Source: Polyangium fumosum (GTDB lineage Bacteria; Myxococcota_A; Polyangia; Polyangiales; Polyangiaceae). From it: DNA of 64,000 nt. Under the pieces are notes generated by a model. It had not been told where the DNA came from. It searched no databases and saw nothing but the letters and a program-made list of their open reading frames with translations. Of this stretch, positions 1-64,000 are shown in pieces. The position numbers and the translations under genes are program-made. Each line of letters starts with the position of its first letter. Positions within the stretch are counted from its first letter, which is position 1. Location of the stretch: the NCBI RefSeq assembly GCF_005144585.1, contig NZ_SSMQ01000031.1, forward strand, positions 62,001 to 126,000, written 5' to 3'.

Positions 1-1257
1 CATCGCGAGCGCCGCGACGCCGAGCGACACGACCACGGCCGCGCTGCGCTTCGGCGGCGCCTTGTGCGCCCCGGTCGCGGACGTGACGAACCCGCGCTGC
101 GTCGCGCCGCTCTCCATCATCGGCGGAGGCGCCTGGCTCGGCGTCGCCGCCGGCATCGGCATCGGCACGCTGCTCGTCGAGATCCGCGCGAAGTTCCCCG
201 TCGCGTAGGGCGCCGGTGCGTTGCCTGCGGGGTTCGGGGGCGCAGCTCCGCTCGTCGGAGCGAAGCCCCCGATGTCATGCCTCGGCACGGGCCAGCCCTG
301 CCCCGACGACTTCATCGCGAGCGCGCGCAGATCCCGCGACACCTCGGCCATGCTTTGCGGCCGCTCCTCGGGCCGCTTCGCCATGCAGCGCAGGATCACG
401 CCTTCGAGCAGCCCATCCATCGCGCAGAACCGGCTCGGCGGCTCCGGCGCTTCCATCGCGTGCCGCGTGATCACGCCGATCGTCGACTCCGCGGTGAACG
501 GCAGCCTCCCCGTGAAGGCGCGGTACATCATCACGCCGAGCGAGTACACGTCGGCGCGGTGATCCACGCTCTCGCTGCGCGCCTGCTCCGGCGCCATGTA
601 GTGTGGTGTGCCGAGGATCATCCCCTCCTCGGTCAGCTCCGACGAACCGCTGTGCAGGATCTTCGCGATCCCGAAATCGAGCAGCTTCACGAAGAGCGGA
701 TCGCCGTTTTCCTGCACGAGGAACACGTTGTCCGGCTTCAGATCGCGGTGGACGATCCCTTGCGCGTGCACGAGCCCGAGCGTGTCGGCGATCTGGATGA
801 ACACGTGCAGGAGCTGCGCGGGACCGAGCCTCGACTCGCGCATCGCCCGCGCGAGATCGAAGCCTTCGAGCAGCTCCATCACCACGTAAAACGGGCCGCC
901 TTCGAGCTGGCCGAAGTCCGTCGTCTCGATGATGTGCCGGCTCTTCAGCGCGTTCGCGGTCTGCGCCTCGCGGATGAAGCGCGCGAGCACGCCATCGTTT
1001 TGCCCGCTGCGCGGCGGGCGCAGCACCTTCATCGCGAACGCCTTGCCGACGACGACGTGCCGGCAGGCGTAGATCGTGCCCATGCCGCCGTGCCCGAGCA
1101 CGCGCTCGATGCGGTAGCGCCCGTCGACGAGCTGCCCGACGAGCTGCTCGGCCCGGAGCGCCGCCGTCTTGTCCAGGCTGACGAGCTTGATCCCGTCATC
1201 CTGACAATGCGAGCGCGCATCGGGGTACTCGCGCGAGCACGCGGGGCAGATCCTCAC
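1..1257 (-). CDS. Serine/threonine protein kinase, 3' end outside window
   Basis: This is a eukaryotic-type Ser/Thr kinase. The reading frame has a GTG start at 1257 and runs off the left edge. The first residues form a zinc-ribbon-like CPAC...HC motif, common in myxobacterial kinases. The kinase core then shows the glycine loop (GHGGMG), the VAIK-type lysine (FAMKV), HRDLKPDN, DFG and the activation-segment end HYMAPEQ. A Pro/Ala-rich linker follows, and the last visible residues (RSAAVVVSLGVAALAM) look like the start of a transmembrane helix, so a membrane-anchored sensor kinase is likely. The start is inferred; no strong ribosome site is visible. No cognate phosphatase lies next to it in this window. 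Confidence 0.93.
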   Translation of the reverse strand, partial: MRICPACSREYPDARSHCQDDGIKLVSLDKTAALRAEQLVGQLVDGRYRIERVLGHGGMGTIYACRHVVVGKAFAMKVLRPPRSGQNDGVLARFIREAQTANALKSRHIIETTDFGQLEGGPFYVVMELLEGFDLARAMRESRLGPAQLLHVFIQIADTLGLVHAQGIVHRDLKPDNVFLVQENGDPLFVKLLDFGIAKILHSGSSELTEEGMILGTPHYMAPEQARSESVDHRADVYSLGVMMYRAFTGRLPFTAESTIGVITRHAMEAPEPPSRFCAMDGLLEGVILRCMAKRPEERPQSMAEVSRDLRALAMKSSGQGWPVPRHDIGGFAPTSGAAPPNPAGNAPAPYATGNFARISTSSVPMPMPAATPSQAPPPMMESGATQRGFVTSATGAHKAPPKRSAAVVVSLGVAALAM

Positions 1258-1413
1258 GGCGAGGATGATGCCACCGGGGCGGATGGGAGCGGAAGGGGAA
1301 AGGGAGGAAGGGCGGGCGGAGGCGGAGAGGACGGCGGACGCGCCGTCGGGACGGAAGCCGCCGCCCGCGGCGCCGAGGGCGGGCGGGGAATCGAAACAAC
1401 GATGAAATGAAGC

Positions 1414-1449
1414 GGGCCCGGTGGGCCTCCGAGGAGACCGACCGGGCCC
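1414..1449 (-). terminator. Rho-independent-like terminator downstream of the 1481-2416 gene
   Basis: Inverted repeat GGGCCCGGT (1414-1422) / ACCGGGCCC (1441-1449) with an 18-base loop, about 30 bases past the stop of the minus-strand lipoprotein gene. On the minus strand a T-rich stretch follows. This is the most evident feature of the 220-base gap between the kinase and the lipoprotein. Confidence 0.55.
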
Positions 1450-1480
1450 ATGGATTCACGTCACGAAGCCGTTCCGCCGA

Positions 1481-2416
1481 TCACCACCAGTAGCGGCGAT
1501 GATGCCGGTAGTACGGGTAGCCGCCGTAATACGGGTAGCCGCCGTAGTAAGGGTAGTTGTAGTAGGGGTAGCCGCCGTAGTAAGGGTAGTTGTAGTACGG
1601 GCGATAGCCGTAACCGTAATACGGGTAGCGGTAGCCATACCGACCGTACCCGCCGTACCAGCCGCGACGCCACGGCTGCGCCGTGAGCGATTCCTGCGAT
1701 TCACCCGTCGATTCCTCGGCCTGGCCGACTTCTTCTCCACTCGTGGCCGCCTGGCCTTCGATCTGCCCCTCGTGGCCGGCCACCTGGCCCTCGATCCTCT
1801 CCGCGCCCGCGACCTGGCCGCCTTCCTCGGCGAGCTGACCGCTCTCCCCAGCGAGCTGACCGCTCTCCCCAGCGAGCTGACCGCTCTCCCCGGCGAGCTG
1901 ACCGCTCTCCCCGGCGAGCTGACCGCTCTCCCCGGCGAGCTGACCACTTTCCTCTTGCTGGCCGAGCGCCGGCTGCCCGCCAGCCCTCTCCTCTGCCGCG
2001 ATCGGTGCGCTCTTGCTGAGATGGTGCTTGCCGAGCCCCTGCACGAAGCCCTTGCCGAGCCCCTTCTCCGTGCCCTTGCTGAGGCCCTTTTCCATGATGG
2101 CCTTGCCGAGCCCCTGCTCGAATCCCTTCCCCTTCTCCATGCCCTTGCCGAGGCCCTTGCCGAGCATGCCGCCCGCGATCTCCCCCGCGACCTGACCGCC
2201 CAGGGACACGTTCTCGCCGAGCTGGCCGTCCTGGCTCCCCGAGGCATCCGTCGAGGCGCCCATGCGCCCCTTGGTGAAGCCGGCACTCTTGTGCACGTTA
2301 TCGAGAGCGCTCTCCGTCTCCTCGTCGATATCCCCGACCTCCGCAGCGCAACCCGCGAGCCAAATGCCCGCGGACGCGGAAAGGATCAATGCCACGATTT
2401 TCGACGTGTTCTTCAT
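1481..2416 (-). CDS. Repeat-rich lipoprotein with YPYYGGY tail
   Basis: Predicted 311-residue lipoprotein. The start at 2416 has a good ribosome site (GGGAGG, about 7 bases upstream) and begins MKNTSKIVALILSASAG, with a lipobox LAGC, so it should be lipidated. The mature protein is built of repeats: GLGKG/GMEKG motifs in the first half, six tandem GQLA(G/E)E heptads in the middle, then GQ-rich segments and a Tyr/Gly/Pro-rich end of repeated YPYYGGY units. No catalytic motif is visible; a structural or envelope surface role is plausible but unproven. It is a paralogue of the 2733-3356 gene: same signal peptide, Gly/Gln-rich middle and aromatic/Gly-rich tail. Confidence 0.87.
   Translation of the reverse strand: MKNTSKIVALILSASAGIWLAGCAAEVGDIDEETESALDNVHKSAGFTKGRMGASTDASGSQDGQLGENVSLGGQVAGEIAGGMLGKGLGKGMEKGKGFEQGLGKAIMEKGLSKGTEKGLGKGFVQGLGKHHLSKSAPIAAEERAGGQPALGQQEESGQLAGESGQLAGESGQLAGESGQLAGESGQLAGESGQLAEEGGQVAGAERIEGQVAGHEGQIEGQAATSGEEVGQAEESTGESQESLTAQPWRRGWYGGYGRYGYRYPYYGYGYRPYYNYPYYGGYPYYNYPYYGGYPYYGGYPYYRHHRRYWW
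1830..1955 (-). repeat. Six tandem 21-bp repeats inside the lipoprotein gene
   Basis: Units starting GCGAGCTGACC occur at 1830, 1851, 1872, 1893, 1914 and 1935, an exact 21-bp period. They encode the GQLAGES heptads. The inner units are nearly identical at DNA level, so copy number may change by slippage while staying in frame. Confidence 0.9.
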
Positions 2417-2492
2417 ACCAACCTCCCCCTGTTCCCACTTCGCTGCGGCCATTCCCTGCGTGAGGGGCGCGAGCGGTTCGCTCTCCTCGGAG

Positions 2493-2541
2493 GGTCCGGC
2501 CACAAGCGAATTCATTTGGCCGGGACAGCCCGACGTCGAGG
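2493..2541 (-). promoter_or_regulatory. Conserved upstream element of the lipoprotein gene at 2416
   Basis: About 77-125 bases before the start codon is a stretch closely matching the region at 3437-3485 before the paralogue. The shared plus-strand core is GGTCCG-CCAC-AGC-A-TTCATT-GGCC, followed by a shared CGTCGAG further out. Conservation in non-coding DNA at the same distance from both starts suggests a common promoter or operator. No sigma factor was assigned. Confidence 0.45.
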
Positions 2542-2732
2542 GTAGGCGCGGGTGAAACGCCCGCGGGGACGATCGGCACGCGGGTCCAAAGGAGCTCATG
2601 TCCGGAGCAGGATGGCTCGATCGGAAGTCGTGGAGCGTGGAAATGGAAACAGACCCGAACGACCTCCTCCGTGGAGGCCGCTCAGGCCCGTAAGTTCAAT
2701 TCACGCGTTCCTTCCGTTGATGTCTGGAGCGA

Positions 2733-3356
2733 TCACCAGAAGGCGCCGCCCAAACCGCAGCCGCCGGCGAAGCCGCCCCAGATCCCGTAGCCGCCGCAGG
2801 GGCGATAGCAGCCGCCGCCGAAGAAGCCGGGAGCGTATCCTCGCCAGCCGTACCCGAACCCGGCGAATCCAATGCCAGCCCCGCACCAGCTCGAGAGCGC
2901 TTCCTGCGACTCCGACGTATCACCCTCCTCGACCTGGCCGGCGACATCCTGACCCGCCGACTCCTCGTGCACGAGCGCCGTCTCCGAGAGCTGCCCCTCG
3001 ATACCGGCGCGCTGCCCCTCTTCGACCCTCTCCTCGCGCGCAGCCTGGCCGCCTTCCAGGCTTCCGCCGAACGCCGGCTGCTCGATTTGCGTCCCGCCTG
3101 CCACGACCCGCGCGGCCTTGCCGAGCATCCTGCCCTCGAATTGGCTGTCCTGCCCGAGCATTCCCTTTCCCTTCGAGATCGCCGGGAACTCCGCCTGACC
3201 GCCGAGATGCCCCTTGGTGATCGCGCCCTTCTCCAGGTTGGCCGCCGCGTCGTCCGTATCCTCGCTGAGATCCCCGTACTCGGCCGCGCAGCCCGTCATC
3301 CACACGCAGGCCGACGCCGACAGAATCAACGCAACGAGCTTCGACGTGTTCTTCAT
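2733..3356 (-). CDS. Lipoprotein paralogue with Gly/aromatic-rich tail
   Basis: Predicted 207-residue lipoprotein. The signal peptide (MKNTSKLVALILSASACVW) is nearly identical to that of the 1481-2416 product and ends in lipobox MTGC. GGGGGGAG upstream of the ATG is the ribosome site. The acidic DxSEDTDDA segment after the Cys, the Gly/Gln-rich middle and the final Gly/Cys/aromatic tail (residues about 158-207) parallel the paralogue, but the tail has Cys, Gly and Phe instead of Tyr-Pro repeats. The function is unknown; the pair looks like a tandem duplication that has diverged mostly in the C-terminal tail. Confidence 0.85.
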   Translation of the reverse strand: MKNTSKLVALILSASACVWMTGCAAEYGDLSEDTDDAAANLEKGAITKGHLGGQAEFPAISKGKGMLGQDSQFEGRMLGKAARVVAGGTQIEQPAFGGSLEGGQAAREERVEEGQRAGIEGQLSETALVHEESAGQDVAGQVEEGDTSESQEALSSWCGAGIGFAGFGYGWRGYAPGFFGGGCYRPCGGYGIWGGFAGGCGLGGAFW

Positions 3357-3436
3357 ACGAATCTCCCCCCTGTTTCCATTCGACGAGGTCTTTCCTCCGT
3401 GGGCTGAAAAGCAGTGATGTGCTCGCTTGCCGCGAA

Positions 3437-3485
3437 GGTCCGACCACGAGCCATTTCATTCGGCCCGGTCGTCAGAACGTCGAGC
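3437..3485 (-). promoter_or_regulatory. Conserved upstream element of the lipoprotein gene at 3356
   Basis: Partner of the 2493-2541 element, at a similar distance (about 81 bases) from its start codon. It shares the GGTCCG-CCAC-AGC-TTCATT-GGCC core and the outer CGTCGAG. Confidence 0.45.
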
Positions 3486-3628
3486 GGTCCGGCGATGGAA
3501 CACGCCCCGAGCATGCGGCGACTTGCAGGAGAAATCCTAGGGGCGAACCCCCTACGGGCCCTGCCGAGGCCCCTACGCGCCACGCGGGTCCCGTTTTCAG
3601 GGCCGCGCAGCGCAACGCGGAGAGAAGC

Positions 3629-4363
3629 TCAGAATACCTGGTTCGAGAAGCGGAAGAGCAGCATCTTCGGCGCGGCGCCCTCCGGATCGAGCACGATGAC
3701 CCCATCCTGGGCCGCGCTGTTCCGGTGCACCTTGTGCGCGCTCGCCCCGCCCGAGCTGTGGGCATAGACGCTGATCTTCTCGCCGAGCGGGATCACGTCG
3801 GCGATCATGTCCGATAACGTGGGCAGGTCATACGGCGTGAATGCCTCCGCCTGCACCCCGAGGTCGTTCACGTAATCGAGGGAGAGCCCGGGATGCCAGC
3901 CTTCCTCCCACACCGGCCCGGGCAACACGTGCGACGTCTCGAGGTACCGCACGTTGGGATCCCCGAAGCTCGATTCCACGTTCACCACCATCCGATAGGC
4001 CTTGCCGTCCATGACCACCTGCACGACCACGTGATCGTCGTTCGGCATCGCGCATTGCGTATCGGTCGGCTTCACGATGGCGAGCACCGTGCCATCGGCG
4101 CGCCCGAACGCGCTCGTGAGCGCGTCGCCGAACGTGTCGGCGCAATCTTTCGCCTTGTCCACGGTCCCGCCGCCGGAACCTCCGGCGCCGCCCATCCCGC
4201 CGCCGCCGTCGCCCCCGCTGCCGCCGGCGCCGCCCGTGCCTGTGCTCGTGCTCGACGCGCTCGCCCCGGCCGTGCCGCCCGTCCCGCCGCCTTCTCCACA
4301 CCCGCCGAGCGCGACGCCGAGAAGCGCCACGCTCACCCCATACCGCATCGTCCGCGATCCCAT
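3629..4363 (-). CDS. Hypothetical lipoprotein with Ser/Gly-rich tether
   Basis: Predicted 244-residue protein. The start at 4363 follows AAAGGACAGG; an alternative ATG lies at 4348. The signal peptide ends in lipobox LGGC, followed by about 45 residues of Ser/Thr/Gly (GGAGGSGG type), the usual myxobacterial spacer between lipid anchor and domain. The remaining 180 residues form one compact domain with no motif I recognise. It contains a few Cys (KDCADTF, TQCAMP) and ends MLLFRFSNQVF. It lies 50 bases downstream of the QEGLA-motif gene on the same strand, so co-transcription is possible. Confidence 0.82.
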   Translation of the reverse strand: MGSRTMRYGVSVALLGVALGGCGEGGGTGGTAGASASSTSTGTGGAGGSGGDGGGGMGGAGGSGGGTVDKAKDCADTFGDALTSAFGRADGTVLAIVKPTDTQCAMPNDDHVVVQVVMDGKAYRMVVNVESSFGDPNVRYLETSHVLPGPVWEEGWHPGLSLDYVNDLGVQAEAFTPYDLPTLSDMIADVIPLGEKISVYAHSSGGASAHKVHRNSAAQDGVIVLDPEGAAPKMLLFRFSNQVF

Positions 4364-4415
4364 GTCCTGTCCTTTTTCAATTGACAGGGCCGCGGCTTTA
4401 TGCGGTGCGCTCTTG

Positions 4416-5990
4416 CTAGAGCGCCATCACCTTGCTGTAGTGCTCGGCGATCGCCGTGGCCCCGAGCCGTGAGAAGAAGGACGAGTAACACATCCAGATC
4501 GCGAGCCCGTTCATGTCGTCGAAGAGCGGCGGCAGGTACGGCGGAGGCTTCACGATCCCGTCGGTGACGTGCGCGTAGAGCACCGGCACGTCCTCGTGCG
4601 CCACTTTCCCCACGAACAAGAACGGGATCAGCGCGGCCTTGTCCTGCTGGATCGCGGCCCGCATGAACGCGTAGTTGAGGACGATCCCCTTGCAGTAACA
4701 GGCGTCCTTCGTGAACGGCCCGCCGCCTTCGAGCAGCCCGCCGCGGAAGACCCGGCGCGCGTTCTGGAAGCACTCGTCTTCCTCGTAGCCCTCGGTCCGG
4801 TACCACTCGAACACGTCGAGGAAACTCGCGCCGTCCTCGGCCTTGTCCACCGCGAGGATCCGATCGTTCAGCTTCTTCGCGCGTCGCGGCGACGACCGGA
4901 ACGTGAAGATCTCGACGAGCGCCGCGAGCCCCTCCTGCACCGCCGTCGTGCGCGGCGGCCCCTTGCCGAGCCAGCGCGCCACGGGCTGCGCCTGCCCGTT
5001 CAGGTTCGTCGCCACGTGCACCCAGCCCTCGTGCGCCTCGAGGATGTCGATGTCCCGCGTCGAGAACGTCGCCCCGCTCCGGATCTTCACGTAGTCGCTG
5101 CCCGCCGCCGCGTCCGCGAGGATCGAGTCGTCCACCTGCACGCGGATCGCCGCGCTCCCGAAGAACCGATCGAAGCGCGCGTTCAGCTCCATCGCCGCCA
5201 TCTCGGCCGTGATCTCGCGCCGCTCCGGCGGACCGAGCTTCTCGCCGCCGATCGCCGTGAGCACGTCGTAGAGCACGATCCCCATGTCGCGCACGCTCGT
5301 CTGACCGTCGGGCAGCTTGTCCTTCGGCGACCCGTAGAGCACCCGCGACATCTTGTAAAAATCCCGCTTCCCGCGCGCCTTGAGCATCCGCACGACGTCG
5401 CGGTACTCCGCCGCCGTGTGCCGCAGGATATTTCCGAGCCGATCGTTCTTCCCAAGCTCGCGCTCCGCGTCGCGCAGGATCTCCTCGAGCTCGGCGATCT
5501 TCACGTCCGCGTCGAAGCCCAGGTCCGTCGCGTACGTCACCTTCGGCAGATCCCGCTGCTTGCCGCGGAGAAACTGCTCCTCCACCGCCGACTCCCAGCG
5601 CAGCGCCTGCAAGATCCGGATCGGCCGCTGCGCCTCCAGCACGCGCTGCGAGAGCTTCGCCAGGATCTCCTTGTACGAGCGCCAGGGCCCTGCCGCGGGC
5701 GGCGGCGGCACCGAGGGGATCGGATCGTCGCGCAGGCTCAGCGACTCGAGCGGCGCCGTCGCCGCGTGGTCCGCGACCTGCGCTTTCGCCGCGCCGTTCC
5801 CGTTCCCGTTCCGTTTCCCCGGGTTCGAGGGCCGCTCCGGCGGACGCTCTCGCTCTTTCGAGGGCTCCTCGGCTGCGTCCCGGGCCTCCCGCGCCTCCTC
5901 CGCCTCCGCGGGGACGAGGGGCGGCGGCGGCACGGCGAACGCGGCGACCTCCCGCGTGTCTTTTTCGCGAGGCTCCTGCTTCGGGGGCAT
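4416..5990 (-). CDS. QEGLA-motif protein, MATCAP/DUF1704-like putative metallopeptidase
   Basis: About 524 residues. The conserved part carries the two hallmarks of the DUF1704 'flavohemoglobin expression-modulating QEGLA motif' family: an HExxxH motif (AHEGWVH) and [10 protein letters not shown] about 30 residues later. The eukaryotic members of this fold (MATCAP/KIAA0895) are zinc carboxypeptidases removing a C-terminal tyrosine, so a metal-dependent peptidase is a reasonable inference; no bacterial substrate is known to me. The first 110 residues are Pro/Glu-rich and low complexity, an unusual extension. The frame stays open well upstream of 5990, so ATG 5990 is a choice (GTG 6005 is the alternative); no ribosome site decides it. 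Confidence 0.85.
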
Positions 5991-6137
5991 CGAGGTGATT
6001 GTCACACAGTTGGGCCCGGACGGATCATGGGAAGTTCCGGAAGCCTTGCTCGGGCACGACGCCCGCGGTACGAGGCCAGCCGCGTACACCGCTTCGGGGG
6101 CTCCACTCCGCGAGCGGAGCTGCGCCCCCGAACCCCC

Positions 6138-7151
6138 ATGTCCACCGATACGACGACCGACACCGGCGAGGCCGAACTCTCCGACGCCGAGCTGCTCGAA
6201 AAGACCGAGGCCGCCGCCAAGCGCCTCCGCACCGCCGTGGCCCAGGCCGTCGTCGGCCAGGACGCGGTCGTCGAATCCATGCTCGTCACGCTGGCTGCGC
6301 GGGGCCATGCCCTGCTCGTCGGCGTCCCGGGCCTCGCCAAGACCCTGCTCGTGGCCTCCTTGGCCCGCGCCCTCGACCTCTCGTTCGGCCGCGTCCAGTT
6401 CACGCCGGACCTCTTGCCGGCCGACATCACCGGCACCGACGTCCTCCACGAGCAACACGGCAGCCGCACGCTGCGCTTCATGCCCGGCCCGATCTTCCAC
6501 AATCTGATCCTGGCCGACGAAATCAACCGCACGCCCCCGAAGACCCAGGCGGCGCTCCTCGAAGCGATGCAGGAGCGCAAGGTCACGGTCGGCGCCGCGA
6601 CGCACCCGCTCCCGGATCCCTTCCAGGTGTTCGCGACCCGCAATCCGATCGAGCAGGAGGGCACCTACCCCCTGCCCGAGGCCCAGCTCGACCGCTTCCT
6701 CCTGGAAATCCACGTCGATTACCCGAGCGAAGAAGAGGAGCGCGAGGTCGCGCGCCGCACCACGAGCGGCAAGGCTCCGCAGATCGAGCCCGTCCTCCAT
6801 GCCGCCGACGTGCGCGCGATTGGCAAGCTCGTGCCGCGCATCCCCGTCACGGACGAGGCCGTCTCCCTGGCCGTCTCGCTCTGCCGGGCCACGCGCCCCA
6901 CGGCGGGCAAGGTCGTCCGCGAGGTCAAGGAGTACGTACGGTACGGCGCCGGCCCGCGCGGCAGCCAGGCCCTCGTCCTCGCCGCGAAGGCCCGCGCTGC
7001 CCTCCGCGGCGAGGCCGCCGCCGACGTCGACGACGTGCGCGCCATGCTCGTGCCCGCGCTCCGCCACCGCATCGTCCTCTCCTACCGCGCCGAGGCCGAC
7101 GGCGTGCGCGACGTCGACGTCCTCGAAGCGGCGGCGAAGAGCGTGCGTTAG
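6138..7151 (+). CDS. MoxR-family AAA+ ATPase
   Basis: 337 residues. Walker A GVPGLAKT, Walker [10 protein letters not shown] and the sensor-1 segment [23 protein letters not shown] are classic for MoxR chaperone-like ATPases, and the C-terminal lid follows. Family members usually work with von Willebrand A-domain partners to activate or assemble protein complexes. Here no vWA gene is adjacent; the downstream neighbour is convergent and overlaps by four bases. It is distinct from the second MoxR at 13671-14837. The ATG at 6138 gives the normal family length; a preceding AG-rich ribosome site is not obvious. Confidence 0.93.
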
Positions 7152-7702
7152 GCCGACGCCTGCTGCGGCGGCGCCGCGTCTTCCTGCGAGAACACGTCGA
7201 GCGAGCGCACGAGCTCCATCCCCTTCGGCTGGAGCAAAAAGCGGAAGCTCGCCTCCCGCCGCCCCTGCTCCCCCTCGGCGGGCGTCAGACGGATCGCCGC
7301 GACTCCGCTCTTCTTGATCCCGGGCCAGGCCACGTCGCCGAGCAGGTTCCGGGCGAGCATCGACAACCCCGGCTCGTGGCCCACGAGCGCGAGCGGCCCG
7401 CGCCCGCGATGGGCCTCGATGAGCCGCACGAGGTCCGCGAGATCCCCGCTCGGCGCGAGCTCCGGCCGCACGAGGACTTCCTCTTCCAGCCCGAGCTCTG
7501 CCGCGAGGATTTCCGCCGTTTGCACCGAGCGCACCAGGCTCGAGGTCCAGATCGCCGTGGGCCTGCGCGACGACCGTTCGTCGAGCCAGCGCGCGACCTT
7601 TCGCGACACCCGACGGCCTTTCGCCGTAAGCCACCTGCCTGCGTCACCGAGCCCGGGAGCGTTCTCCACGGCCTCGCCGTGTCGGAATAGAAGGAGATCC
7701 AT
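7148..7702 (-). CDS. sixA: SixA-type histidine phosphatase
   Basis: 184 residues of the histidine phosphatase superfamily, short SixA branch: the N-terminal catalytic motif FRHGEA, Arg in the [12 protein letters not shown] segment, and the second catalytic His in VGHEPGL. SixA proteins remove phosphate from phosphohistidine, for example on HPt or PTS-Ntr proteins. The substrate here is unknown. The 3' end overlaps the end of the MoxR gene by four bases on the opposite strand. Confidence 0.88.
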
Positions 7703-7930
7703 GGCGCGCGATCTCTACCTCGCGCCGCGCGCCCCTGCACCCGTCTCGTTGACCGAGGGGGGTTCGGGAACGGCCGTCAGGGGCTCCGGGGGAGCGCGCG
7801 GAAGGATGTCCTGAGCAACGCGCCTCGGGAGAACTTCGCGAAAGGAACGTGCTTTCGGGGAAAACGCGCTATTCTCCCCCTGCGGCCGGCCGCCGCGGGT
7901 CACGAAGGCACTCGAGCCGGGGAGGACACG

Positions 7931-8542
7931 ATGTTCTTGAGCTCGTTCGAGGAGAGGGTGGCGATGGGGTTTCGTGCCGCACGAGGAGCGCTCCTCGTCG
8001 GAGCGCTTTCCGCGCTCGGGTGCGGGGGCGGCCCGCACTACGTCCGCGCCGCGGCGCCGTTGCCTCCCGACCCGGCGGAGGTCGTCGAGACCACGTCCGA
8101 GCCCACGGCCATCTACATCATCGTGAACCAGCCCGAGGGCGCCCCGGCGCCCGAGATCGTCCACCAGGACGAGGGCTGGGTCCCGAGCGAGTTCCCCGCG
8201 GAAAACCCGTTCCAGCGCGCGCGCACCTGGGTCGGCGACTACGACTGCACGCAGGGCAACACGGGCCTCGCGCTCCGCATCGTCGACGTCCGCGGCCGCG
8301 TCGTGCGTGCGGTCTTCGACTTCCACCACGCCCCCTCGGGCGCGGCCGGCTCGTACCTCATCTCCGGCACGTACGAGCCCGAGACCCGCCGCGTGCGCTT
8401 CGATCCGAGCCGCTGGATCGTGCAGCCCGAGCACTACATCATGGTCAGCATGGAGGGCGAAATCGCCACCGACAACTCCCTCTTCGCCGGCAAGATCACG
8501 TTCCCGGGCTGCGGCGCGTTCCACCTCAAGCCCACGCGGTAA
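7931..8542 (+). CDS. Hypothetical lipoprotein
   Basis: 203 residues. The start at 7931 has GGGGAGG six bases upstream; a second good start is 7964 (preceded by GGAGAGG), which would place the signal peptide MGFRAARGALLVGALSALGC directly at the N-terminus. Lipobox ALGC. The mature domain of about 165 residues contains WVGDYDCTQGNTGLALRI and GSYLISGTYEPETRRV, which look like beta strands of a small beta-barrel or sandwich. I know no function for it. The gene ends in a strong hairpin shared with the convergent neighbour. Confidence 0.82.
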   Translation: MFLSSFEERVAMGFRAARGALLVGALSALGCGGGPHYVRAAAPLPPDPAEVVETTSEPTAIYIIVNQPEGAPAPEIVHQDEGWVPSEFPAENPFQRARTWVGDYDCTQGNTGLALRIVDVRGRVVRAVFDFHHAPSGAAGSYLISGTYEPETRRVRFDPSRWIVQPEHYIMVSMEGEIATDNSLFAGKITFPGCGAFHLKPTR

Positions 8543-8558
8543 CGAAGCGAAGAAAAGC

Positions 8559-8602
8559 GAGCGCGTCGGGCCCACCCTGCCCAAAGCGAGCCCGACGCGC
8601 TC
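8559..8602. terminator. Bidirectional terminator between convergent genes
   Basis: Perfect 13-bp inverted repeat GAGCGCGTCGGGC (8559-8571) / GCCCGACGCGCTC (8590-8602) with an 18-base loop, filling the 69-base gap between the stops of the plus-strand lipoprotein and the minus-strand repeat lipoprotein. An A-run precedes it (T-run on the minus strand). Confidence 0.75.
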
Positions 8603-8611
8603 CGTTGGTCC

Positions 8612-10012
8612 TTACCGCAGGAACGCGACGAACGCGTCCGGCCCCTTGCCGCTCGTCAGGTCACCGGCGCCGAGGTTCATCGTCCCCTCGAACATCCCGG
8701 TCAACACGACGTGCCCGTCGGGCGTCATCGCGAGATCGCCGAGCCGCTCGTGATCCTTGCCGCCGAGCCGCTCCTGGCGCTCGATGCGCCCTTGTGGGTT
8801 CATCCAGGCCACGAACATGTCCTCCTCGCCGGCGCTCGTGAGCTTCTGCCCGCCGAGATCGACCGTGCCCTGGAAATGGCCACCCAGGACGAGGCCACCG
8901 CCCTTCACCGGCGTCGCGAAGACCTGCCCGAGCCGCTCCACCGGGAACACGTCCGCGCGTAGCACCTTGCCTGCGCTGTCGATCTGCACGACCCCGAGGC
9001 CCTCGGCCGAGCCTCCTTGCGGGGCGAGCGTCTTGCCGAGGAAATCGATCGACCCTGCCACGCTGCCGACGAGGAACGTACCGTTCTCGCCCGCCTGCAT
9101 GCTGAACCCGAAGAAGCCGGTCTTGTTCGGCGCGCCCTGCGACCACAGCACCTTGCCCGACGAATCGAGGGCGACGAGCATTTCGCCGTCCGCCACGCCG
9201 GTGTCCGGGAGCGCGCCTGTGCCCAGGTTCGGCGCGCCCTCGTAATACCCGGACACGAGGATCTGGCCCTTCGCGTCGATCGCGAGCGAGCCATCGGCCT
9301 CGGTCCCGGCCCCGCCGAGCGATTTCGCCCAGGTGACCTTGCCCGCGGAATCGAGCCGCGCGACGAACACGTCCGAGTTTCCGGCGCTCGTCAGGGTTTG
9401 TCCGCCGATATCGATTGTCCCATCGAACGAGCCGGACCAGTACACGCTCCCGTCGGAGGCGAGCACGACCTCGCCGCCGTTTTGCATCATCGCGTCGCCG
9501 ACGCGCAGCGCATACCGGAGCTCGCCGTTCGGACCGAGCGAGGCCACGAAGGCGTCACCGCCGCCGAGATCGGCGAGCGGCCCGCCGCCGAAATCGATGT
9601 TCCCGTCGGCGAGACCCGAAATCACGACGCCGCCTTGTGGATCGACGGCCACCCCCACGGGCACGTGCCGGCCCGAATCGCCGAAGCGCCGCGCGCGCTT
9701 GATTTTCCCATCTTGCCCGAGCCATGCCACGAAGATGTCGCTCTTCGTCTTGGCTTGAAGGGCCCCTGCGTCGCCGAATTGCACGGACCCCTCCATCGTC
9801 CCGACCAAGACGATTTCGCCCGTCCTGGACGCGCCGACGAACCATCCTGCCTGCCTGCCGTCGGCGCCGAGCGCGTTCGCCCACATCGCGGGACCCGAGG
9901 CCGCTGGCCCCGTCGAGGACTCGACACGGGATTCGTCGTTCTTGCTACAAGCCCCGAGACCGAGCAGAAGCCCCACGCCGAGCGCCACGCCCGCCATCCG
10001 TCGTCGTTGCAT
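8612..10012 (-). CDS. Surface lipoprotein with SBBP-like beta-propeller repeats
   Basis: 466 residues from ATG 10012, chosen because GGAGG lies just upstream and MQRRRMAGVALGVGLLLGLGAC forms a clean lipoprotein signal. An upstream in-frame start would add 11 basic residues. After the lipobox come about six copies of a repeat of roughly 60 residues, with consensus G-x-F-x-GTxDxGGxxLTSAGxxDxFVAxL, like the SBBP/propeller repeats of large secreted bacterial proteins. Such repeats form beta-propellers and usually mediate binding. No enzymatic motif is present. Confidence 0.88.
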   Translation of the reverse strand: MQRRRMAGVALGVGLLLGLGACSKNDESRVESSTGPAASGPAMWANALGADGRQAGWFVGASRTGEIVLVGTMEGSVQFGDAGALQAKTKSDIFVAWLGQDGKIKRARRFGDSGRHVPVGVAVDPQGGVVISGLADGNIDFGGGPLADLGGGDAFVASLGPNGELRYALRVGDAMMQNGGEVVLASDGSVYWSGSFDGTIDIGGQTLTSAGNSDVFVARLDSAGKVTWAKSLGGAGTEADGSLAIDAKGQILVSGYYEGAPNLGTGALPDTGVADGEMLVALDSSGKVLWSQGAPNKTGFFGFSMQAGENGTFLVGSVAGSIDFLGKTLAPQGGSAEGLGVVQIDSAGKVLRADVFPVERLGQVFATPVKGGGLVLGGHFQGTVDLGGQKLTSAGEEDMFVAWMNPQGRIERQERLGGKDHERLGDLAMTPDGHVVLTGMFEGTMNLGAGDLTSGKGPDAFVAFLR

Positions 10013-10183
10013 GCATCCTCCCTTTTTCCTTCGCCGAACACGCAAGCGTCACGCGTTCGGCGCCCCACGGAAGTAACGCAGAATACAACGATCGGCAGGG
10101 GGGAGCACGCGGGAAGGCGCTCGAAACACGCGCATGCCCGAGGCGAAACGCCGTCCCGTCAGCGACGCGCCGATTCCGTCGAT

Positions 10184-11965
10184 CTATTCGCCGCGCGCGG
10201 CACGCTCATAGAGCTGAGCGGCCGCGCGCAGATCACCGATGCGCTCGTAGAGCTGCGCTGCGCGGGCGAGGCTCCCGGCGGCGAGCGCGCGCGTGGCTTG
10301 CTCGCGCAGCCGCCCCACGTCGACCTCGCCGTCCTGCACGTCGAATTCAATCGGCAGCTTTCGGGCCGCCGCGCGCGCCTCGTCCGCGCGCGCCCGCCGT
10401 TCGATCTCCGCGAATTTTTGGGTGGCTTCGCCAAACGGCTCGGGGTGCATGGGCGGCGGCTCCGCGATCCACGCCGCCCAGGCCGGCGCGAGTGAATCGA
10501 TCCGGAACACGAACGACCCGCCGCGCGTCACGACCACGAGCTCGCCCTCCTTTGGCCCGAAGGCCCGGCGCCGCGCCTCCGGTGGCATGGCCGGGAAAAA
10601 CCCGAGCCCCTGCTCGATGTAAATCGCCCCCGGGCCGATCCGCGAAAGCGACACGCCAAACGGCACACGCGACGCCGTCTCTTCCGCCGCGAGGAGCAGG
10701 TGCCGCTCTCCTCCGAACGCGAGGACCACCGAATCCCCCGCCGGCAGCCGCAAAAGCCATTGCCGCGCCCATGCGAGCTCGTCGGCGTCGAGGAGCACGG
10801 CGTCGATCCGCGCCGCGCGCCCGTCGTGCACGAGCTCCACCTGGATCGGGGCTGGCAACCGCGCCGCCGTCGCTTCCCTTTCGATCGGCGCCGCCGCGTG
10901 ATCCGGCAGGGTCACGAGCGAACCGCCGGAGACCATTTCACCGAGCAGACGCAGACGCGCGTGCCCCACGTCCACGGCGCCGAGCACCCATACCTCGTCC
11001 CGCCCCAAAAACGCCGCGAAAAACGGCGCCCACGCAGGCGCGTCACACCGCGCATCCACGAAGAGCCGCGCGTCTCCGCCGGCCGCATACGCGACCACGA
11101 CGCCCGGCAGATCCGCGAGCCGCGCGATCCACGACGCCGGCACCACGCCTTTCGGCGCGTGCACGCGCATCCACACGACCCCCGTGCCCTCCTCCGCGTC
11201 AAGGAGCCCCCGCTGCTCCGCCGGCACGAGCGAGATCACGAGCCCGAGCGCGAGACAACGCCCCACGACCCAGCGCGCGAGCTCCGGCGGCACCACGGCC
11301 ACGACCTCGCTCCGCGCACGCGCGCGCTCGGCGCGCAGCGACGTCGATTCGAGGAGCGAAGGCAATGGCGCCGCGCTCCACGACGTCCGCTCCAGCCGCT
11401 CCACGTCGCGCCCCGTGACCAGCACCGTACGCGATGGCCCTTGCGGCAAAAGGATCCGCGGCGGCATGGGTTTTCCATCGGGCAACATGGCGACCCACGC
11501 CCGTGGCTCGCCCAGGGTCGGCTCCTCCCCTGCGCCCGCGACGAGCCCCGTGAATGCGCGCCCGCCAGCGAGACGCGCGAGCATCGCTGCTTTCTCGGGC
11601 GGCGCGGCGGCCTCGACCCAGACTCTTCCTTGTGGACCTACCCGACAAACCGCCCGCGCCGCGAGCCGCGCCCCGCCGAGCGCCCCGAGAAAGGCGAGGG
11701 CTTCACCGGCACCGGAAAACATGGCCCCGCAGAGGTTTGCCTCGAGCAGCGCCATGGCCTGCCCTGCCGGCGCCTGGACAAACTCCGCGACAGCCTTGGT
11801 TTGCGGAGGTGGAACCGCAGCCGGCCGTGGCGGTGGCGGTGGCGGTGGCGGTGGCGGCGGCGGTGGCGGTGGCTCTTCCTTCGCCGCCCCCTCGTCCGAT
11901 CGCGCCACGTCCCCTGCGCGCCCAAAGAGCTTCTGCCAGAACGTCGGGGGTTTGCCGTCGCTCAT
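10184..11965 (-). CDS. Ternary-system accessory protein with polyproline run
   Basis: 593 residues, last gene of the conjugation operon. Its ATG overlaps the stop of the TPR-like gene (ATGA). It starts MSDGKPPTFWQKLFGRAGD, then has 15 consecutive prolines (about residues 32-46) encoded by a GGC/GGT-type repeat on the plus strand. The rest alternates alpha and beta segments with no catalytic motif I can name, ending in two TPR-like helices (RAAQLYERIGDLRAAAQLYERA). It could be one of the unnamed accessory domains (bpX or fvmX type) reported with MoxR-vWA systems; I cannot confirm which. The polyproline stretch should need EF-P for translation. Confidence 0.85.
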   Translation of the reverse strand: MSDGKPPTFWQKLFGRAGDVARSDEGAAKEEPPPPPPPPPPPPPPPRPAAVPPPQTKAVAEFVQAPAGQAMALLEANLCGAMFSGAGEALAFLGALGGARLAARAVCRVGPQGRVWVEAAAPPEKAAMLARLAGGRAFTGLVAGAGEEPTLGEPRAWVAMLPDGKPMPPRILLPQGPSRTVLVTGRDVERLERTSWSAAPLPSLLESTSLRAERARARSEVVAVVPPELARWVVGRCLALGLVISLVPAEQRGLLDAEEGTGVVWMRVHAPKGVVPASWIARLADLPGVVVAYAAGGDARLFVDARCDAPAWAPFFAAFLGRDEVWVLGAVDVGHARLRLLGEMVSGGSLVTLPDHAAAPIEREATAARLPAPIQVELVHDGRAARIDAVLLDADELAWARQWLLRLPAGDSVVLAFGGERHLLLAAEETASRVPFGVSLSRIGPGAIYIEQGLGFFPAMPPEARRRAFGPKEGELVVVTRGGSFVFRIDSLAPAWAAWIAEPPPMHPEPFGEATQKFAEIERRARADEARAAARKLPIEFDVQDGEVDVGRLREQATRALAAGSLARAAQLYERIGDLRAAAQLYERAARGE

Positions 11966-12633
11966 CCGGCGCCCGCCTCCTCATCCCGCGCGTGCAGCGA
12001 GAAGGGCGGCGGCACCACCTCTCCGAACACCCGGGACGACCAGCGCTCCCATAACGCGTCCGCCTCGACCCCGCGCGGCGCAGCGGCGAGCGCGAGCGCC
12101 GACAGATCCGGCCGCCGCATCGATTCCCCGATCAGCACCGCCCATTCCGTCACGCACCGATACCCCGACGCCGGGGAGACCTTCGCGAGATCCGGAAACA
12201 CCTCGCGCAGCTTCTTCGCCGCCGCCGCGTGATCCCCGCGCGCCACGTCACAACGCGCGCGCACGAGCGTCATCGACACCGTCTCGGCCACATCGCGCAT
12301 GGGCGCCGCGTCGATCACCTTCTCCGCCTCGGCCACGAGCCCCATCTCGTGCACGAGCGTCCAGGCCCGCCGCATCGGAAGCTCCGCCCGCGAAAGGCAA
12401 CGCCCGGCCGGCTCCCATTTCCCCGCCACGTGAAAGCAGCGCGCCGCGTCCACCCATTGCTCGGCGCGCTGGTAGGCCTCTGCCGCCTCGACAAACCGCC
12501 CCTTTCGCTCGTGCAGCACCCCGAGGCTCCCCCACGCCTCCGCCGCCTCGAAGCACCGGAGCGCCTCGTCCTCGTCCCCGCTCGACAGCCAGCACCGCCC
12601 GGCCGACGCCCAGAACTCCCGCGGCGACGTCAT
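11962..12633 (-). CDS. TPR-like helical repeat protein of the conjugation operon
   Basis: 223 residues, overlapping both neighbours by four bases (ATGA). Successive helix pairs (EALRCFEAAEAWGSLGVLHERKGRFVEAAEAYQRAEQW) are typical of tetratricopeptide-like repeats, residues about 1-110; the second half is also helical. Expected role: protein-protein scaffold inside the system. It shares its TPR-like motif with the C-terminal end of the next gene. Confidence 0.85.
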   Translation of the reverse strand: MTSPREFWASAGRCWLSSGDEDEALRCFEAAEAWGSLGVLHERKGRFVEAAEAYQRAEQWVDAARCFHVAGKWEPAGRCLSRAELPMRRAWTLVHEMGLVAEAEKVIDAAPMRDVAETVSMTLVRARCDVARGDHAAAAKKLREVFPDLAKVSPASGYRCVTEWAVLIGESMRRPDLSALALAAAPRGVEADALWERWSSRVFGEVVPPPFSLHARDEEAGAG

Positions 12634-12884
12634 TCGACCTCCGGCACGAGCGGCCCGCCCTCCGCCTCCTCGGCGGGCGCCTCGCGCGCGCCCCCGGCCT
12701 CACGCAAAGGGGCGCCCTCCGGCGCCACCTCCCGCAGCCGCGGAAAGGCCGCGACAAACTGCCCCACCTCGGCGGCGATGCGGTCGTGCTCGGCCTCGGG
12801 CAGGTGGCGATCCTGATCGTCCACCAGAAATTCCTCGACCTCCCCCGTCACCTTGTTGAAGCGAAATCGCACGAGCGTCGGCAT
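12630..12884 (-). CDS. Small acidic protein of the conjugation operon
   Basis: 84 residues. A clear AGGAGG ribosome site lies between the stop of the upstream gene (12895) and the ATG at 12884. The first 55 residues (beginning MPTLVRFRFNKVTGEVEEF) predict a beta hairpin and a helix; the rest is an acidic Ala/Glu/Pro tail ending EAEGGPLVPEVE. I recognise no family; small conserved peptides accompany the described ternary systems, and this may be one. The GG near the C-terminus invites comparison with a ubiquitin-like precursor, but the globular part is too short for a convincing ubiquitin fold. Confidence 0.8.
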   Translation of the reverse strand: MPTLVRFRFNKVTGEVEEFLVDDQDRHLPEAEHDRIAAEVGQFVAAFPRLREVAPEGAPLREAGGAREAPAEEAEGGPLVPEVE

Positions 12885-12894
12885 GGCGCGCCTC

Positions 12895-13671
12895 CTACCT
12901 CGGCAGTTCGAACTCGATTTCGAGCACGTCGCCGTCCTCGTGCACCGAAATGCCCTGCGCCCCCCGGTGCCGCGCCATGGCGAGCAAGGCGTCCCGGTAT
13001 GCCCGCGCGAGCAGCGCGTGAAAGGCCCGCCGCGCCTCCGCAAAGACCCGATCCGCGCGCCCCTCCACTTGCCGCTGGAGCTCCGCTCGCCGCTCCGCCG
13101 CGCGCGCCTCGAAATCGGCCTCCGCCGCGCGCGCCGCCTGCGCTTCGACCTCCGCGCGCACGGCCGCCTCCGCGTCGCTCGCCGCCTGCGTGACCCGCGC
13201 CCGCGCCGCCGCGTCCAGCGCGACCTGCGCCGCCGCCCGCGCCTCCACGTCCGCCGCCGCCCGCGTCCTGCCGTTGTATCCGTCGTCGTAATAGGCCCCC
13301 ATCCCGCGCGCCGAGAGTTCCGCCTCCACGCGCCCCGACAAACGCCTCTCCGCCTCGCCCCGACCGACCACCTCTTCGCTTTGCGTCGCCACGATCGTCA
13401 AGCTCCGATCGTCCGGCGAATACAGCGCATATCCCCCGTCGATGGCGTATCGATATCCCTCCGGCACCTCCCGCCACGCGAGATCCCCCGCGTCGAGCGC
13501 TCGCTCCAAGGCGGCCAGGGCCGGCGCGCCGAGCGACGCCGCGAGGGATTGCCGGATCCGCACCTCGCCGTGCACCGTCCCCGTCCGCGACGCCACGCGG
13601 CGCACCTCACGCTCCCACGCCTCCACGATCGCGCGTGTCGCCGTCACCTCCACCCGACGCGGATTGCACAT
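12895..13671 (-). CDS. Ala/Arg/Glu-rich coiled-coil protein of the conjugation operon
   Basis: 258 residues. The ATG (13671) shares one base with the MoxR stop (TGATG). The N-terminal 110 residues (MCNPRRVEVTATRAIVEAW...) form an alpha/beta domain; residues about 110-235 are a long charged helix rich in Ala/Arg/Glu, probably a coiled coil; the end has a beta pair (GDVLEIEFELPR). No enzymatic motif is seen. Its place directly after MoxR suggests an adaptor, perhaps one of the unnamed FtsH-ternary accessory domains, unconfirmed. Confidence 0.83.
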   Translation of the reverse strand: MCNPRRVEVTATRAIVEAWEREVRRVASRTGTVHGEVRIRQSLAASLGAPALAALERALDAGDLAWREVPEGYRYAIDGGYALYSPDDRSLTIVATQSEEVVGRGEAERRLSGRVEAELSARGMGAYYDDGYNGRTRAAADVEARAAAQVALDAAARARVTQAASDAEAAVRAEVEAQAARAAEADFEARAAERRAELQRQVEGRADRVFAEARRAFHALLARAYRDALLAMARHRGAQGISVHEDGDVLEIEFELPR

Positions 13672-14837
13672 CACGCCTCCTCGAGCCGCCCGAGCACGCG
13701 GCGCACGACGACCTCGATTCGCTCCCGGAGCTCCCGCCCGTCCGGGTGATCCAGAATCACCTCGCGTCGCAGGCGATTGAGCGCCATCAAATGCGCAGAA
13801 ATCGCCGTCTCCCCGCGCAGGCTCCCCTCGCGCTCCTCCAGCGTCTCCAGATCCGCGAGGATATGCCTTTGCCCTCGCGCCCGCGGCGCCTTCGCGCCCC
13901 CGGCCTCGGTGATCCGCGCCTCCACCACGCGCCGCAGGATCGGCGCGTCCGAAGGCCGCGACCACACGTGCTTGATGGGCCACAGATCCTCGACCGCCGC
14001 CTGCTCCCGCCCCGCGACGAGCGCCGCGCCCGCGACGAGCCGCAGCCCCTTCACGATCCGCCGATCCGAAAGCTCCAGCCCCTCGGCCCGTGTATCCCGC
14101 AAAATCTGCTCGTACAGCGGCCGCACCTCCGAGAGCTTCACCTCGGCGAGATGATATTGCAGCGCCCGCACCGCCGATTCCTTCAACATCGGCACCACGG
14201 CCGTCCCCTCCCCGCGCTCGCTCCTCTTCGCCGCGTCGAGCCGCTCCACTTCCAGGTCCCAGCCTCGATTGAGCAATTCGCCGAGCCCCTCGTCCGGCGC
14301 CGGTGGGGCCAGCACCCGCAGCGCGAATCGATCGGCGAACGCCTTCAGCGTCGGATCGTCCGGCAGCTCGTTCGAGGCCCCGACGAGCGACATCAGCGGC
14401 ACCCGCTGCCGGACCGGGCCATTGTGGAACACCCGCTCGTTTACCAGCGTGAGCAGCGTATTCAAGATCGCGCTCCCGCCCTGGAACACCTCGTCGAGGA
14501 ACGCGATCGTCGCCGAAGGCAACATCCCCTCCGTGCGCACGTGGTACCGCCCCTCTTGGAATGCAGGCAGATCCAGCGGCCCGAAGATCTCGGCCGGCTC
14601 CGTGAACCGCGTGAGCAGGTAATGGAACCGCGGCGCGTCGATCTGCTCGGCGAATCGCGTCAAGAGATCACTCTTCGCCGTGCCCGGCGGCCCGAGCAAG
14701 AGCACGTGCTCCTGACAAACCGCGCCGAGCACGAGGATATCCACCGCCTCGTCCCGCAGGAAAAACTGCCGCTTCAGCTCCTTCGCGAGCCGCGACAGCC
14801 GGTCCACCGTCCGAAGGGTCGCCTCCGGATAACTCAC
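13671..14837 (-). CDS. MoxR/RavA-type AAA+ ATPase of the ternary system
   Basis: 388 residues, GTG start overlapping the previous stop (GTGA). Walker A GPPGTAKS at about residues 49-56, Walker B IAFLDEVF (about 112-118), sensor SNELPDDPTLKAFADRFALR, then a helical C-terminal domain. The LDEVFQGG and NELPDD motifs are those of the RavA/MoxR group. These ATPases act with vWA partners; the WD40-vWA gene across the divergent promoter is the obvious candidate. It is encoded directly after the CDC48/FtsH-like ATPase. Confidence 0.93.
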   Translation of the reverse strand: MSYPEATLRTVDRLSRLAKELKRQFFLRDEAVDILVLGAVCQEHVLLLGPPGTAKSDLLTRFAEQIDAPRFHYLLTRFTEPAEIFGPLDLPAFQEGRYHVRTEGMLPSATIAFLDEVFQGGSAILNTLLTLVNERVFHNGPVRQRVPLMSLVGASNELPDDPTLKAFADRFALRVLAPPAPDEGLGELLNRGWDLEVERLDAAKRSERGEGTAVVPMLKESAVRALQYHLAEVKLSEVRPLYEQILRDTRAEGLELSDRRIVKGLRLVAGAALVAGREQAAVEDLWPIKHVWSRPSDAPILRRVVEARITEAGGAKAPRARGQRHILADLETLEEREGSLRGETAISAHLMALNRLRREVILDHPDGRELRERIEVVVRRVLGRLEEA

Positions 14838-16822
14838 GGCGATCCTCCTCCGGACGTCCCATGCCCGCCGGGGCCATTCCCCGACGCAAGCGTGAACAAG
14901 GCCCCCGACGGCCGCCGCGGCCCGGGCCCCGACGGCGCCCGCGCGGCGACCGCCACGATCGGCGCGGCCCCTTCGAGCCTTTGCTCGTCGGCCGCCGCGC
15001 GAATCCTCCCGACCAGAAATCCGAGCCGCTCCGCTGTCGGCTCGATCGGTGGTGTCTCGCAAAACAGCCCCACGCACGCGTCGCGGAAGATCGACCGGAT
15101 CTGATCCCCGTTCATCCCGTGCGTCGCCTCCGCGATCACGTCGAGCAGCGCGGGGCTCGCCTCAATCTGAAAATGCTTCGCGTGCACCTCGGCGATACGC
15201 CGCCGCGCCGCCTCGTCGGGCAAACCAATGGCGATCGGCTGAAACCGGCTCGGCCGGAGCAACGCCTCGTCGATGAGGTTCAGCCGGTTCGTCGTGCCAA
15301 TCACCAGCATCGGCACGTCGGGCCGAAACCCATCCATCTCCGTCAAGATCTGCGCGACGAGCGCATTTCCCGCGCGGCTCCCGCCGTCGTCGCGCCCGCT
15401 GCGCTTGGCCGCGATCGAATCGAACTCATCGAATACCACCACGCTCGGCGCGTTCCGGCGCGCCTCGGCGAAAATCGCGCGGAGCTTCCGCTCGCTCTCG
15501 CCCACGTACATGTCCGTGACCTCCGGCCCGGACACGACGCGGATCGTCGCGTTCATCTGGTTCGCGATCGCCTTCGCGAACAGCGTCTTGCCTGTCCCCG
15601 GCGGCCCGTGGAACAAGAATCCCCGCGGGATGAGTTCGCGCCGGAGCTTGTCGTCCGGGAGCTGGAACACCCCGGCGAGCAGCTTGATCGCCCGCGCGAG
15701 CAGCGCCTTTTCGTCTTCATACCCCCCGATGTCGGCCATCGAGACGTCTGGAATGACGAAATCCTCGGACGTCTGCGCCTTGAACATCCGGATCGACTCG
15801 TAGAGCCGGGCGACCCGCGAGGGGTTGTCCGGGCCATGCCCGCGCCGCGCCTCGATCTGGACAGCGTAGGCCATCGCGTCGCGCAGCCGGATCGGATTGA
15901 GCCCCGCGACCTGCTTGAAGAACTCCGCCGGCTTGTAATCGGCGAACATCGCCCTTTCTTTTTGGGTCACGAGCGCCACCCCCACCGGGGCTCGCTGCCC
16001 CTCCAGAGGCACCTCCCGCGGCAGCCCCGAGAGCGAAATACGCACGGAAAAACGCGCCGCCACCACCTCTGGCACCACGAGCGACCGATCCACGAACGCG
16101 AGCAACGGCCTATCCGGCGCCTCGTACAGAAGCTCCGTGATCTCCCGCGCTTCGCTCGACATCCCGCGCTCGGTCGCCGCCACGAGCAGATCGAGGTGCG
16201 GCAGCACGAGCACCTGCCCCTCCTTCAGCCCGAAGATCAGCTCCCGCAGCCGCGCAATCTGCATCTGCCGCAGGCCCCGCGGCACGATCCCCGCCTCCGC
16301 GTCCTCGGGCGGCAGCTCCAGCACCACCCGATCGAGCCGCGCCGCCGCCACGATCCGCGGCCAGAGGTGCCGCACGACGAGTTTGTCACAAATGACCATG
16401 GCCGACAAACCGGCCCGCAGGAACGACGCGACCTGCTCGATCTCGTCGCCATACGCGATCTCCACGGCTTGCGCCTCCGAGATCGCCTGCGGATGTCCCT
16501 CCAGCGCGGGCGGCGGTTTTGCCGCGGCTGCAGGCGCCTTCGGCGCGACGACCGGCACCGGCGCCTGCGGCGCGGGGTGCGCCGTCGCCGTTGGCAGCCG
16601 AAGCCCCGGCGGCCAGAACACCGGCGTCCGCTCGGAGATCGTCACCACCTTGATCCGCAGATCCGATACGCGCCGATCGAGCACCTCGGCGAGCGGCTCC
16701 AGCGACACCGCCGGGCACATTTCGAGCAATCCGCGCAGCGTTTGTTCCTGCGCATTGAACAGCGCATCCTGAAACGCCTCGGCATCCCCGAGCGGCGCGA
16801 GCGAGACGAGCGGCCGGCTCAT
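14834..16822 (-). CDS. CDC48/FtsH-like classical AAA ATPase
   Basis: 662 residues; ATG overlaps the previous stop. The active AAA module has Walker A GPPGTGKT (about 406-413), Walker B VVVFDEFDS (about 461-469) and a second region of homology GTTNRLNLIDEALLRPSRF with the arginine-finger position. Residues about 190-300 look like a degenerate first AAA module: they keep the Walker-B/sensor-like segments (VLVLPHLDLLVAAT, PLLAFVDRSLVVPEVVAARF) but no Walker A. This architecture, dead D1 and live D2, resembles CDC48-type unfoldases. No HExxH protease motif is present, so it is not a true FtsH protease. Expected to unfold or extract tagged targets. Confidence 0.93.
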   Translation of the reverse strand: MSRPLVSLAPLGDAEAFQDALFNAQEQTLRGLLEMCPAVSLEPLAEVLDRRVSDLRIKVVTISERTPVFWPPGLRLPTATAHPAPQAPVPVVAPKAPAAAAKPPPALEGHPQAISEAQAVEIAYGDEIEQVASFLRAGLSAMVICDKLVVRHLWPRIVAAARLDRVVLELPPEDAEAGIVPRGLRQMQIARLRELIFGLKEGQVLVLPHLDLLVAATERGMSSEAREITELLYEAPDRPLLAFVDRSLVVPEVVAARFSVRISLSGLPREVPLEGQRAPVGVALVTQKERAMFADYKPAEFFKQVAGLNPIRLRDAMAYAVQIEARRGHGPDNPSRVARLYESIRMFKAQTSEDFVIPDVSMADIGGYEDEKALLARAIKLLAGVFQLPDDKLRRELIPRGFLFHGPPGTGKTLFAKAIANQMNATIRVVSGPEVTDMYVGESERKLRAIFAEARRNAPSVVVFDEFDSIAAKRSGRDDGGSRAGNALVAQILTEMDGFRPDVPMLVIGTTNRLNLIDEALLRPSRFQPIAIGLPDEAARRRIAEVHAKHFQIEASPALLDVIAEATHGMNGDQIRSIFRDACVGLFCETPPIEPTAERLGFLVGRIRAAADEQRLEGAAPIVAVAARAPSGPGPRRPSGALFTLASGNGPGGHGTSGGGSP

Positions 16823-17742
16823 GCATCTTCTCCGGCGAGGCGCGCGCCGAGCTGGAACAGCCGCGTCCCCTCGAGCATCCCTTCGAGATCGAGCCCGTGC
16901 CGCGTTCGCAAGAGCTCCGCGTGCGCCCGACGGATCCGCCAGAGCGGCCCATAAAACGCAGCCACTGCGAGCGCGTCCTCGATCTTCGCCTCCGGGTCCC
17001 CCCGCCCGAGGATCACCGCCCGCGCCGCCGTGATCTCCTCGATCACGCGCTCGCGATGAAACACGAGCGCCGCCTCGTACACCTCGATCACCAGATCGAG
17101 CAAGCTCGTTTCCCCCGTGCGCAGCCGCTCCATCGCCGCCGCGCGGAACCGCCGCACCTCGCGCGGAGCGCCCGGCCGCGCGAACGTTTGGACCACCAAC
17201 CTTCTTCCGTCCGCATGCCGGGCGATCGCGGCGATCGTCGCGATCGTCTCGTCCTCCCCGCCGGGCGCGGGCCTGCCGAGCGCGGCCGTGAGCGGCGACC
17301 GTGCGCGCAGCATGTCCGCGAAATCCGCGTCGATCGACGTCGCGAGCGCGCGCGAGCATATCGCATCCCGCAGCACGAGATCCCACGCCCCCGAGAGCTC
17401 CGGACAGGCCTCCGCGAGCGCCTCCGCCACGCCCTTCGTCTCCACAACCCCCACGGCCGCGGCGAGCACCACACCTCCGGGCCCGAGCGGCCTTCCATCG
17501 CCGAGCGGCGGCGCGCGCAGGCCGAGCTTCGCCGCGTGGATCGCGGCGAGCGCCGCCGCCGCATCTCGCAAGCGCTGCGGCGGCGCGAGCAGCGAGGGAT
17601 ACCCCATCTCTCCTTGAGGCGTTTTCCGCGGCCGCGCCCCGCCGGGCGCGCTCGCCCACGCGATCACCTCCGCCGCGATCGCCGTGGCTGCCGAGGTCCG
17701 GCCCGCGGGTTGTCTCGACGCACCCCGTTCGAGCTCCGTCAC
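16819..17742 (-). CDS. Helical protein of unknown function in the conjugation operon
   Basis: 307 residues with GTG start overlapping the JAB stop (GTGA) and its own stop overlapped by the AAA start. It is nearly all alpha-helical, Ala/Leu/Arg-rich, with no membrane segment and no catalytic motif. The region around MGYPSLLAPPQRLRDAAAALAAIHA is the most distinctive. Its placement between the deubiquitinase-like and the AAA genes suggests an adaptor that hands substrates to the ATPase; this is inference from context only. Confidence 0.82.
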   Translation of the reverse strand: MTELERGASRQPAGRTSAATAIAAEVIAWASAPGGARPRKTPQGEMGYPSLLAPPQRLRDAAAALAAIHAAKLGLRAPPLGDGRPLGPGGVVLAAAVGVVETKGVAEALAEACPELSGAWDLVLRDAICSRALATSIDADFADMLRARSPLTAALGRPAPGGEDETIATIAAIARHADGRRLVVQTFARPGAPREVRRFRAAAMERLRTGETSLLDLVIEVYEAALVFHRERVIEEITAARAVILGRGDPEAKIEDALAVAAFYGPLWRIRRAHAELLRTRHGLDLEGMLEGTRLFQLGARLAGEDA

Positions 17743-18338
17743 GCGAGCACCTCCACGGCACACGGCACCAAGAAGTCGCCCTGCCGCGCGAAAAACGAGA
17801 CCTCGCGCCCCTCGGGATCCCGCGCCGGATCCACGCAGACGAGCGCCGCGACCTGCCAGGGCCGCCGGAACGTGGAGAAGTGCAGATCCCGATCGACCAC
17901 GGAGAGCCCCCGATCCTCCGGCCCTGCGACGAGGTGCGTGTGAAACCAGCCGAGGATCGAGGCCCCATCGCGCTTCGCCTCGGCATGCCGCCGCATCGAG
18001 GCGAACGACTCCGGCGAAAACACGAGCGCGTCCGGCGCCTCCTCCGTGTGCTCGGCCCGGATCACCTCCGTCACCACGACGAGCCACCGCGAAGGCGCAT
18101 CCGCGTCCCGGTGCACCTCACCGAACAGAAACCCGCCTTCCTCCACCTCGCGCGAAAATCCCCACGAGACGCCGAGCGAATCGCGCACGTGGTCCCGGAC
18201 GAACACGTCGACGGGCCCGCCTTCGCGCGCCGCCCCGGGCCACGCGCGGGCGCGCGGACCGAGCGCGCTCTTCGTTCGGAGGGGCGGCGGCGGCGCCTTG
18301 ATCGGGGACACGCCGAACGCCTTTTTCGCCCGGATCAT
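17739..18338 (-). CDS. JAB/JAMM metallopeptidase (deubiquitinase-like)
   Basis: 199 residues; ATG overlaps the E2 stop by four bases. The zinc-binding JAMM motif is intact: Glu74 in GGFLFGEVH, then His133-x-His135 (GWFHTH) and Ser146-x-x-Asp149 (LSVVDRD). The His-to-Ser spacing is ten residues instead of the usual seven. JAB proteins in bacterial ubiquitin-like operons cleave isopeptide bonds or trim the modifier's C-terminus. The N-terminal 45 residues are Pro/Arg-rich and probably disordered. The E1-E2-JAB order matches known bacterial ubiquitin-like cassettes. Confidence 0.94.
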   Translation of the reverse strand: MIRAKKAFGVSPIKAPPPPLRTKSALGPRARAWPGAAREGGPVDVFVRDHVRDSLGVSWGFSREVEEGGFLFGEVHRDADAPSRWLVVVTEVIRAEHTEEAPDALVFSPESFASMRRHAEAKRDGASILGWFHTHLVAGPEDRGLSVVDRDLHFSTFRRPWQVAALVCVDPARDPEGREVSFFARQGDFLVPCAVEVLA

Positions 18339-19732
18339 GCCGAGAGCCGCTCGATCCTCACGCTGCGCGCGCGCCGCGCCGCCCCGCCTTCGAGCTCGCT
18401 CCACGAGCGCCCGCCGCTCGCCGTGATCGCGGCTTGCCCCTCGGGCGAGGCGGCCCAGGCGTGGGCCTCGGGGTTGTAGACCTCGCGCAGCTCGTAGTTC
18501 CGGTACGACGCCATGTCGACGAGCATCTGACAAACCGTACCGAAATGCAGCCCCGGCCGGTAGCTCTCCGCGAGCACGCCCAGACAAACGAGCCCCGTCT
18601 TCGCGTCCACGTTCGGGTGAAATACCTCGCGCTGGAAATACGCCTCCGGCGCCTTCACCGGGAAATCGGGCGGCATCACCAGGAGCACCTCGTGCGCCTC
18701 GACCCGCCGCGGCGGTGATCCCGGGGCAAACCCCGGCGCGCGAAAGCGCACGAGGTACTCCGTCGGCACGTCGAGTGCGTTCGCCTGCACCTCGAAGCCC
18801 TGGTGCGTCCCGGCAAACTCGAGGATCTGGTTCTTCACCATCGCCAGGCTCTCGGTCAGCAGAAACGGATTCACGCTGCCCGCGCGGCGCTCCGGATGGA
18901 TTTCCAGGAGATCGAAGGGCTGCACGCCCGCGTCGTGCAGCGTCTGCTGCGAGAAGAGCCGCCGCGCCCCGCGCTCCCCGGGCCGCCGCAGATCCACGAC
19001 GGGCAGCGCCTTTTCGCCTTTGCCCATGGGCCAGAACGCCTCCTCGTAGGCCCCGAGGATCGCCTGCGCCACGTCCACGAGCCGCGTCGAGGCCCGCACG
19101 TGATCGAGCACGAACCGCTGCCCGTCCGGCCCCTCGGCTTGCAGCGGATCGAGGAAATAATCGCGGAACGCGTGGCTCTCGCGCGCGACCTCCACGCGCA
19201 TCGAGGGCTCGATCGACGCGCGGAGCGACCGCACGATCGTCTCCGCCTCTTCCTCGCTCGCGCCTTCGAACGACACGCAGAGACCTCCTTCCTCGCGGCT
19301 CACGAGATCGAGCGCCGCCCTTCGCCCGAGCGAGGCCGCGACGCCGCGCGACGCCTTCACGATCGCCAGGATCTGCTCGTCGCCGAGATCCTCCTGCAGC
19401 ACGATCGAAATGGGCAGCGCCTGCGCGCCCGATTCGCGCGCAAAGCCCGCCTCACGCCCCTTGCCACGCTTGCCGGGAAAGAGCCGCGACGCTTCGGCGA
19501 GCAGCGCCGAGACCCCCGCGCGCCCGCCGCCTTGCTCCACGATCTCGGCGACCTTCTGGAAATAGTCGTGCGCCGGCCCCTCGAACCGCGGCAGGCGCGC
19601 GCCTTCGAGGCCCGGCACGCCTGCGAGGATCGCGCCGCCGAGCAGCGTGAGCGCGTCCTCGCGTGTTTCTGCCACGCGCCCGAGCTCGCCCACCGCCTCC
19701 GCCGTGTCCAGAAGAAGTCCCGCGTTCGACAT
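18335..19732 (-). CDS. E2 ubiquitin-conjugating-like enzyme with fused Ubl domain
   Basis: 465 residues; ATG shares one base with the E1 stop. The last 130 residues are a UBC fold: HPN motif (FHPNVD, about 371-376) with the catalytic Cys383 in GLVCLGVL, then the typical helical end. Before it, residues about 235-290 (ending TLHDAGVQPFDLLEIHPE) read like a YukD-type ubiquitin-like domain, without a terminal GG, so probably a docking domain rather than the free modifier. The first 100 residues contain a helical segment (GGGRAGVSALLAEASRLFPG) resembling an effector-associated (EAD1-like) adaptor. E2 enzymes carry the activated modifier from E1 to targets. Confidence 0.93.
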   Translation of the reverse strand: MSNAGLLLDTAEAVGELGRVAETREDALTLLGGAILAGVPGLEGARLPRFEGPAHDYFQKVAEIVEQGGGRAGVSALLAEASRLFPGKRGKGREAGFARESGAQALPISIVLQEDLGDEQILAIVKASRGVAASLGRRAALDLVSREEGGLCVSFEGASEEEAETIVRSLRASIEPSMRVEVARESHAFRDYFLDPLQAEGPDGQRFVLDHVRASTRLVDVAQAILGAYEEAFWPMGKGEKALPVVDLRRPGERGARRLFSQQTLHDAGVQPFDLLEIHPERRAGSVNPFLLTESLAMVKNQILEFAGTHQGFEVQANALDVPTEYLVRFRAPGFAPGSPPRRVEAHEVLLVMPPDFPVKAPEAYFQREVFHPNVDAKTGLVCLGVLAESYRPGLHFGTVCQMLVDMASYRNYELREVYNPEAHAWAASPEGQAAITASGGRSWSELEGGAARRARSVRIERLSA

Positions 19733-20802
19733 CAGGAAAGCTCCACGTACGTGATTCCGACTCGACCGAGCACCGCGAGGATCTCGCGCGGCGCCACCCC
19801 CAGATCCGACAACACCGCCCCCTCGGGCGCGCTCTCGAAGAGGAGCGTCGTCCGCGCTCGCATCAACGTACCACAACGCGGACAGCCTCGGGTGGACGGC
19901 ATGCCCCACGCCTCCTCGGCGTGATCCCCGCGCGGACATTCGAGCCTCTGCAAGAGCGGGCTCCACGCGAGCGGCCGCGCCCCCGGCCCGAGCGCCGCGC
20001 GAAGCGCCCCCACGGTCGCATCACTCCCGAGCGGAATTCGCGTCGCTTCCCCGATCGGCGCATGCAGCGGGCAATCCGGCGCGCGCTGCATCCGGAGCGG
20101 CTCGGCCGCGCCGCGCAGCACGTCGATCACGACCGCGTCGGTCGCCGCCGCCTCGCCCATGATCACCCGCGCCGCGAGCGCGCTCGCCCACGCGCCCACG
20201 AGGCCCGCGACAGGCGCGCTCGACCCGAGCTCCGCAGGCCTGCGCGGATCCATGCAGCTCCACGGCACGTCGCTCTTCGCGCGCTCCTCGGGCGAGAGCG
20301 CACACGCGTAACACGGCCCGTCCGGATCCAGAAACGGCCGCACCTCCCCGCCCCACGCCGACGTCGCCGCGTCGATCCACCGCGCGCGCACGAGCCCCGC
20401 GCGCCCCGCGAGCGACATCCGCGCCGCGCGGCTGTCGAGACACCCCACGACGAGCGACGCATCCCGCAGCTCCGCGAGCCCCACGCCCGAGACGAGCGCT
20501 GCAGGCCGCGCCTCCACGACCGTCTCCGGCGCGAGCGCGGCGAGCGTATCCTTCGCCGCCAGCGCCTTCGGCCGCCCCACGTCCGCGGGCCGAAACAACG
20601 GCGCGCGGCTCAGGTTCGAGGCTGCGACAACATCAGGATCACAAAGCACGAGCTTTCCCACGCCCGCGAGCGCGAGCGCCTGCGCGACCACGTTCCCGAG
20701 CGCGCCCACGCCCGCGATCACCACCGTCGCCGCGGCGAGCCGATCCTGCCGAAACCCCGGCACGAGCGCGTGCCGCGCGAACCGCTCGGACAAACCGCTC
20801 AC
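19732..20802 (-). CDS. E1-like ubiquitin-activating enzyme (ThiF family)
   Basis: 356 residues from a GTG overlapping the RING-like stop (GTGA). The Rossmann motif GVGALG (31-36) and the conserved Asp57, Asn63, Arg66 and Lys79 of ThiF/MoeB adenylation domains are all present. CYAC (164-167) and a C-terminal CPRCG provide probable zinc ligands; Cys183 in PWSCMDPR is the best candidate for the thioester cysteine. About 100 C-terminal residues after the adenylation domain may be an E2-binding part. It would adenylate the modifier and pass it to the E2 encoded immediately downstream. Confidence 0.94.
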   Translation of the reverse strand: MSGLSERFARHALVPGFRQDRLAAATVVIAGVGALGNVVAQALALAGVGKLVLCDPDVVAASNLSRAPLFRPADVGRPKALAAKDTLAALAPETVVEARPAALVSGVGLAELRDASLVVGCLDSRAARMSLAGRAGLVRARWIDAATSAWGGEVRPFLDPDGPCYACALSPEERAKSDVPWSCMDPRRPAELGSSAPVAGLVGAWASALAARVIMGEAAATDAVVIDVLRGAAEPLRMQRAPDCPLHAPIGEATRIPLGSDATVGALRAALGPGARPLAWSPLLQRLECPRGDHAEEAWGMPSTRGCPRCGTLMRARTTLLFESAPEGAVLSDLGVAPREILAVLGRVGITYVELS

Positions 20803-21383
20803 GTGAGCTTCCGCGAGGTCACGGGGCAATGCTGCCCGATCTTGCTCTTCTGCCACTCATCGAAGCAATACATCGTCCGGATCGCGTCGCGGTGCACGGC
20901 CCCGCGGCAGAGCGGCGCCTCGGGGCTGCACGGACAAACCACGACCTCATCGAACGGCCGGAGCGTGTGCCCGCAGATCACGCACGAAGGCCGCCGCCCC
21001 GCGCCCCCCGGCGCCGCGAGCCGCGGATCCCCCGGCAAGAGCCGCACGAGCGGGAGCCCCTCGGGCGGCGGATGCGCGGACGCGACCCCCGCGTAAAACG
21101 CCTCGCGCTCCCGCGACGACGCCGACGCCGAGATCGTCTCCTCGTCCGGACAAACCTCCCCGTGACGCACCTCGTCCCTCGCCGCCCCCGCGGGATCCAC
21201 GGCATCGCCGCGCCGGAACGTGTGCCCGCAGTGCGTGCAGGTTTTTCCCAGCCACGGCGAGCGGATCGTGGTCCGCGTCCCCCCACCTGCCGCGGGCTCT
21301 TTGCGCGTCGGATCCCGCCCCTTCCCGAGGCCTCGGTCGAACGCCTCGCGGAGGGCCGCTTCCACGGTGTCCCGCTTCGCCAT
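20799..21383 (-). CDS. RING-like zinc-finger protein, candidate E3 component
   Basis: 194 residues, first gene of the operon. ATG 21383 is preferred over an in-frame TTG six bases upstream. The C-terminal 70 residues place eight zinc ligands in RING-like order: CVIC, then CPC, C, H (AVHRDA), C (MYCFDEW) and C (HCPVTSR), consistent with a prokaryotic RING/treble-clef finger. A related half motif, CTHCGHTFRRGD, occurs near residue 50, as if the finger were duplicated (compare CVICGHTLRPFD). With E1 and E2 downstream, a ligase or target-selecting role is likely. The family assignment is from ligand pattern only. Confidence 0.87.
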   Translation of the reverse strand: MAKRDTVEAALREAFDRGLGKGRDPTRKEPAAGGGTRTTIRSPWLGKTCTHCGHTFRRGDAVDPAGAARDEVRHGEVCPDEETISASASSREREAFYAGVASAHPPPEGLPLVRLLPGDPRLAAPGGAGRRPSCVICGHTLRPFDEVVVCPCSPEAPLCRGAVHRDAIRTMYCFDEWQKSKIGQHCPVTSRKLT

Positions 21384-21415
21384 CTGCAAAGAACCTTAGC
21401 AAATCCCCTCGGATT

Positions 21416-21427
21416 CGGATACATCCG
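21416..21427. promoter_or_regulatory. Palindrome in the divergent promoter region of the ternary system
   Basis: The only gap between the two divergent operons is 64 bases (21384-21447). It holds the palindrome CGGAT-AC-ATCCG, itself nested in a wider imperfect repeat (CCCCTCGGAT at 21405-21414 against ATCCGGGG at 21423-21430). Its central position makes it a candidate operator co-regulating both operons. No regulator gene is adjacent. Confidence 0.45.
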
Positions 21428-21447
21428 GGGGTCGGGAGCGCCGGGGC

Positions 21448-23715
21448 ATGAGCGAGCCGCAACACGCACGCAAGGCCACGCTCGACGCGTACGTGACGCG
21501 CCAGGCCGCCACGGTGGGCCGCGCCCCCGTGGCCGAGGACGTCGCGACGATCGGCCCCGTCGGCCCCTTCAAAGGCGCCACCGGCGCAGCCTCGCTCGGC
21601 ATCATCGACGATTTCTCCGAGAGTTACCTCGGCAAGGGCCCGGGCTCCGTCACCTTCGCCCGCGACGGCCGCTCGCTCTACTTCGGCCGCGACGACGGCA
21701 AGCTCCGGCGCCTCGCCCTGCCCGCGGGCACGCTCCTATGGGAGCAAAGCGAATCCGAATACGGACGCGGCATTCTATGCGTCGCGGTGTCGCCCGACGG
21801 AAAACGGATCGCCTATGCCCGCAAGAGCGGCGACGTGCGCATCGCCGACGCCGAGACCGGCAAGACCCTCCGCGAAATCAAGGGCGGCAATGCCTTCTTC
21901 GAGCTTTCTTTCTCGAAGGACGGCCAGCTCCTCGCCATGGGCGGCCAGGGCGGCACGCGCCTCCTCCACCTCGCCACGATGGCCGAGACCGCGCTCGCCG
22001 CGAGCCATTGGACGATGTCCTATTCCGTCGCGTTCGCCCCCGAGGCGCCGATCCTCGCCGAGGGCGCGACGGGCGGAAAGCTCCGCCTCTGGAACATGCC
22101 GAGCGGGCTCCGCGCCGAGCATCAGCATCATCGGGGCGACATTCACGGCGTCGCCTGGTCGCCCGACGGCAACCGTCTCGCCACCGCGTCCGAGGACAAA
22201 GACGTCATCCTCTGCGGCCTCGACCCGAAAGATCCGATCCTCCGCCTCACAGGCCACACGGGCCTCGTCTTTTGCGTCGCCTGGTCCCCCGAGGGCCGCC
22301 GCATCGCCTCCGGCTCGGCCGATCGCACCATTCGAATCTGGGACGCGCACACCGGCCTCCCGCTCGCCCGGTACGAATTCCCCGAAGACTTCGCCTATCG
22401 CCTCGCCTTTTCGCCCGACGGCGTCCTGCTCGCGTCGACGCACCCTTGCACGGCGCGCGTCTGGAATACGCAGGCCACCCTCAAAGCCGTGGCGCCTGCG
22501 CCGCGCCTCCTCAGCGCAGGCCCGCTCGCCGCCGATCTCGACCCGCTACCCGGCGCGCTCGTCGCCCTGCTCCGCGTGAATCGCTCAGCGCCGCTCTCGC
22601 TCCTCCGCGAATTGCTCGCCCTCACCGCCGGACAAACCTCGTCCCCCGCAGCCCAGCGCCTCGCGCGCCACCCCGGGACGAGCGCCCTCGCCGCGCTCCG
22701 CTGGCCACCGCAAGCCCGTATCGCGCTCGTCTTGCTCCTGCTCCGCGACTCCGAGGACACCTCGTTTGCCCCGCCAACCGACACCTCCGCCGCCGAGATT
22801 CGTTTCGCCCTGATCGACGCCCTCGCCGGCGGCGCCTCCGAGCCCGACGCGCCGCCCTTGCCCCTCGCGTACCTCGAACACGCCCTCGACGCCGTCGACG
22901 ATCGCCTGCTCGCCTTGCTCGGCTCCCTCGGCCCCGAGGCGTGCGCCGACGATCCCACCCTGCCGCTCGTGATGCTCGGGCGCCTCGCTGAGCTCGCGCC
23001 GCGGATCGCCCTCGATCGCCGGCTCCTCGCCTTGCGTATCCCCGCGCAGAGCCTCGGCGCCGCGGAGGCGCGGGGCCCCTGGCTCGAACCCTCGGGGTTT
23101 TCTTCGTCGGGCCACCTCCTCCAGCTCGTCCCCTCACAATGGGCCTTGCCCGACGATCTCCGGCAGTATCGCGCCCTCGCCGGCGGCCTGCTCTATCGCG
23201 CCCGCTTCGGCCGCGAGCCGCCGCGCCTGCGCCCGCTCGTGCTCGTCCTCGACGTCTCGCCCACCGCCTTCGGCCCGGTCGAGGCCCTGCTCCGGCAAGC
23301 CGCGCACGCCCTCGCCGCGTCCCTGCTCGACGTCGGCCTGCCCGCCTATTTCATTGCAGCCGGCGGCAACAACGAAGCGCGGGCGATCGCCCACCGCGCA
23401 GACCTCTTCGAAGTGCTCACGGCCCGCGCGCGCGAGCCCGTGCATACCGGACAAACCATGGCCCTCGCCGCCGAACTCTGCACGTCCTTGCCCATGCACG
23501 GTCCGCTCGAACCCACGATCGTGCTCCTCTCGCATCCGTCGTTCGGCGAGGAGGACCTCGACGTCCCCGCGCCCAAGGACCTCGCCGGCTTTTTCGTGCA
23601 TTACCCGGGCCACCCCCGGGAGCCCGCGTGGCAAAGGCGATGCAAGCGCGCCGTCTGCCTCGGCCCCGACGACGAAGGCCTGCTCGCGGCGGCCCTCGGG
23701 CAGGTGCTCGCATGA
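21448..23715 (+). CDS. WD40 beta-propeller-vWA fusion, ternary-system sensor/partner
   Basis: 755 residues. Residues about 60-350 contain WD40/propeller repeats (VAWSPEGRRIASGSADRTIRIWDAH is the clearest). A helical middle follows. From about residue 595 there is a vWA-like domain: strand RPLVLVLDVSPT, with the MIDAS motif altered to Asp602-x-Ser604-x-Thr606, and later GQTMALA and SHPSFGEED, where a canonical domain has T and D ligands. Metal binding may therefore be weak. In described systems this propeller-vWA partner works with MoxR and the FtsH/CDC48-like AAA, both encoded across the short divergent promoter. It overlaps the next gene by four bases. Confidence 0.92.
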   Translation: MSEPQHARKATLDAYVTRQAATVGRAPVAEDVATIGPVGPFKGATGAASLGIIDDFSESYLGKGPGSVTFARDGRSLYFGRDDGKLRRLALPAGTLLWEQSESEYGRGILCVAVSPDGKRIAYARKSGDVRIADAETGKTLREIKGGNAFFELSFSKDGQLLAMGGQGGTRLLHLATMAETALAASHWTMSYSVAFAPEAPILAEGATGGKLRLWNMPSGLRAEHQHHRGDIHGVAWSPDGNRLATASEDKDVILCGLDPKDPILRLTGHTGLVFCVAWSPEGRRIASGSADRTIRIWDAHTGLPLARYEFPEDFAYRLAFSPDGVLLASTHPCTARVWNTQATLKAVAPAPRLLSAGPLAADLDPLPGALVALLRVNRSAPLSLLRELLALTAGQTSSPAAQRLARHPGTSALAALRWPPQARIALVLLLLRDSEDTSFAPPTDTSAAEIRFALIDALAGGASEPDAPPLPLAYLEHALDAVDDRLLALLGSLGPEACADDPTLPLVMLGRLAELAPRIALDRRLLALRIPAQSLGAAEARGPWLEPSGFSSSGHLLQLVPSQWALPDDLRQYRALAGGLLYRARFGREPPRLRPLVLVLDVSPTAFGPVEALLRQAAHALAASLLDVGLPAYFIAAGGNNEARAIAHRADLFEVLTARAREPVHTGQTMALAAELCTSLPMHGPLEPTIVLLSHPSFGEEDLDVPAPKDLAGFFVHYPGHPREPAWQRRCKRAVCLGPDDEGLLAAALGQVLA

Positions 23716-24743
23716 CCTCGTCTCCGGAATGGCGCCCCGCGCGGTTTTACCGGACCGACGGCGCGCGCCTCACCTGCACCCTCTGCCCCTTCGCGTGCGC
23801 GCTCGCGGACGGCGATCGGGGCCGCTGCCACGTCCGGCAGAGGCGCGGCGACACGATGGAAACGGCGACCTACGCGACGTCCGTCCTCCACGCCCAGCCC
23901 ATCGAGCGCAAGCCGCTGTATCACGTTCATCCCGGAAAAACCGTCCTCACCGTGGCCGCGCCGGGCTGCACGTTCGCCTGCACGTATTGCCAGAACTTCC
24001 CCCTCTCGCAGCACGGCCGCATCGAGGCGCCGTGGACCGCGCGTCCCATCACGGCGCGAGAGCTCGTCCGCGCGTGCGCGGAGAAAAACGCGCTCCTCGC
24101 CTTCTCGTACACCGAGCCCCTCCTCGCCGCCGAGCTCGCGCTCGACGTCGCCGAGCTCCAGGGCGACCCCGGCCCCGCCATCGTTTGGAAGACCAATGGG
24201 TTCGTCACGAAACACGCCGCCCGGCTCGTCGCCCCGGCCCTGCTCGCCGCCAACGTCGATCTGAAGACGCCGGCCGACCTTTCGCACCGCAAGCTCACGG
24301 CCGCGCCGCTCGCGCCCGTCCTGGAAGCGCTTTCCATCTGGAAAGAATGCGGCGTCTGGCTCGAAATCTCGACCCCGCTCATCCCGGGCCTCAACACGGA
24401 CGACGCCTCGCTCCGCGCCCTCGCCGCGCTCGTCGTTTCGTTCGGCGCCGAGACCCCGTGGCACCTCGTCCGTTTCCACCCCGATTATCGCCTCCAGGAA
24501 GCCCCCCCGACACACCCCGACCTCCTCCGCCGCGCCGTCGCCCTCGCGAAGGACGCCGGGCTCGTGCACGTGTACGTCGAGCGCGCGCTCGGCGAGGACG
24601 GGCGCAATACATCTTGCGCGGGCTGTGGCCAGGCCGTGATTCGAAGAGACGTGTGGGCGCTCGCGGAGAACAACCTCCTTCACGGAACATGCCCTCATTG
24701 CTCACGGAAGGTCCCCGGGCGATGGGACGAGGTGCCGACATGA
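23712..24743 (+). CDS. amrS: AmmeMemoRadiSam-type radical SAM enzyme
   Basis: 343 residues, ATG overlapping the vWA stop (ATGA). The radical SAM cluster motif C-x3-C-x2-C is GCTFACTYCQN (Cys86, 90, 93). N-terminal CTLCPFAC...GRCHVR and a C-terminal CAGCG...CPHC add further Cys, as in the AmmeMemoRadiSam/PflA-like family. Family members accompany AMMECR1 and MEMO proteins, which are absent here; instead it is locked into the vWA operon. Its reaction is unknown; a modification of the system's own protein or of a target is possible. Confidence 0.9.
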   Translation: MTSSPEWRPARFYRTDGARLTCTLCPFACALADGDRGRCHVRQRRGDTMETATYATSVLHAQPIERKPLYHVHPGKTVLTVAAPGCTFACTYCQNFPLSQHGRIEAPWTARPITARELVRACAEKNALLAFSYTEPLLAAELALDVAELQGDPGPAIVWKTNGFVTKHAARLVAPALLAANVDLKTPADLSHRKLTAAPLAPVLEALSIWKECGVWLEISTPLIPGLNTDDASLRALAALVVSFGAETPWHLVRFHPDYRLQEAPPTHPDLLRRAVALAKDAGLVHVYVERALGEDGRNTSCAGCGQAVIRRDVWALAENNLLHGTCPHCSRKVPGRWDEVPT

Positions 24744-24949
24744 CGAAACGCGAATTCGTCGAATCCCTGCCCGACCTCATCACGCCCGAGGAGTATGCGG
24801 CCGATCCCGAGGGCCGGAAGGTCAAGCTGCGCATCCGGCCGACGGCGGACGGCGTGGAGGTGATCGGCGACGCCGTCCGGCCCAAGGAGCTCGAAGAGAT
24901 CCTCCTCGCCCTCGACCCGGCCGTCCTCGAGCAAATGCTCTGCGGCTAG
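24740..24949 (+). CDS. Small acidic protein linked to the radical SAM gene
   Basis: 69 residues, start overlapping the radical SAM stop by four bases (ATGA). It has a mixed alpha/beta sequence (MTKREFVESLPDLITPEEYA, then KVKLRIRPTADGVEVIGD, then a Leu/Glu-rich helix ending EQMLCG). The single Cys two residues before a terminal Gly is notable. It could be a substrate or partner of the radical SAM enzyme; I recognise no family. Confidence 0.8.
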   Translation: MTKREFVESLPDLITPEEYAADPEGRKVKLRIRPTADGVEVIGDAVRPKELEEILLALDPAVLEQMLCG

Positions 24950-24974
24950 CCTGCAAGTCCGGGCGTTCGTGGTA

Positions 24975-24990
24975 GGTTTGTACTCAAACC
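24975..24990 (+). promoter_or_regulatory. Hairpin abutting the TonB-receptor start codon
   Basis: Perfect inverted repeat GGTTTG-TACT-CAAACC ends on the base before the ATG at 24991. The purine-rich GGTAGG that might serve as ribosome site (24971-24976) overlaps the left arm, so the hairpin could limit translation, or it may be a protein-binding operator. Confidence 0.45.
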
Positions 24991-27441
24991 ATGCCGTACC
25001 CGGGATCGCGTCCCCTCCGCGCGCACGAAACGATCCTCTCCCGCGCCCTGATCGCCGGCGCAGCGGCCCTCGCCCTCGGCCTCGTCACAGCCCCGTCCCA
25101 CGCCGAGCCCGCGAGCGAGCCCCCCGAGGCGACCATGCCCTCGCCGCGCGGGCCGACGATCCCGCCCTATCCCGAGGGCGCGACGGGCGACGCCGATGTC
25201 ATGCTCGCCATTCTGGTGCGCTCCGACGGCAAGGTCACCGAGGCCCGCGTGATCGAAGGGCCCGAGCCGTTCGCCAGCGCCGCGGCCGCCGCCGCCTCGT
25301 CGTGGGAGTTCGAGCCCGCGCGCCGCAATGGAAAACCCATCAGCGCCCGCATCCGCTTCCTCGTCTCGTTCCGCGCGCCCGCCCCCGTCCCCGAGACCCC
25401 CGCGCCGCCCGCGGAGACCTCCCCCGCGCCCGCGACAACCCCGGCCGCGCCTGCCCCGACCGCGCCGCCTGCCAAACCCCCGGCGCCCAAGGCCATCGAG
25501 GTCCGCGTCCAAGGTGAACACCAGGCGCCGACGACGCGCACGATGTCGCGCGTCGAGGTCCGCCAGCTCCCCGGCGCATTCGGTGATCCTTTCCGCGCCA
25601 TCGAGGCCATGCCCGGCGTCACGCCCATCGCCTCGGGCGTCCCCTATTTCTTCGTGCGCGGCGCGCCGCCCGGCAACGTGGGGTATTTCCTCGACGGCAT
25701 CCGCGTCCCGCTCCTCTTCCACGTGGCCGCGGGGCCAAGCGTCATTCACCCCGGCCTCGTCGATCGCGTGGACCTGTATCCCGGCGGCTTCCCTTCGCGG
25801 TATGGCCGGTTCACGGGCGGCATCGTCGCGGGCACCGTCCGCGAGCCCGAAAACCGCCTGCACGGCGAGGGCAACATCCGCTTGTTCGACGCCGGCGCGA
25901 TGGTCGAGGCCCCGTTCGCGAACGGCCGCGGCGCCGCGCTCGTCGCTGGCCGATATGCATATCCCGAGCTGGTCCTGAAGCTCGCTTCCCCGGGCGTCGA
26001 GCTCGGCTATTGGGACTATCAGGCGCGGATCCATTACGACCTCACGCCCTCGGACCGCATCAGCGTGTTCGCCTTCGGCTCGCACGATTACCTCGCGCAG
26101 ATCGATGAGGACGACGGCGAAAAGGAGGTCGTCGTCGCCGGCCAGTTCCACCGCATTGATTTTCGTTACGATCGGAAGCTCGGCAACCGCGGGAAATTGC
26201 GCCACGCGATCACGCTCGGCTACGACGAGAGCGAGGCCCGCGGCGGCGAAAACGCGGGCAAAACGTGGCTGCTCGGCTCGCGCACCGAGCTCACCTTGCG
26301 CCCCTCGGACCTCGTGACCGTGCGCGCGGGCGCCGACGCGTACGTCGAGCGCTTCAAGATCGACATCGAGGAGGACGACGACGACGCGCCGAGCCCGAAC
26401 GACCTCGCGCTCCTGCGGCAGCTCACGAGCCGCGACGATTTCACCGCCGCCGTCTGGGCCGACGCCGTGATCCGCCCCCTGCCCGCGCTCGAGCTCGTCC
26501 CCGGCGTGCGCTCCGACATCTTCACGTCCGACGGCGTCGCCAAGGCGACCTTCGATCCGCGGCTCGCGAGCCGCCTCGAGGTCGGAAAACGCTTCACGAT
26601 CGTCGGCGCGTTTGGCGTGTCGCACCAGCCCCCGAGCTTCCTCGGCGCGGCCCCAGGCCTTCAGATCGGGGGATTGCAGGGCGGCGTGCAAACGGGGCTC
26701 TTATCGAGCGCGGGCGTCGAGATGACCCTGCCCCTCGACATCACTGCGACCGTGACGGGCTTTCGTGGCGCGTTCTTCAACCTGAGTGATCCGATCGGCA
26801 ATCGCCCCCCCGCGACGGAGCTCGGGTATGCCCGCCAGGCGGAGCTCCGCGGAACCGGCAGCACGTACGGCATGGAGCTTTATCTCCGACGCAGCCTCTC
26901 GAAGCGCCTCGGGGGGTTCCTCTCGTATACGCTCTCGCGTTCGCTCCGCCATATCGGAAACCAAACGTTCGAGTCGGCCTACGACCGGCGGCACGTCATG
27001 AACCTCGCGGCCTCCTACGACCTCGGCAGGAACTGGAAGATCGGCGGCCGCATCGTCTTTTACACGGGCTCCCCGATGATCCTCGATTACCGGGTCCGCC
27101 GCCGTGACCTCGGCCTGCCGGACGAACCCGACGAGGGACCGGATCTCCCGGACACCCCCGAGGACCACGCGCAACGCGAGGAGCTCCGGAAGCTGCTCGC
27201 GAACTACGTGCAGAGCCTCAACTTGCCCGACCGCCTGCCCGCGTTTTTCCGCCTCGACGTGCGTCTGGAAAAACGATGGACGTTCCCGAACGGTCGCTGG
27301 CTCTCGTTCACCGTGGAGGTCCTGAACGCGACCGCCGGCAAGGAGGTGACGCAATATGAATGCTCGTTCCAGGACGGATGCGCGCCCGAGGAGATCGGGC
27401 CGCTCGTGATCCCGAGCATCGGCGTCGAGGGCGGTTTTTAG
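24991..27441 (+). CDS. TonB-dependent outer-membrane receptor with N-terminal TonB-like domain
   Basis: 816 residues. The signal peptide ends SHA; residues about 50-128 (YPEGATGDADVMLAILVRSDGKV...SSWEFEPARRNGKP) look like a TonB C-terminal domain, followed by a Pro/Ala linker (about 129-168). Then come the plug (FFVRGAPPGNVGYFLDGIRVP, GGFPSRYGRFTGGIV) and a beta-barrel. The TonB-like module ahead of the plug is common in myxobacterial receptors and may sense or aid energisation. The last residues (GVEGGF) fit a barrel end. The ligand is unknown. Confidence 0.92.
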   Translation: MPYPGSRPLRAHETILSRALIAGAAALALGLVTAPSHAEPASEPPEATMPSPRGPTIPPYPEGATGDADVMLAILVRSDGKVTEARVIEGPEPFASAAAAAASSWEFEPARRNGKPISARIRFLVSFRAPAPVPETPAPPAETSPAPATTPAAPAPTAPPAKPPAPKAIEVRVQGEHQAPTTRTMSRVEVRQLPGAFGDPFRAIEAMPGVTPIASGVPYFFVRGAPPGNVGYFLDGIRVPLLFHVAAGPSVIHPGLVDRVDLYPGGFPSRYGRFTGGIVAGTVREPENRLHGEGNIRLFDAGAMVEAPFANGRGAALVAGRYAYPELVLKLASPGVELGYWDYQARIHYDLTPSDRISVFAFGSHDYLAQIDEDDGEKEVVVAGQFHRIDFRYDRKLGNRGKLRHAITLGYDESEARGGENAGKTWLLGSRTELTLRPSDLVTVRAGADAYVERFKIDIEEDDDDAPSPNDLALLRQLTSRDDFTAAVWADAVIRPLPALELVPGVRSDIFTSDGVAKATFDPRLASRLEVGKRFTIVGAFGVSHQPPSFLGAAPGLQIGGLQGGVQTGLLSSAGVEMTLPLDITATVTGFRGAFFNLSDPIGNRPPATELGYARQAELRGTGSTYGMELYLRRSLSKRLGGFLSYTLSRSLRHIGNQTFESAYDRRHVMNLAASYDLGRNWKIGGRIVFYTGSPMILDYRVRRRDLGLPDEPDEGPDLPDTPEDHAQREELRKLLANYVQSLNLPDRLPAFFRLDVRLEKRWTFPNGRWLSFTVEVLNATAGKEVTQYECSFQDGCAPEEIGPLVIPSIGVEGGF

Positions 27442-27445
27442 CGGT

Positions 27446-28735
27446 TCAAGGTCCCAGGACGAGATATCGGATGCCGATGTCGCTCGTCGTGTTGAACTCG
27501 TAAAGCGCGACGTGGATCCGGCCGACCCCGTCACGGTCGAACGTGGCGCCGAACGGAGAAAACCCCTCCGTCACGACGGCCAGCTTGGGCCCGCTGGGAA
27601 CAGGCGCGGCGACGACGAGTTGTCCCGCGGTCGGCGAGGCGAACTTGACCCTCGAATAAAAGAGACGCACGGCGCCCGCCTCGTTGGTCACGATTCCCAG
27701 CGGATATACCGTGGTGTCCTGTGGCACCTGTTCGAGGGGCATGACGGTCCACGTGTCCTTCCCTTCGCGCGTCGCGTACACGAGCTCGAACGTGAAATCC
27801 GAGAGCTGGCGTAATGCGAGGACGTGGGGTTTGCCCTGGGGGTTCACGACGTCCGCCGCGGTGGTGCCCAGCACGAGGCGATACGCGTCCGCTTGCAGGG
27901 TCCCCGCGCCGAGCGGCATGACGACCTCGTGCGCGTGCGGCGGCGTTTGCCAGTGAAGCTTCCACGCGCCATTCACGGCCTCCCACGCGATGAGGTGCGG
28001 CGCGCCCTCGGGCGAGACCACGACCGGGAACGGAAAGGGGGTCCCGCCCAGCGTTTCGATGGACCAGGACGAACTACCATATCGCCCCAAGAGGAGCTCG
28101 TCGCCGGGACCACGGAACCCAGCGAAGAACTCACCGGTTTTTCCGAGCGCGAATCCCCGGGCCAGGTGCGTTCCCTCCTCGGGGACGTCTCCGACGAGGC
28201 TCCACCCCTCCGTCGTGAACGACCACAACGAAGCCCCGAACGCTCCGTCGTTCACGAGCGCGACCGGAACATCCGGCGCAATCGAAACGAGCCCGGCCGT
28301 GGCCGAATCAAACGGCGTCGGGATCACCTGCCAGTCGCCCACGGCCTTGCGTACAGCGTAAAACCCTTTGTATTCGCCCGTGGCCGACGAAAAGAGGACC
28401 CGGGGGTGGCAGGACGCATCGAGCGAGAGCGCGGGGGCGTCGTTCCGATATGCGGGCGGAACGGCAAGCAGCTCCTCTTCGAGGACCTGGCAAGGCGCTT
28501 CCAGGCCGCAAAGCGGCTGCGCGGGGCCCGAAGGATTCGTGAGCGGCTTGCACAGCGCAGACGGACCCGCGCCCCAACCGCCCACGCCGGACGAGCCGCC
28601 GACGCCCCCGGAGCCGCCGGCGCCCGAGGCCCCGGCGCCGCCGCTCCCGGCCGTGGAGGTGTCGATCGTATCCACCACGGGCCCGCAGCCCGTGAGCCCA
28701 GCCGAGAAACCAAGAAAGGCAAGAAGGTACTTCAT
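27446..28735 (-). CDS. Hypothetical lipoprotein, beta-propeller-like
   Basis: 429 residues, lipobox GLTGC, then a Gly/Ser tether (GGAGASGAGGSGG). The mature part repeats beta-rich stretches such as VVSPEGAPHLIAWEAVNGAWKL and GKPHVLALRQLSDFTFELVYATREGKDTW, which resemble blades of a propeller reading 'data' repeats. Six cysteines sit near the N-terminus. It ends 4 bases from the convergent TonB receptor stop. The function is unknown. Confidence 0.85.
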   Translation of the reverse strand: MKYLLAFLGFSAGLTGCGPVVDTIDTSTAGSGGAGASGAGGSGGVGGSSGVGGWGAGPSALCKPLTNPSGPAQPLCGLEAPCQVLEEELLAVPPAYRNDAPALSLDASCHPRVLFSSATGEYKGFYAVRKAVGDWQVIPTPFDSATAGLVSIAPDVPVALVNDGAFGASLWSFTTEGWSLVGDVPEEGTHLARGFALGKTGEFFAGFRGPGDELLLGRYGSSSWSIETLGGTPFPFPVVVSPEGAPHLIAWEAVNGAWKLHWQTPPHAHEVVMPLGAGTLQADAYRLVLGTTAADVVNPQGKPHVLALRQLSDFTFELVYATREGKDTWTVMPLEQVPQDTTVYPLGIVTNEAGAVRLFYSRVKFASPTAGQLVVAAPVPSGPKLAVVTEGFSPFGATFDRDGVGRIHVALYEFNTTSDIGIRYLVLGP

Positions 28736-29684
28736 GGGCGCATGGTACCAGGAGCCCGGTCGGTCCGCGAGGCGCCAAAAAGCCTGTCAGGGGCTCGACA
28801 GGAGGGCGCTGATGAACCTGGACGCGTAACTCGACACGAGGAGATCCGGCAACGTGTCGCCATTCAGCCGCCCGACGGCGAGTGAATACCCGGACCACAC
28901 GTACGGGAACGTCACCTCGGCGTTGAAGTGCCCCGCCGCATCCTGGAAGTGCAGCGGGATCTTTTGATCAAACGAGGCGACGCTCGCGATGTCGAGCCTG
29001 CCGTCGAGGTTCAAATCGACCAGGAAGACCTTCCGGAGCTGCTTGCCTGCGGGCACGAGCGTCGGCTCCGCGAGCTCGCCGGCCGGCATTCCCTTGAAGA
29101 GGCGCAGATCCGCGAGGTCCGTGAAGATGCTCGGCGCGACCACGAGATCGGTTTGTCCGTCCTCGTCGACGTCGCCGGCCGCGAGCGCGCCCACCTCGAA
29201 ATCGCATGGCTTCGTGGCGAGCTTCGTGAAGGCCCCGTTGCCCGCGTTCTCGAACGTATCGATCCGTGTGCTGATCCCGAGGACGAGCTCGGGCAAACCA
29301 TCCCCCGTACGATCCACGAGCGTCGCGGAATCGACGTCGAACCCGACGGCGATCGTGAACTTGGTCTTCGGCGAGAGTCCTCCCACGCCGTCATTGAGGA
29401 GGGCTTGCGCGTCGTAGGAGCCGACGAGGAGGACGTCGTTGTCGCCGTCGGCGTCGAGATCCTCGACGAAAAGCTCATGCGTCGCGTCAAGGACGCCCGG
29501 CACCGGCACGGGCGCGCCAAAATGGCCGACGCCGTCATTGTGGAGAACGTGCACCACCTGCGCGCCGAGCGAAAAGGCGAGGACGAGGTCGAGCGAGCCG
29601 TCGCCGTTCATGTCCCCGAGCGCGACCCGCGACGTCGACTGCGTATTCGGCACCTGCACCGGCGGGAGGAGGCGCCCCGTTCCA

Positions 29685-31730
<2,046 letters not shown>

Positions 31731-31821
31731 GAGGCCTCCCGGAAGTGGGGAAAGGAAGTCCGCGCGAACGACGATTCCACAAGCCCCACGCACCGTCACG
31801 CGAATCCCGCGTCGAGCACGA

Positions 31822-32682
31822 TTACCCCGCGCGCCGCTCCAGGATCGCGAGGCGCTCCCATTCAAAAATGCCCTCGTATTCGGTCGACCAGTACCGCGGG
31901 GCCCAGGCGTCCGCGCCCTCGTCCCGAAGGACGTCGAGCCCCGCGTCCCGCCCGAGCGCGGCGAGCTCCGCGGGCGCGACGAACCCACGAATGGGCTCGC
32001 CGAGCACCCGCGCGGCCACGCGCCCGCCCACGAGCAAGATCCGCTCGATCCGGGGCTCGCGTGGAGGCACGTACGTGAGCGCGAGCCGGCTGCCCGGCGC
32101 GCTCGCCGCGCCGACGGCGTGGAGCGTGCCCGCAATGGCCGCGCGCGTGAGATACACGGTGACGCCCTCCCATATCCAGAACGAGGGCGCGTCCGCGGAA
32201 AAACCTTCCCGCGCGAGCGATGCGCCGAGGTCGTCACGCTCGAAATCGACGGGCACGAGCCGCACCTCGCGCGCCTTGGGCTCGATCCGCGCGGCCCGCA
32301 GGCGCGCCCGTTTGTCGCGTTGTGTGCTCGGGTGATCCACCTCGAAGACGGCCGCGTCTCCGAGCTCGTCCATCCGATACGCGCGCCCGTCGAGGCCCGC
32401 GCCGAGCACGACGAGCTGCCGCACGCCCGCGGCGAGGCTCTCGCGGAGCGCGTCGTCGATCGCCCGCGTCCGCAGCGCGACGTGGTACGTCATGCCGAGC
32501 GACGCGAGGCCGAGCCCGCGGTGCACGAGCCCGGTCGCGCGCTCCGAGACCGCCGCGCGGGCCGCGATGCGCGCCGCGAGCGAAAGCGGCCGCGGGACGA
32601 GCGCGCCCGCGATGGGATCGTGCGCACCCGCGAAAGGAGCCGGAAGATCGGTGTAAACCGCCCGGATCGTGGCCACGGCCAT
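31822..32682 (-). CDS. SAM-dependent methyltransferase, leucine carboxyl methyltransferase/TIGR00027 type
   Basis: 286 residues from ATG 32682 (an upstream in-frame ATG would add 28 residues lacking family features). Family signatures: RTRAIDDALRE, the SAM-binding QLVVLGAGLDGRAYRM, the acidic EVDHPSTQRDKRA, and FWIWEGVTVYLT. These define the PPM/TIGR00027 class that O-methylates carboxylates or small molecules, common in actinobacterial and myxobacterial secondary metabolism. No biosynthetic cluster surrounds it, so the substrate is unknown. Confidence 0.9.
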   Translation of the reverse strand: MAVATIRAVYTDLPAPFAGAHDPIAGALVPRPLSLAARIAARAAVSERATGLVHRGLGLASLGMTYHVALRTRAIDDALRESLAAGVRQLVVLGAGLDGRAYRMDELGDAAVFEVDHPSTQRDKRARLRAARIEPKAREVRLVPVDFERDDLGASLAREGFSADAPSFWIWEGVTVYLTRAAIAGTLHAVGAASAPGSRLALTYVPPREPRIERILLVGGRVAARVLGEPIRGFVAPAELAALGRDAGLDVLRDEGADAWAPRYWSTEYEGIFEWERLAILERRAG

Positions 32683-32804
32683 GGATGTCAAGCTGGGACG
32701 ACCGTCGTGCACGGACCCTTGATACCACGAACGTGAGCCTTGCGCGTGGCCTCCGCGCGGGTGCATGATGGGCTCGATCGAAGGGCGCGCGTAGAGACAC
32801 CGAG

Positions 32805-33536
32805 ATGGACGTCGTCCTGTCGAAATCGTGGCTCCGGCCCCTCCTTTTCGTGCCCATGGGCCTCGTGGTCCTCGCGGGCGTGCTCGTCGAGGTGCTGAAG
32901 CCGCTCTACGAGCTGCCGAGCCGAAGCGGGATCGTGCCTTTCCTGTCGATGAGTTACGAGGGCAACGTGCCGACGTTCTACACGGCGGCGCTCCTCGGGC
33001 TCACGTCGCTCCTGCTCGCGCTTGCCGCCGCAGCGACGCGGCGGGCGGGTGAGCGGTTCGTCGCGCACTGGTGGGGGCTCTCGGCGGGCTTCGCCTACAT
33101 CGCGGTGGACGAGGTCTTCGAGTTTCACGAAATGGCAGGCACATTCGTGGAGCTCTCGGGCGTCCTCTACTTCAGTTGGGTGATTCCGGCCGCGGTCGTG
33201 GTGCTCCTCGTGGGCCTCGTGTACGTCCCGTTCCTGCGGCATCTGCCGCTGCGGACGAGGATCCGGTTCCTCGTCGCGGGCGCGATTTACGTGGGCGGCG
33301 CCGTCGGGATGGAGCTGCCGCTCGGATACTGGACCGAGCAGAAGGGCATGCACAACCTCGGCTACGGGCTCCTCGACGCGGTCGAAGAGTCGCTCGAAAT
33401 GCTTGGCATCAACCTGTTCGTGCTCTGGCTCGTCGATCACCTCGCGGAGAAGGGCGTCACCCTGCGCTTCGCGAACCCGGCGCCCGAAGCGCCGGCCGAG
33501 CCCGCGCCCGAGGCCGAAGCCGCGGACGCGCCATGA
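32805..33536 (+). CDS. Multipass membrane protein
   Basis: 243 residues with about six hydrophobic segments (for example PLLFVPMGLVVLAGVLVEVL, VIPAAVVVLLVGLVYVP) and an acidic Ala/Pro/Glu tail. Conserved-looking polar residues lie in VDEVFEFHEMAGTFVE and GMHNLGYGLLDAVEESLEML, within or next to membrane helices: a possible metal or proton site. It overlaps the next membrane-protein gene by four bases, so the two probably form one complex. No family recognised. Confidence 0.82.
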   Translation: MDVVLSKSWLRPLLFVPMGLVVLAGVLVEVLKPLYELPSRSGIVPFLSMSYEGNVPTFYTAALLGLTSLLLALAAAATRRAGERFVAHWWGLSAGFAYIAVDEVFEFHEMAGTFVELSGVLYFSWVIPAAVVVLLVGLVYVPFLRHLPLRTRIRFLVAGAIYVGGAVGMELPLGYWTEQKGMHNLGYGLLDAVEESLEMLGINLFVLWLVDHLAEKGVTLRFANPAPEAPAEPAPEAEAADAP

Positions 33537-34597
33537 CCACGCTCGATGCGACGAGGCCCGCCGAGAGCGCCAAGCAGGCCCGCTCCGTCTACATCGCGGG
33601 CCCCGTCTACGATTGGGTGTTTTTCCTGCTGCCGCCGATCGTCTCCGTGCTCGTCGGCGCGCTCGTCTCGGGCACGTGGATCGCCACGGACCGATTCTGG
33701 CTCGCGGGCAAGCGGGTCACCTGGAGCACGCTGCTGCTCGGGATCGTCGTCAACGCCCACCTCGTCGCGGTGTTCGTCCGCAGCCACCTCAATCCGGACG
33801 TCTTTTCGCGCCACAAGATCCGGTTCGTCGTCGTCCCGATCGCCGCATTCGCCGCGATGATGACCTCGATGTGGGCCGTGGTGATCGCCACGGTGCTCGT
33901 CACGTTCTGGGACGTCTATCATTCGGCGCTCCAGACCTTCGGCCTCGGACGCATTTACGAGCGGAACCAGGGCAACGATCCCACGACGCTCCGCAGGCTC
34001 GATCTCGGCCTGAACCTCTTGCTCTACGCCGGCCCCATCGTCTCGGGCGCCACGATGCTGGCGCATTTCCAGAAGTTCGAGCTCTTCGAGGACGTCGGCG
34101 CCCTCTTCCTCACCGAGATCCCGACCGCGATGTCGGCCCACCAGCGCCCCATCGCCTGGGCCGTGATCGTCGGCGGAGGCCTCTTCCTCGTGTATTACGT
34201 GGTCACCTACGTGCGCCTCGCGCGGCGCGGCCACGTGGTGAGCTTTCCCAAGGTGTTTTTGCTCGCCACGACGGGCCTCTGCTCGATCTGGGCGTGGGGG
34301 TGGAACCCGTTCGGGCAAGCCTTTCTCATCATGAACCTCTTTCACGCGGTGCAGTACTTCGGCCTCGTCTGGTGGTCCGAGCGGCGCGTGCTCGTCCAAA
34401 GGTTGCGGCTCCAACAATTCCGGCACGGCGCGCCCCTCGCCGCCGCCGTGTTCGCCTGCGTGACCCTCGCGTACGGCGCCGTCGCCGAGATCACCTCCGA
34501 CGGGAGCCGCGCGCTCTGGAGCCTCGTCCAGACCGTCGCCCTGATGCATTTTTTCTACGACGGTTTCGTTTGGTCCGTCCGCAAACGACAAATATGA
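33533..34597 (+). CDS. Multipass membrane protein with conserved histidines
   Basis: 354 residues, about nine hydrophobic segments, start overlapping the previous stop (ATGA). Histidines in VNAHLVAVFVRSH, WDVYHSALQTFGLGRIYER, NLFHAVQYFGLVWWSERR and LMHFFYDGFVWSVR sit near membrane boundaries. This spacing recalls integral-membrane di-iron or other metal enzymes, though I cannot place it in a named family. Translationally coupled to the 243-residue membrane protein. Confidence 0.83.
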   Translation: MTTLDATRPAESAKQARSVYIAGPVYDWVFFLLPPIVSVLVGALVSGTWIATDRFWLAGKRVTWSTLLLGIVVNAHLVAVFVRSHLNPDVFSRHKIRFVVVPIAAFAAMMTSMWAVVIATVLVTFWDVYHSALQTFGLGRIYERNQGNDPTTLRRLDLGLNLLLYAGPIVSGATMLAHFQKFELFEDVGALFLTEIPTAMSAHQRPIAWAVIVGGGLFLVYYVVTYVRLARRGHVVSFPKVFLLATTGLCSIWAWGWNPFGQAFLIMNLFHAVQYFGLVWWSERRVLVQRLRLQQFRHGAPLAAAVFACVTLAYGAVAEITSDGSRALWSLVQTVALMHFFYDGFVWSVRKRQI

Positions 34598-34731
34598 CGC
34601 ATCCGCACGTCGAAAGGCCCCTGCCCATTCCAGTGACCAGGGGGCATTCCCACCCCGCGCGCGCTCCGGAGGCCTGAAAAGGCAAGGATTCGTCGGGATG
34701 GATATCGCGGAGCGGAACGATTCTGGGTAAG

Positions 34732-35730
34732 ATGGCCGGGATGCGACTCGAAAAGCTCCTGCACTCCACGCTCGTCGCGCTCTCGCTCGCCGCGGTCGCG
34801 GCGCTGCCCGCGTGCTCGAAGACAGAAGCCAAGGCCGAGGCCGAGGTGACGGCCGAGAACATCGCGGCCGAAGACGCGATCACGGAGCAACACGAAGCTG
34901 CCACCGTGACGTGGGCCGTCGCGCCGGAAGGCAAGGTGAAGGCCCGCTTCAAGGCGCCCGACGGGGCGCCGCTCGACGACGGCGTGACCGGCACCGTCAC
35001 CGTGAAGCCCACGCGCAAGGGCGCGGAGCCCGTGAGCGCGAAGCTCGTCTTCGACGCGAAAGCCGGCGTCCACACGGCCGACATCCCCAAGCTCGAAGAC
35101 GACCTCACCGAGGTCAGCTACGACGTCCAGGTGAAGGGCAAACCGCTGAAGAGCACGCTCTACGTGCCCAAGGGCGGCACGCACGAGCTCGTCGCGACCG
35201 CGAAGGTCAACGCCGACGTGAAGATCCCCGAGGGCAAAAAAGGCCCGAACGGCGGCATCCTCCAGGTCGCGGGCGACGATCTCATCGAGGTCGTGGCCGA
35301 CGTGAAGACGGGCGAGACACGCGTCTTCGTGCTCGACGACGATCTCAAGCCGATCCCCGTCGGCAAGCGGAAGGTGAAGCTCGGCGTCGTGGCGAGCGGT
35401 CCCGAGTTCGTCGAGCTCGACGCGGAGCCGAAGGGCCTCTACTTCACCGGCAAGCTCGTCGTGAAGACGAACCCCCACAAGCTGACGGTCATGGTCTACC
35501 CGGAGGACGCGCCGGCGCCGGTCGTCGTGCTCTGCGGCTGGCACCCCGGCGCGGTCGTCGTCGTGGGCCCGAGCGCGCCCGTGGTGGGCCTGTTCGTCGT
35601 GGCGAACTGGGCCCCGGTCGTCGTCGTCCCCACCCCCGGCGTCGTGGTCGTCGGCAAGGGCAAGGGCAAGGGCAAGTGGCACTGGAAAGGTCCCCACAAG
35701 AAGGGCGCCAAGGTCCACATCCACTTCTGA
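34732..35730 (+). CDS. Hypothetical lipoprotein
   Basis: 332 residues from 34732 (34741 is an equally good start). Signal peptide with lipobox LPAC. The mature part has beta-rich segments: ATVTWAVAPEGKVKARFKAPDG and KGPNGGILQVAGDDLIEVVADV, the latter resembling the 'GPNGG' motif of metal-efflux-linked periplasmic domains. The C-terminus is a Val/Pro hydrophobic stretch followed by a Lys/Gly/His-rich tail (KGKGKGKWHWKGPHKKGAK), possibly binding metal or polyanion. Closed by a hairpin terminator. Confidence 0.82.
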   Translation: MAGMRLEKLLHSTLVALSLAAVAALPACSKTEAKAEAEVTAENIAAEDAITEQHEAATVTWAVAPEGKVKARFKAPDGAPLDDGVTGTVTVKPTRKGAEPVSAKLVFDAKAGVHTADIPKLEDDLTEVSYDVQVKGKPLKSTLYVPKGGTHELVATAKVNADVKIPEGKKGPNGGILQVAGDDLIEVVADVKTGETRVFVLDDDLKPIPVGKRKVKLGVVASGPEFVELDAEPKGLYFTGKLVVKTNPHKLTVMVYPEDAPAPVVVLCGWHPGAVVVVGPSAPVVGLFVVANWAPVVVVPTPGVVVVGKGKGKGKWHWKGPHKKGAKVHIHF

Positions 35731-35744
35731 GCGTTCGTCCCCCC

Positions 35745-35769
35745 GGCGAGGCAGGACATCCGCCTCGCC
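35745..35769. terminator. Terminator between convergent genes
   Basis: Inverted repeat GGCGAGGC (35745-35752) / GCCTCGCC (35762-35769), loop of nine bases, 15 bases after the lipoprotein stop and before the convergent histidine kinase stop at 35810. Confidence 0.55.
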
Positions 35770-35809
35770 CGCGCCTCCGCGCTCGCCCGAGCGCGCCGTC
35801 GACCCGCCG

Positions 35810-38470
35810 TCAAGGAAACACTTCGCTGAGGAGCGCGTCGGCCGCGACCGGCTTGACGTAATGCCGGGAAAAACCCGCCTCGAAGGCGCGGCGTTTGTCA
35901 TGCTCCTGGCCGTAGCCGGTCACCGCGACGAGCGTGATGCGCTCGCCGTAGGCCGTGCGGAGCTCGAGCGCGAGCTCGTAGCCGTCCATGACCGGCAAGC
36001 CGATGTCGAGGATGCCGATCTCGGGCCGGAACGTCGCCGCGAGGGCGAGCGCCTGCGGGCCGTCGTGCGCGACCACGACCTCGTGGCCGTGGCTCGTGAG
36101 CACCTCGGCGAGCATCTGCGCCGCGTCGCGGTTGTCGTCGACGACGAGCACGCGCCGCACCTTGCTGAGCCGCGGAGAGACGGGCGCAGGGAGGTCCGGC
36201 GAGGACGCGCGGCGCGGCGAGAGCGCAGGGAGGCGCACCTCGAACTCGCTGCCCCTGCCCGGGCCCTCGCTGCGCGCGCTCACCGCGCCCCCGTGCAGCT
36301 TGACGAGGCTCCGCACGAGCCCGAGGCCGAGCCCGAGCCCACCACCCGCACGATCGGCGCCACGCGCGCCCTGCACGAAGAGGTCGAAGATCACGGGCAG
36401 CATCTCGGAGGGGATGCCGCTGCCGTCGTCACGCACCGTGACCACGACCTCGTCCCCCTCGCGCCGCGCGGCGACCGCGATGTGCCCGCCCGCGTCCGTG
36501 TACCGGGCCGCATTCGTGAGCAAATTCGCGAGGACTTGCGCCATGCGGGTCTCGTCCACCTCGACGACGAGCCCCTCGGCCGGCACGTCCACGCGGAGCT
36601 CGTGCCGCTTCTGCTCGAAGAGCGGGCTCGCGATCTCGATGGCCTGCGAGAAGACACGGGCGATCTCGATGGGCCGCGTGCTGAGCTGGATCTTGCCGCG
36701 CATGATGCGCGAGACGTCGAGCAGGTCGTCGACGAGCGAGACGAGGTGCTGGACCTGGCGCTCGATGACGTCACGCTCGCGCTCGAGGCCGTCCGTGCGC
36801 CCCTTGAGGCGCATCAGGTAGAGCGCCGTGAGGATCGGGGAGAGGGGGTTTCGAAGCTCGTGCCCGAGGAGCGCGAGGAACTCGTCCTTGCGCCGATCGG
36901 CGTCGCGCGCGATCTCGTACGCGCGGCGCAGCTCCGCCTCGGCCTGCTTGCGATCCCCGATGTCCATGCAGATGGACAGGCACTGGACGCTGCCGTCTCC
37001 ATGCACGACGGGCGCCGAGTAGAGGGACATGTCGATGCTGTGGCCGAGCTTGTGCTTGCGCTCGACCTCGATGTCCGAGAGCACCTCGCCCTGCGCGACC
37101 CGCGCGAGGAACGCCTCGGTCTCGTGAGGTTTTTCCGTGATGGGCAAGAAGCGCCCCACGGTCTCGGCCGCGGACCAGCCGAACATGCGCTCGGCCGCGG
37201 GGTTCCAGACGCGCACGGTGCCGTCGGTGTCGAGGATCATGGCCGCCACGGGGCACGCCGCGATGAACGCGGTGAGCGTGCGGTTCTCGTGCTCGAAGGC
37301 GGCGTGCAGCATGGCCCGGTCGAGCGCGACCGCGCTCCTGTGCACGAGCTCCTCGGCGATCGAAGCGCCGTCCGCGTCGAGCGCGCCCTCGGCGCCCCAG
37401 CCGAAGAGGAGCACGCCGATCGTGCGGCCGCGAGCCACGAGCGGGTGGCAGAGCAGCGAGCCCGGCGTGACCACGCCCTCCCCGCTCGCGGCCGGGAAGC
37501 GCGCCTCGATCGCGGCCCTCGACGAGAGCCGCAGGCGCTCGCCCGTGCGAAAGGTGAGCGCGAGCGGGCTGTTCGCGTCGACGGGGAACGGCTGGCTCGG
37601 CGTGCGGCTCGTCCACGACGCGGCGCCCTCGTGCTCCAGCACCACGAGCCTTTGCCCGTCCGGCGTGGGGATCGCGAGGACCGCGCGATCGGCCGTGAGG
37701 GCCGCGCGGGCGTCGACCACGACGGCGCGCGCGACCTCCAGCGGCGTCGTGGCCGCGGCGAGCGCGGCGGTCGTGTGCTGGAGGCGATCGATCCGCTGGG
37801 CGACACGCGCGAGCTCGGCGCGGGCCTTCCGCTCGGCGTCGAAGAGACGCGCGCGATCGAGGGCGAGCGCGCACTGGCGCCCGAGCGTGACGGCGAGCGC
37901 GCGGTCCTCGTCGGTGAAGCGCACGCTCGGCGGGAAGCTGAAGCCCATCCCGCCGAGGACACGATCGCCCACGAGGAGCGGGAGCGCGATGCGGGGTCCA
38001 CGCGGCCCGACCGTGGCGCGCGCGGCGTCTGGACAGGTGGCCGCCCACTCCGCTTCGGTCTCGATGAACACGGGCGCTCGTCGTTGCACGGCCATCGCGA
38101 TCGGGGTCGATGCGCTCCGCGCGTGCCTTCGCCACTGCGCGAGCACCTCGTCGGGCATGCCCTTCGCGTCGAGGATCACGAACTCGTCGCCCTCGACCAT
38201 CGCGACGACCGCCGCGCTCGCGCCGAGCGCAGCCGCGCCGAGGTCGAGGATCACCTTCGCGACGGCGTCTTCGCTCGTCGCCGTGAGGAGCGCGATCGTG
38301 ATCTCTTCGAGGCAAACGAGCCGCCGGAGCGCGCCACAAGGGTGCGTCTCGCCCGCCCGCGCGGCAGCTCCGCTTTCCTCCCGTACCTCCCGTACCACTG
38401 AGGATCGAGCGTCCGAGGTGAAGAAGAGATCGCTCCCCGTATCCCCCTCCCAATGTCCAGCACGATCCAT
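35810..38470 (-). CDS. Hybrid sensor histidine kinase (GAF-GAF-PAS-HisKA-HATPase-REC)
   Basis: 886 residues, no membrane segment, so cytoplasmic. Two GAF-like domains come first (about 45-215 and 235-390), then a PAS (MILDTDGTVRVWNPAAERMFGW). The HisKA H-box is LALLGHELRNPLSPI, followed by an HATPase with N box (LANLLTNAARYT), G1 (DDGSGIP) and GLGLGLGLVRSL. The C-terminal receiver has acidic VVDDN, phospho-acceptor Asp in GILDIGLPVMDG and Lys in HYVKPV. A hybrid kinase of this kind passes phosphate to its own receiver; no HPt or output protein is adjacent. Confidence 0.93.
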   Translation of the reverse strand: MDRAGHWEGDTGSDLFFTSDARSSVVREVREESGAAARAGETHPCGALRRLVCLEEITIALLTATSEDAVAKVILDLGAAALGASAAVVAMVEGDEFVILDAKGMPDEVLAQWRRHARSASTPIAMAVQRRAPVFIETEAEWAATCPDAARATVGPRGPRIALPLLVGDRVLGGMGFSFPPSVRFTDEDRALAVTLGRQCALALDRARLFDAERKARAELARVAQRIDRLQHTTAALAAATTPLEVARAVVVDARAALTADRAVLAIPTPDGQRLVVLEHEGAASWTSRTPSQPFPVDANSPLALTFRTGERLRLSSRAAIEARFPAASGEGVVTPGSLLCHPLVARGRTIGVLLFGWGAEGALDADGASIAEELVHRSAVALDRAMLHAAFEHENRTLTAFIAACPVAAMILDTDGTVRVWNPAAERMFGWSAAETVGRFLPITEKPHETEAFLARVAQGEVLSDIEVERKHKLGHSIDMSLYSAPVVHGDGSVQCLSICMDIGDRKQAEAELRRAYEIARDADRRKDEFLALLGHELRNPLSPILTALYLMRLKGRTDGLERERDVIERQVQHLVSLVDDLLDVSRIMRGKIQLSTRPIEIARVFSQAIEIASPLFEQKRHELRVDVPAEGLVVEVDETRMAQVLANLLTNAARYTDAGGHIAVAARREGDEVVVTVRDDGSGIPSEMLPVIFDLFVQGARGADRAGGGLGLGLGLVRSLVKLHGGAVSARSEGPGRGSEFEVRLPALSPRRASSPDLPAPVSPRLSKVRRVLVVDDNRDAAQMLAEVLTSHGHEVVVAHDGPQALALAATFRPEIGILDIGLPVMDGYELALELRTAYGERITLVAVTGYGQEHDKRRAFEAGFSRHYVKPVAADALLSEVFP

Positions 38471-38576
38471 GATTTGTAGGAAATCTTCCCCGCTTGGGCC
38501 GAACCGCGAAACCCGTGAAGATCCTGATCCTCCGTCGGGGAATTCCGCAGCGGGATGGGCTCGTTCCTGCGCGAAA

Positions 38577-40277
38577 TCACCGGGGAATTGCGTCCTTCAG
38601 CGCCTCGAGGGCGGCCGAGAGATCCCGCACGCAGCGCGGCAAGGCGGCCGGATCGGGGCTCGCCGCGAGCGCGCGCGCGGCCTCGGGTGAGACCCCGACG
38701 AGCAGGCACTCGGCCCCGACCAGGCGGAGCGCGCGCGAGAGGCGCAGGATGAGCGCGAGGGCCTCGTCGTCGATCAGGCGCGCGCCGGTCACGTCCACGA
38801 TCACGCGGCGCGCCGATCGTTCCCAGGCCGCGCGGAGCGCGCGCTCCTCGATGTCCGCCGCGCGCGCCCGATCGATGCGGCCCACGAGCGGCAGGAGCAG
38901 GACGCCCGGGAGCACGGGCGCGAGGGGCGCGCCGAGCTCGCGGATGAGCGCGTGTTGCGCCTCGATCCGCGCCTCCTGCCGCGCGTGCGCCTCCTCGAGC
39001 TCCATGTGCTCGACGAGCGCCTCCTCGGCGAACGCGCGGGCCCGGATGGACTCGTCGAGCGCGCGCTCGAGCTCGCCGAGCTCGTCGTCCTCGAAGGTCG
39101 AGAGCCCGACCTCGGGCGCGCCCCACGCCATGTCGGCGAGCCGGTCGAGGATCCGCTGGATGCGTTCCCGGGCAGGCGCGGGAAGGCTGCTGCACGGCGG
39201 CGGCGGACGGCGCTCGGCGCGATGGGCGCAGAACGGCGCGGCGCGTACGGCGCCGAGCGGATCGTCGAAGGAGAAGCCGCGCACGTCGTCGAGGCGCGGG
39301 GCGGCGTCGTTCATGCCGAGGCGCGCCGCGAGCCCGCGCGCCGGCTCGGCTTCGAAGATCGCGCGCGCGGAAGCGTGGTGCTCGACGTCCCCCGCGAGCT
39401 GCCCCCAGCGCTGCATTTGCGCGAGGATCCACACGCCGTATTCGACGAACGGCGTGGGCGTGAAGCCGATGCGCTCGGGGCCGAGGGGATCGCTCGGGCT
39501 CATGGGATCGCCGGCGAGGCCTTTTTCCAGGGCGCCGCACACCTCCGCGGGCAAGTAGCCTCGGGCGACGACGAGGCCCGCGGCGGCGCGACGGCCTTCG
39601 GGCTCCATCCGCTCGAGCTCGGCCTGGGCCTCGACGACGGCTTCGAGCAGCGCGCCGGCGCGCTCGGGCCTCTCGCGCCAGAGCCTCGGCCCGAACGAGA
39701 GCGTGCAGCAGGGATGGCCCTGCCAAACCTCGCGGCTCTGCATGCAGTCCACGCCGCCGCCTCGATCCACGACGAGCTGCGCGAACGGCTCGGGGAACAT
39801 CGCGCCGTCGATGCGCCCGAGCGCGAGCCAGCGCGGCATGCGCGGCGGCGGCACCTCGCGGATCGCCACGTCCTTGAGCGGATTCACGCCTCCACGCGCG
39901 AGCCAGTCGCAGAGCAGGTAATACTGCATCGAGAAGCGATGCGGCACGCCGAGCACCTTGCCGGCGAGCTCGCGCGGCGTGGTGATCCGGCCGAGGGCCT
40001 TCGCCACGACGAGCGTGCTGCCGTTCTGGTTTTGCAGGGCGCGCACGCGGATGGGGGCGGCGCGGCCGTCGATCCCGAGGCCGGTGGCGAGGGCGAGGGG
40101 CGCGAGGAGGTGCGCCGCGTCGACCTTGTCGTGCGTGAGCAGACGCCGCACGGCGTCCCAGCTCGGGGCCCGGCGGAGCTCGACGGAGAGCCCCTTCTGC
40201 TCGAAAAAGCCGCGCGCCGCCGCATAAAGGAGCGGCATGCTGCAAGCGATGGGCACATAGACGATACGAAGGGTCAT
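38577..40277 (-). CDS. Periplasmic-binding-protein-like domain fused to STAS (RsbR-like)
   Basis: 566 residues from ATG 40277 with GGGGGCGG just upstream. The N-terminal part (MTLRIVYVPIACSMPLLYAA, QKGLSVELRRAPSWDAVRRLL, GLGIDGRAAPIRVRALQNQNG) matches the NrtA/CmpA/NMT1-like solute-binding fold but has no signal peptide, so it should act as a cytoplasmic ligand sensor. A coiled coil (about 400-430) leads to a C-terminal STAS domain. At the usual RsbR phospho-Thr position the sequence reads IDDEAL, not IDTxxA. That predicts a constitutively 'phosphorylated-like' or non-switchable partner of stressosome-type signalling. Confidence 0.87.
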   Translation of the reverse strand: MTLRIVYVPIACSMPLLYAAARGFFEQKGLSVELRRAPSWDAVRRLLTHDKVDAAHLLAPLALATGLGIDGRAAPIRVRALQNQNGSTLVVAKALGRITTPRELAGKVLGVPHRFSMQYYLLCDWLARGGVNPLKDVAIREVPPPRMPRWLALGRIDGAMFPEPFAQLVVDRGGGVDCMQSREVWQGHPCCTLSFGPRLWRERPERAGALLEAVVEAQAELERMEPEGRRAAAGLVVARGYLPAEVCGALEKGLAGDPMSPSDPLGPERIGFTPTPFVEYGVWILAQMQRWGQLAGDVEHHASARAIFEAEPARGLAARLGMNDAAPRLDDVRGFSFDDPLGAVRAAPFCAHRAERRPPPPCSSLPAPARERIQRILDRLADMAWGAPEVGLSTFEDDELGELERALDESIRARAFAEEALVEHMELEEAHARQEARIEAQHALIRELGAPLAPVLPGVLLLPLVGRIDRARAADIEERALRAAWERSARRVIVDVTGARLIDDEALALILRLSRALRLVGAECLLVGVSPEAARALAASPDPAALPRCVRDLSAALEALKDAIPR

Positions 40278-40320
40278 CCGCCCCCGGTCTCCTCGTCCCC
40301 CCCCGATCCTCCGCGGCTGA

Positions 40321-40450
40321 GCATGGGTCTCATCGTGCAGGCGTGGGAGCCGGGGCGCCGCCCCGGACCCCGCGGGGGCTATCCGCCCCTCGACCCGGAC
40401 CAGGGCCAAGCCCTGGACCAGGATCGACAGCGCGCTATGCGCGCTGTCGC
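40321..40450 (+). repeat. Interspersed hairpin element, copy A
   Basis: Non-coding element filling most of the 235-base gap. It contains CCGGGGCGCCGCCCCGG, then CCCCGCGGGGGCT, the ACCAGGG...CCCTGGACC stem and a perfect hairpin GACAGCGCGC-TAT-GCGCGCTGTC (40426-40448). The first 100 bases are about 90% identical to copy B at 48500-48600 read on the other strand. The terminal hairpin sequence differs from copies B and C. It could also serve as transcription terminator for the neighbouring minus-strand gene. Confidence 0.8.
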
Positions 40451-40512
40451 CAGGGAAGAAGTCTCTAGCCGTACGGCCAGCGCTGCGGTCTCGGCTGGCT
40501 CGCGTCGCGCGC

Positions 40513-41286
40513 TCAGCCCTCGTTCGAGGGCGCCGCCGACGTCGTTTGGTCGGCGGGCGTGCTCGTGCCGGACGCGGGGGCCGGGTAGCGCTTCGCGAGC
40601 GCGTGCAAGGACTCCAGAAGCGCCTGCGCCCGCGGTTGATCGCCGGGCGTCCCGCATCGAATCGCCCATGCAATCGAGTCTGCCACGGCCGCGAACGTCG
40701 TCGAGCAGGCGCCGAGCGCGGCGCGCCGTCGCTCGCTCGGCCGTCGCCCCGTGCCCTGACCGTGACCGATCGCGTCGGCCAACGCGTCCGTCGTCTCCTC
40801 GATTTCGGCGATCACCCCATCGAGCCCGAGCAAATGGATATCCGCGGCGTGCTGTGCCTCCTTGGCGAGCTGCACCTGCGTGCGACCGAAATCAACCTCC
40901 TGTTGATACCGGAGCTTCGTCTGTCCGCTGCCTGCGCCGAGCAAGAATGCCTTTTGCAAGCGCGCCGAGGCCGCGCGCTTCTCGGGGTCCTTGTCGTGGC
41001 TCGCGAGGAGGAGGCCCCCGAACTTCTTCTGCGTGCCATCCCAGGCGCCATCCACGTCTTTCGCTGCGTCCGCTCCGCCGCGGGCGGCGCCGAGTTCGGC
41101 GAGCGTCCAGCCGATGCGCAGCTTCCAGGCGACCTGCAAGGGGGCCTCGCATAAGGGTTTGGCCGGCCCTTGGCCGCCGCCCTCGAAGTCCTTGGAATCG
41201 ACGAGCGCCCACTCCCCCTGCGCTAGCTCCTGGGCGAAGCCGTGGAACCCCTCCTCGGGGACGTGCGCGTAGCTCGGTTCCGACAT
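40513..41286 (-). CDS. Hypothetical helical protein
   Basis: 257 residues, cytoplasmic, start at 41286 with GGAGGAG eight bases upstream. Mostly helical, Ala/Glu/Gln-rich; the C-terminal 40 residues are Ser/Thr/Pro/Ala low complexity. The middle (KLRYQQEVDFGRTQVQLAKEAQHAADIHLLGLDGVIAEIEETTDALADAIG) predicts a long coiled coil. No motif recognised. It stands between a repeat element and a Cys-rich lipoprotein gene. Confidence 0.8.
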   Translation of the reverse strand: MSEPSYAHVPEEGFHGFAQELAQGEWALVDSKDFEGGGQGPAKPLCEAPLQVAWKLRIGWTLAELGAARGGADAAKDVDGAWDGTQKKFGGLLLASHDKDPEKRAASARLQKAFLLGAGSGQTKLRYQQEVDFGRTQVQLAKEAQHAADIHLLGLDGVIAEIEETTDALADAIGHGQGTGRRPSERRRAALGACSTTFAAVADSIAWAIRCGTPGDQPRAQALLESLHALAKRYPAPASGTSTPADQTTSAAPSNEG

Positions 41287-41384
41287 TGGCGTTTCTCCTC
41301 CGCGCGAGAGGGTACGCAAGGACCGCTCCCCTGTAAAGATGTCGCAGGCGGAAACGCCGCGAACCCGCGGCGCGGAGGTCGGAT

Positions 41385-42605
41385 TCACCCCGCGAACACG
41401 TACGACGGCCGGCAGCAGAACGTGATCGCGTTGTCCATATCCGCCATGGCCCCGCCGAACGGCTCGCCGCCGCTCGCCTCGCAGGTCCCGGCCATGTACA
41501 TCGCGGGGCTCGCCTCCTTGCTGCCGAGGGCGCGGCCGGAAGGGAAGATCGGGTCGCAATCCCCCCCCACTGATGCGGTCGACTTCTCATGGAACTGCGC
41601 CGCGCACGCTCCATCCTCGAACAACCGCAACGACGAAACGCACGCCCCGCCATTCGGCGCCCCGCACGCGCATTCCGTGCACCCACGCCCCTCCTTCACC
41701 TCTTCCGGGTACATCCAGCGCGCCGGCTCGCCCTGGTAATGCATGGGGCACTCCATGTGGATCCCCTCCCGCCAGATACAGACCCGATAAGGAAGCAGCA
41801 CCTGCGGGAGGCACATCTTGCCGGGATTGTCGCAGAGCGAAGTATCATTCTCCCCGCGACAGGCAAGACTCGTCGTCTGCCATTTCGTGATGCGTCCGAC
41901 GACCTTGGGCACCTCGACCACATCCACCTCGCACTTCTCATTTTGCGGCGGCGGCAACGGCCCGATCTCGATCGATTGCAGGCACGGCACGCCGCTCCCG
42001 GGCGGGCACTCGGCGCCCTGGGGCAAGGCATTCACGGCGGTGCAGCTCCCGTCCCATTCGGACGGGCCGTCGAAGGGGACCGTCGTGGCGCTTTGGTCGT
42101 CGCACGTCCCCGCGCGGATGGTGATGGACGTGGGGACGGGGTCGCAATCGCCGGTCGCGGGCTTGCATTCGCAGGCGTCACACGTGGCGGGGGGCGCGAT
42201 GAGGTCCGAATACATACGAGCCTGCACGGCGGGCGCCGTGTCGGCGAGGCATTTCGGCTGGTTCTCCTCGCCTTCGACGTTGTCCCCGAACCACACGACG
42301 AGGGGTTCATTGGGATGCCAGTGGATCGCGTCGTCCCCTTCCGGGAGGGGGACACACGTATGCGTGTCCATCGGGCAGCGGCCGTTGTCCGCGGTGGGGC
42401 CGTCGGTGCCGGCGTCGCCCGCGTCGGCAGCGGGGGCGTCGGTGCCAGCGTCTTGGGCGCAGATGGGGGTGGGGAAAAAAGTATCTGGATTGCACCTGTT
42501 CTCCGCGTCCTGCGGGACCCCGCCGCATCCGGCCCCGATCGACGCGGCGCCCCCGACCATGAGTCCTACCAGCGCGAGCGCGGTACGAATCCTCGACTTG
42601 TACAT
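41385..42605 (-). CDS. Cysteine-rich lipoprotein
   Basis: 406 residues, signal peptide with lipobox GAGC, then an Asp/Ala/Pro-rich tether (DAGTDAPAADAGDAGTDG). The mature region has more than 30 cysteines, for example CDACECKPATGDCDP and GCTECACGAPNGGACV, and no repeats of regular length. Probably a disulfide-stabilised surface protein. ATG 42605 gives the complete signal sequence; no strong ribosome site. The function is unknown. Confidence 0.84.
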   Translation of the reverse strand: MYKSRIRTALALVGLMVGGAASIGAGCGGVPQDAENRCNPDTFFPTPICAQDAGTDAPAADAGDAGTDGPTADNGRCPMDTHTCVPLPEGDDAIHWHPNEPLVVWFGDNVEGEENQPKCLADTAPAVQARMYSDLIAPPATCDACECKPATGDCDPVPTSITIRAGTCDDQSATTVPFDGPSEWDGSCTAVNALPQGAECPPGSGVPCLQSIEIGPLPPPQNEKCEVDVVEVPKVVGRITKWQTTSLACRGENDTSLCDNPGKMCLPQVLLPYRVCIWREGIHMECPMHYQGEPARWMYPEEVKEGRGCTECACGAPNGGACVSSLRLFEDGACAAQFHEKSTASVGGDCDPIFPSGRALGSKEASPAMYMAGTCEASGGEPFGGAMADMDNAITFCCRPSYVFAG

Positions 42606-42621
42606 GGAGTGATGGTCGCGG

Positions 42622-42657
42622 GTTCGTCGGGGAACTGTCAAGTGTTCTCCGACGAAC
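42622..42657 (-). terminator. Terminator directly after the TPR/outer-membrane gene
   Basis: Inverted repeat GTTCGTCGGGGAAC (42622-42635) / GTTCTCCGACGAAC (42644-42657), 13 of 14 pairs, loop of eight bases, beginning one base past the stop of the 42659-43975 gene and ahead of the next start at 42605. Confidence 0.6.
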
Positions 42658-42658
42658 T

Positions 42659-43975
42659 CTAGAACTTTCTTAATAGCGCGAGCGACGTGCTGATCATCAC
42701 CGCGGGTTGTTCCACCAGCACGGTTTGTCCGACGACGATCCGCGTCCCCCGAGAGAGCCCCAAGACATCCCCGGCCACCTGGAGGCCCCACGAGGAACCC
42801 AGGTCAAGCCGAGCGCCCAGCCGCCCGCCAAAGCCGGGGCTGAAGAAAACATCCGACCCGCGTTCGTACTTGGTTTCATCCCAGTTGACTGCGATGACCC
42901 CGAGGTGCCCGAGCCCGCACCCGAGGAAGTAGCGCCAGTTCGCACATAGTCCCAGCACGCCTCCCGCCGTCATCGTGGTGATCGCTTCTCCCTTGACACC
43001 CCCCGCAAGCCATGCTGCCCGCCCCTCCAGCTCCACCGACACATGCTCATGGAGCCGCAAACCCCCCGTAATCGAAGCGCCCACCGCAGGCGCCCACGTC
43101 GCCGCGCCAAACACCACGACCGGCCCCACGCCAACGAAGCCACGCATCGGCTTCTTCTCTGCGTCGCTCGGCTTCGCCGGCTGCTCCTCGTACCCGTACG
43201 GATCCTCCTGCTTCGTGTACCGCTCGACGTAGACGCCGAGCGCGCTCTCGGCCTTCGCCTTCGTCGCCGCGAGCGGCACAGGCGGGGCCACGGGGACGAC
43301 CGCCGGCGCGGGCGCGGGCTCCACCTTCGGCGCCGGCTCCACGTTCGGCGCCGGCTCGGGCAGCTTCCAGCGGAGGTTCGCGTACACCTCGCCGCCGGCC
43401 GGGCAATTCACGACGTCCCGAGCTTCGCCGTGCTCTTTCGATTGCCCGACGATAACCAGGCGGCCGGGGACCTCGAACATCCGGAAAAACGCACCGAGCT
43501 TCCGTGAGACAGGATCTCCGTTGACCGTGACCGCGGCGTCCTGGAGGTTTCCTGCGACGTGGAGCAGGCAGACACGCGCGCGCACGGCGAGGATTCCGCG
43601 CATGATCCTTTCCTTGTCTTTCGCGTCCTTTCCGGCGCCGCCCTCCAGCGCCTCGATCAGGAGCGCCGTCGCCGAGACGGGCCTATCGATCTGTAGAAGA
43701 TAGAGCCCGACGCGCGCGGCGAGCTCCGGGTCCGGGTGGAGATCGTAGGCACGCCGATACGCCTTCACCGCCTCGTCGACCTGCCCGCGCGCCCGCGCCG
43801 CGTCGCCCAGCTCCACCAGAACCTTCCATGCCTTCGTGACGGCCTCCGGGGACGGGGGAGGTGGCTCCGCCGGTGATGCTGCATCGGGCGGGGCTGTGTC
43901 GGGCTCGTCGGCATAGGCGACGGGGGCGAGGAGCGAAAGGCAAAGGAGCGGGGCGAGGGATTGGGCGCGCGGCAT
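42659..43975 (-). CDS. TPR protein with C-terminal outer-membrane barrel-like domain
   Basis: 438 residues. The signal peptide ends AYADEP. Residues about 45-110 contain a tetratricopeptide pair (LGDAARARGQVDEAVKAYRRAYDLHPDPELAARVGLYLL). A PEGA-like beta segment follows (VTVNGDPVSRKLGAFFRMFEVPGRLVIVG), then a Pro/Ala linker. The last 170 residues alternate Gly and aromatic beta strands (GASITGGLRLHEHVSVELEGRAAW, GFGGRLGARLDLGSSWGLQVAGDVLG) ending with Phe, typical of a small outer-membrane barrel. This architecture is frequent in myxobacteria; the role is unknown. Confidence 0.87.
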   Translation of the reverse strand: MPRAQSLAPLLCLSLLAPVAYADEPDTAPPDAASPAEPPPPSPEAVTKAWKVLVELGDAARARGQVDEAVKAYRRAYDLHPDPELAARVGLYLLQIDRPVSATALLIEALEGGAGKDAKDKERIMRGILAVRARVCLLHVAGNLQDAAVTVNGDPVSRKLGAFFRMFEVPGRLVIVGQSKEHGEARDVVNCPAGGEVYANLRWKLPEPAPNVEPAPKVEPAPAPAVVPVAPPVPLAATKAKAESALGVYVERYTKQEDPYGYEEQPAKPSDAEKKPMRGFVGVGPVVVFGAATWAPAVGASITGGLRLHEHVSVELEGRAAWLAGGVKGEAITTMTAGGVLGLCANWRYFLGCGLGHLGVIAVNWDETKYERGSDVFFSPGFGGRLGARLDLGSSWGLQVAGDVLGLSRGTRIVVGQTVLVEQPAVMISTSLALLRKF

Positions 43976-44090
43976 GGCGCGAAGAGGATACCGCAACCCA
44001 CACCGGAAAAGGGGAGGCCGACGCAAAACGGAGGTGTCAAGCACGGGGACAAACTTTCTGTTCTGGGTCGAACGGGCGGGGGGCGGGGGA

Positions 44091-45065
44091 TCACTTGCCG
44101 TCGAAGCGGAAGAGCCAGGCCTCGGCACGCTCCTTGTTCATGCGCAGACCCGGGCCGCCAAGGTGAAACCCGCCGTGTTCCTTGACCTGGATCTTCTTCA
44201 GCACCTTCGCGAGGGTGACGTAGTGCCGTGGCCAGCGGTTCTGCGTTGCGTCGCCGACCTCGGGGTGCGGACCGGCTTGGATCATCAAGCCGCCGTCGTA
44301 CTTGTAGAAGGGAAAGTTCGGCTCATCGAGGCGGATGCGTAGGTAGTCGTATCCTCCAGCCTCCTCGACGAAGTGATCGGAGAGGATGGTCAACCAGTTC
44401 ACGCCCTTGATGCCATGCTGGCACTTCAACCCATGGGAGATTGGTGCATTCACCTCGATGCCGGGGAAGCGGGAAGCCAGCGGAGTCACGAGCACGCAAG
44501 ATTGCTCTCGCGCAGCAAGGCTGACTGGTTCAAGAAAACCGACGCCGGCATATCCGTGGAAAGGCTTGAGCCTTTGGGCTGCATGTAGGACGCGCTGCTG
44601 AAAGTCGCCGGGATGATCGGCGAGCCATCGCAGCGGGTAGTAGAAATATAGGTGACCCAAATCGTCCTTATGATTGAGGCCCCAGTATTCACCACCGAAC
44701 GCCTGGATCTGGATGTCGGACGCAGCCCGCTCGCTCTCGCCTCCATGAATGCCGATGCCCCACTCCTGCCCGTCCGGATTGTCGGGCAGCCACGCGCGAG
44801 GTAAAGCAACGCGTCTCTTCTGGATAGCGTAAATCGGCGCGCGGTCGGACCGGTGATCTCGTATCCACTTGAGCTGGCCTTCGAACTGATGCAGGTACTC
44901 GTCGGCGATCTCTGTGACGGCCTCACGAACGGGACGCGTCCACGGTTCACGGAAGTAGAAGTAGGCCATCAGCCCGATCATCAGCGCGGGTCGGCCATCT
45001 GTGTCCCGTATGCAGAGCAGATCGGAGAGCGACTTCAGGTCTTCGTCGGGCAGCATATTCGACAT
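44091..45065 (-). CDS. DUF3396 type VI immunity-family protein
   Basis: 324 residues, 18 bases downstream of the VgrG-toxin fragment. The sequence (ALMIGLMAYFYFREPWTRPVREAV, then GGEYWGLNHKDDLGHLYFYYPLRWL, GVNWLTILSDHFVEEAGG, NRWPRHYVTLAKVLKKI) fits the DUF3396 family, annotated as type VI secretion immunity proteins. No signal peptide, so cytoplasmic, as required against a nuclease toxin. It would neutralise the VRR-NUC domain encoded just upstream. Its frame is intact although the toxin-bearing vgrG is disrupted. Confidence 0.87.
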   Translation of the reverse strand: MSNMLPDEDLKSLSDLLCIRDTDGRPALMIGLMAYFYFREPWTRPVREAVTEIADEYLHQFEGQLKWIRDHRSDRAPIYAIQKRRVALPRAWLPDNPDGQEWGIGIHGGESERAASDIQIQAFGGEYWGLNHKDDLGHLYFYYPLRWLADHPGDFQQRVLHAAQRLKPFHGYAGVGFLEPVSLAAREQSCVLVTPLASRFPGIEVNAPISHGLKCQHGIKGVNWLTILSDHFVEEAGGYDYLRIRLDEPNFPFYKYDGGLMIQAGPHPEVGDATQNRWPRHYVTLAKVLKKIQVKEHGGFHLGGPGLRMNKERAEAWLFRFDGK

Positions 45066-45083
45066 GTTTCGATATTCCTCGCT

Positions 45084-46538
45084 CTAGGGTATGGGGGTCG
45101 CTCGGCTGAAGAGCGGCCCCAGCCGCTTCACGAGCTCGATGACGAGCGGCGGGATCGCGGCGTCATCCGCGAAGCCGCCGACGGCATCATCCAGCAAAAG
45201 AACGACGATGAGCGCCGCAATCACCGCTGTCCCGACCACGTCGGTCGCCGGGACGCGCACGGGCTCCTTCTCCTTGCGATCGGAGCAGTGACATGGATTG
45301 TCAGGCCCCCACTTCTCTACTTTCGTGGGGTCTCCAGCGATCCTCTCGTAGGCCGTCTGCTGTCCCTCCCACCAATCATCCGGCGGAAACTTCACCTCGA
45401 TGATCCTGTCGATGTTGTCCTGCGTCGGCGGCTTGCTCGGATCCTTGACCAGAACATTGTCCGGGATCTTCGACCCTTCCGGCTTCCTCCCCGTCTGCCT
45501 CCAAGGCTCCTTCCGGCTCATGATCGGCGTCGGCGGGTTCGTGCTCATGTCGTACGGCACCTCCGACCAGATGTGCGTCGTTCCGCGTGCACTCTGCTCA
45601 TACAGTCGAATTTTCCGGATGTAGCACTGTTGTGGCTCCCTGGTCCCGTCCCCTCGCCGGGCATCCTTGCACTCACAAATAAACCTACAAATCAACACCT
45701 CATCCGGCACCGACCCCACCGGCGGGATCCCCCCGATCCACCCCATGACCGGCAGCCGCGTCCGCTTCGGCAGGTGCTCCTCGTACGCCGCGGGCAACAC
45801 CGGCGGCACGGGCACAGCCGGCGCGTTCGGCGCCCCCGAGCCTCCAACCCCCGCATTCTCCACGAACGGCGACGCGAACACCGCCCCCGGCGTCGCCCTC
45901 ACGAACGCGCCCCCGCTCTGCATCGACGCGTCCGCCGCCGCGAGCAGGAGCTTGTCGAGCGCGACCACGTAAACCTGTGCGCCCACGCTTATGCTCAGCG
46001 TCCCGCGGACATCCACGTTCAGATCACCGCCGATCGTCACCGAGGCCGGCCCGCCGATCTCCGCCTTTAGCTCCCCTTCCACCCTGCTGTGCTCGTCTCC
46101 CCGCACCTCGTCGAAGCGACTCCCCTTGATCGCGATATGCTCATCCGCGCCCACCGCGCGCTGCCGGTTCCCGCCGACGAGCTCCCGCTCGTCTTGCCGC
46201 ACCCACGTTTCCCGATCGCGCTCGGCGCGCTGGTAAACCAGCTCCTCCCCCTTGCGATCCTCGAAGCTCAACTCGTTGACCCCGTCGCTCTCCGGTGTGC
46301 TCCGCGTCCGAATCACGGTCTTCGTCTGGTTCCCCGGCAAAACATACGGCGCAGGCGTGAGCGCGTTCGGCACTTGTCCGACGATGATCGACTCATCGGG
46401 GTTTCCTTCGAGAAACCCGACGAGGACCTCCTGCCCCACGCGCGGAGTCGCATGGATTCCATATCCTGCGCCCGTCCAGACCTGCGAAACGCGGATCCAG
46501 CACGACGTCTCGCCCTCGTGATCCCATGAGGACCCCAC
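45084..46538 (-). pseudogene. vgrG: VgrG C-terminal part with VRR-NUC nuclease toxin domain
   Basis: 3' portion of a disrupted vgrG. The VgrG homology actually begins upstream of the first possible start (GTG 46538), in open frame to about 46600 (EKEAKFKDEHGSIKV). It has the gp5-like OB fold (SSCWIRVSQ-type CWIRVSQVWTGAGYGIHATPRVGQEVLVGFLEGNPD) and the gp5 needle repeats. From about residue 255 there is a VRR-NUC domain: SKIPDNVLV, then IIEVKFPPDDWWEGQQTAYERIAG, the PD-(D/E)xK catalytic core. A hydrophobic segment (VIAALIVVLLL) lies near the C-terminus. The missing gp27 middle means it cannot assemble as a normal spike; whether the fragment is expressed is unclear. Confidence 0.85.
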
Positions 46539-46618
46539 CTTGATCGACCCGTGCTCGTCCTTGAACTTCGCTTCCTTTTCCGCAGTCTGCGCGGTACCCT
46601 GGAAGCCAGGAGTACACC

Positions 46619-46846
46619 ATGCGAGCGCTTGGCCTTCGTCTCTCCCTCGTCGCCCTGTTCCTTGCCCCCGGCGGATGTTCAGACTACGACGACCTCCCGC
46701 CGTGCGATCAGAAGGCGATCGCTTGCCAGAACAGTTGCTTCAAGTCCGGGGCCGGCTCCGCGTGTAGCACTTGCTGCAACGATGCCCAGAAGGCGTGCAC
46801 GAAGGGCGAACATTACAGCTTCTTTTGGTGTCCCGGGAAGGAATAG
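46619..46846 (+). CDS. Small Cys-rich lipoprotein 1 inserted in vgrG
   Basis: 75 residues; the ATG follows CCAGGAG. The signal peptide (MRALGLRLSLVALFLAPGGC) has a lipobox-like GGC. The mature part has the pattern C-x3-C-x8-C-x2-CC-ND (CQNSCFKSGAGSACSTCCND), shared with the next gene. It lies opposite to the interrupted vgrG and starts at the point where VgrG homology breaks off. Confidence 0.77.
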   Translation: MRALGLRLSLVALFLAPGGCSDYDDLPPCDQKAIACQNSCFKSGAGSACSTCCNDAQKACTKGEHYSFFWCPGKE

Positions 46847-46889
46847 CGGGCCAATGCAGCTCCCCTATGTTCCAGGTCTGGAGGCCGTC

Positions 46890-47249
46890 ATGAAAAAGGC
46901 GTTGCTCGCGCTCGTGGTGTTGACCTCCCTCGGCAGCTCGCGCCCGGGCTGCGGTACGTACAGGCCGAAGCGCGACCGAGCTGAGGACGAAGAGAAGAAG
47001 CCGCTGAAGGTCCAAGAACATTGCAACAAGCTATCACACGAGTGCTTTTATAGCTGCTTCCGGCGAGAGGCGCGCTATAGTTGCGCTGTTTGCTGCAATG
47101 ATAATGTCATCCTCTGCGACAACAATGAAAAATACGACTTCGCGCCGTGTGAGCTGATCGACCCGGCCCCGGCGCCCGACCCCGGTCCCAGCGACGCCGG
47201 CTCCGATGCTGCGCCCGGGAATGCACCCCGGTCCGGTTCGACGAACTGA
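46890..47249 (+). CDS. Small Cys-rich lipoprotein 2 inserted in vgrG
   Basis: 119 residues; GGAGG five bases before ATG 46890. The signal peptide MKKALLALVVLTSLGSSRPGC is followed by a charged linker and the Cys pattern CFYSCFRREARYSCAVCCND, clearly related to lipoprotein 1. The C-terminus is Pro/Asp/Ala-rich. Together with the 46619 gene it makes a tandem paralogous pair replacing the middle of vgrG. A periplasmic protective or immunity role is conceivable but not shown. Confidence 0.77.
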   Translation: MKKALLALVVLTSLGSSRPGCGTYRPKRDRAEDEEKKPLKVQEHCNKLSHECFYSCFRREARYSCAVCCNDNVILCDNNEKYDFAPCELIDPAPAPDPGPSDAGSDAAPGNAPRSGSTN

Positions 47250-47752
47250 GAGCACGAGGACCGAGCCGCAGCCGTCGCGAGGAAGAAGAAATCGCTCTCC
47301 CCATACTGGACGCGGTACTCCAGCACCGGGAAAGCCGCGGGATCGAGGCGCCATTCATGGTCGACGAGCCAGTCCTCGAGGAGGCGCTTCACGATCGCCG
47401 GAACCGTCTGCCGCTGAAAAATGCGATAATCTCTGTTCTGCGTGAGCAGGGAGAGCCGCGGGACGATGCGGATCTCATACGTCGAGAGCCCGGAAAGCTC
47501 CACGGCGGTCTGCTCAATGCGCTGCACGAGCCCCGTCCATGCGCGCTCACCGCCCCCGCGGACGAGGGCCCAGCCGGAGAGGAGCGAGAATGAGGCCGGC
47601 GCCCAGCTCGCCGCGTCGAGATCGATGTCGGGGGACGTGGAGCGCGCCGTGATCGTCACGTCGAAGGGCATGGATATCACTTCCCGGACTTGAACCCGGC
47701 GGACGTGGAGCGCAGCGTCGATGCCCTCGATGCGAAGATCCATCCTGGCCAT
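47075..47752 (-). pseudogene. vgrG: VgrG N-terminal fragment
   Basis: The start at 47752 has a strong ribosome site (GGAGGGAG) and the first 155 residues are VgrG gp27-like: SWALVRGGGERAWTGLVQRIEQ-type barrel strands, QNRDYRIFQRQTVPAIVKRLLEDW and VQYGESDFFFL. After that (below about 47290) homology stops and the frame reads through the antisense of lipoprotein 2 to a stop at 47075. The missing segment (rest of gp27, about 200 residues) is absent from the window. The 3' continuation is the fragment at 45084-46538. Confidence 0.82.
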
Positions 47753-48307
47753 GCAGCTCCCTCCGTCGCCGCGGTGCGTAAACCCTGACGCGGGTGGGCG
47801 AGGCTACGGGAGGGCGAAAGGGGCAGTCAACCGTTTTCCCGGCGTTTGCCGCGTGCGCACGCGAGCGCGTTGACGGCAACAGACAACTCAGGCGCATCCT
47901 TGCGCCAGCCCGCGCGCCCCGCCCCGCGTCGTCGTTCCACGCCTCCCGGACCACCTCGCAGCGCACGCGCGCGCCACCTACGCCACCCCGCATCATTGTC
48001 CAACCCCGCAACGACGCTCGTCACCCTTGTCCCTCTGCCGCAGCAGTGAACGTCATCCCCGACAGCTCGCTGCAACGACGCAAGGGACCGTCACGCCCCT
48101 CCATCCAAGCCCTCTCCCTTCGTGATCCGCAGAAGAGGACGATGCCGCGGATGCTCGACCGAGCCTTTCATCGACCTCCGTCGACGTTGACACCGTCGAA
48201 CGATGATCCACGCCGCGGCTGCCGGCCCAAAGCAACGCTTCGTCTCGGCGTAGCTCCGCAAAAACAACGGCAAAACACCCGGGAAATTTGCTCCCCGAGG
48301 TATCTGA
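47753..48307. other. Non-coding stretch upstream of the vgrG fragment
   Basis: About 550 bases without a supportable gene on either strand. Several open frames exist but are Arg/Pro-rich with no start-site signal or recognisable domain. It should contain the vgrG promoter. An interspersed element begins at its right edge. Confidence 0.5.
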
Positions 48308-48600
48308 TGAGCCCTCGCGGGGCCAGGGCGTGGACCCGAGGTCGATGATCTGGGCTCCGCGCAGTTCATCGAACAGGCCCGGTCAAGACTGGCAACAGCG
48401 TTGCCCATCAAGACAGCCGCGCTGCCGATTCGACTGGCGCCACGGCCTCTTCGCCGGCCTGTTTGAAAAACTGCGCCCGCGCAGTTTTTCAAACCCGAGT
48501 CCAGGGCTTGCCCTGGTCCGGGCCTTTGGGCGGACAGCCCCCGCGGGGTCCGGGGCGGCGCCCCGGCTCCCACGCCTCACGATGAGACCAATGCTCAGCC
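48308..48600 (-). repeat. Interspersed hairpin element, copy B
   Basis: About 290 bases in inverse orientation. Contains the perfect hairpin TTTGAAAAACTGCGC-CC-GCGCAGTTTTTCAAA (48462-48493), the CAGGGCAAGCCCTGG-type stem and the CCCCGCGGGG / GGGGCGGCGCCCCGG block (48540-48566). The left part (48343-48400) has a second stem related to TTCATCGAACAGGCCC, shared with copy C. The whole shares about 250 bases with copy C and its right end with copy A. Confidence 0.82.
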
Positions 48601-48697
48601 TCCGCGGGCAAAGGTATCACGCGCCGCGCCCCCGGGCAGCCGAGCGAGCAGGAACATCACGTCGTCAGGGTCAAGCCGGTGCCCGGCCGGTCCCGGC

Positions 48698-50671
48698 TCA
48701 GAACTCGCATTGGTTCGTCGCAGGATTACAATACGATCCTGCCGCGACGAACGGGCAGACGTCGCCGAAGTACTGCGTGCAGGGGATGCCGCAGGCGAAC
48801 GCGGTGTGGGTGTAGCAGATCTGTCCGCCCGAGCAGTCGGCGTTCGAGGCGCAGCGGCAGTTGAAGTCGTCGGGGATCTGGTTGCCGTTCTCGTCGAGGC
48901 CGTCGCAGCACTCGGTGACGTAATAATCGCTCGCGCTGCAGTCGTCGTCCGCGCAGTCGGCGGCGCCGTCGCAGTCGTCGTCGAGGCCGTTCTTGCAGGC
49001 CGACGTGCCGAACTCGGGCTTGCCGGGGCCGCCATTGAGGCACGTCGCGCAGATGCCGAAGCTCGCGCAATCCGGGTCGGCGCAGTCGACGTAGACGTCG
49101 CCGTCGTTGTCCTTGCCGTCGTCGCACTTCTCCTTCGGGTTCGGCTCGATCTCGACGTTGAGCACGAAGGGCCCCTCGTTCGCGCCTTGCTCCGGGTCGA
49201 CGGTGTACCCGTCGAGGAACACGTAATACGTGCCCGGATAGAGCAGCGTGAAGTCGAGCCGCGCCGACCAGGAGACGCCCGCGCTGTCGTCGTCGCAGCC
49301 GATCTCCTTGCCGGAGTTGCACTTGCCCGTGCGCACGTAGAGCGTCGAGTCGAAGCTCGTCCCGATGGAGTCGAGGTGGACCCGCGAGGGCTGGTTCAGC
49401 ACGAAATAAAAGACCGCCTCGCCGGCGTCGCCGCCGCAGAAGCCCTTCGTCTCGCTCACGTTGCCCGTGGTGTCGCCCGTGTACTGTCCCGTGCCGGGGA
49501 TGAGCTTCGGCGACAGGCAGTTCGCCTGCTGGAGGATGCAGATCGGGTTGTTCGCGCAGTCGGGATCCTGGCAGTCGACGAGCGTGTCGTTGTCGTCGTC
49601 GAGCCCGTTGTTGCAAACCTCGGGCTTGGGCGCGCAGTTCGGCGCGAAGAAACACGCCGGGTCGGCGCAGTCGATCTTGTTGTCGCAGTTGTTGTCCTTG
49701 CCGTCGTCGCAGACCTCGGCCGTGCAGCTCTGGCAGGCCGGCGAGACGATGCAGTTCGGGTCGGCGCAATCGATGAGCTTGTCGCAATCCTCGTCGAGCC
49801 CGCCCACGCAGACCTCGGGCGTGCCCGGCGGCTGGCAGGCGCACGGGAAGATGCCGAAACAATCGGGGTCGGCGCAGTCGACGAGGAGATCACAGTCCTC
49901 GTCGGTCCCGTCGCTGCAAACCTCGGACTTCGCCTGGCAGGAGCAGGCCGTGGAGCCGAAGCAGTCGGGGTCGTTGCAGTCGATGCTCCCGTCGCAATCG
50001 TCGTCGAACCCGTTGTCGCAATCGAGCGACTCGCTCGGCTTGCAGCCGCACGCCGGCGTGCCCACGCAATCGCTGTCGAAGCAGTCGACGATGGTGTCGC
50101 AGTCGTCGTCCTCGCCGTTCGCGCAAGACTCGCCGCCCGGCTTCGGCACGCAGCCGCAGGTGGGCGCGAGCTTGCAAGCGGGATCCGAGCAGTCGGCCAC
50201 GCCGTTGCAGTCGTTGTCCGCCCCGTCGGTGCAGTTCTCGGGGCTGCCCGGAAACACCTTCGGGTTCAAATCATTGCAGTCCGTGCCGCTACACCCGAGC
50301 GGAGGAAACCCATCCCCGTCGTCGTCGCGCGGACTGTGTTGACAAAGGCCGTCCACGCAGGCGTCCGTCGTGCAGGGGTCCGCGTCGGTGCAGTCCTGGG
50401 CCACGACACACGGGGGCGCGCCGCCCACGCCGCCCTGCCCGCCGCCGCCGATGCTGGACGTCGAGGTCGCGCCCCCCACGCCGCCTTGACCGCCCGCGCC
50501 GCCCGGCCCCGAGATCGACTCCTCCGGGGGCGTGCCGATGCCGGTCCGGCTGCACGCCGCGAAGGAGAGGCCCGCGAACGCGAAGGCCGAGAGGAACGAG
50601 AGCGTCCGCGCGGGGCCACGGAACCGAGACGCGCGGGGAGCGGAGGGGAAGGTCGACATCGGGGTACTCAC
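48698..50671 (-). CDS. Large Cys-rich lipoprotein with MopE-like repeats
   Basis: 657 residues from GTG 50671 (ATG 50659 is possible). Signal peptide and lipobox SFAAC, a Gly-rich tether (GGAGGQGGVGGATST), then about ten repeats around 40 residues long of type CxDGxDxDCDxxxDCxDPDCxxxxxC, like the Asp/Cys calcium-binding repeats of MopE and many myxobacterial surface proteins. Between repeats lies a beta-sandwich-like domain (residues about 400-500, GEAVFYFVLNQPSRVHLDS...YPGTYYVFLDG), resembling a PPC/pre-peptidase C-terminal domain. Probably a surface adhesive or calcium-binding protein. Confidence 0.88.
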   Translation of the reverse strand: MSTPMSTFPSAPRASRFRGPARTLSFLSAFAFAGLSFAACSRTGIGTPPEESISGPGGAGGQGGVGGATSTSSIGGGGQGGVGGAPPCVVAQDCTDADPCTTDACVDGLCQHSPRDDDGDGFPPLGCSGTDCNDLNPKVFPGSPENCTDGADNDCNGVADCSDPACKLAPTCGCVPKPGGESCANGEDDDCDTIVDCFDSDCVGTPACGCKPSESLDCDNGFDDDCDGSIDCNDPDCFGSTACSCQAKSEVCSDGTDEDCDLLVDCADPDCFGIFPCACQPPGTPEVCVGGLDEDCDKLIDCADPNCIVSPACQSCTAEVCDDGKDNNCDNKIDCADPACFFAPNCAPKPEVCNNGLDDDNDTLVDCQDPDCANNPICILQQANCLSPKLIPGTGQYTGDTTGNVSETKGFCGGDAGEAVFYFVLNQPSRVHLDSIGTSFDSTLYVRTGKCNSGKEIGCDDDSAGVSWSARLDFTLLYPGTYYVFLDGYTVDPEQGANEGPFVLNVEIEPNPKEKCDDGKDNDGDVYVDCADPDCASFGICATCLNGGPGKPEFGTSACKNGLDDDCDGAADCADDDCSASDYYVTECCDGLDENGNQIPDDFNCRCASNADCSGGQICYTHTAFACGIPCTQYFGDVCPFVAAGSYCNPATNQCEF

Positions 50672-50780
50672 GTGAAGGCTCGCCCCGGCATCCCCGCGGC
50701 GGCCGTGCCGATGCTATCAAGCCGGGACGCCCCCGGGTGAAGTTCATGGCCGAGCTCGCCCGCGATCGTCCTCGCGCCCC

Positions 50781-52427
50781 GTGTCCGAGCAGGCCCTGAC
50801 CTCCCCACGAACCTCCCTCGCCCCCGCGCGCGTGCTGCTGCGCGGGGCCGGGCCGAGCCTCGTCGTCGTGGCGGCCGCCGCGTGCGCGCAACGCGTCGCC
50901 CTGCCGCTCGCGGCCCTCTGGCTCGGCGACCGCGGCCCCCGCGACGCGCTCGTCCTGCTCGCGGTCGCGGCCGCCCTGAGCTTCGTCCGCGCCCGGGCCG
51001 CCGACGCCCTCGCGCGGCAGGTGCGCCTCCGCGTCGTCGACCTCTTCGTCGCGCCCCTCGAACACGGCGCGGTCGTCGCGATGCCGCCGGCGGCGGTCAC
51101 GTCCGCGCGGCTCTCCACGGCGCTGCCCGTGCTCGTGAGCTGGGCCGTGGAGGGCGTGGCCGTCCTGTTCGCCAGCGCGATCGCCGTGCCCGCCGTCACT
51201 GCGCTGCTCGTCTCGGCGCTCGGGGCGTCGGCGCTCGCGCCGCTCGTCGCCGCGGGCTTGACGGGCGGGCTCGTCACGATGCTCGGCGCGTCGCACGTCG
51301 AGGCCGCGTGGGACGTGGTGTTCGAGCGGTCGCGCGTGCTGCTCGCGCGGGCGTCCGCGGGGTTTGCCGGCGCGGCCGAGCTCGTGGCGCACGGACGCGC
51401 GCGGGCCTTCGCCGCGGAGCTCCGGGCCGAGGTGTCGGCGTGGTCCTCGGCGGAGCTCCGCGCCCGCGCCACGAGCGCGATCACGGGCTGGGGCGCGCTG
51501 CTCGCGACGATCGCGGCGGCGCTCGGCGCGGCAACGCTCTTCGGCGTGAAGGCGTTCGAGGCCGGCGAGGGGCGCGACGTGCACCGATCGCTCCTCCTCG
51601 TGCTCGCCGCGATCCCGACGTTGCAGATGACGATCGCGGGCCTCGGGAACTTCGTCCACGCACGGGGGGAGCTCGTGGCGCTCGGGGGCATGCTCGCGAG
51701 GGGCGCGGCGGAGGGCCTTGTTGCGCCGGAGGATGCGTCCGCTCGTGCGCTCGATCCCCGCGCGGAGATCCGGCTCGACGGCGTCGGGTACGCGTATCCG
51801 CCGCGGGGAGGTGCAGACGGAGCCTCGAAGACCCACGCGCTCCGGGACGTCTCGCTCGTGCTCCCGGCCGGCGAGAGCCTCGCCGTGCTCGGCCCGAACG
51901 GCGCGGGGAAAACGACGCTGCTCTACCTCCTGCTCGGGCTCGTTCGTCCGGACGCGGGGCGGGTCCTCCTCGACGGCGAGGCGCCTCCGGGGCCGGGAAC
52001 CACGCGGTTCGGCGATCGGGTCGCGTTCGTCTCGCAAGAACCGTTCGAACCCCCCGACGCGACGATCGCCGCGTCCCTGCGCGCGTTCGACGCGGATGCG
52101 CCCGACGAACGCCTCGCCGCCGCGCTCGACGAGGTGGGCCTCTGGGCCTCGCTCCGGGCGCGCGCCGGCTCCGATGCGGCGGCCCTCGCGCTTCGCCTCG
52201 GCTCGCTCTCGCGCGGGCAGGCGCGGCGCGTGATGCTCGCGCGGGCGCTCGTGCGCGAGGCGGATCTCGTGGTGCTCGACGAGCCCGAGGCCCACCTCGA
52301 TGCGGCGAGCGTCGCCGAGCTCGCCGACTTGCTTCGCCGCCTCGCCGCGCGCCGCCGTGTCATCGCCGCGATCCACGATCCCGCCGTGCTCGGCTTCGCC
52401 AAGCACGTGCTCCGGCTCTCCGCATGA
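50781..52427 (+). CDS. Fused ABC transporter (membrane and ATPase domains)
   Basis: 548 residues, GTG start. The N-terminal 330 residues carry about five hydrophobic segments; the nucleotide-binding domain follows: Walker A GPNGAGKT, Q-loop FVSQEP, a signature that reads LSRGQARR instead of LSGGQ, Walker B LVVLDEPEAHLD and switch HDP in place of a switch His in position H-D. It is an exporter-type half transporter that would act as a dimer. The membrane part is Ala-rich and poorly conserved. Translationally coupled to the nucleotidyltransferase gene. Confidence 0.87.
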   Translation: MSEQALTSPRTSLAPARVLLRGAGPSLVVVAAAACAQRVALPLAALWLGDRGPRDALVLLAVAAALSFVRARAADALARQVRLRVVDLFVAPLEHGAVVAMPPAAVTSARLSTALPVLVSWAVEGVAVLFASAIAVPAVTALLVSALGASALAPLVAAGLTGGLVTMLGASHVEAAWDVVFERSRVLLARASAGFAGAAELVAHGRARAFAAELRAEVSAWSSAELRARATSAITGWGALLATIAAALGAATLFGVKAFEAGEGRDVHRSLLLVLAAIPTLQMTIAGLGNFVHARGELVALGGMLARGAAEGLVAPEDASARALDPRAEIRLDGVGYAYPPRGGADGASKTHALRDVSLVLPAGESLAVLGPNGAGKTTLLYLLLGLVRPDAGRVLLDGEAPPGPGTTRFGDRVAFVSQEPFEPPDATIAASLRAFDADAPDERLAAALDEVGLWASLRARAGSDAAALALRLGSLSRGQARRVMLARALVREADLVVLDEPEAHLDAASVAELADLLRRLAARRRVIAAIHDPAVLGFAKHVLRLSA

Positions 52428-53335
52428 CGCCGCCCTCGACGCTTCTCCTCGACCTGCTGCGTGATCCGCGCGCCGAAATGCCCGCGCCGACGCCCGAGGC
52501 GCACGCCGAGGCGATGCTGCGGGCGCACGTGCTCGGGCAGATCTCGCGCGCCCTCGTCGCGCGAGGGGAACACGCCATGCTCGTGAAAGGCGCGGCGCTC
52601 GCGCTCACGGTGTATCCGTCGCCTGCCGCGCGGCCGATGTGCGACGTGGATCTGCTCGTCCCGCCGCGGCGGGAGCGGGCGGTGATCGAGGTGCTCGCGG
52701 CGGCGGGGCTCGCGCTCCACGAACCTCGCTTGCGTCCCAGGAGTCGGGAGATGCTGGGCGAGACGCAGCTCGTCGCGCGCGCCGGGGAGATGCGTTTGCT
52801 CGTGGAGGTGCACGGGACGCTCGACAAGATCGTGCCGCGGCCGATCGACGTGGCGGCCGTGGAGACGCGCGCGAGCGCGGCGCCGGGGCTCCCGGGGCTC
52901 TTCGTGCCGTCGGTGGAGGATCATGCGCTGCTCGTGGCGCTGCACGCCGCGGGGCACGAGTTTCGGCACGAGGCTGCGTGGCTCGATCTGGAGCTGCTCT
53001 TGCGTGGTGGAATCGACCGGCAGGTGCTGGTGGAGCGGGCGCGGGCCTTCCGGCTCGGGACCGTGATGTTCGTCATGCTGTCGACGTTGCGCGCGCTCGG
53101 GGCCGCGAGCGTCGACGCGGAGCTCTTGCGGGCGTTCGAGCCGGGCAGGCTGCGGCGCGCGGCGCTCGTGCCGTTCTACGACGTGGGCGCGTTTCCTATC
53201 GCGCGCGGGAAGGCCGAGCTCGGCGTGCCGTGGGTGCTCGCGCAAACCCCGCTGCGGGAGGATCTCGGCGCGTGGGCGCGCGGGCTCGCGCGGTATGCGG
53301 CGGCGCGGGTGGCGGATCGGATCGTGGCGCGCTGA
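52424..53335 (+). CDS. Nucleotidyltransferase-family protein (PF14907-like)
   Basis: 303 residues, ATG overlapping the ABC stop by four bases. HAMLVKGAALALTVYPSPAARPMCDVDLLVPP contains the D-x-D pattern of the DNA polymerase-beta-like nucleotidyltransferase fold found in PF14907 (NTP_transf_5), with a HAAGHEFRHEAAWLDLELLL segment typical of the family. Members often occur in peptide-antibiotic clusters next to ABC transporters. No precursor peptide or maturase is visible here. The substrate is unknown. Confidence 0.85.
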   Translation: MTPPSTLLLDLLRDPRAEMPAPTPEAHAEAMLRAHVLGQISRALVARGEHAMLVKGAALALTVYPSPAARPMCDVDLLVPPRRERAVIEVLAAAGLALHEPRLRPRSREMLGETQLVARAGEMRLLVEVHGTLDKIVPRPIDVAAVETRASAAPGLPGLFVPSVEDHALLVALHAAGHEFRHEAAWLDLELLLRGGIDRQVLVERARAFRLGTVMFVMLSTLRALGAASVDAELLRAFEPGRLRRAALVPFYDVGAFPIARGKAELGVPWVLAQTPLREDLGAWARGLARYAAARVADRIVAR

Positions 53336-53348
53336 CGGGGAGGCGCTC

Positions 53349-54410
53349 TCAACCGCCCTTGCGCACGTGGCCCATGCAGCGCACGAGGCCGTCGCGCAGG
53401 CTGGCGAGCGTCACGAGCTTCGACAGATCGATGCCAATCGACACCATCGTCTGCGCGACGGCGGGGCGGATGCCGGTGATCATACAGCGCGCGCCGAGCA
53501 GCTCGGCGGCGCGGACGAGCCGAAGGATGTGATCGGCGGTGGACGTGTCGATCACGTCCACGCCCGTCAAATCGATGATGGCGTCCCGCGCGTTCTTCTG
53601 CACGATCGCGTCGAGCAAGCGCGTCATGGTCTCGGCGGCGCGCTGGCTATCGACGACGCCCATCAGCGGCAGGGTGATCACGCCGTCCCAAACCTCGATG
53701 ATCGGGGTGGACAGCGCGCGAATGGCCTCCTCCTGACGCGCGATGAGGTCGAGCTTGTCCCGCAGCTCTTTTTCGGTCGCGGCGCGCTCCTCGACCTCCT
53801 TGCGCACACGTTCGAGGGCCACGGCCAGGTCGGCCTTCGTCGCCTCGTCGGTGCCGAGCAGGCGCTCGACGCGGTCCTCCAGGCTCGCGTCCGAGGGCCG
53901 GATGACGAATTCGTCGTATTCATCCCCCTTCGTCGCGAACGTGACCTGCTCCGCCCAACATTGGGAGACCTTGAAGAACCGCTGGAAGATCCCCGCGAAC
54001 TTGCCGCCGAGGTAACTCGAACCCCAGTTCACCCCGAGCGCCTTCTGGCAGGTGGCCTCCCAGTGGTTCCAGGAACGCACGCGCGCCTCCTTCGCCTTGG
54101 GATCGAGCGAGACGAGCTCCCAGCGGCCCCAGCCTGCGGCCGCGGCCACCTTGATGAGCTCGGCGAACCCCTGTTCGAAGGTGGGAAACTGGCAAATGTA
54201 CGCCCAATCCTCCTCGACGCCGTCGCGCCCGCCGCCATGGAGCGAGAGCCGAAGCCGCTCCGTGCCCACCATGCGGTGCTGCCCCGAGAGCAGCCCTGCC
54301 AGGGTGCTCTCGGTCCAGATGAAAATGGCGGGGTTGCCCCCCATGCGTATCGTCTTCTGCTCGGTATCGTATTCGAATTCCAAGCCGCCCAGGGTCGCGC
54401 GCTCGATCAT
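53349..54410 (-). CDS. RsbR-like STAS regulator with V4R-like sensor
   Basis: 353 residues, cytoplasmic. Residues about 60-170 (GWGRWELVSLDPKAKEARVRSWNHWEATCQKALGVNWGSSYLGGKFAGIFQRFF...CWAEQ) resemble V4R/4-vinyl-reductase-type small-molecule sensors. A coiled coil (about 190-230) leads to a STAS domain with the RsbR signature VIDTSTADHILRLVRAAELLGARCMITGIRP. The phosphorylatable Thr in IDTST is present, unlike in the STAS fusion at 38577. Expected role: stressosome-like anti-anti-sigma sensor. No RsbS/RsbT genes are adjacent. Confidence 0.88.
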   Translation of the reverse strand: MIERATLGGLEFEYDTEQKTIRMGGNPAIFIWTESTLAGLLSGQHRMVGTERLRLSLHGGGRDGVEEDWAYICQFPTFEQGFAELIKVAAAAGWGRWELVSLDPKAKEARVRSWNHWEATCQKALGVNWGSSYLGGKFAGIFQRFFKVSQCWAEQVTFATKGDEYDEFVIRPSDASLEDRVERLLGTDEATKADLAVALERVRKEVEERAATEKELRDKLDLIARQEEAIRALSTPIIEVWDGVITLPLMGVVDSQRAAETMTRLLDAIVQKNARDAIIDLTGVDVIDTSTADHILRLVRAAELLGARCMITGIRPAVAQTMVSIGIDLSKLVTLASLRDGLVRCMGHVRKGG

Positions 54411-54520
54411 CAGCTAGTTCTCCAAGGTGCATCCTACATCGGTCCCGGACGGAAGTGCGCACGAATTCCGGAAGGTCGACGGCTGCCCGAAGTCCCATAG
54501 GGACCTCACCCGCGACAAAG

Positions 54521-54830
54521 CGCCGGGGCGCTGCCCCGGACCCCGCGGGGGGCTGTCCGCCCCCTCGACCCCCGACCAGCGAGGCGCTGGACCCAGGGTT
54601 GAAAAACTGCGCGGTGCGCAGTTTTTCAAACAGGCCGACGAAGAAACCGGGTTGCCAGCCGAACCTGCAGCGCGGCTATCTTGGCGGGCAACGCCGCTGC
54701 CGGTCTTGACCGGGCCTGTTCGATGAGCTGCGCGGAGCGCAGGTCATCGAGCTTGGGTCCAGCCCCTGGCTGGTCCGGGTGCAGGGGCGGATAGCCCCTG
54801 CTGGGGCCTGGGGCAAAGCCCCAGCGGGCG
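54521..54830 (+). repeat. Interspersed hairpin element, copy C, with inverted ends
   Basis: About 310 bases filling most of the gap 54411-54880. The left end (CGCCGGGGCGCTGCCCCGG, then CCCCGCGGGGGGCTGTCCGCC) reappears inverted and diverged at the right end (GGGCGGATAGCCCCTGCTGGGG). Inside are the hairpin TTGAAAAACTGCGC (54599-54612) / GCGCAGTTTTTCAA (54616-54629) and a second stem around GATGAGCTGCGCGGAGCGCAGGTCATC. Inverted termini suggest a non-autonomous MITE-like element. It shares about 250 bases with copy B. Confidence 0.82.
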
Positions 54831-54880
54831 CCTTTCCCCACCGTTGACACGTTTCGCGCCACCATGATACGGGCTACGGC

Positions 54881-55444
54881 ATGTCCCAGATGACCGATTT
54901 CCTCGATCGCAGGCTGGCTCGACGCTTTCGGGCCCACGACACCAATCAAAATGGTTACCTGGAGCGCCGTGATTTCGATATCTCGGCCGTGCGCATGGCC
55001 GAAGAGTTCGGCCACGGGCCTGAATCTCCTGCTCGGCAAAAGCTCGTCGAGATCAGCTTGGGCTTGTGGGAGCACCTGCGGAAGGTCGCCGACCTCGACA
55101 CGGACGGGCGCATCAGCCTGGCCGAGTACAAGGCTGCGTTCGCGGCGGGCCTGCTCGAGACCGCCGAATCGTTCGATGCGGGCTACGTCCCCTACATCAA
55201 TGCGGTCATGGCCGTCGCCGATCAGGATGGCGACGGCAAGCTCACCCTCTCCGAGCAGGTCCGCTGGATGGGCTCGTTGATGCACGTGCCCGAGCCCGTG
55301 GTGCGCGAGGCGTTCCACCGCATCGACAAGGACAACGACGGCCTCATCACCGCCAGTGAGCTGGTCGAGACCATTCGCGGTTATTATTTCGACGAATCGC
55401 CCGACTCTCCCGCCCACTGGTTGCTCGGCCCGCTCTATCCGTGA
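54881..55444 (+). CDS. EF-hand calcium-binding protein, calerythrin-like
   Basis: 187 residues, cytoplasmic, with four EF-hand loops: DTNQNGYLERRD, DLDTDGRISLAE, DQDGDGKLTLSE and DKDNDGLITASE. All keep the Asp/Asn/Glu ligands, the first having Asp at position 12. The length and four-hand layout match bacterial sarcoplasmic-calcium-binding-like proteins (calerythrin). It could buffer calcium or act as calcium sensor. Preceded by repeat element copy C. Confidence 0.92.
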   Translation: MSQMTDFLDRRLARRFRAHDTNQNGYLERRDFDISAVRMAEEFGHGPESPARQKLVEISLGLWEHLRKVADLDTDGRISLAEYKAAFAAGLLETAESFDAGYVPYINAVMAVADQDGDGKLTLSEQVRWMGSLMHVPEPVVREAFHRIDKDNDGLITASELVETIRGYYFDESPDSPAHWLLGPLYP

Positions 55445-55496
55445 TTTCGTCGCTCACGTTCGAGGGGGGGATGCGCTCCGATGGCGCGTGAATCGC

Positions 55497-55958
55497 CTAC
55501 GGCGCGGCAGCGACGCCGGCCCCGTGCCTCCGGTACGCCTTTAGAAATACGCGCGCCTCGGCTTCCGTTTCGACGAACGCCACGGGGCGAATCTTGTGCG
55601 GCTCCAGGGAGCGGACGGCGCGTATCAAGAGGGTCGCCACGACCCGCGTCGTGAACGAGGCGCCGACGACCGCCGAGCCGCGGAGGACATCACGCACGTC
55701 TGCGAATTCATGGGCCGCCGCCGCGCGCCGCGCCTGCGGCGTGAGGGAGCCCATCGCCGAGACGTCCGCGATCCAAAAGAGGCCGCCCCCGGTGCGCTCG
55801 CCGAGCGCGCGGAGCGCCTCGATTTGCGTGCGCATGTCCTCGTCCATCACGTTCCCTCGGATACGGACGAGGTACAGGTCGGGCGCCTCGAACCTGTGCA
55901 GGTGCGTACCAAAGGACTCCCATCGTTCGCTCGGTGGAACGCGCATTTCCCCGGACAC
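55497..55958 (-). CDS. STAS/SpoIIAA-like single-domain protein
   Basis: 153 residues from GTG 55958 (ATG 55946 is possible). The pattern LYLVRIRGNVMDEDMRTQIEALRAL, then GLFWIADVSAMGSLTPQARR and SAVVGASFTTRVVATLLIR, fits a SpoIIAA/STAS-like alpha-beta domain often found alone in myxobacteria. Unlike the two larger STAS proteins it has no sensor domain. The exact role is unknown. Confidence 0.78.
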   Translation of the reverse strand: MSGEMRVPPSERWESFGTHLHRFEAPDLYLVRIRGNVMDEDMRTQIEALRALGERTGGGLFWIADVSAMGSLTPQARRAAAAHEFADVRDVLRGSAVVGASFTTRVVATLLIRAVRSLEPHKIRPVAFVETEAEARVFLKAYRRHGAGVAAAP

Positions 55959-56087
55959 GTTGTCACTATACGGGAAACCCGCGTAGGTGCGCAGAAAAAA
56001 ACGGGGCGAGGGCGTAGGCGGGAGCGGGGGCGGCGCTCACGCGGGTGAGCGCATATTCAATCGCCCCAGCGCGAGGTGGAGGCGCAA

Positions 56088-56708
56088 TCAGAGGACCGCC
56101 GCGACGTCGTCGCAGCTCCAGTCGTCGACCTCCATGCAGTTCTCGAGCTTCCCGGGGCCCCACGGCGACCACCGACACGTCGTGTCGTCCATGGCCGCGC
56201 AGCCTGCCGCGGCGTCGTCGCTGAGGACGACGTCGCAGATTTGATGCGCCGAGAGGGGCTCCCACGGAACCGGATTGGGGCAGCTCCCGATTTCGCACTC
56301 CCGATGGCGCGATTGCACCAGGGCCTTGCCGTCGCCCTGCACGAGGATGAGCCGCTCGGTCTCGAAAAATTTGCCACCTGGCACCTCGATGGCGCTGAGC
56401 ACGCCCGGCTGGTTCGACGTGATGAGCTTCGCGGCGCAGATCAGGGCACCCTCCGGCTCGGGATAGATGTGAATGCTCATCCGCGGGCAGTCGGCCGTCA
56501 CGCCACACGCAAACAGGTCGGTATGCATCGCCCCGCCGCCTCCGGCCCCGGACGACGAGGACGACGACGAGGCGGACGAGGACGACGAGGATCCGCCGCC
56601 GCTGCCGGTCGTGGTCCCGCTGCCGCTCTCGGACGAACAAGCGGCGAAGGGAAGGGCGAACGCGAAAGCGAGGGCCGTGAAAGAAAGCGTCGTTTGGTTC
56701 GAGTCCAT
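56088..56708 (-). CDS. Hypothetical lipoprotein with poly-Ser/Gly tether
   Basis: 206 residues; ATG 56708 is preceded by GAGGAA. Signal peptide with lipobox FAAC, then a long Ser/Gly/Thr tether (about 30 residues of SSSS/GGG). The mature domain contains ten or so Cys (CGVTADCPRM, CEIGSCPNP, CRWSPWGPGKLENC) and no recognised motif. Divergent from the AraC-type regulator gene. Confidence 0.83.
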   Translation of the reverse strand: MDSNQTTLSFTALAFAFALPFAACSSESGSGTTTGSGGGSSSSSSASSSSSSSGAGGGGAMHTDLFACGVTADCPRMSIHIYPEPEGALICAAKLITSNQPGVLSAIEVPGGKFFETERLILVQGDGKALVQSRHRECEIGSCPNPVPWEPLSAHQICDVVLSDDAAAGCAAMDDTTCRWSPWGPGKLENCMEVDDWSCDDVAAVL

Positions 56709-56775
56709 GCTGGTTCCTCGAACGTAAACCATCACGCACCCGTCCGAAAAGTACGGTCCAGCCGAGAGCACGATT

Positions 56776-56810
56776 GGCGCGATCGGATTGGTCCTGGCGA
56801 CTCGATTCGG
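56776..56810 (+). promoter_or_regulatory. Direct-repeat operator upstream of the AraC-type gene
   Basis: Two similar 15-bp boxes 20 bases apart: GGCGCGATCGGATTG (56776-56790) and GGCGACTCGATTCGG (56796-56810), ending one base before the chosen ATG. The first box is identical over 14-15 bases to a box at 57797-57811 before the SDR gene. Tandem half sites about two helical turns apart are the usual AraC-family target, so autoregulation is likely. Confidence 0.6.
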
Positions 56811-56811
56811 T

Positions 56812-57813
56812 ATGTTCCCCGCGATGAACCGTGACCTCGTCCACCTCCCCTCGGCGGTGCGCGCTCGGCTCGCGCGACTCGGAGCGAACACGGCCCATGC
56901 GGCCGCCGCCGCGCGCGTGCCGCCGAGCGACGAGCTGAGCACCGAGCAGTTCTTCACCTTCTGGGAAGCGCTCGGCGCGTCGTCGCCCCCCGACGTCGGC
57001 CTCCGGTTGGCGACGGAGACGCAGGTGCACGAGTACGACATCGCGTCGCTCGCGGCGCTGCACTCCCCCGACCTCGGCACCGCTTTGGCCAAGCTCGCCC
57101 GCTACAAACGGCTTTGCGGGCTGAAGGACATGGCCATCGACACGAAGGCGAAAGAGATCGCGATTCACACGACCTACCACCACGCGCCCGGCCCCATGCC
57201 CCCGCGCCTGGTGGATGCCTCGCTCGCCTCGCTCCTCGTGCTCTTGCAACGAGGCAGCGGGCTCGCGCTCGCGCCGAAGCGCGTCGAGCTCACGCGTGCG
57301 CGCAGCGACGAGCCGATGTTGATGCGCTTCTTCGGCTGCCCGCTGCGGTTTCGCGCGGAGCGCGACGCGCTCGTCCTCGACGAGCGCCTCCTTTCGACGC
57401 CGTTCGTCACGCACAACGCCGATCTCTTGCAGGTGCTCCTCCCCAGCCTCGACCAGAAGCTCGCGCCGCTCGAACAGGGCTCGCTCGTCGAGCAGGTCCG
57501 CGCGGTCGTCGCGCGCCGCATGTCGGGCGAGCGGCCGAGCCTCGCGAAGGTGGCGCGCGAGCTCTCCCTCAGCACGCGCACCTTGCAGCGGCGGCTCGGC
57601 GAGCTCGGGGTCAGCTATCAGCACGTGCTCGACGACGTCCGGCACCACACGGCGCTGCGCCTCCTGCGCAAGGACGACGTCGACGTCAACGAGATCGCCT
57701 TCCTGCTCGGCTTCGACGAGGTCAACTCCTTCACGCGGGCATTCCGCGCCTGGGAGGGGACCACGCCGCACCGTTGGCGTGATTCGATTTCATTGTGGCG
57801 CGATCGGATTTGA
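56812..57813 (+). CDS. AraC-family transcriptional regulator
   Basis: 333 residues from ATG 56812 (TTG 56788 and ATG 56824 are alternatives). The N-terminal half matches the 'Arabinose_bd'/OruR-like ligand domain (EALGASSPPDVGLRLAT, PDLGTALAKLARYKRLCG). The C-terminal 90 residues hold two helix-turn-helix motifs: KVARELSLSTRTLQRRLGELG and VDVNEIAFLLGFDEVNSFTRAFRAWEG, the AraC signature. It most likely controls the two SDR genes downstream and itself, through the direct repeats at 56776 and 57776. Confidence 0.92.
   Translation: MFPAMNRDLVHLPSAVRARLARLGANTAHAAAAARVPPSDELSTEQFFTFWEALGASSPPDVGLRLATETQVHEYDIASLAALHSPDLGTALAKLARYKRLCGLKDMAIDTKAKEIAIHTTYHHAPGPMPPRLVDASLASLLVLLQRGSGLALAPKRVELTRARSDEPMLMRFFGCPLRFRAERDALVLDERLLSTPFVTHNADLLQVLLPSLDQKLAPLEQGSLVEQVRAVVARRMSGERPSLAKVARELSLSTRTLQRRLGELGVSYQHVLDDVRHHTALRLLRKDDVDVNEIAFLLGFDEVNSFTRAFRAWEGTTPHRWRDSISLWRDRI
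57776..57811 (+). promoter_or_regulatory. Direct-repeat operator upstream of the SDR genes
   Basis: Two boxes 21 bases apart, GGCGTGATTCGATTT (57776-57790) and GGCGCGATCGGATTT (57797-57811), agreeing at 12 of 15 positions, inside the end of the AraC coding region and 33 bases ahead of the SDR start. The second box repeats the box upstream of the regulator. Confidence 0.62.
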
Positions 57814-57844
57814 GGACGGGCGCTCCGGGCACGATACTTCGTGC

Positions 57845-58747
57845 ATGCGTGAAAACAACTCGCAGGTCTGGTTCATCACCGGAAGCTCGCGTGGCCTCGG
57901 CCGCGCCCTCGCCCTTGCCGTGCTCGCCGCCGGGCACCGTGTCGTCGCCACGGCGCGCAAGCCCGCCGATCTGGAGGGCCTCGTCCACCGATACGGCGAC
58001 CGCGTGAAGGCGGTCGCGCTCGACGTCACGCAGCCCGAGCAGGCCGTGCGCGCGGTCCAGCAAGCGGTCGACGCCTTTGGCCGCATCGACGTGCTCGTCA
58101 ACAATGCGGGCTACGCCAACATCGATTCGGCCGAAGACATCCCGCTCGACGACTTCCGCGCCCAGATCGACACCAACTTCTATGGCGTCGTGCACGTCAC
58201 GCGCGCCGTGCTGCCCGTCATGCGCAAGCAACGCAGCGGGCGCATCTTGCAGATCAGCTCCATTGGCGGACGCCGCGGGGGCACGCCGGGCCTGAGCGCG
58301 TACCAGGCGGCGAAGTTTGCCGTCGCGGGCTTCAGCGAGGTCGTCCTCAAAGAGGTCGCGCACCTCGGCATTCAGCTCACCATCGTCGAGCCCGGCGGCT
58401 TTGGCACCGACTGGGCGGGCAGCTCGATGAAGATCTACACGACGCAGCCCGATTACGAAGCCTCCGTCGGCGCGCTCAACAGGCAGATTCGGGGCAACCC
58501 CGCTGCGGCGCGCGGCGTGCCCGAGAAAGCGGCGAAGGTGCTGCTCGCGCTCGCGTCGATGGAGAAGCAGCCGCGACGCCTGCTCCTGGGGAGCGACGCG
58601 TACGTGCTCGCCAAGCTGGATCTGCAAGAGCTGGGCGAAAACGACGAGGCCAACCGGGCCCTCAGCGCGAGCACCGACGCCGACGGCTTCCCCGATTTCG
58701 CCGACACCGACGTGGGTCGGGCGATGCTGAAGCTGCCCCGCCCTTGA
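57845..58747 (+). CDS. Short-chain dehydrogenase/reductase 1
   Basis: 300 residues. NAD(P) motif TGSSRGLG, structural NNAG, catalytic Ser in QISSIGG and Y-x3-K in SAYQAAKFA complete the classical SDR set. The length and a C-terminal extension (VGALNRQIRGNPAAARGVPEKAAKVLLALA) match the 'oxidoreductase, SDR family' close to ketoreductases of unknown substrate. Ser/Arg after the Gly motif favours NADP. Lies 31 bases past the regulator's stop and 22 bases before the second SDR: one operon. Confidence 0.92.
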   Translation: MRENNSQVWFITGSSRGLGRALALAVLAAGHRVVATARKPADLEGLVHRYGDRVKAVALDVTQPEQAVRAVQQAVDAFGRIDVLVNNAGYANIDSAEDIPLDDFRAQIDTNFYGVVHVTRAVLPVMRKQRSGRILQISSIGGRRGGTPGLSAYQAAKFAVAGFSEVVLKEVAHLGIQLTIVEPGGFGTDWAGSSMKIYTTQPDYEASVGALNRQIRGNPAAARGVPEKAAKVLLALASMEKQPRRLLLGSDAYVLAKLDLQELGENDEANRALSASTDADGFPDFADTDVGRAMLKLPRP

Positions 58748-58769
58748 AGAGCCCCCAAGAGAGGACACC

Positions 58770-59576
58770 ATGGACCTGCACCTGAAAGACAAGCGCGCGC
58801 TCGTGACCGGATCGAGCTCGGGCATTGGCGCGGAGGTGGCGCGGTTCTTGGCCCGCGAGGGCGTCGCGGTCGTCGTGCACGGTCGCAATGCCGAGCGCGC
58901 GCAGGCCGTCGCGGACGAGATCACCACGAGGGGAGGGCGCGCGGCCATTGCCCTCGGGGACCTGTCGACCGCCGAGGGCCTGGACCACGTCATCGACGCC
59001 GCCGCGCGCGCGTTTGGCGGCATCGACATCCTGGTCAACAATGCGGGCGGCGCGACGAACGTGGCGCACGCGTCGTGGTTCGACGCGCCGCTCGAAGAAT
59101 GGCTCGACGAGTACAGGAGCAACACGCTCCCTGCCGTGCGGCTCGTGCAGGCCTTCGTGCCGGGCATGCGGGAGCGCCGGTGGGGCCGCGTCATTCAGAT
59201 CTCGTCGCGCAATGCGATCTCCCCGCACGCGCAACTGGCTGCCTACGGCGCGTCGAAGGCGGCGCTCAACAATTTCACGTTGAGCTTGTCGAAGGCCCTG
59301 GCCGGCACCGGCGTGACGTCGAATGGCATCATGCCCGGTCTCATCTACACGCCCGCCCTCGACGGGTGGTTCCGCGAGATCGCCGCCAAGCAAGGCTTGA
59401 CCGAGCCCGCCGAAGGACGTGCGTGGGTGCTGAAAAACGCGGTGCATCAGACGGTGGATCGCCTCGGCGTGCCGGCCGATATCGCGGAGGCCGTGTGTTT
59501 CCTCGCGAGTCCGCTGACGGACTTCATGACGGGCACGACGTTTCGTATCGACGGAGGGGCCACGCCCACGGTGTGA
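58770..59576 (+). CDS. Short-chain dehydrogenase/reductase 2
   Basis: 268 residues, GAGAGG before ATG. TGSSSGIG, NNAG, Ser in QISSRNA, YGASKAALN (Y-x3-K) and the C-terminal FRIDGGATPTV make a complete classical SDR of the FabG type. Arg40 in VHGRNAERA suggests NADP. Together with the upstream SDR it could carry out two successive keto/hydroxyl steps on a compound sensed by the AraC regulator; the compound is unknown. Confidence 0.93.
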   Translation: MDLHLKDKRALVTGSSSGIGAEVARFLAREGVAVVVHGRNAERAQAVADEITTRGGRAAIALGDLSTAEGLDHVIDAAARAFGGIDILVNNAGGATNVAHASWFDAPLEEWLDEYRSNTLPAVRLVQAFVPGMRERRWGRVIQISSRNAISPHAQLAAYGASKAALNNFTLSLSKALAGTGVTSNGIMPGLIYTPALDGWFREIAAKQGLTEPAEGRAWVLKNAVHQTVDRLGVPADIAEAVCFLASPLTDFMTGTTFRIDGGATPTV

Positions 59577-59625
59577 CGACGAGGGGAACGCCCTGATTCC
59601 GTTGGCACAGCGGGAGGTCCGCCAT

Positions 59626-59841
59626 GGGGCCTCCCCAAAGACCCTTCCGAACGCCGGGCCCCCGTGACGGGGCTTCCCCATGACCGTTCCCCAACGCCGG
59701 GACCTGGCGATGGGGCCTCCCCATGACCGTTCCCCAACGCCCGGGACCTCGCTTTGGGGCCTCCCCATGACCGTTCCCGAGCGCCCGGACCTCATTTTGG
59801 GGCCTCCCCGCTCCATTTTGGAGCAGCCTGCGCTCCATTTT
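59626..59841. repeat. Tandem 43-44-bp repeats after the SDR operon
   Basis: Five units begin with GGGGC(C/T)TCCCC at 59626, 59669, 59712, 59756 and 59799, period 43-44. The consensus includes CATGACCGTTCCC-A-CGCC-GGACCTC. The last unit is degenerate and carries two CTCCATTTTG. Each GGGG-TCCCC forms a small hairpin. No spacers of independent sequence, hence no CRISPR. It lies between the SDR stop (59576) and the next gene (59928); the rest of the gap shows nothing else. Confidence 0.87.
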
Positions 59842-59927
59842 GAAGCGCATCGCCGGTCCGAGAAGCGTGGCTCGTCGCATGTGGACTCGCTCCTGATGCG
59901 CTCACGACCTTCGCGTGATAGCTCACC

Positions 59928-60689
59928 ATGCCTATGTGGCTGTCCCGAGACGAGCTGCCCTGGTCGCGTCGCCTGCTCGCGCTGGTGAGCATCACCTTCG
60001 CGTTGGCCGCGTGGAACGGTGTCTATCTCCGCTCGGCCCCCGTCTTCTTGCTGGGGATGGCCGCGCTGCTGCTTCATCTGGCGCACCCGGCCGCGCAGCT
60101 CACGGTGCGCGCGGTGTTAGGGGCGTCGGTGTTCGTCGGTGTCGCCCATTTCCCATGGCACGCGGGCTTCCACCTGCATAGCCACCTGGCGAACAAGAGC
60201 TTCGGGGTCGTCGCGGCGGGCTGCGCCTTGCTCGCGCTCGGCGGAGCAGGGCTGCGCACGCGGCCCGAGCGCCTCTTCGCCCCCGTGGCCTTCCGCCGCA
60301 CGCTGCTTGTCTCCCTCGTCGCCGCGCTCGTCCAGATGCTCTTGCTCTCCTTCGTGGCGATGTACGACGCCGGTGGGGGGCACACGCGGCGCGTGGTGTT
60401 CGATCTCGCTTGCCTCGCCGCGCTCGGGTTGGGCGCCATGGGCACCTACAGGCTGCGGTCCTGGGCCCCGATCCTGACGTGGATCACGACGGCAGCGCTG
60501 GCGGTGCTGGTTGCATTCGAGGCCTACCAGGTGCGCGTGGCCGGCAAGGTGCTGCTGCACGTCAACGGCGTGTTCGGGGAGATGACTCCCTATTGGATCA
60601 CGACGTCGGCAACGCTGCTCGTGGTCATGCTGCCGCTGCTGGCGGCCATCTTCCGCGGTAGCGCCGACCGATCTGCACACGGCGCGTAG
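59928..60689 (+). CDS. Multipass membrane protein
   Basis: 253 residues with about seven hydrophobic segments (LLALVSITFALAAWNG, FLLGMAALLLHLAHPA and so on). Conserved-looking residues: HFPWHAGFHLHSHLANK, with five His and a Trp in the loop or helix end, a possible metal site. No family recognised. No upstream ribosome site is obvious at ATG 59928. Confidence 0.82.
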   Translation: MPMWLSRDELPWSRRLLALVSITFALAAWNGVYLRSAPVFLLGMAALLLHLAHPAAQLTVRAVLGASVFVGVAHFPWHAGFHLHSHLANKSFGVVAAGCALLALGGAGLRTRPERLFAPVAFRRTLLVSLVAALVQMLLLSFVAMYDAGGGHTRRVVFDLACLAALGLGAMGTYRLRSWAPILTWITTAALAVLVAFEAYQVRVAGKVLLHVNGVFGEMTPYWITTSATLLVVMLPLLAAIFRGSADRSAHGA

Positions 60690-60784
60690 CGCTGGGACGA
60701 GAGGTCCAGGCGCTTCAGGGGCGCACGGTGGTGAGCGCGAGGGAGCGGGCGTCGGGGAGCCTTGCGGGGCCCGTTTCCAAACCC

Positions 60785-60858
60785 GTTCCCGCTTCCGCTC
60801 CCGCTTCCGCTTCCGCTTCCGCTCCCGCTTCCGCTTCCGCTCCCGCTTGCCGCTTCCG
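60785..60858. repeat. Hexanucleotide tract just past a gene end
   Basis: About 12 copies of TTCCGC/TCCCGC between 60785 and 60858, directly after the stop of the 60861-61730 gene (stop at 60861-60863 on the minus strand). Low-complexity; likely length-variable. Confidence 0.85.
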
Positions 60859-60860
60859 CC

Positions 60861-61730
60861 TCACGGCAACGGGAAGCCGGCGTGCCACGTGCCGTCGGAG
60901 CTGCTCTGCCACGACGCGAGATAGGCCAAGTTGCTTATGGCGTCGATACCGATCACCTGGAGGTTGCCGCTGTTGCCCGGGGCGACGGCGATCGACGAGA
61001 GGCGCACGCCGGGGCCCGGCAGGACGAAGCCGGGGTGCCACGTGCCGTCGGAGCTGTTCTGCCACGACGCGAGGTAGGGCAAGCGATCCGCACCGCCGAG
61101 GCCGACCACCTGGAGGTTGCCATTGTTGCCGTTGGCCATCGCGATCGACGACAAGAGGGCCACGTTGGGGCTCGGCAGGGCGAAGCCGGCGTGCCACGAG
61201 CCGTCGGAATTGTTCTGCCACGACGCGAGGTAGGGCAAGGAGTCGACGGCGCGAATGCCGACCACCTGGAGGTTGCCATTGTTGCCGTTGGCCATCGCGA
61301 TCGACGAGAGGGCGACGGGAGGGGCTCCCGGTGGGGCGCCTGGCGCCGTGGCGCTCGGCAGGGCGAAGCCGGCGTGCCACGAGCCGTCGGAATTGTTCTG
61401 CCACGACGCGAGGTAGGGCAAGTTATCCAAGGAGCCGAGGCCGACCACCTGGAGGTTGCCGCCATTGCCCGGGGCGACGGTGAGCGACGGCAAGAGGCGC
61501 ACACCGGGGCTCGGCAGGGCGAAGCCGGCGTGCCAACTGCCATCGCCGCTGTACTGCCAGTCCGCGAGGTTGGGCAAGGCGTCGGCCCTGCCAATGCCGA
61601 TCACCTGGAGATTGCCCCCATTGCCTTGCGCGGCGTAAATCGACAATAGCTTCGCGTTGGCGGCTACGTCCCTTGCGGTCACCAAGAACCCGGCGGCGAC
61701 GGCTGCGGCAAGAAGGATGCTCCTGATCAT
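60861..61730 (-). CDS. Secreted protein of five tandem repeats, lectin-like propeller candidate
   Basis: 289 residues; ATG 61730 with GGGAGGG five bases upstream. Signal peptide ends VAANA. Five repeats of 45-55 residues follow, consensus GN-GNLQVVG-I-x-x-D-x-LPYLASWQ-N-x-x-DGSWHAGFALP. Repeats of this type with DG, W-Q and W-x-G at fixed places recall five-bladed tachylectin-like or PLL-like sugar-binding propellers, but identity is not certain. The high similarity between repeats points to recent duplication. Nothing suggests an enzyme. Confidence 0.83.
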   Translation of the reverse strand: MIRSILLAAAVAAGFLVTARDVAANAKLLSIYAAQGNGGNLQVIGIGRADALPNLADWQYSGDGSWHAGFALPSPGVRLLPSLTVAPGNGGNLQVVGLGSLDNLPYLASWQNNSDGSWHAGFALPSATAPGAPPGAPPVALSSIAMANGNNGNLQVVGIRAVDSLPYLASWQNNSDGSWHAGFALPSPNVALLSSIAMANGNNGNLQVVGLGGADRLPYLASWQNSSDGTWHPGFVLPGPGVRLSSIAVAPGNSGNLQVIGIDAISNLAYLASWQSSSDGTWHAGFPLP

Positions 61731-62330
61731 GATAGCCCTCCCCATCGAGCGTGGTTCAGCGTCTGAATCTCACCTGCGGAGTCCATGCAGCCGGACGCTC
61801 TGGACGCAAGCCGGTCCCCCGCAGTGCCAAGAGCACGCGGATCGGCGCCGAATCCCGCTGGGGTGCGGCGCGGCGTGCCGGACGACGTCGCCGCCTTCCG
61901 GCGTCCTGCCGAAATCGCCGCGGCGGTATCAGGCGAGAGGATTCGAGTGGCAGGAAGGCGAATGCTGACGCCTACGCGTTGCGGTGCGGCCCGGGGTCGC
62001 CGGCGCGGGAGTCCTTCGCGTCGAAGGGCTTGGTCAGCAGGTGCACGTCATCGTCGTGGAAGGGTGATCAGCGAGAGGGCGCCTGGGTCGTTCGCGTCTT
62101 GCTCGGCCCATCTTCGAGACAGCGCCGGGGTCTTGGGCAGCTTGCGCGGCGCAATTCCCGCCCTCGACGCCCTTTTTTGTCCCCAGCAGGATATCGACGG
62201 TCACGACGCGAGGGTGCGTGGCTCTACCTCCAACGTCACGCGCCGCGCTTGGCGCATGACGCTCGATTCAGCTTTCGAAGCCCCCACAGCAATGGCAACT
62301 CGATGGGTTGCCGAAAGGATGATTGAAACC
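61731..62330. other. Non-coding region with a receiver-domain remnant
   Basis: About 600 bases without an intact gene. On the minus strand near 61980-62065 the sequence HDDDVHLLTKPFDAKD, flanked by a stop, resembles the C-terminal end of a response-regulator receiver (DVLLTKPF-type). It is isolated and probably a decayed remnant. The promoters of the flanking genes should also be here. Confidence 0.4.
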
Positions 62331-63263
62331 ATGCCCCGTAAGCATCTATCCTCGCTCATCTCCGCGTCGATCGTGGCGGTGTTTGGCGGAGGCCTCTGCA
62401 TGACGCTGGGCTGTGCGGCCGCAGATCCCGATGGCCTCAACGCGGAGGAGATCGTCGACGAGGCCGAGGAGGCGCTCACCGGTTTCAGCGCCTTCACGGC
62501 GCAGAGCACGACCAACTTTACCGGCACCACGATTTCGCCCGACCCCTCGGAGAGATGCTTCCTCAGCGGGGTGGCAGGCAATCTCAACCAAGGCCTCTGG
62601 GTCGGCGGTTCTATCAGCATGAAAGCGGCGGCCCGCGTGAGTGGGAGCACGCTCTTTGCACACGGAGGCGCATTCACGGATCAGCACAACGCACGGGTCC
62701 CGTACAACAATCTCGTCAAAGCCAGCACGGCGTGCCTCCCCAGCAGCTACGTTGCAAGCGCCATGTGGTCGAGTAATAGTGGTGGTACTTCCCCTCCCGT
62801 CTGGATCGCCGCCCTGGGCACCAGCCTGCGGCAATGCTTCCTCACCGGCGTGACCGGCGTCGATGGCTCGTGGAACAGCTCCACCAGATTCGCGCGCGTC
62901 GTCAAGATAACGACGACGGATGCCACCCACTCGTCGACCGGATGGTATATCGAAGGCAACCTCATTGACGATGTCAGCGGCTCGCACGCTACCATCTCGG
63001 CCGATTGCGCGGACTTCCCGACAGGAACGGAGTTCGCGTCGGGCATGGCGTATGCCACCGAGGACGGGACCACGAGTGTACCCATCGGGGGGTCCTTGGG
63101 CTCCCCCGTCGTCAAGGGATGCGCCCTCACCGAGATCAATGGCGCGTTCAATTTGAACAACGCGAGTGAAGGCATCGTGATAACGGCTCCCAGCGTCAAT
63201 ACCGGGTTATGGACAATCACCGTTACCAACAGCAGGTTGGGCAGGTGGGCATGCGCGAAGTAA
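62331..63263 (+). CDS. Hypothetical lipoprotein with three C-x-L-(S/T) repeats
   Basis: 310 residues from ATG 62331. Signal peptide with lipobox TLGC. The mature part has three related segments, RCFLSGVAGNLNQG, QCFLTGVTGVDGSW and GCALTEINGAFN, spaced about 80-100 residues, each starting a beta-rich domain. Ser/Thr/Asn-rich strands with no catalytic motif. Base composition is slightly lower in GC than the neighbours. A surface protein of unknown role. Confidence 0.83.
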   Translation: MPRKHLSSLISASIVAVFGGGLCMTLGCAAADPDGLNAEEIVDEAEEALTGFSAFTAQSTTNFTGTTISPDPSERCFLSGVAGNLNQGLWVGGSISMKAAARVSGSTLFAHGGAFTDQHNARVPYNNLVKASTACLPSSYVASAMWSSNSGGTSPPVWIAALGTSLRQCFLTGVTGVDGSWNSSTRFARVVKITTTDATHSSTGWYIEGNLIDDVSGSHATISADCADFPTGTEFASGMAYATEDGTTSVPIGGSLGSPVVKGCALTEINGAFNLNNASEGIVITAPSVNTGLWTITVTNSRLGRWACAK

Positions 63264-63382
63264 GGCACCGCCCGCTGGGGAATTGTGGGTGACTCTCCCG
63301 CCGATCAGGGCCAAGCCCGACGGCGCTCGTATACGCTCGGCTCCGCTCGCCCTGCGTCCTGCGGGGCGTTCGGGGGCCGATT

Positions 63383-64000
63383 TCAGCGCAGCGTCCGCAC
63401 GTCGATCCCCTGCCGCTCGACGTAGCGCCGCACCCGGCCGCGCGTGACGCCGAGGCGGGCCGCGGCGCGCGCGACGTTGCCGTGCTCCGCGCGGAGCGCC
63501 GCCTCGATCGCCTCGGGCTCGGGCGCCGGCGCCTCGGGCCGCGCGTCGACTTCGGACTCGTCTGCGGAAGCGAGCGCGCGCCCGGCTTCCTCGTCGAGAT
63601 CCGTCGCGAGGATGCTTCCGTGGTGAGCGGCCATCGCCGAGAGCGCCGCGATTTTCGACTCGGCCAGGAGTTCGCGCACGTTGCCGGGCCATGGCCGGAG
63701 CATGCAGGCCTCGACGAATTCGGCGCCCGCCGTGACCTTCGCGCGGGTCGTCGTCGAGGACGCGAGCGCACGCTCGATGAGCCACGGGATCTCCTCGCGG
63801 CGCTCGCGGAGAGCCGGAAGTCGCACCTCGGGGCGGCCGATGCGGAAGTACAGATCCCCACGGAATCGCCCCTCGGTCACCTCGACCCGCAGGTCCTTGT
63901 GCGTCGCCGCGCACACGCGCACGTTGACCTCGATCGGGGTGACGCCGCCGAGCGGCATGACCCGCTTCGTCTCGAGGACGCGCAGCAGCTTGGCCTGCAC
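63383..64000 (-). CDS. Sigma-54-dependent transcriptional activator, 5' end outside window
   Basis: The frame is open to the last base. Visible part: end of the sigma-54 interaction AAA+ domain (QAKLLRVLETKRVMPLGG, FRGDLYFRIG, RPWPGNVRELLAESKIAALS) and a Fis-type helix-turn-helix (VARAAARLGVTRGRVRRYVERQGI). This is an NtrC-family enhancer-binding protein; its sensory domain lies beyond the window. Such activators are plentiful in myxobacteria. Confidence 0.94.
   Translation of the reverse strand: MQAKLLRVLETKRVMPLGGVTPIEVNVRVCAATHKDLRVEVTEGRFRGDLYFRIGRPEVRLPALRERREEIPWLIERALASSTTTRAKVTAGAEFVEACMLRPWPGNVRELLAESKIAALSAMAAHHGSILATDLDEEAGRALASADESEVDARPEAPAPEPEAIEAALRAEHGNVARAAARLGVTRGRVRRYVERQGIDVRTLR

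What the first reader, a model, noticed from the sequence alone, without database searches (positions are those of the whole stretch)
23712..24949. AmmeMemoRadiSam radical SAM enzyme and a 69-residue partner locked to the vWA gene
Stops and starts overlap by four bases at both junctions. The usual MEMO and AMMECR1 partners are absent. The 69-residue protein ends in CG, so it may be substrate or carrier. A radical modification step added to a tagging system would be unusual.
Basis: partly seen in the sequence, partly recalled or inferred. Interest (0 to 1): 0.62.

Follow-up and report, generated by a model that had tools for sequence, protein, structure and literature searches.

The report
Radical SAM–small-protein pair in FtsH system
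A radical enzyme and a 69-residue partner protein, already described in print as an add-on of the bacterial FtsH-vWA-MoxR conflict system, sit here inside that system in the soil bacterium Polyangium; the partner is unusually well conserved up to an end in cysteine-glycine, which makes it the likely target of the enzyme.

Summary
In detail: a 343-residue AmmeMemoRadiSam-family radical SAM gene (23712-24743) and a 69-residue gene (24740-24949) follow the beta-propeller/"vWA" gene, with 4-base overlaps at both junctions. The pair is not new. The small protein is Pfam PF20007, "FtsH ternary system-associated peptide", and Kaur et al. 2020 (PMC7159879) already proposed that the enzyme modifies it.

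What I add: (1) in a sister Polyangium (G292) both flanks are present but the whole ternary cassette is missing, the break lying about 20 bases after the small gene, so the pair belongs to the cassette. (2) PF20007 and fvmX2 exceed their cut-offs in the same 4 of 377 Myxococcota genomes, all one genus. (3) This is the only family radical SAM found in the genome; AMMECR1 was not found, and a MEMO lies on another contig and occurs in G292 too. (4) The small protein is the most constrained of the three (dN/dS 0.00-0.10), and its next-to-last Cys is the strongest of four positions of PF20007 masked singly. That fits a folded substrate better than a fast-diverging precursor; no HExxH was found in the cassette's genes.

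Most likely the enzyme modifies the small protein, perhaps at Cys-Gly. Chemistry and function are untested.

The parts
23712..24743 (+). radical SAM enzyme, 343 aa, AmmeMemoRadiSam family, FVM-associated clade
   Evidence: TIGR04337 258.5 bits, cut-off 220; CxxxCxxC at C86/C90/C93 plus the family's N-terminal and C-terminal Cys kept when compared with 31 canonical Myxococcota members
24740..24949 (+). 69-residue partner protein ending in Cys-Gly
   Evidence: PF20007 fvmRadSAM-pep 88.5 bits, cut-off 27; dN/dS 0.00-0.10
21448..23715 (+). beta-propeller protein with divergent C-terminal 'vWA' half, 755 aa
   Evidence: WD40 matches; no vWA match by Pfam
20799..21389 (-). RING-like zinc protein (E3 candidate; start approximate)
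   Evidence: Prok-RING_1 17.7 bits, below the cut-off 29.1
19732..20856 (-). E1-like ThiF protein
   Evidence: PF00899 144.9 bits
18335..19732 (-). E2-like protein with HPN and VCLG motifs (read in the sequence); the Ubl part is not confirmed
   Evidence: UQ_con 47.3 bits; fvmYukDl_N only E 0.11, below cut-off
17739..18340 (-). JAB/JAMM-like peptidase (start approximate)
   Evidence: JAB 17.2 bits, below the cut-off 22.5; HTH...S..D motif read in the sequence
16819..17742 (-). fvmX1 protein (start approximate)
   Evidence: PF19998 201 bits
14834..16822 (-). FtsH-type AAA+ protein
   Evidence: PF00004 136.2 bits
13671..14876 (-). MoxR AAA+ protein (start approximate)
   Evidence: PF20030 bpMoxR 240.9 bits
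12895..13690 (-). fvmX2 protein (start approximate)
   Evidence: PF20000 229.8 bits
11962..12633 (-). TPR protein
   Evidence: TPR_2 38 bits
10184..11965 (-). fvmX7 protein
   Evidence: PF20005 89.4 bits
10116..24969 (.). whole FVM cassette as bounded by loss of synteny in sister genome G292
   Evidence: blastn of the window against L094: flanks 5926-10115 and 24970-28739 align at 85% and 84%, nothing aligns between them

Best explanation
The two genes are the peptide-modification arm of a complex-type FtsH-vWA-MoxR ternary system (E1, E2, RING-like, JAB-like, X1, X2, X7, FtsH-type AAA+, MoxR, beta-propeller/'vWA'). Shown: the pair lies inside the cassette, the enzyme keeps its cluster cysteines, and the small protein is under strong purifying selection, with a strongly preferred C-terminal Cys-Gly in its Pfam model. 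Inferred: the enzyme docks the folded small protein, makes a 5'-deoxyadenosyl radical, and oxidises or rearranges a residue at or near the conserved C-terminal EQMLCG stretch. The matured small protein then acts as an activated subunit or signal for the AAA+/vWA machine, its making being tied to the vWA protein by translational coupling.
For: Family matches. The cassette boundary runs just after the small gene. PF20007 and fvmX2 pass in the same 4 of 377 genomes; a search denser near the window gave PF20007 over cut-off in 5 of 385, all Polyangium, with the sixth genome of the genus in that search, G292, negative. Overlaps kept in 4 of 4 other loci examined. dN/dS of the small protein 0.00-0.10 against 0.19-0.29 (enzyme) and 0.15-0.27 (propeller/vWA), five sequences, 10 pairs each. 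Masking the 69-mer against PF20007 costs 6.3 bits at Cys68, the largest of the four single-residue masks (Met66 4.2, Leu67 3.5, Gly69 2.9); Cys to Ser costs 5.8, Cys to Ala 5.7. The enzyme's nearest other families are glycyl-radical-enzyme activases, whose substrates are proteins (established knowledge): TIGR02494 41.7 bits, far below its cut-off, and PDB PFL-activating enzyme at E 0.018 (weak). Kaur et al. made the same substrate proposal.
Against: No chemistry is shown. Only residues 66-69 were masked singly, so Cys68 is not proven to be the top position of the protein; and conserved Cys-Gly could serve docking or metal binding instead of being modified. AlphaFold2 gave no usable model of the small protein (mean pLDDT 55.1) and no PDB relative was found, so no binding site can be argued. 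Positives are one genus, so co-occurrence is a single event plus one joint absence. RING and JAB models match below cut-off, and vWA and Ubl parts were not detected.
Confidence: 0.6

Rival explanations
1. [quoted passage not shown]
For: Kaur et al. 2020 propose this with a zincin metallopeptidase and a C-terminal peptide more conserved than the rest (section 24). Here the C-terminus is conserved and residues 59-63 just before it are weakly conserved (3.1 bits for five residues), as a cleavable linker would be.
Against: No HExxH in the proteins of the cassette's genes: of four HExxH hits in stop-to-stop frames of 100 codons or more at 8000-28000, all on the plus strand and outside the three plus-strand genes, three are antisense to X7, MoxR and E1 and one (12870) lies between TPR and X2. 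Most of the protein, not only its end, is conserved. Shorter frames, other zincin motifs and distant peptidases were not tested; the JAB-like protein could cut.
Confidence: 0.18
2. The small protein is an accessory or carrier subunit: it binds the enzyme and presents another substrate, such as the vWA protein, or holds an intermediate on its Cys.
For: Tight operon order vWA, enzyme, small protein; strong constraint suits a folded partner.
Against: No match to a known carrier or recognition domain; only PF20007 matches above its cut-off in Pfam, nothing in NCBIfam.
Confidence: 0.14
3. The small protein is the free protein tag of the E1/E2 enzymes: its conserved C-terminal Gly is charged by E1 and moved by E2, with the radical enzyme setting or protecting that end.
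For: It ends in a conserved Gly (2.9 bits) in a cassette with E1, E2 (HPN and VCLG) and a JAB-like protein. A Ubl part of the E2 protein was not confirmed (fvmYukDl_N E 0.11).
Against: Kaur et al. name a radical SAM and a standalone peptide also in the simpler systems, described without the ligases (section 21), although section 24 ties peptide processing mainly to those with ligases. No ubiquitin-like fold could be shown.
Confidence: 0.06

Closest known systems
FtsH ternary system, complex type, with peptide-processing radical SAM (Kaur et al. 2020, PMC7159879; Pfam PF19998, PF20000, PF20005, PF20007)
   Same: MoxR, FtsH-type AAA+, beta-propeller on the 'vWA' protein, E1 and E2, RING-like and JAB-like proteins, X1/X2/X7, Memo-type radical SAM and peptide
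   Different: No HExxH found in the cassette's genes and no caspase match among the cassette genes scanned; small protein slowly evolving here; vWA and Ubl domains not detected by the searches used
AmmeMemoRadiSam trio (TIGR04337 with MEMO and AMMECR1)
   Same: Enzyme passes the family cut-off and keeps its Cys pattern; 34-40% identity to 31 canonical members
   Different: Separate clade; AMMECR1 not found in the genome; MEMO not beside the cassette and present in G292, which has no family enzyme over cut-off
FxSxx-COOH peptide with radical SAM-SPASM in VMAP ternary systems
   Same: Radical SAM plus small protein beside a MoxR-vWA system (as told by Kaur et al.)
   Different: Different radical SAM family; no SPASM match here
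Glycyl-radical-enzyme activases such as PFL-activating enzyme
   Same: Weak but best relatives outside the family; act on protein substrates (established knowledge)
   Different: Far below the family cut-offs; no glycyl radical motif noticed by eye in the partner

Membership tests
FtsH ternary system (complex type) | FtsH-type AAA+ plus MoxR plus vWA | tested here: inconclusive
   AAA 136.2 bits and bpMoxR 240.9 bits met; vWA domain not detected by Pfam. The inactive first AAA+ copy was not tested.
FtsH ternary system (complex type) | system-specific domains X1, X2, X7 | tested here: met
   PF19998 201, PF20000 229.8, PF20005 89.4 bits, all over cut-off
FtsH ternary system (complex type) | E1, E2-Ubl, RING, JAB | tested here: inconclusive
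   ThiF and UQ_con over cut-off; RING and JAB below cut-off; Ubl not detected
FtsH ternary system (complex type) | zincin peptidase in the peptide-processing part (claimed for most, not all) | tested here: not met
   no HExxH in the cassette's genes; other motifs untested
PF20007 fvmRadSAM-pep | sequence match over cut-off | tested here: met
   88.5 bits against 27
AmmeMemoRadiSam radical SAM (TIGR04337) | sequence match over cut-off, CxxxCxxC | tested here: met
   258.5 bits against 220; C86, C90, C93
AmmeMemoRadiSam system | MEMO and AMMECR1 partners | tested here: not met
   AMMECR1 in 0 of 5 Polyangium tested. MEMO in 5 of 5, but in the 4 with the cassette it lies on another contig (3) or 1.2 Mb away (G339)
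RiPP precursor | modification or cleavage of the peptide | not testable with these tools
   needs mass spectrometry

The most novel reading that the evidence does not exclude
The 69-residue protein is a radical-modified protein tag: the radical SAM enzyme alters its C-terminal Cys-Gly, and the E1/E2/RING/JAB enzymes of the same cassette attach and remove it, so that conjugation in this system is gated by a radical modification of the modifier itself.
Probability: 0.05. Interest if true: 0.85.

Novelty: new member of a known kind. Interest (0 to 1): 0.36.

Why it matters
The pair offers an AmmeMemoRadiSam-type enzyme with a small, dedicated candidate substrate. Among the papers listed by my searches (only the top of the long lists of 13 and 66 was shown) I saw none with biochemistry on this pair; the terms fvmRadSAM and PF20007 occur in no held paper and 'FtsH ternary' only in Kaur et al.. 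Two short genes from a genus with cultured members (recalled) make the reaction directly testable, and a result could hint at what the widespread AmmeMemo radical SAM enzymes (185 of 377 Myxococcota genomes have a match) do.

Tried and rejected
The idea that the pair is a stray insertion beside the system was rejected: the synteny break in G292 lies after the small gene. The idea that this is an ordinary AmmeMemo enzyme was rejected: it scores about 259 bits, where listed Myxococcota enzymes reach 655, and it forms its own clade (bootstrap not settled, midpoint root, FVM rows are 5 different sequences among 7). Two other low-scoring full-length enzymes, in G159 and G234 (207 and 202 bits), were checked for a hidden partner: tblastn found neither the small protein nor the propeller/vWA protein in about 19.5 kb around each; other ternary genes were not queried there. 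Weak fvmX2 matches in G121 and G159 (below cut-off): in the stretches around them tblastn found none of enzyme, small protein or vWA protein. Led nowhere: AlphaFold2 of the small protein (pLDDT 55.1); PDB search with it; viral contigs; plasmid records for the small protein and fvmX2 (no match), for the enzyme (6 records, all under 60% identity; the one opened showed no ternary gene among its listed features) and for the vWA protein (266 records, none covering 80%; the 20 listed cover only the propeller part); PADLOC, no match for the pair at E 0.001. I spent the single genome-contig scan on the 69-mer itself and got only 3 Polyangium loci, so the pair was not surveyed outside Myxococcota here; for that I rely on Kaur et al. 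The tree and residue comparison used 31 canonical enzymes (the 30 best-scoring loci plus G121), of 166 genomes over cut-off, four of which are these Polyangium. In one search matches up to E 1 were listed; 135 of 385 genomes rang but only 5 over cut-off, and 5 of 14 control genomes rang too, so those below cut-off were treated as noise.

Full report
Observation. The window (G000, 12.98 Mb in 201 contigs) carries a radical SAM gene at 23712-24743 and a 69-codon gene at 24740-24949, both plus strand, directly behind a 755-residue gene at 21448-23715, with ATGA overlaps at both junctions. The three named relatives of the locus are Polyangium species, and the whole-genome searches put all genomes over cut-off in the window's own genus.

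Identity of the parts. The enzyme matches TIGR04337 at 258.5 bits, over its cut-off of 220. The small protein matches PF20007, 'FtsH ternary system-associated peptide', at 88.5 bits (cut-off 27) up to the last profile position. The minus-strand genes match ThiF, UQ_con, bpMoxR, AAA, fvmX1, fvmX2 and fvmX7 over cut-off, and RING-like and JAB models below cut-off. So this is best read as a complex-type FtsH ternary system. The vWA half of the propeller protein and the Ubl part of the E2 protein were not detected.

What is already in print.

Belonging to the cassette. In G292, another genome of the genus, window 5926-10115 and 24970-28739 align at 85% and 84%, but nothing between aligns, and PF20007 and fvmX2 have no match anywhere in G292. 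The cassette thus runs from after 10115 to before 24970; the small gene ends at 24949. Alignment ends are approximate. In G292 about 8.8 kb of other sequence stands there (L094 7016-15771), with a symporter and a caspase-domain protein among its ORFs. PF20007 passes its cut-off in 4 of 377 Myxococcota genomes and fvmX2 in the same 4 of 377; two further fvmX2 matches lie below cut-off. With relatives drawn more densely PF20007 passes in 5 of 385, all in this genus, G292 being negative. This is one origin and one joint absence, not many independent events.

Relation to AmmeMemo. TIGR04337 matches in 185 of 377 Myxococcota genomes, over cut-off in 166. The window genome has one copy, this one. 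AMMECR1 was found in 0 of 5 Polyangium genomes tested but in 5 of the 7 other genomes of that call. One MEMO is present in 5 of 5 Polyangium tested, including G292, whose only TIGR04337 match is 24.3 bits; in the window genome it lies on another contig. So MEMO does not follow this enzyme. Compared with 31 canonical enzymes the radical SAM cysteines and the N- and C-terminal Cys groups are kept, and the FVM enzymes form one clade beside the canonical one (FVM 100/99, canonical 98/96).

The small protein. Over five Polyangium sequences (10 pairs) dN/dS is 0.00-0.10 for the small protein, 0.19-0.29 for the enzyme and 0.15-0.27 for the propeller protein; short length makes single values noisy, but the first range does not overlap the others. 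Masking residues against PF20007 in groups shows conservation over most of the protein from residue 6 to the end, with little at 2-5, 20-21, 33-36 and 49-50. Of the four residues masked singly (66-69), Cys68 costs most, 6.3 bits; Cys to Ser 5.8, Cys to Ala 5.7; Gly69 2.9, Gly to Ala 2.7. These are readings of the Pfam model, whose member list I could not see. The AlphaFold2 prediction of helices and a hairpin has pLDDT 55 and carries no weight.

Mechanism. Dedicated operon partner, slow evolution, a strongly preferred thiol at the end, and an enzyme whose weak outside relatives activate proteins make the small protein the likeliest substrate. The site (Cys-Gly), the chemistry and the role of the product are inference. 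A slow-evolving, largely conserved protein and the lack of HExxH in the cassette's genes sit badly with the peptidase-released peptide model for this genus, though the JAB-like or an unrecognised peptidase could serve. The same C-terminal Gly in a cassette with E1 and E2 leaves open a tag role, which Kaur et al.'s mention of the pair in simpler systems weakens.

Verdict. A sound observation of a published association, with new supporting evidence and a sharper testable target; a new member of a known kind.

Noticed in passing
L094 7016-15771 (G292), against window 10116-24969: The site of the ternary cassette is occupied in a sister species by other genes, including a caspase-domain protein (PF00656, 45 bits) and a dicarboxylate symporter; the site may be a hotspot for conflict genes.
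   Followed up: partly
L057 9226-10398 and L058 9294-10733 (G159, G234): Lone, low-scoring AmmeMemo-like radical SAM enzymes in genomes without MEMO or AMMECR1 matches, each beside a divergent ORF that by its GGDGTN motif (recalled) looks like a lipid kinase; a possible further branch of the family.
   Followed up: partly
G000:C124:33002-33880 and G292:C1:754239-755117: MEMO without AMMECR1 and, in G292, without a family radical SAM enzyme over cut-off: an orphan MEMO.
   Followed up: no
window 14834-16822: The FtsH-type AAA+ protein of the cassette matches PADLOC IetA models (94.3 bits), probably as a shared AAA+ domain.
   Followed up: no
window 23712, L005, L061-L063: The radical SAM start codon varies (ATG, GTG, TTG) while the 4-base overlap is kept.
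   Followed up: yes
window 29685-32237, minus strand: Long ORF with many CGDG...CDDGN repeats followed by FG-GAP-like repeats (by eye), perhaps a surface or secreted protein; most of it falls in a second stretch missing from G292 (window 28740-31830, where the two alignment blocks abut in L094).
   Followed up: no
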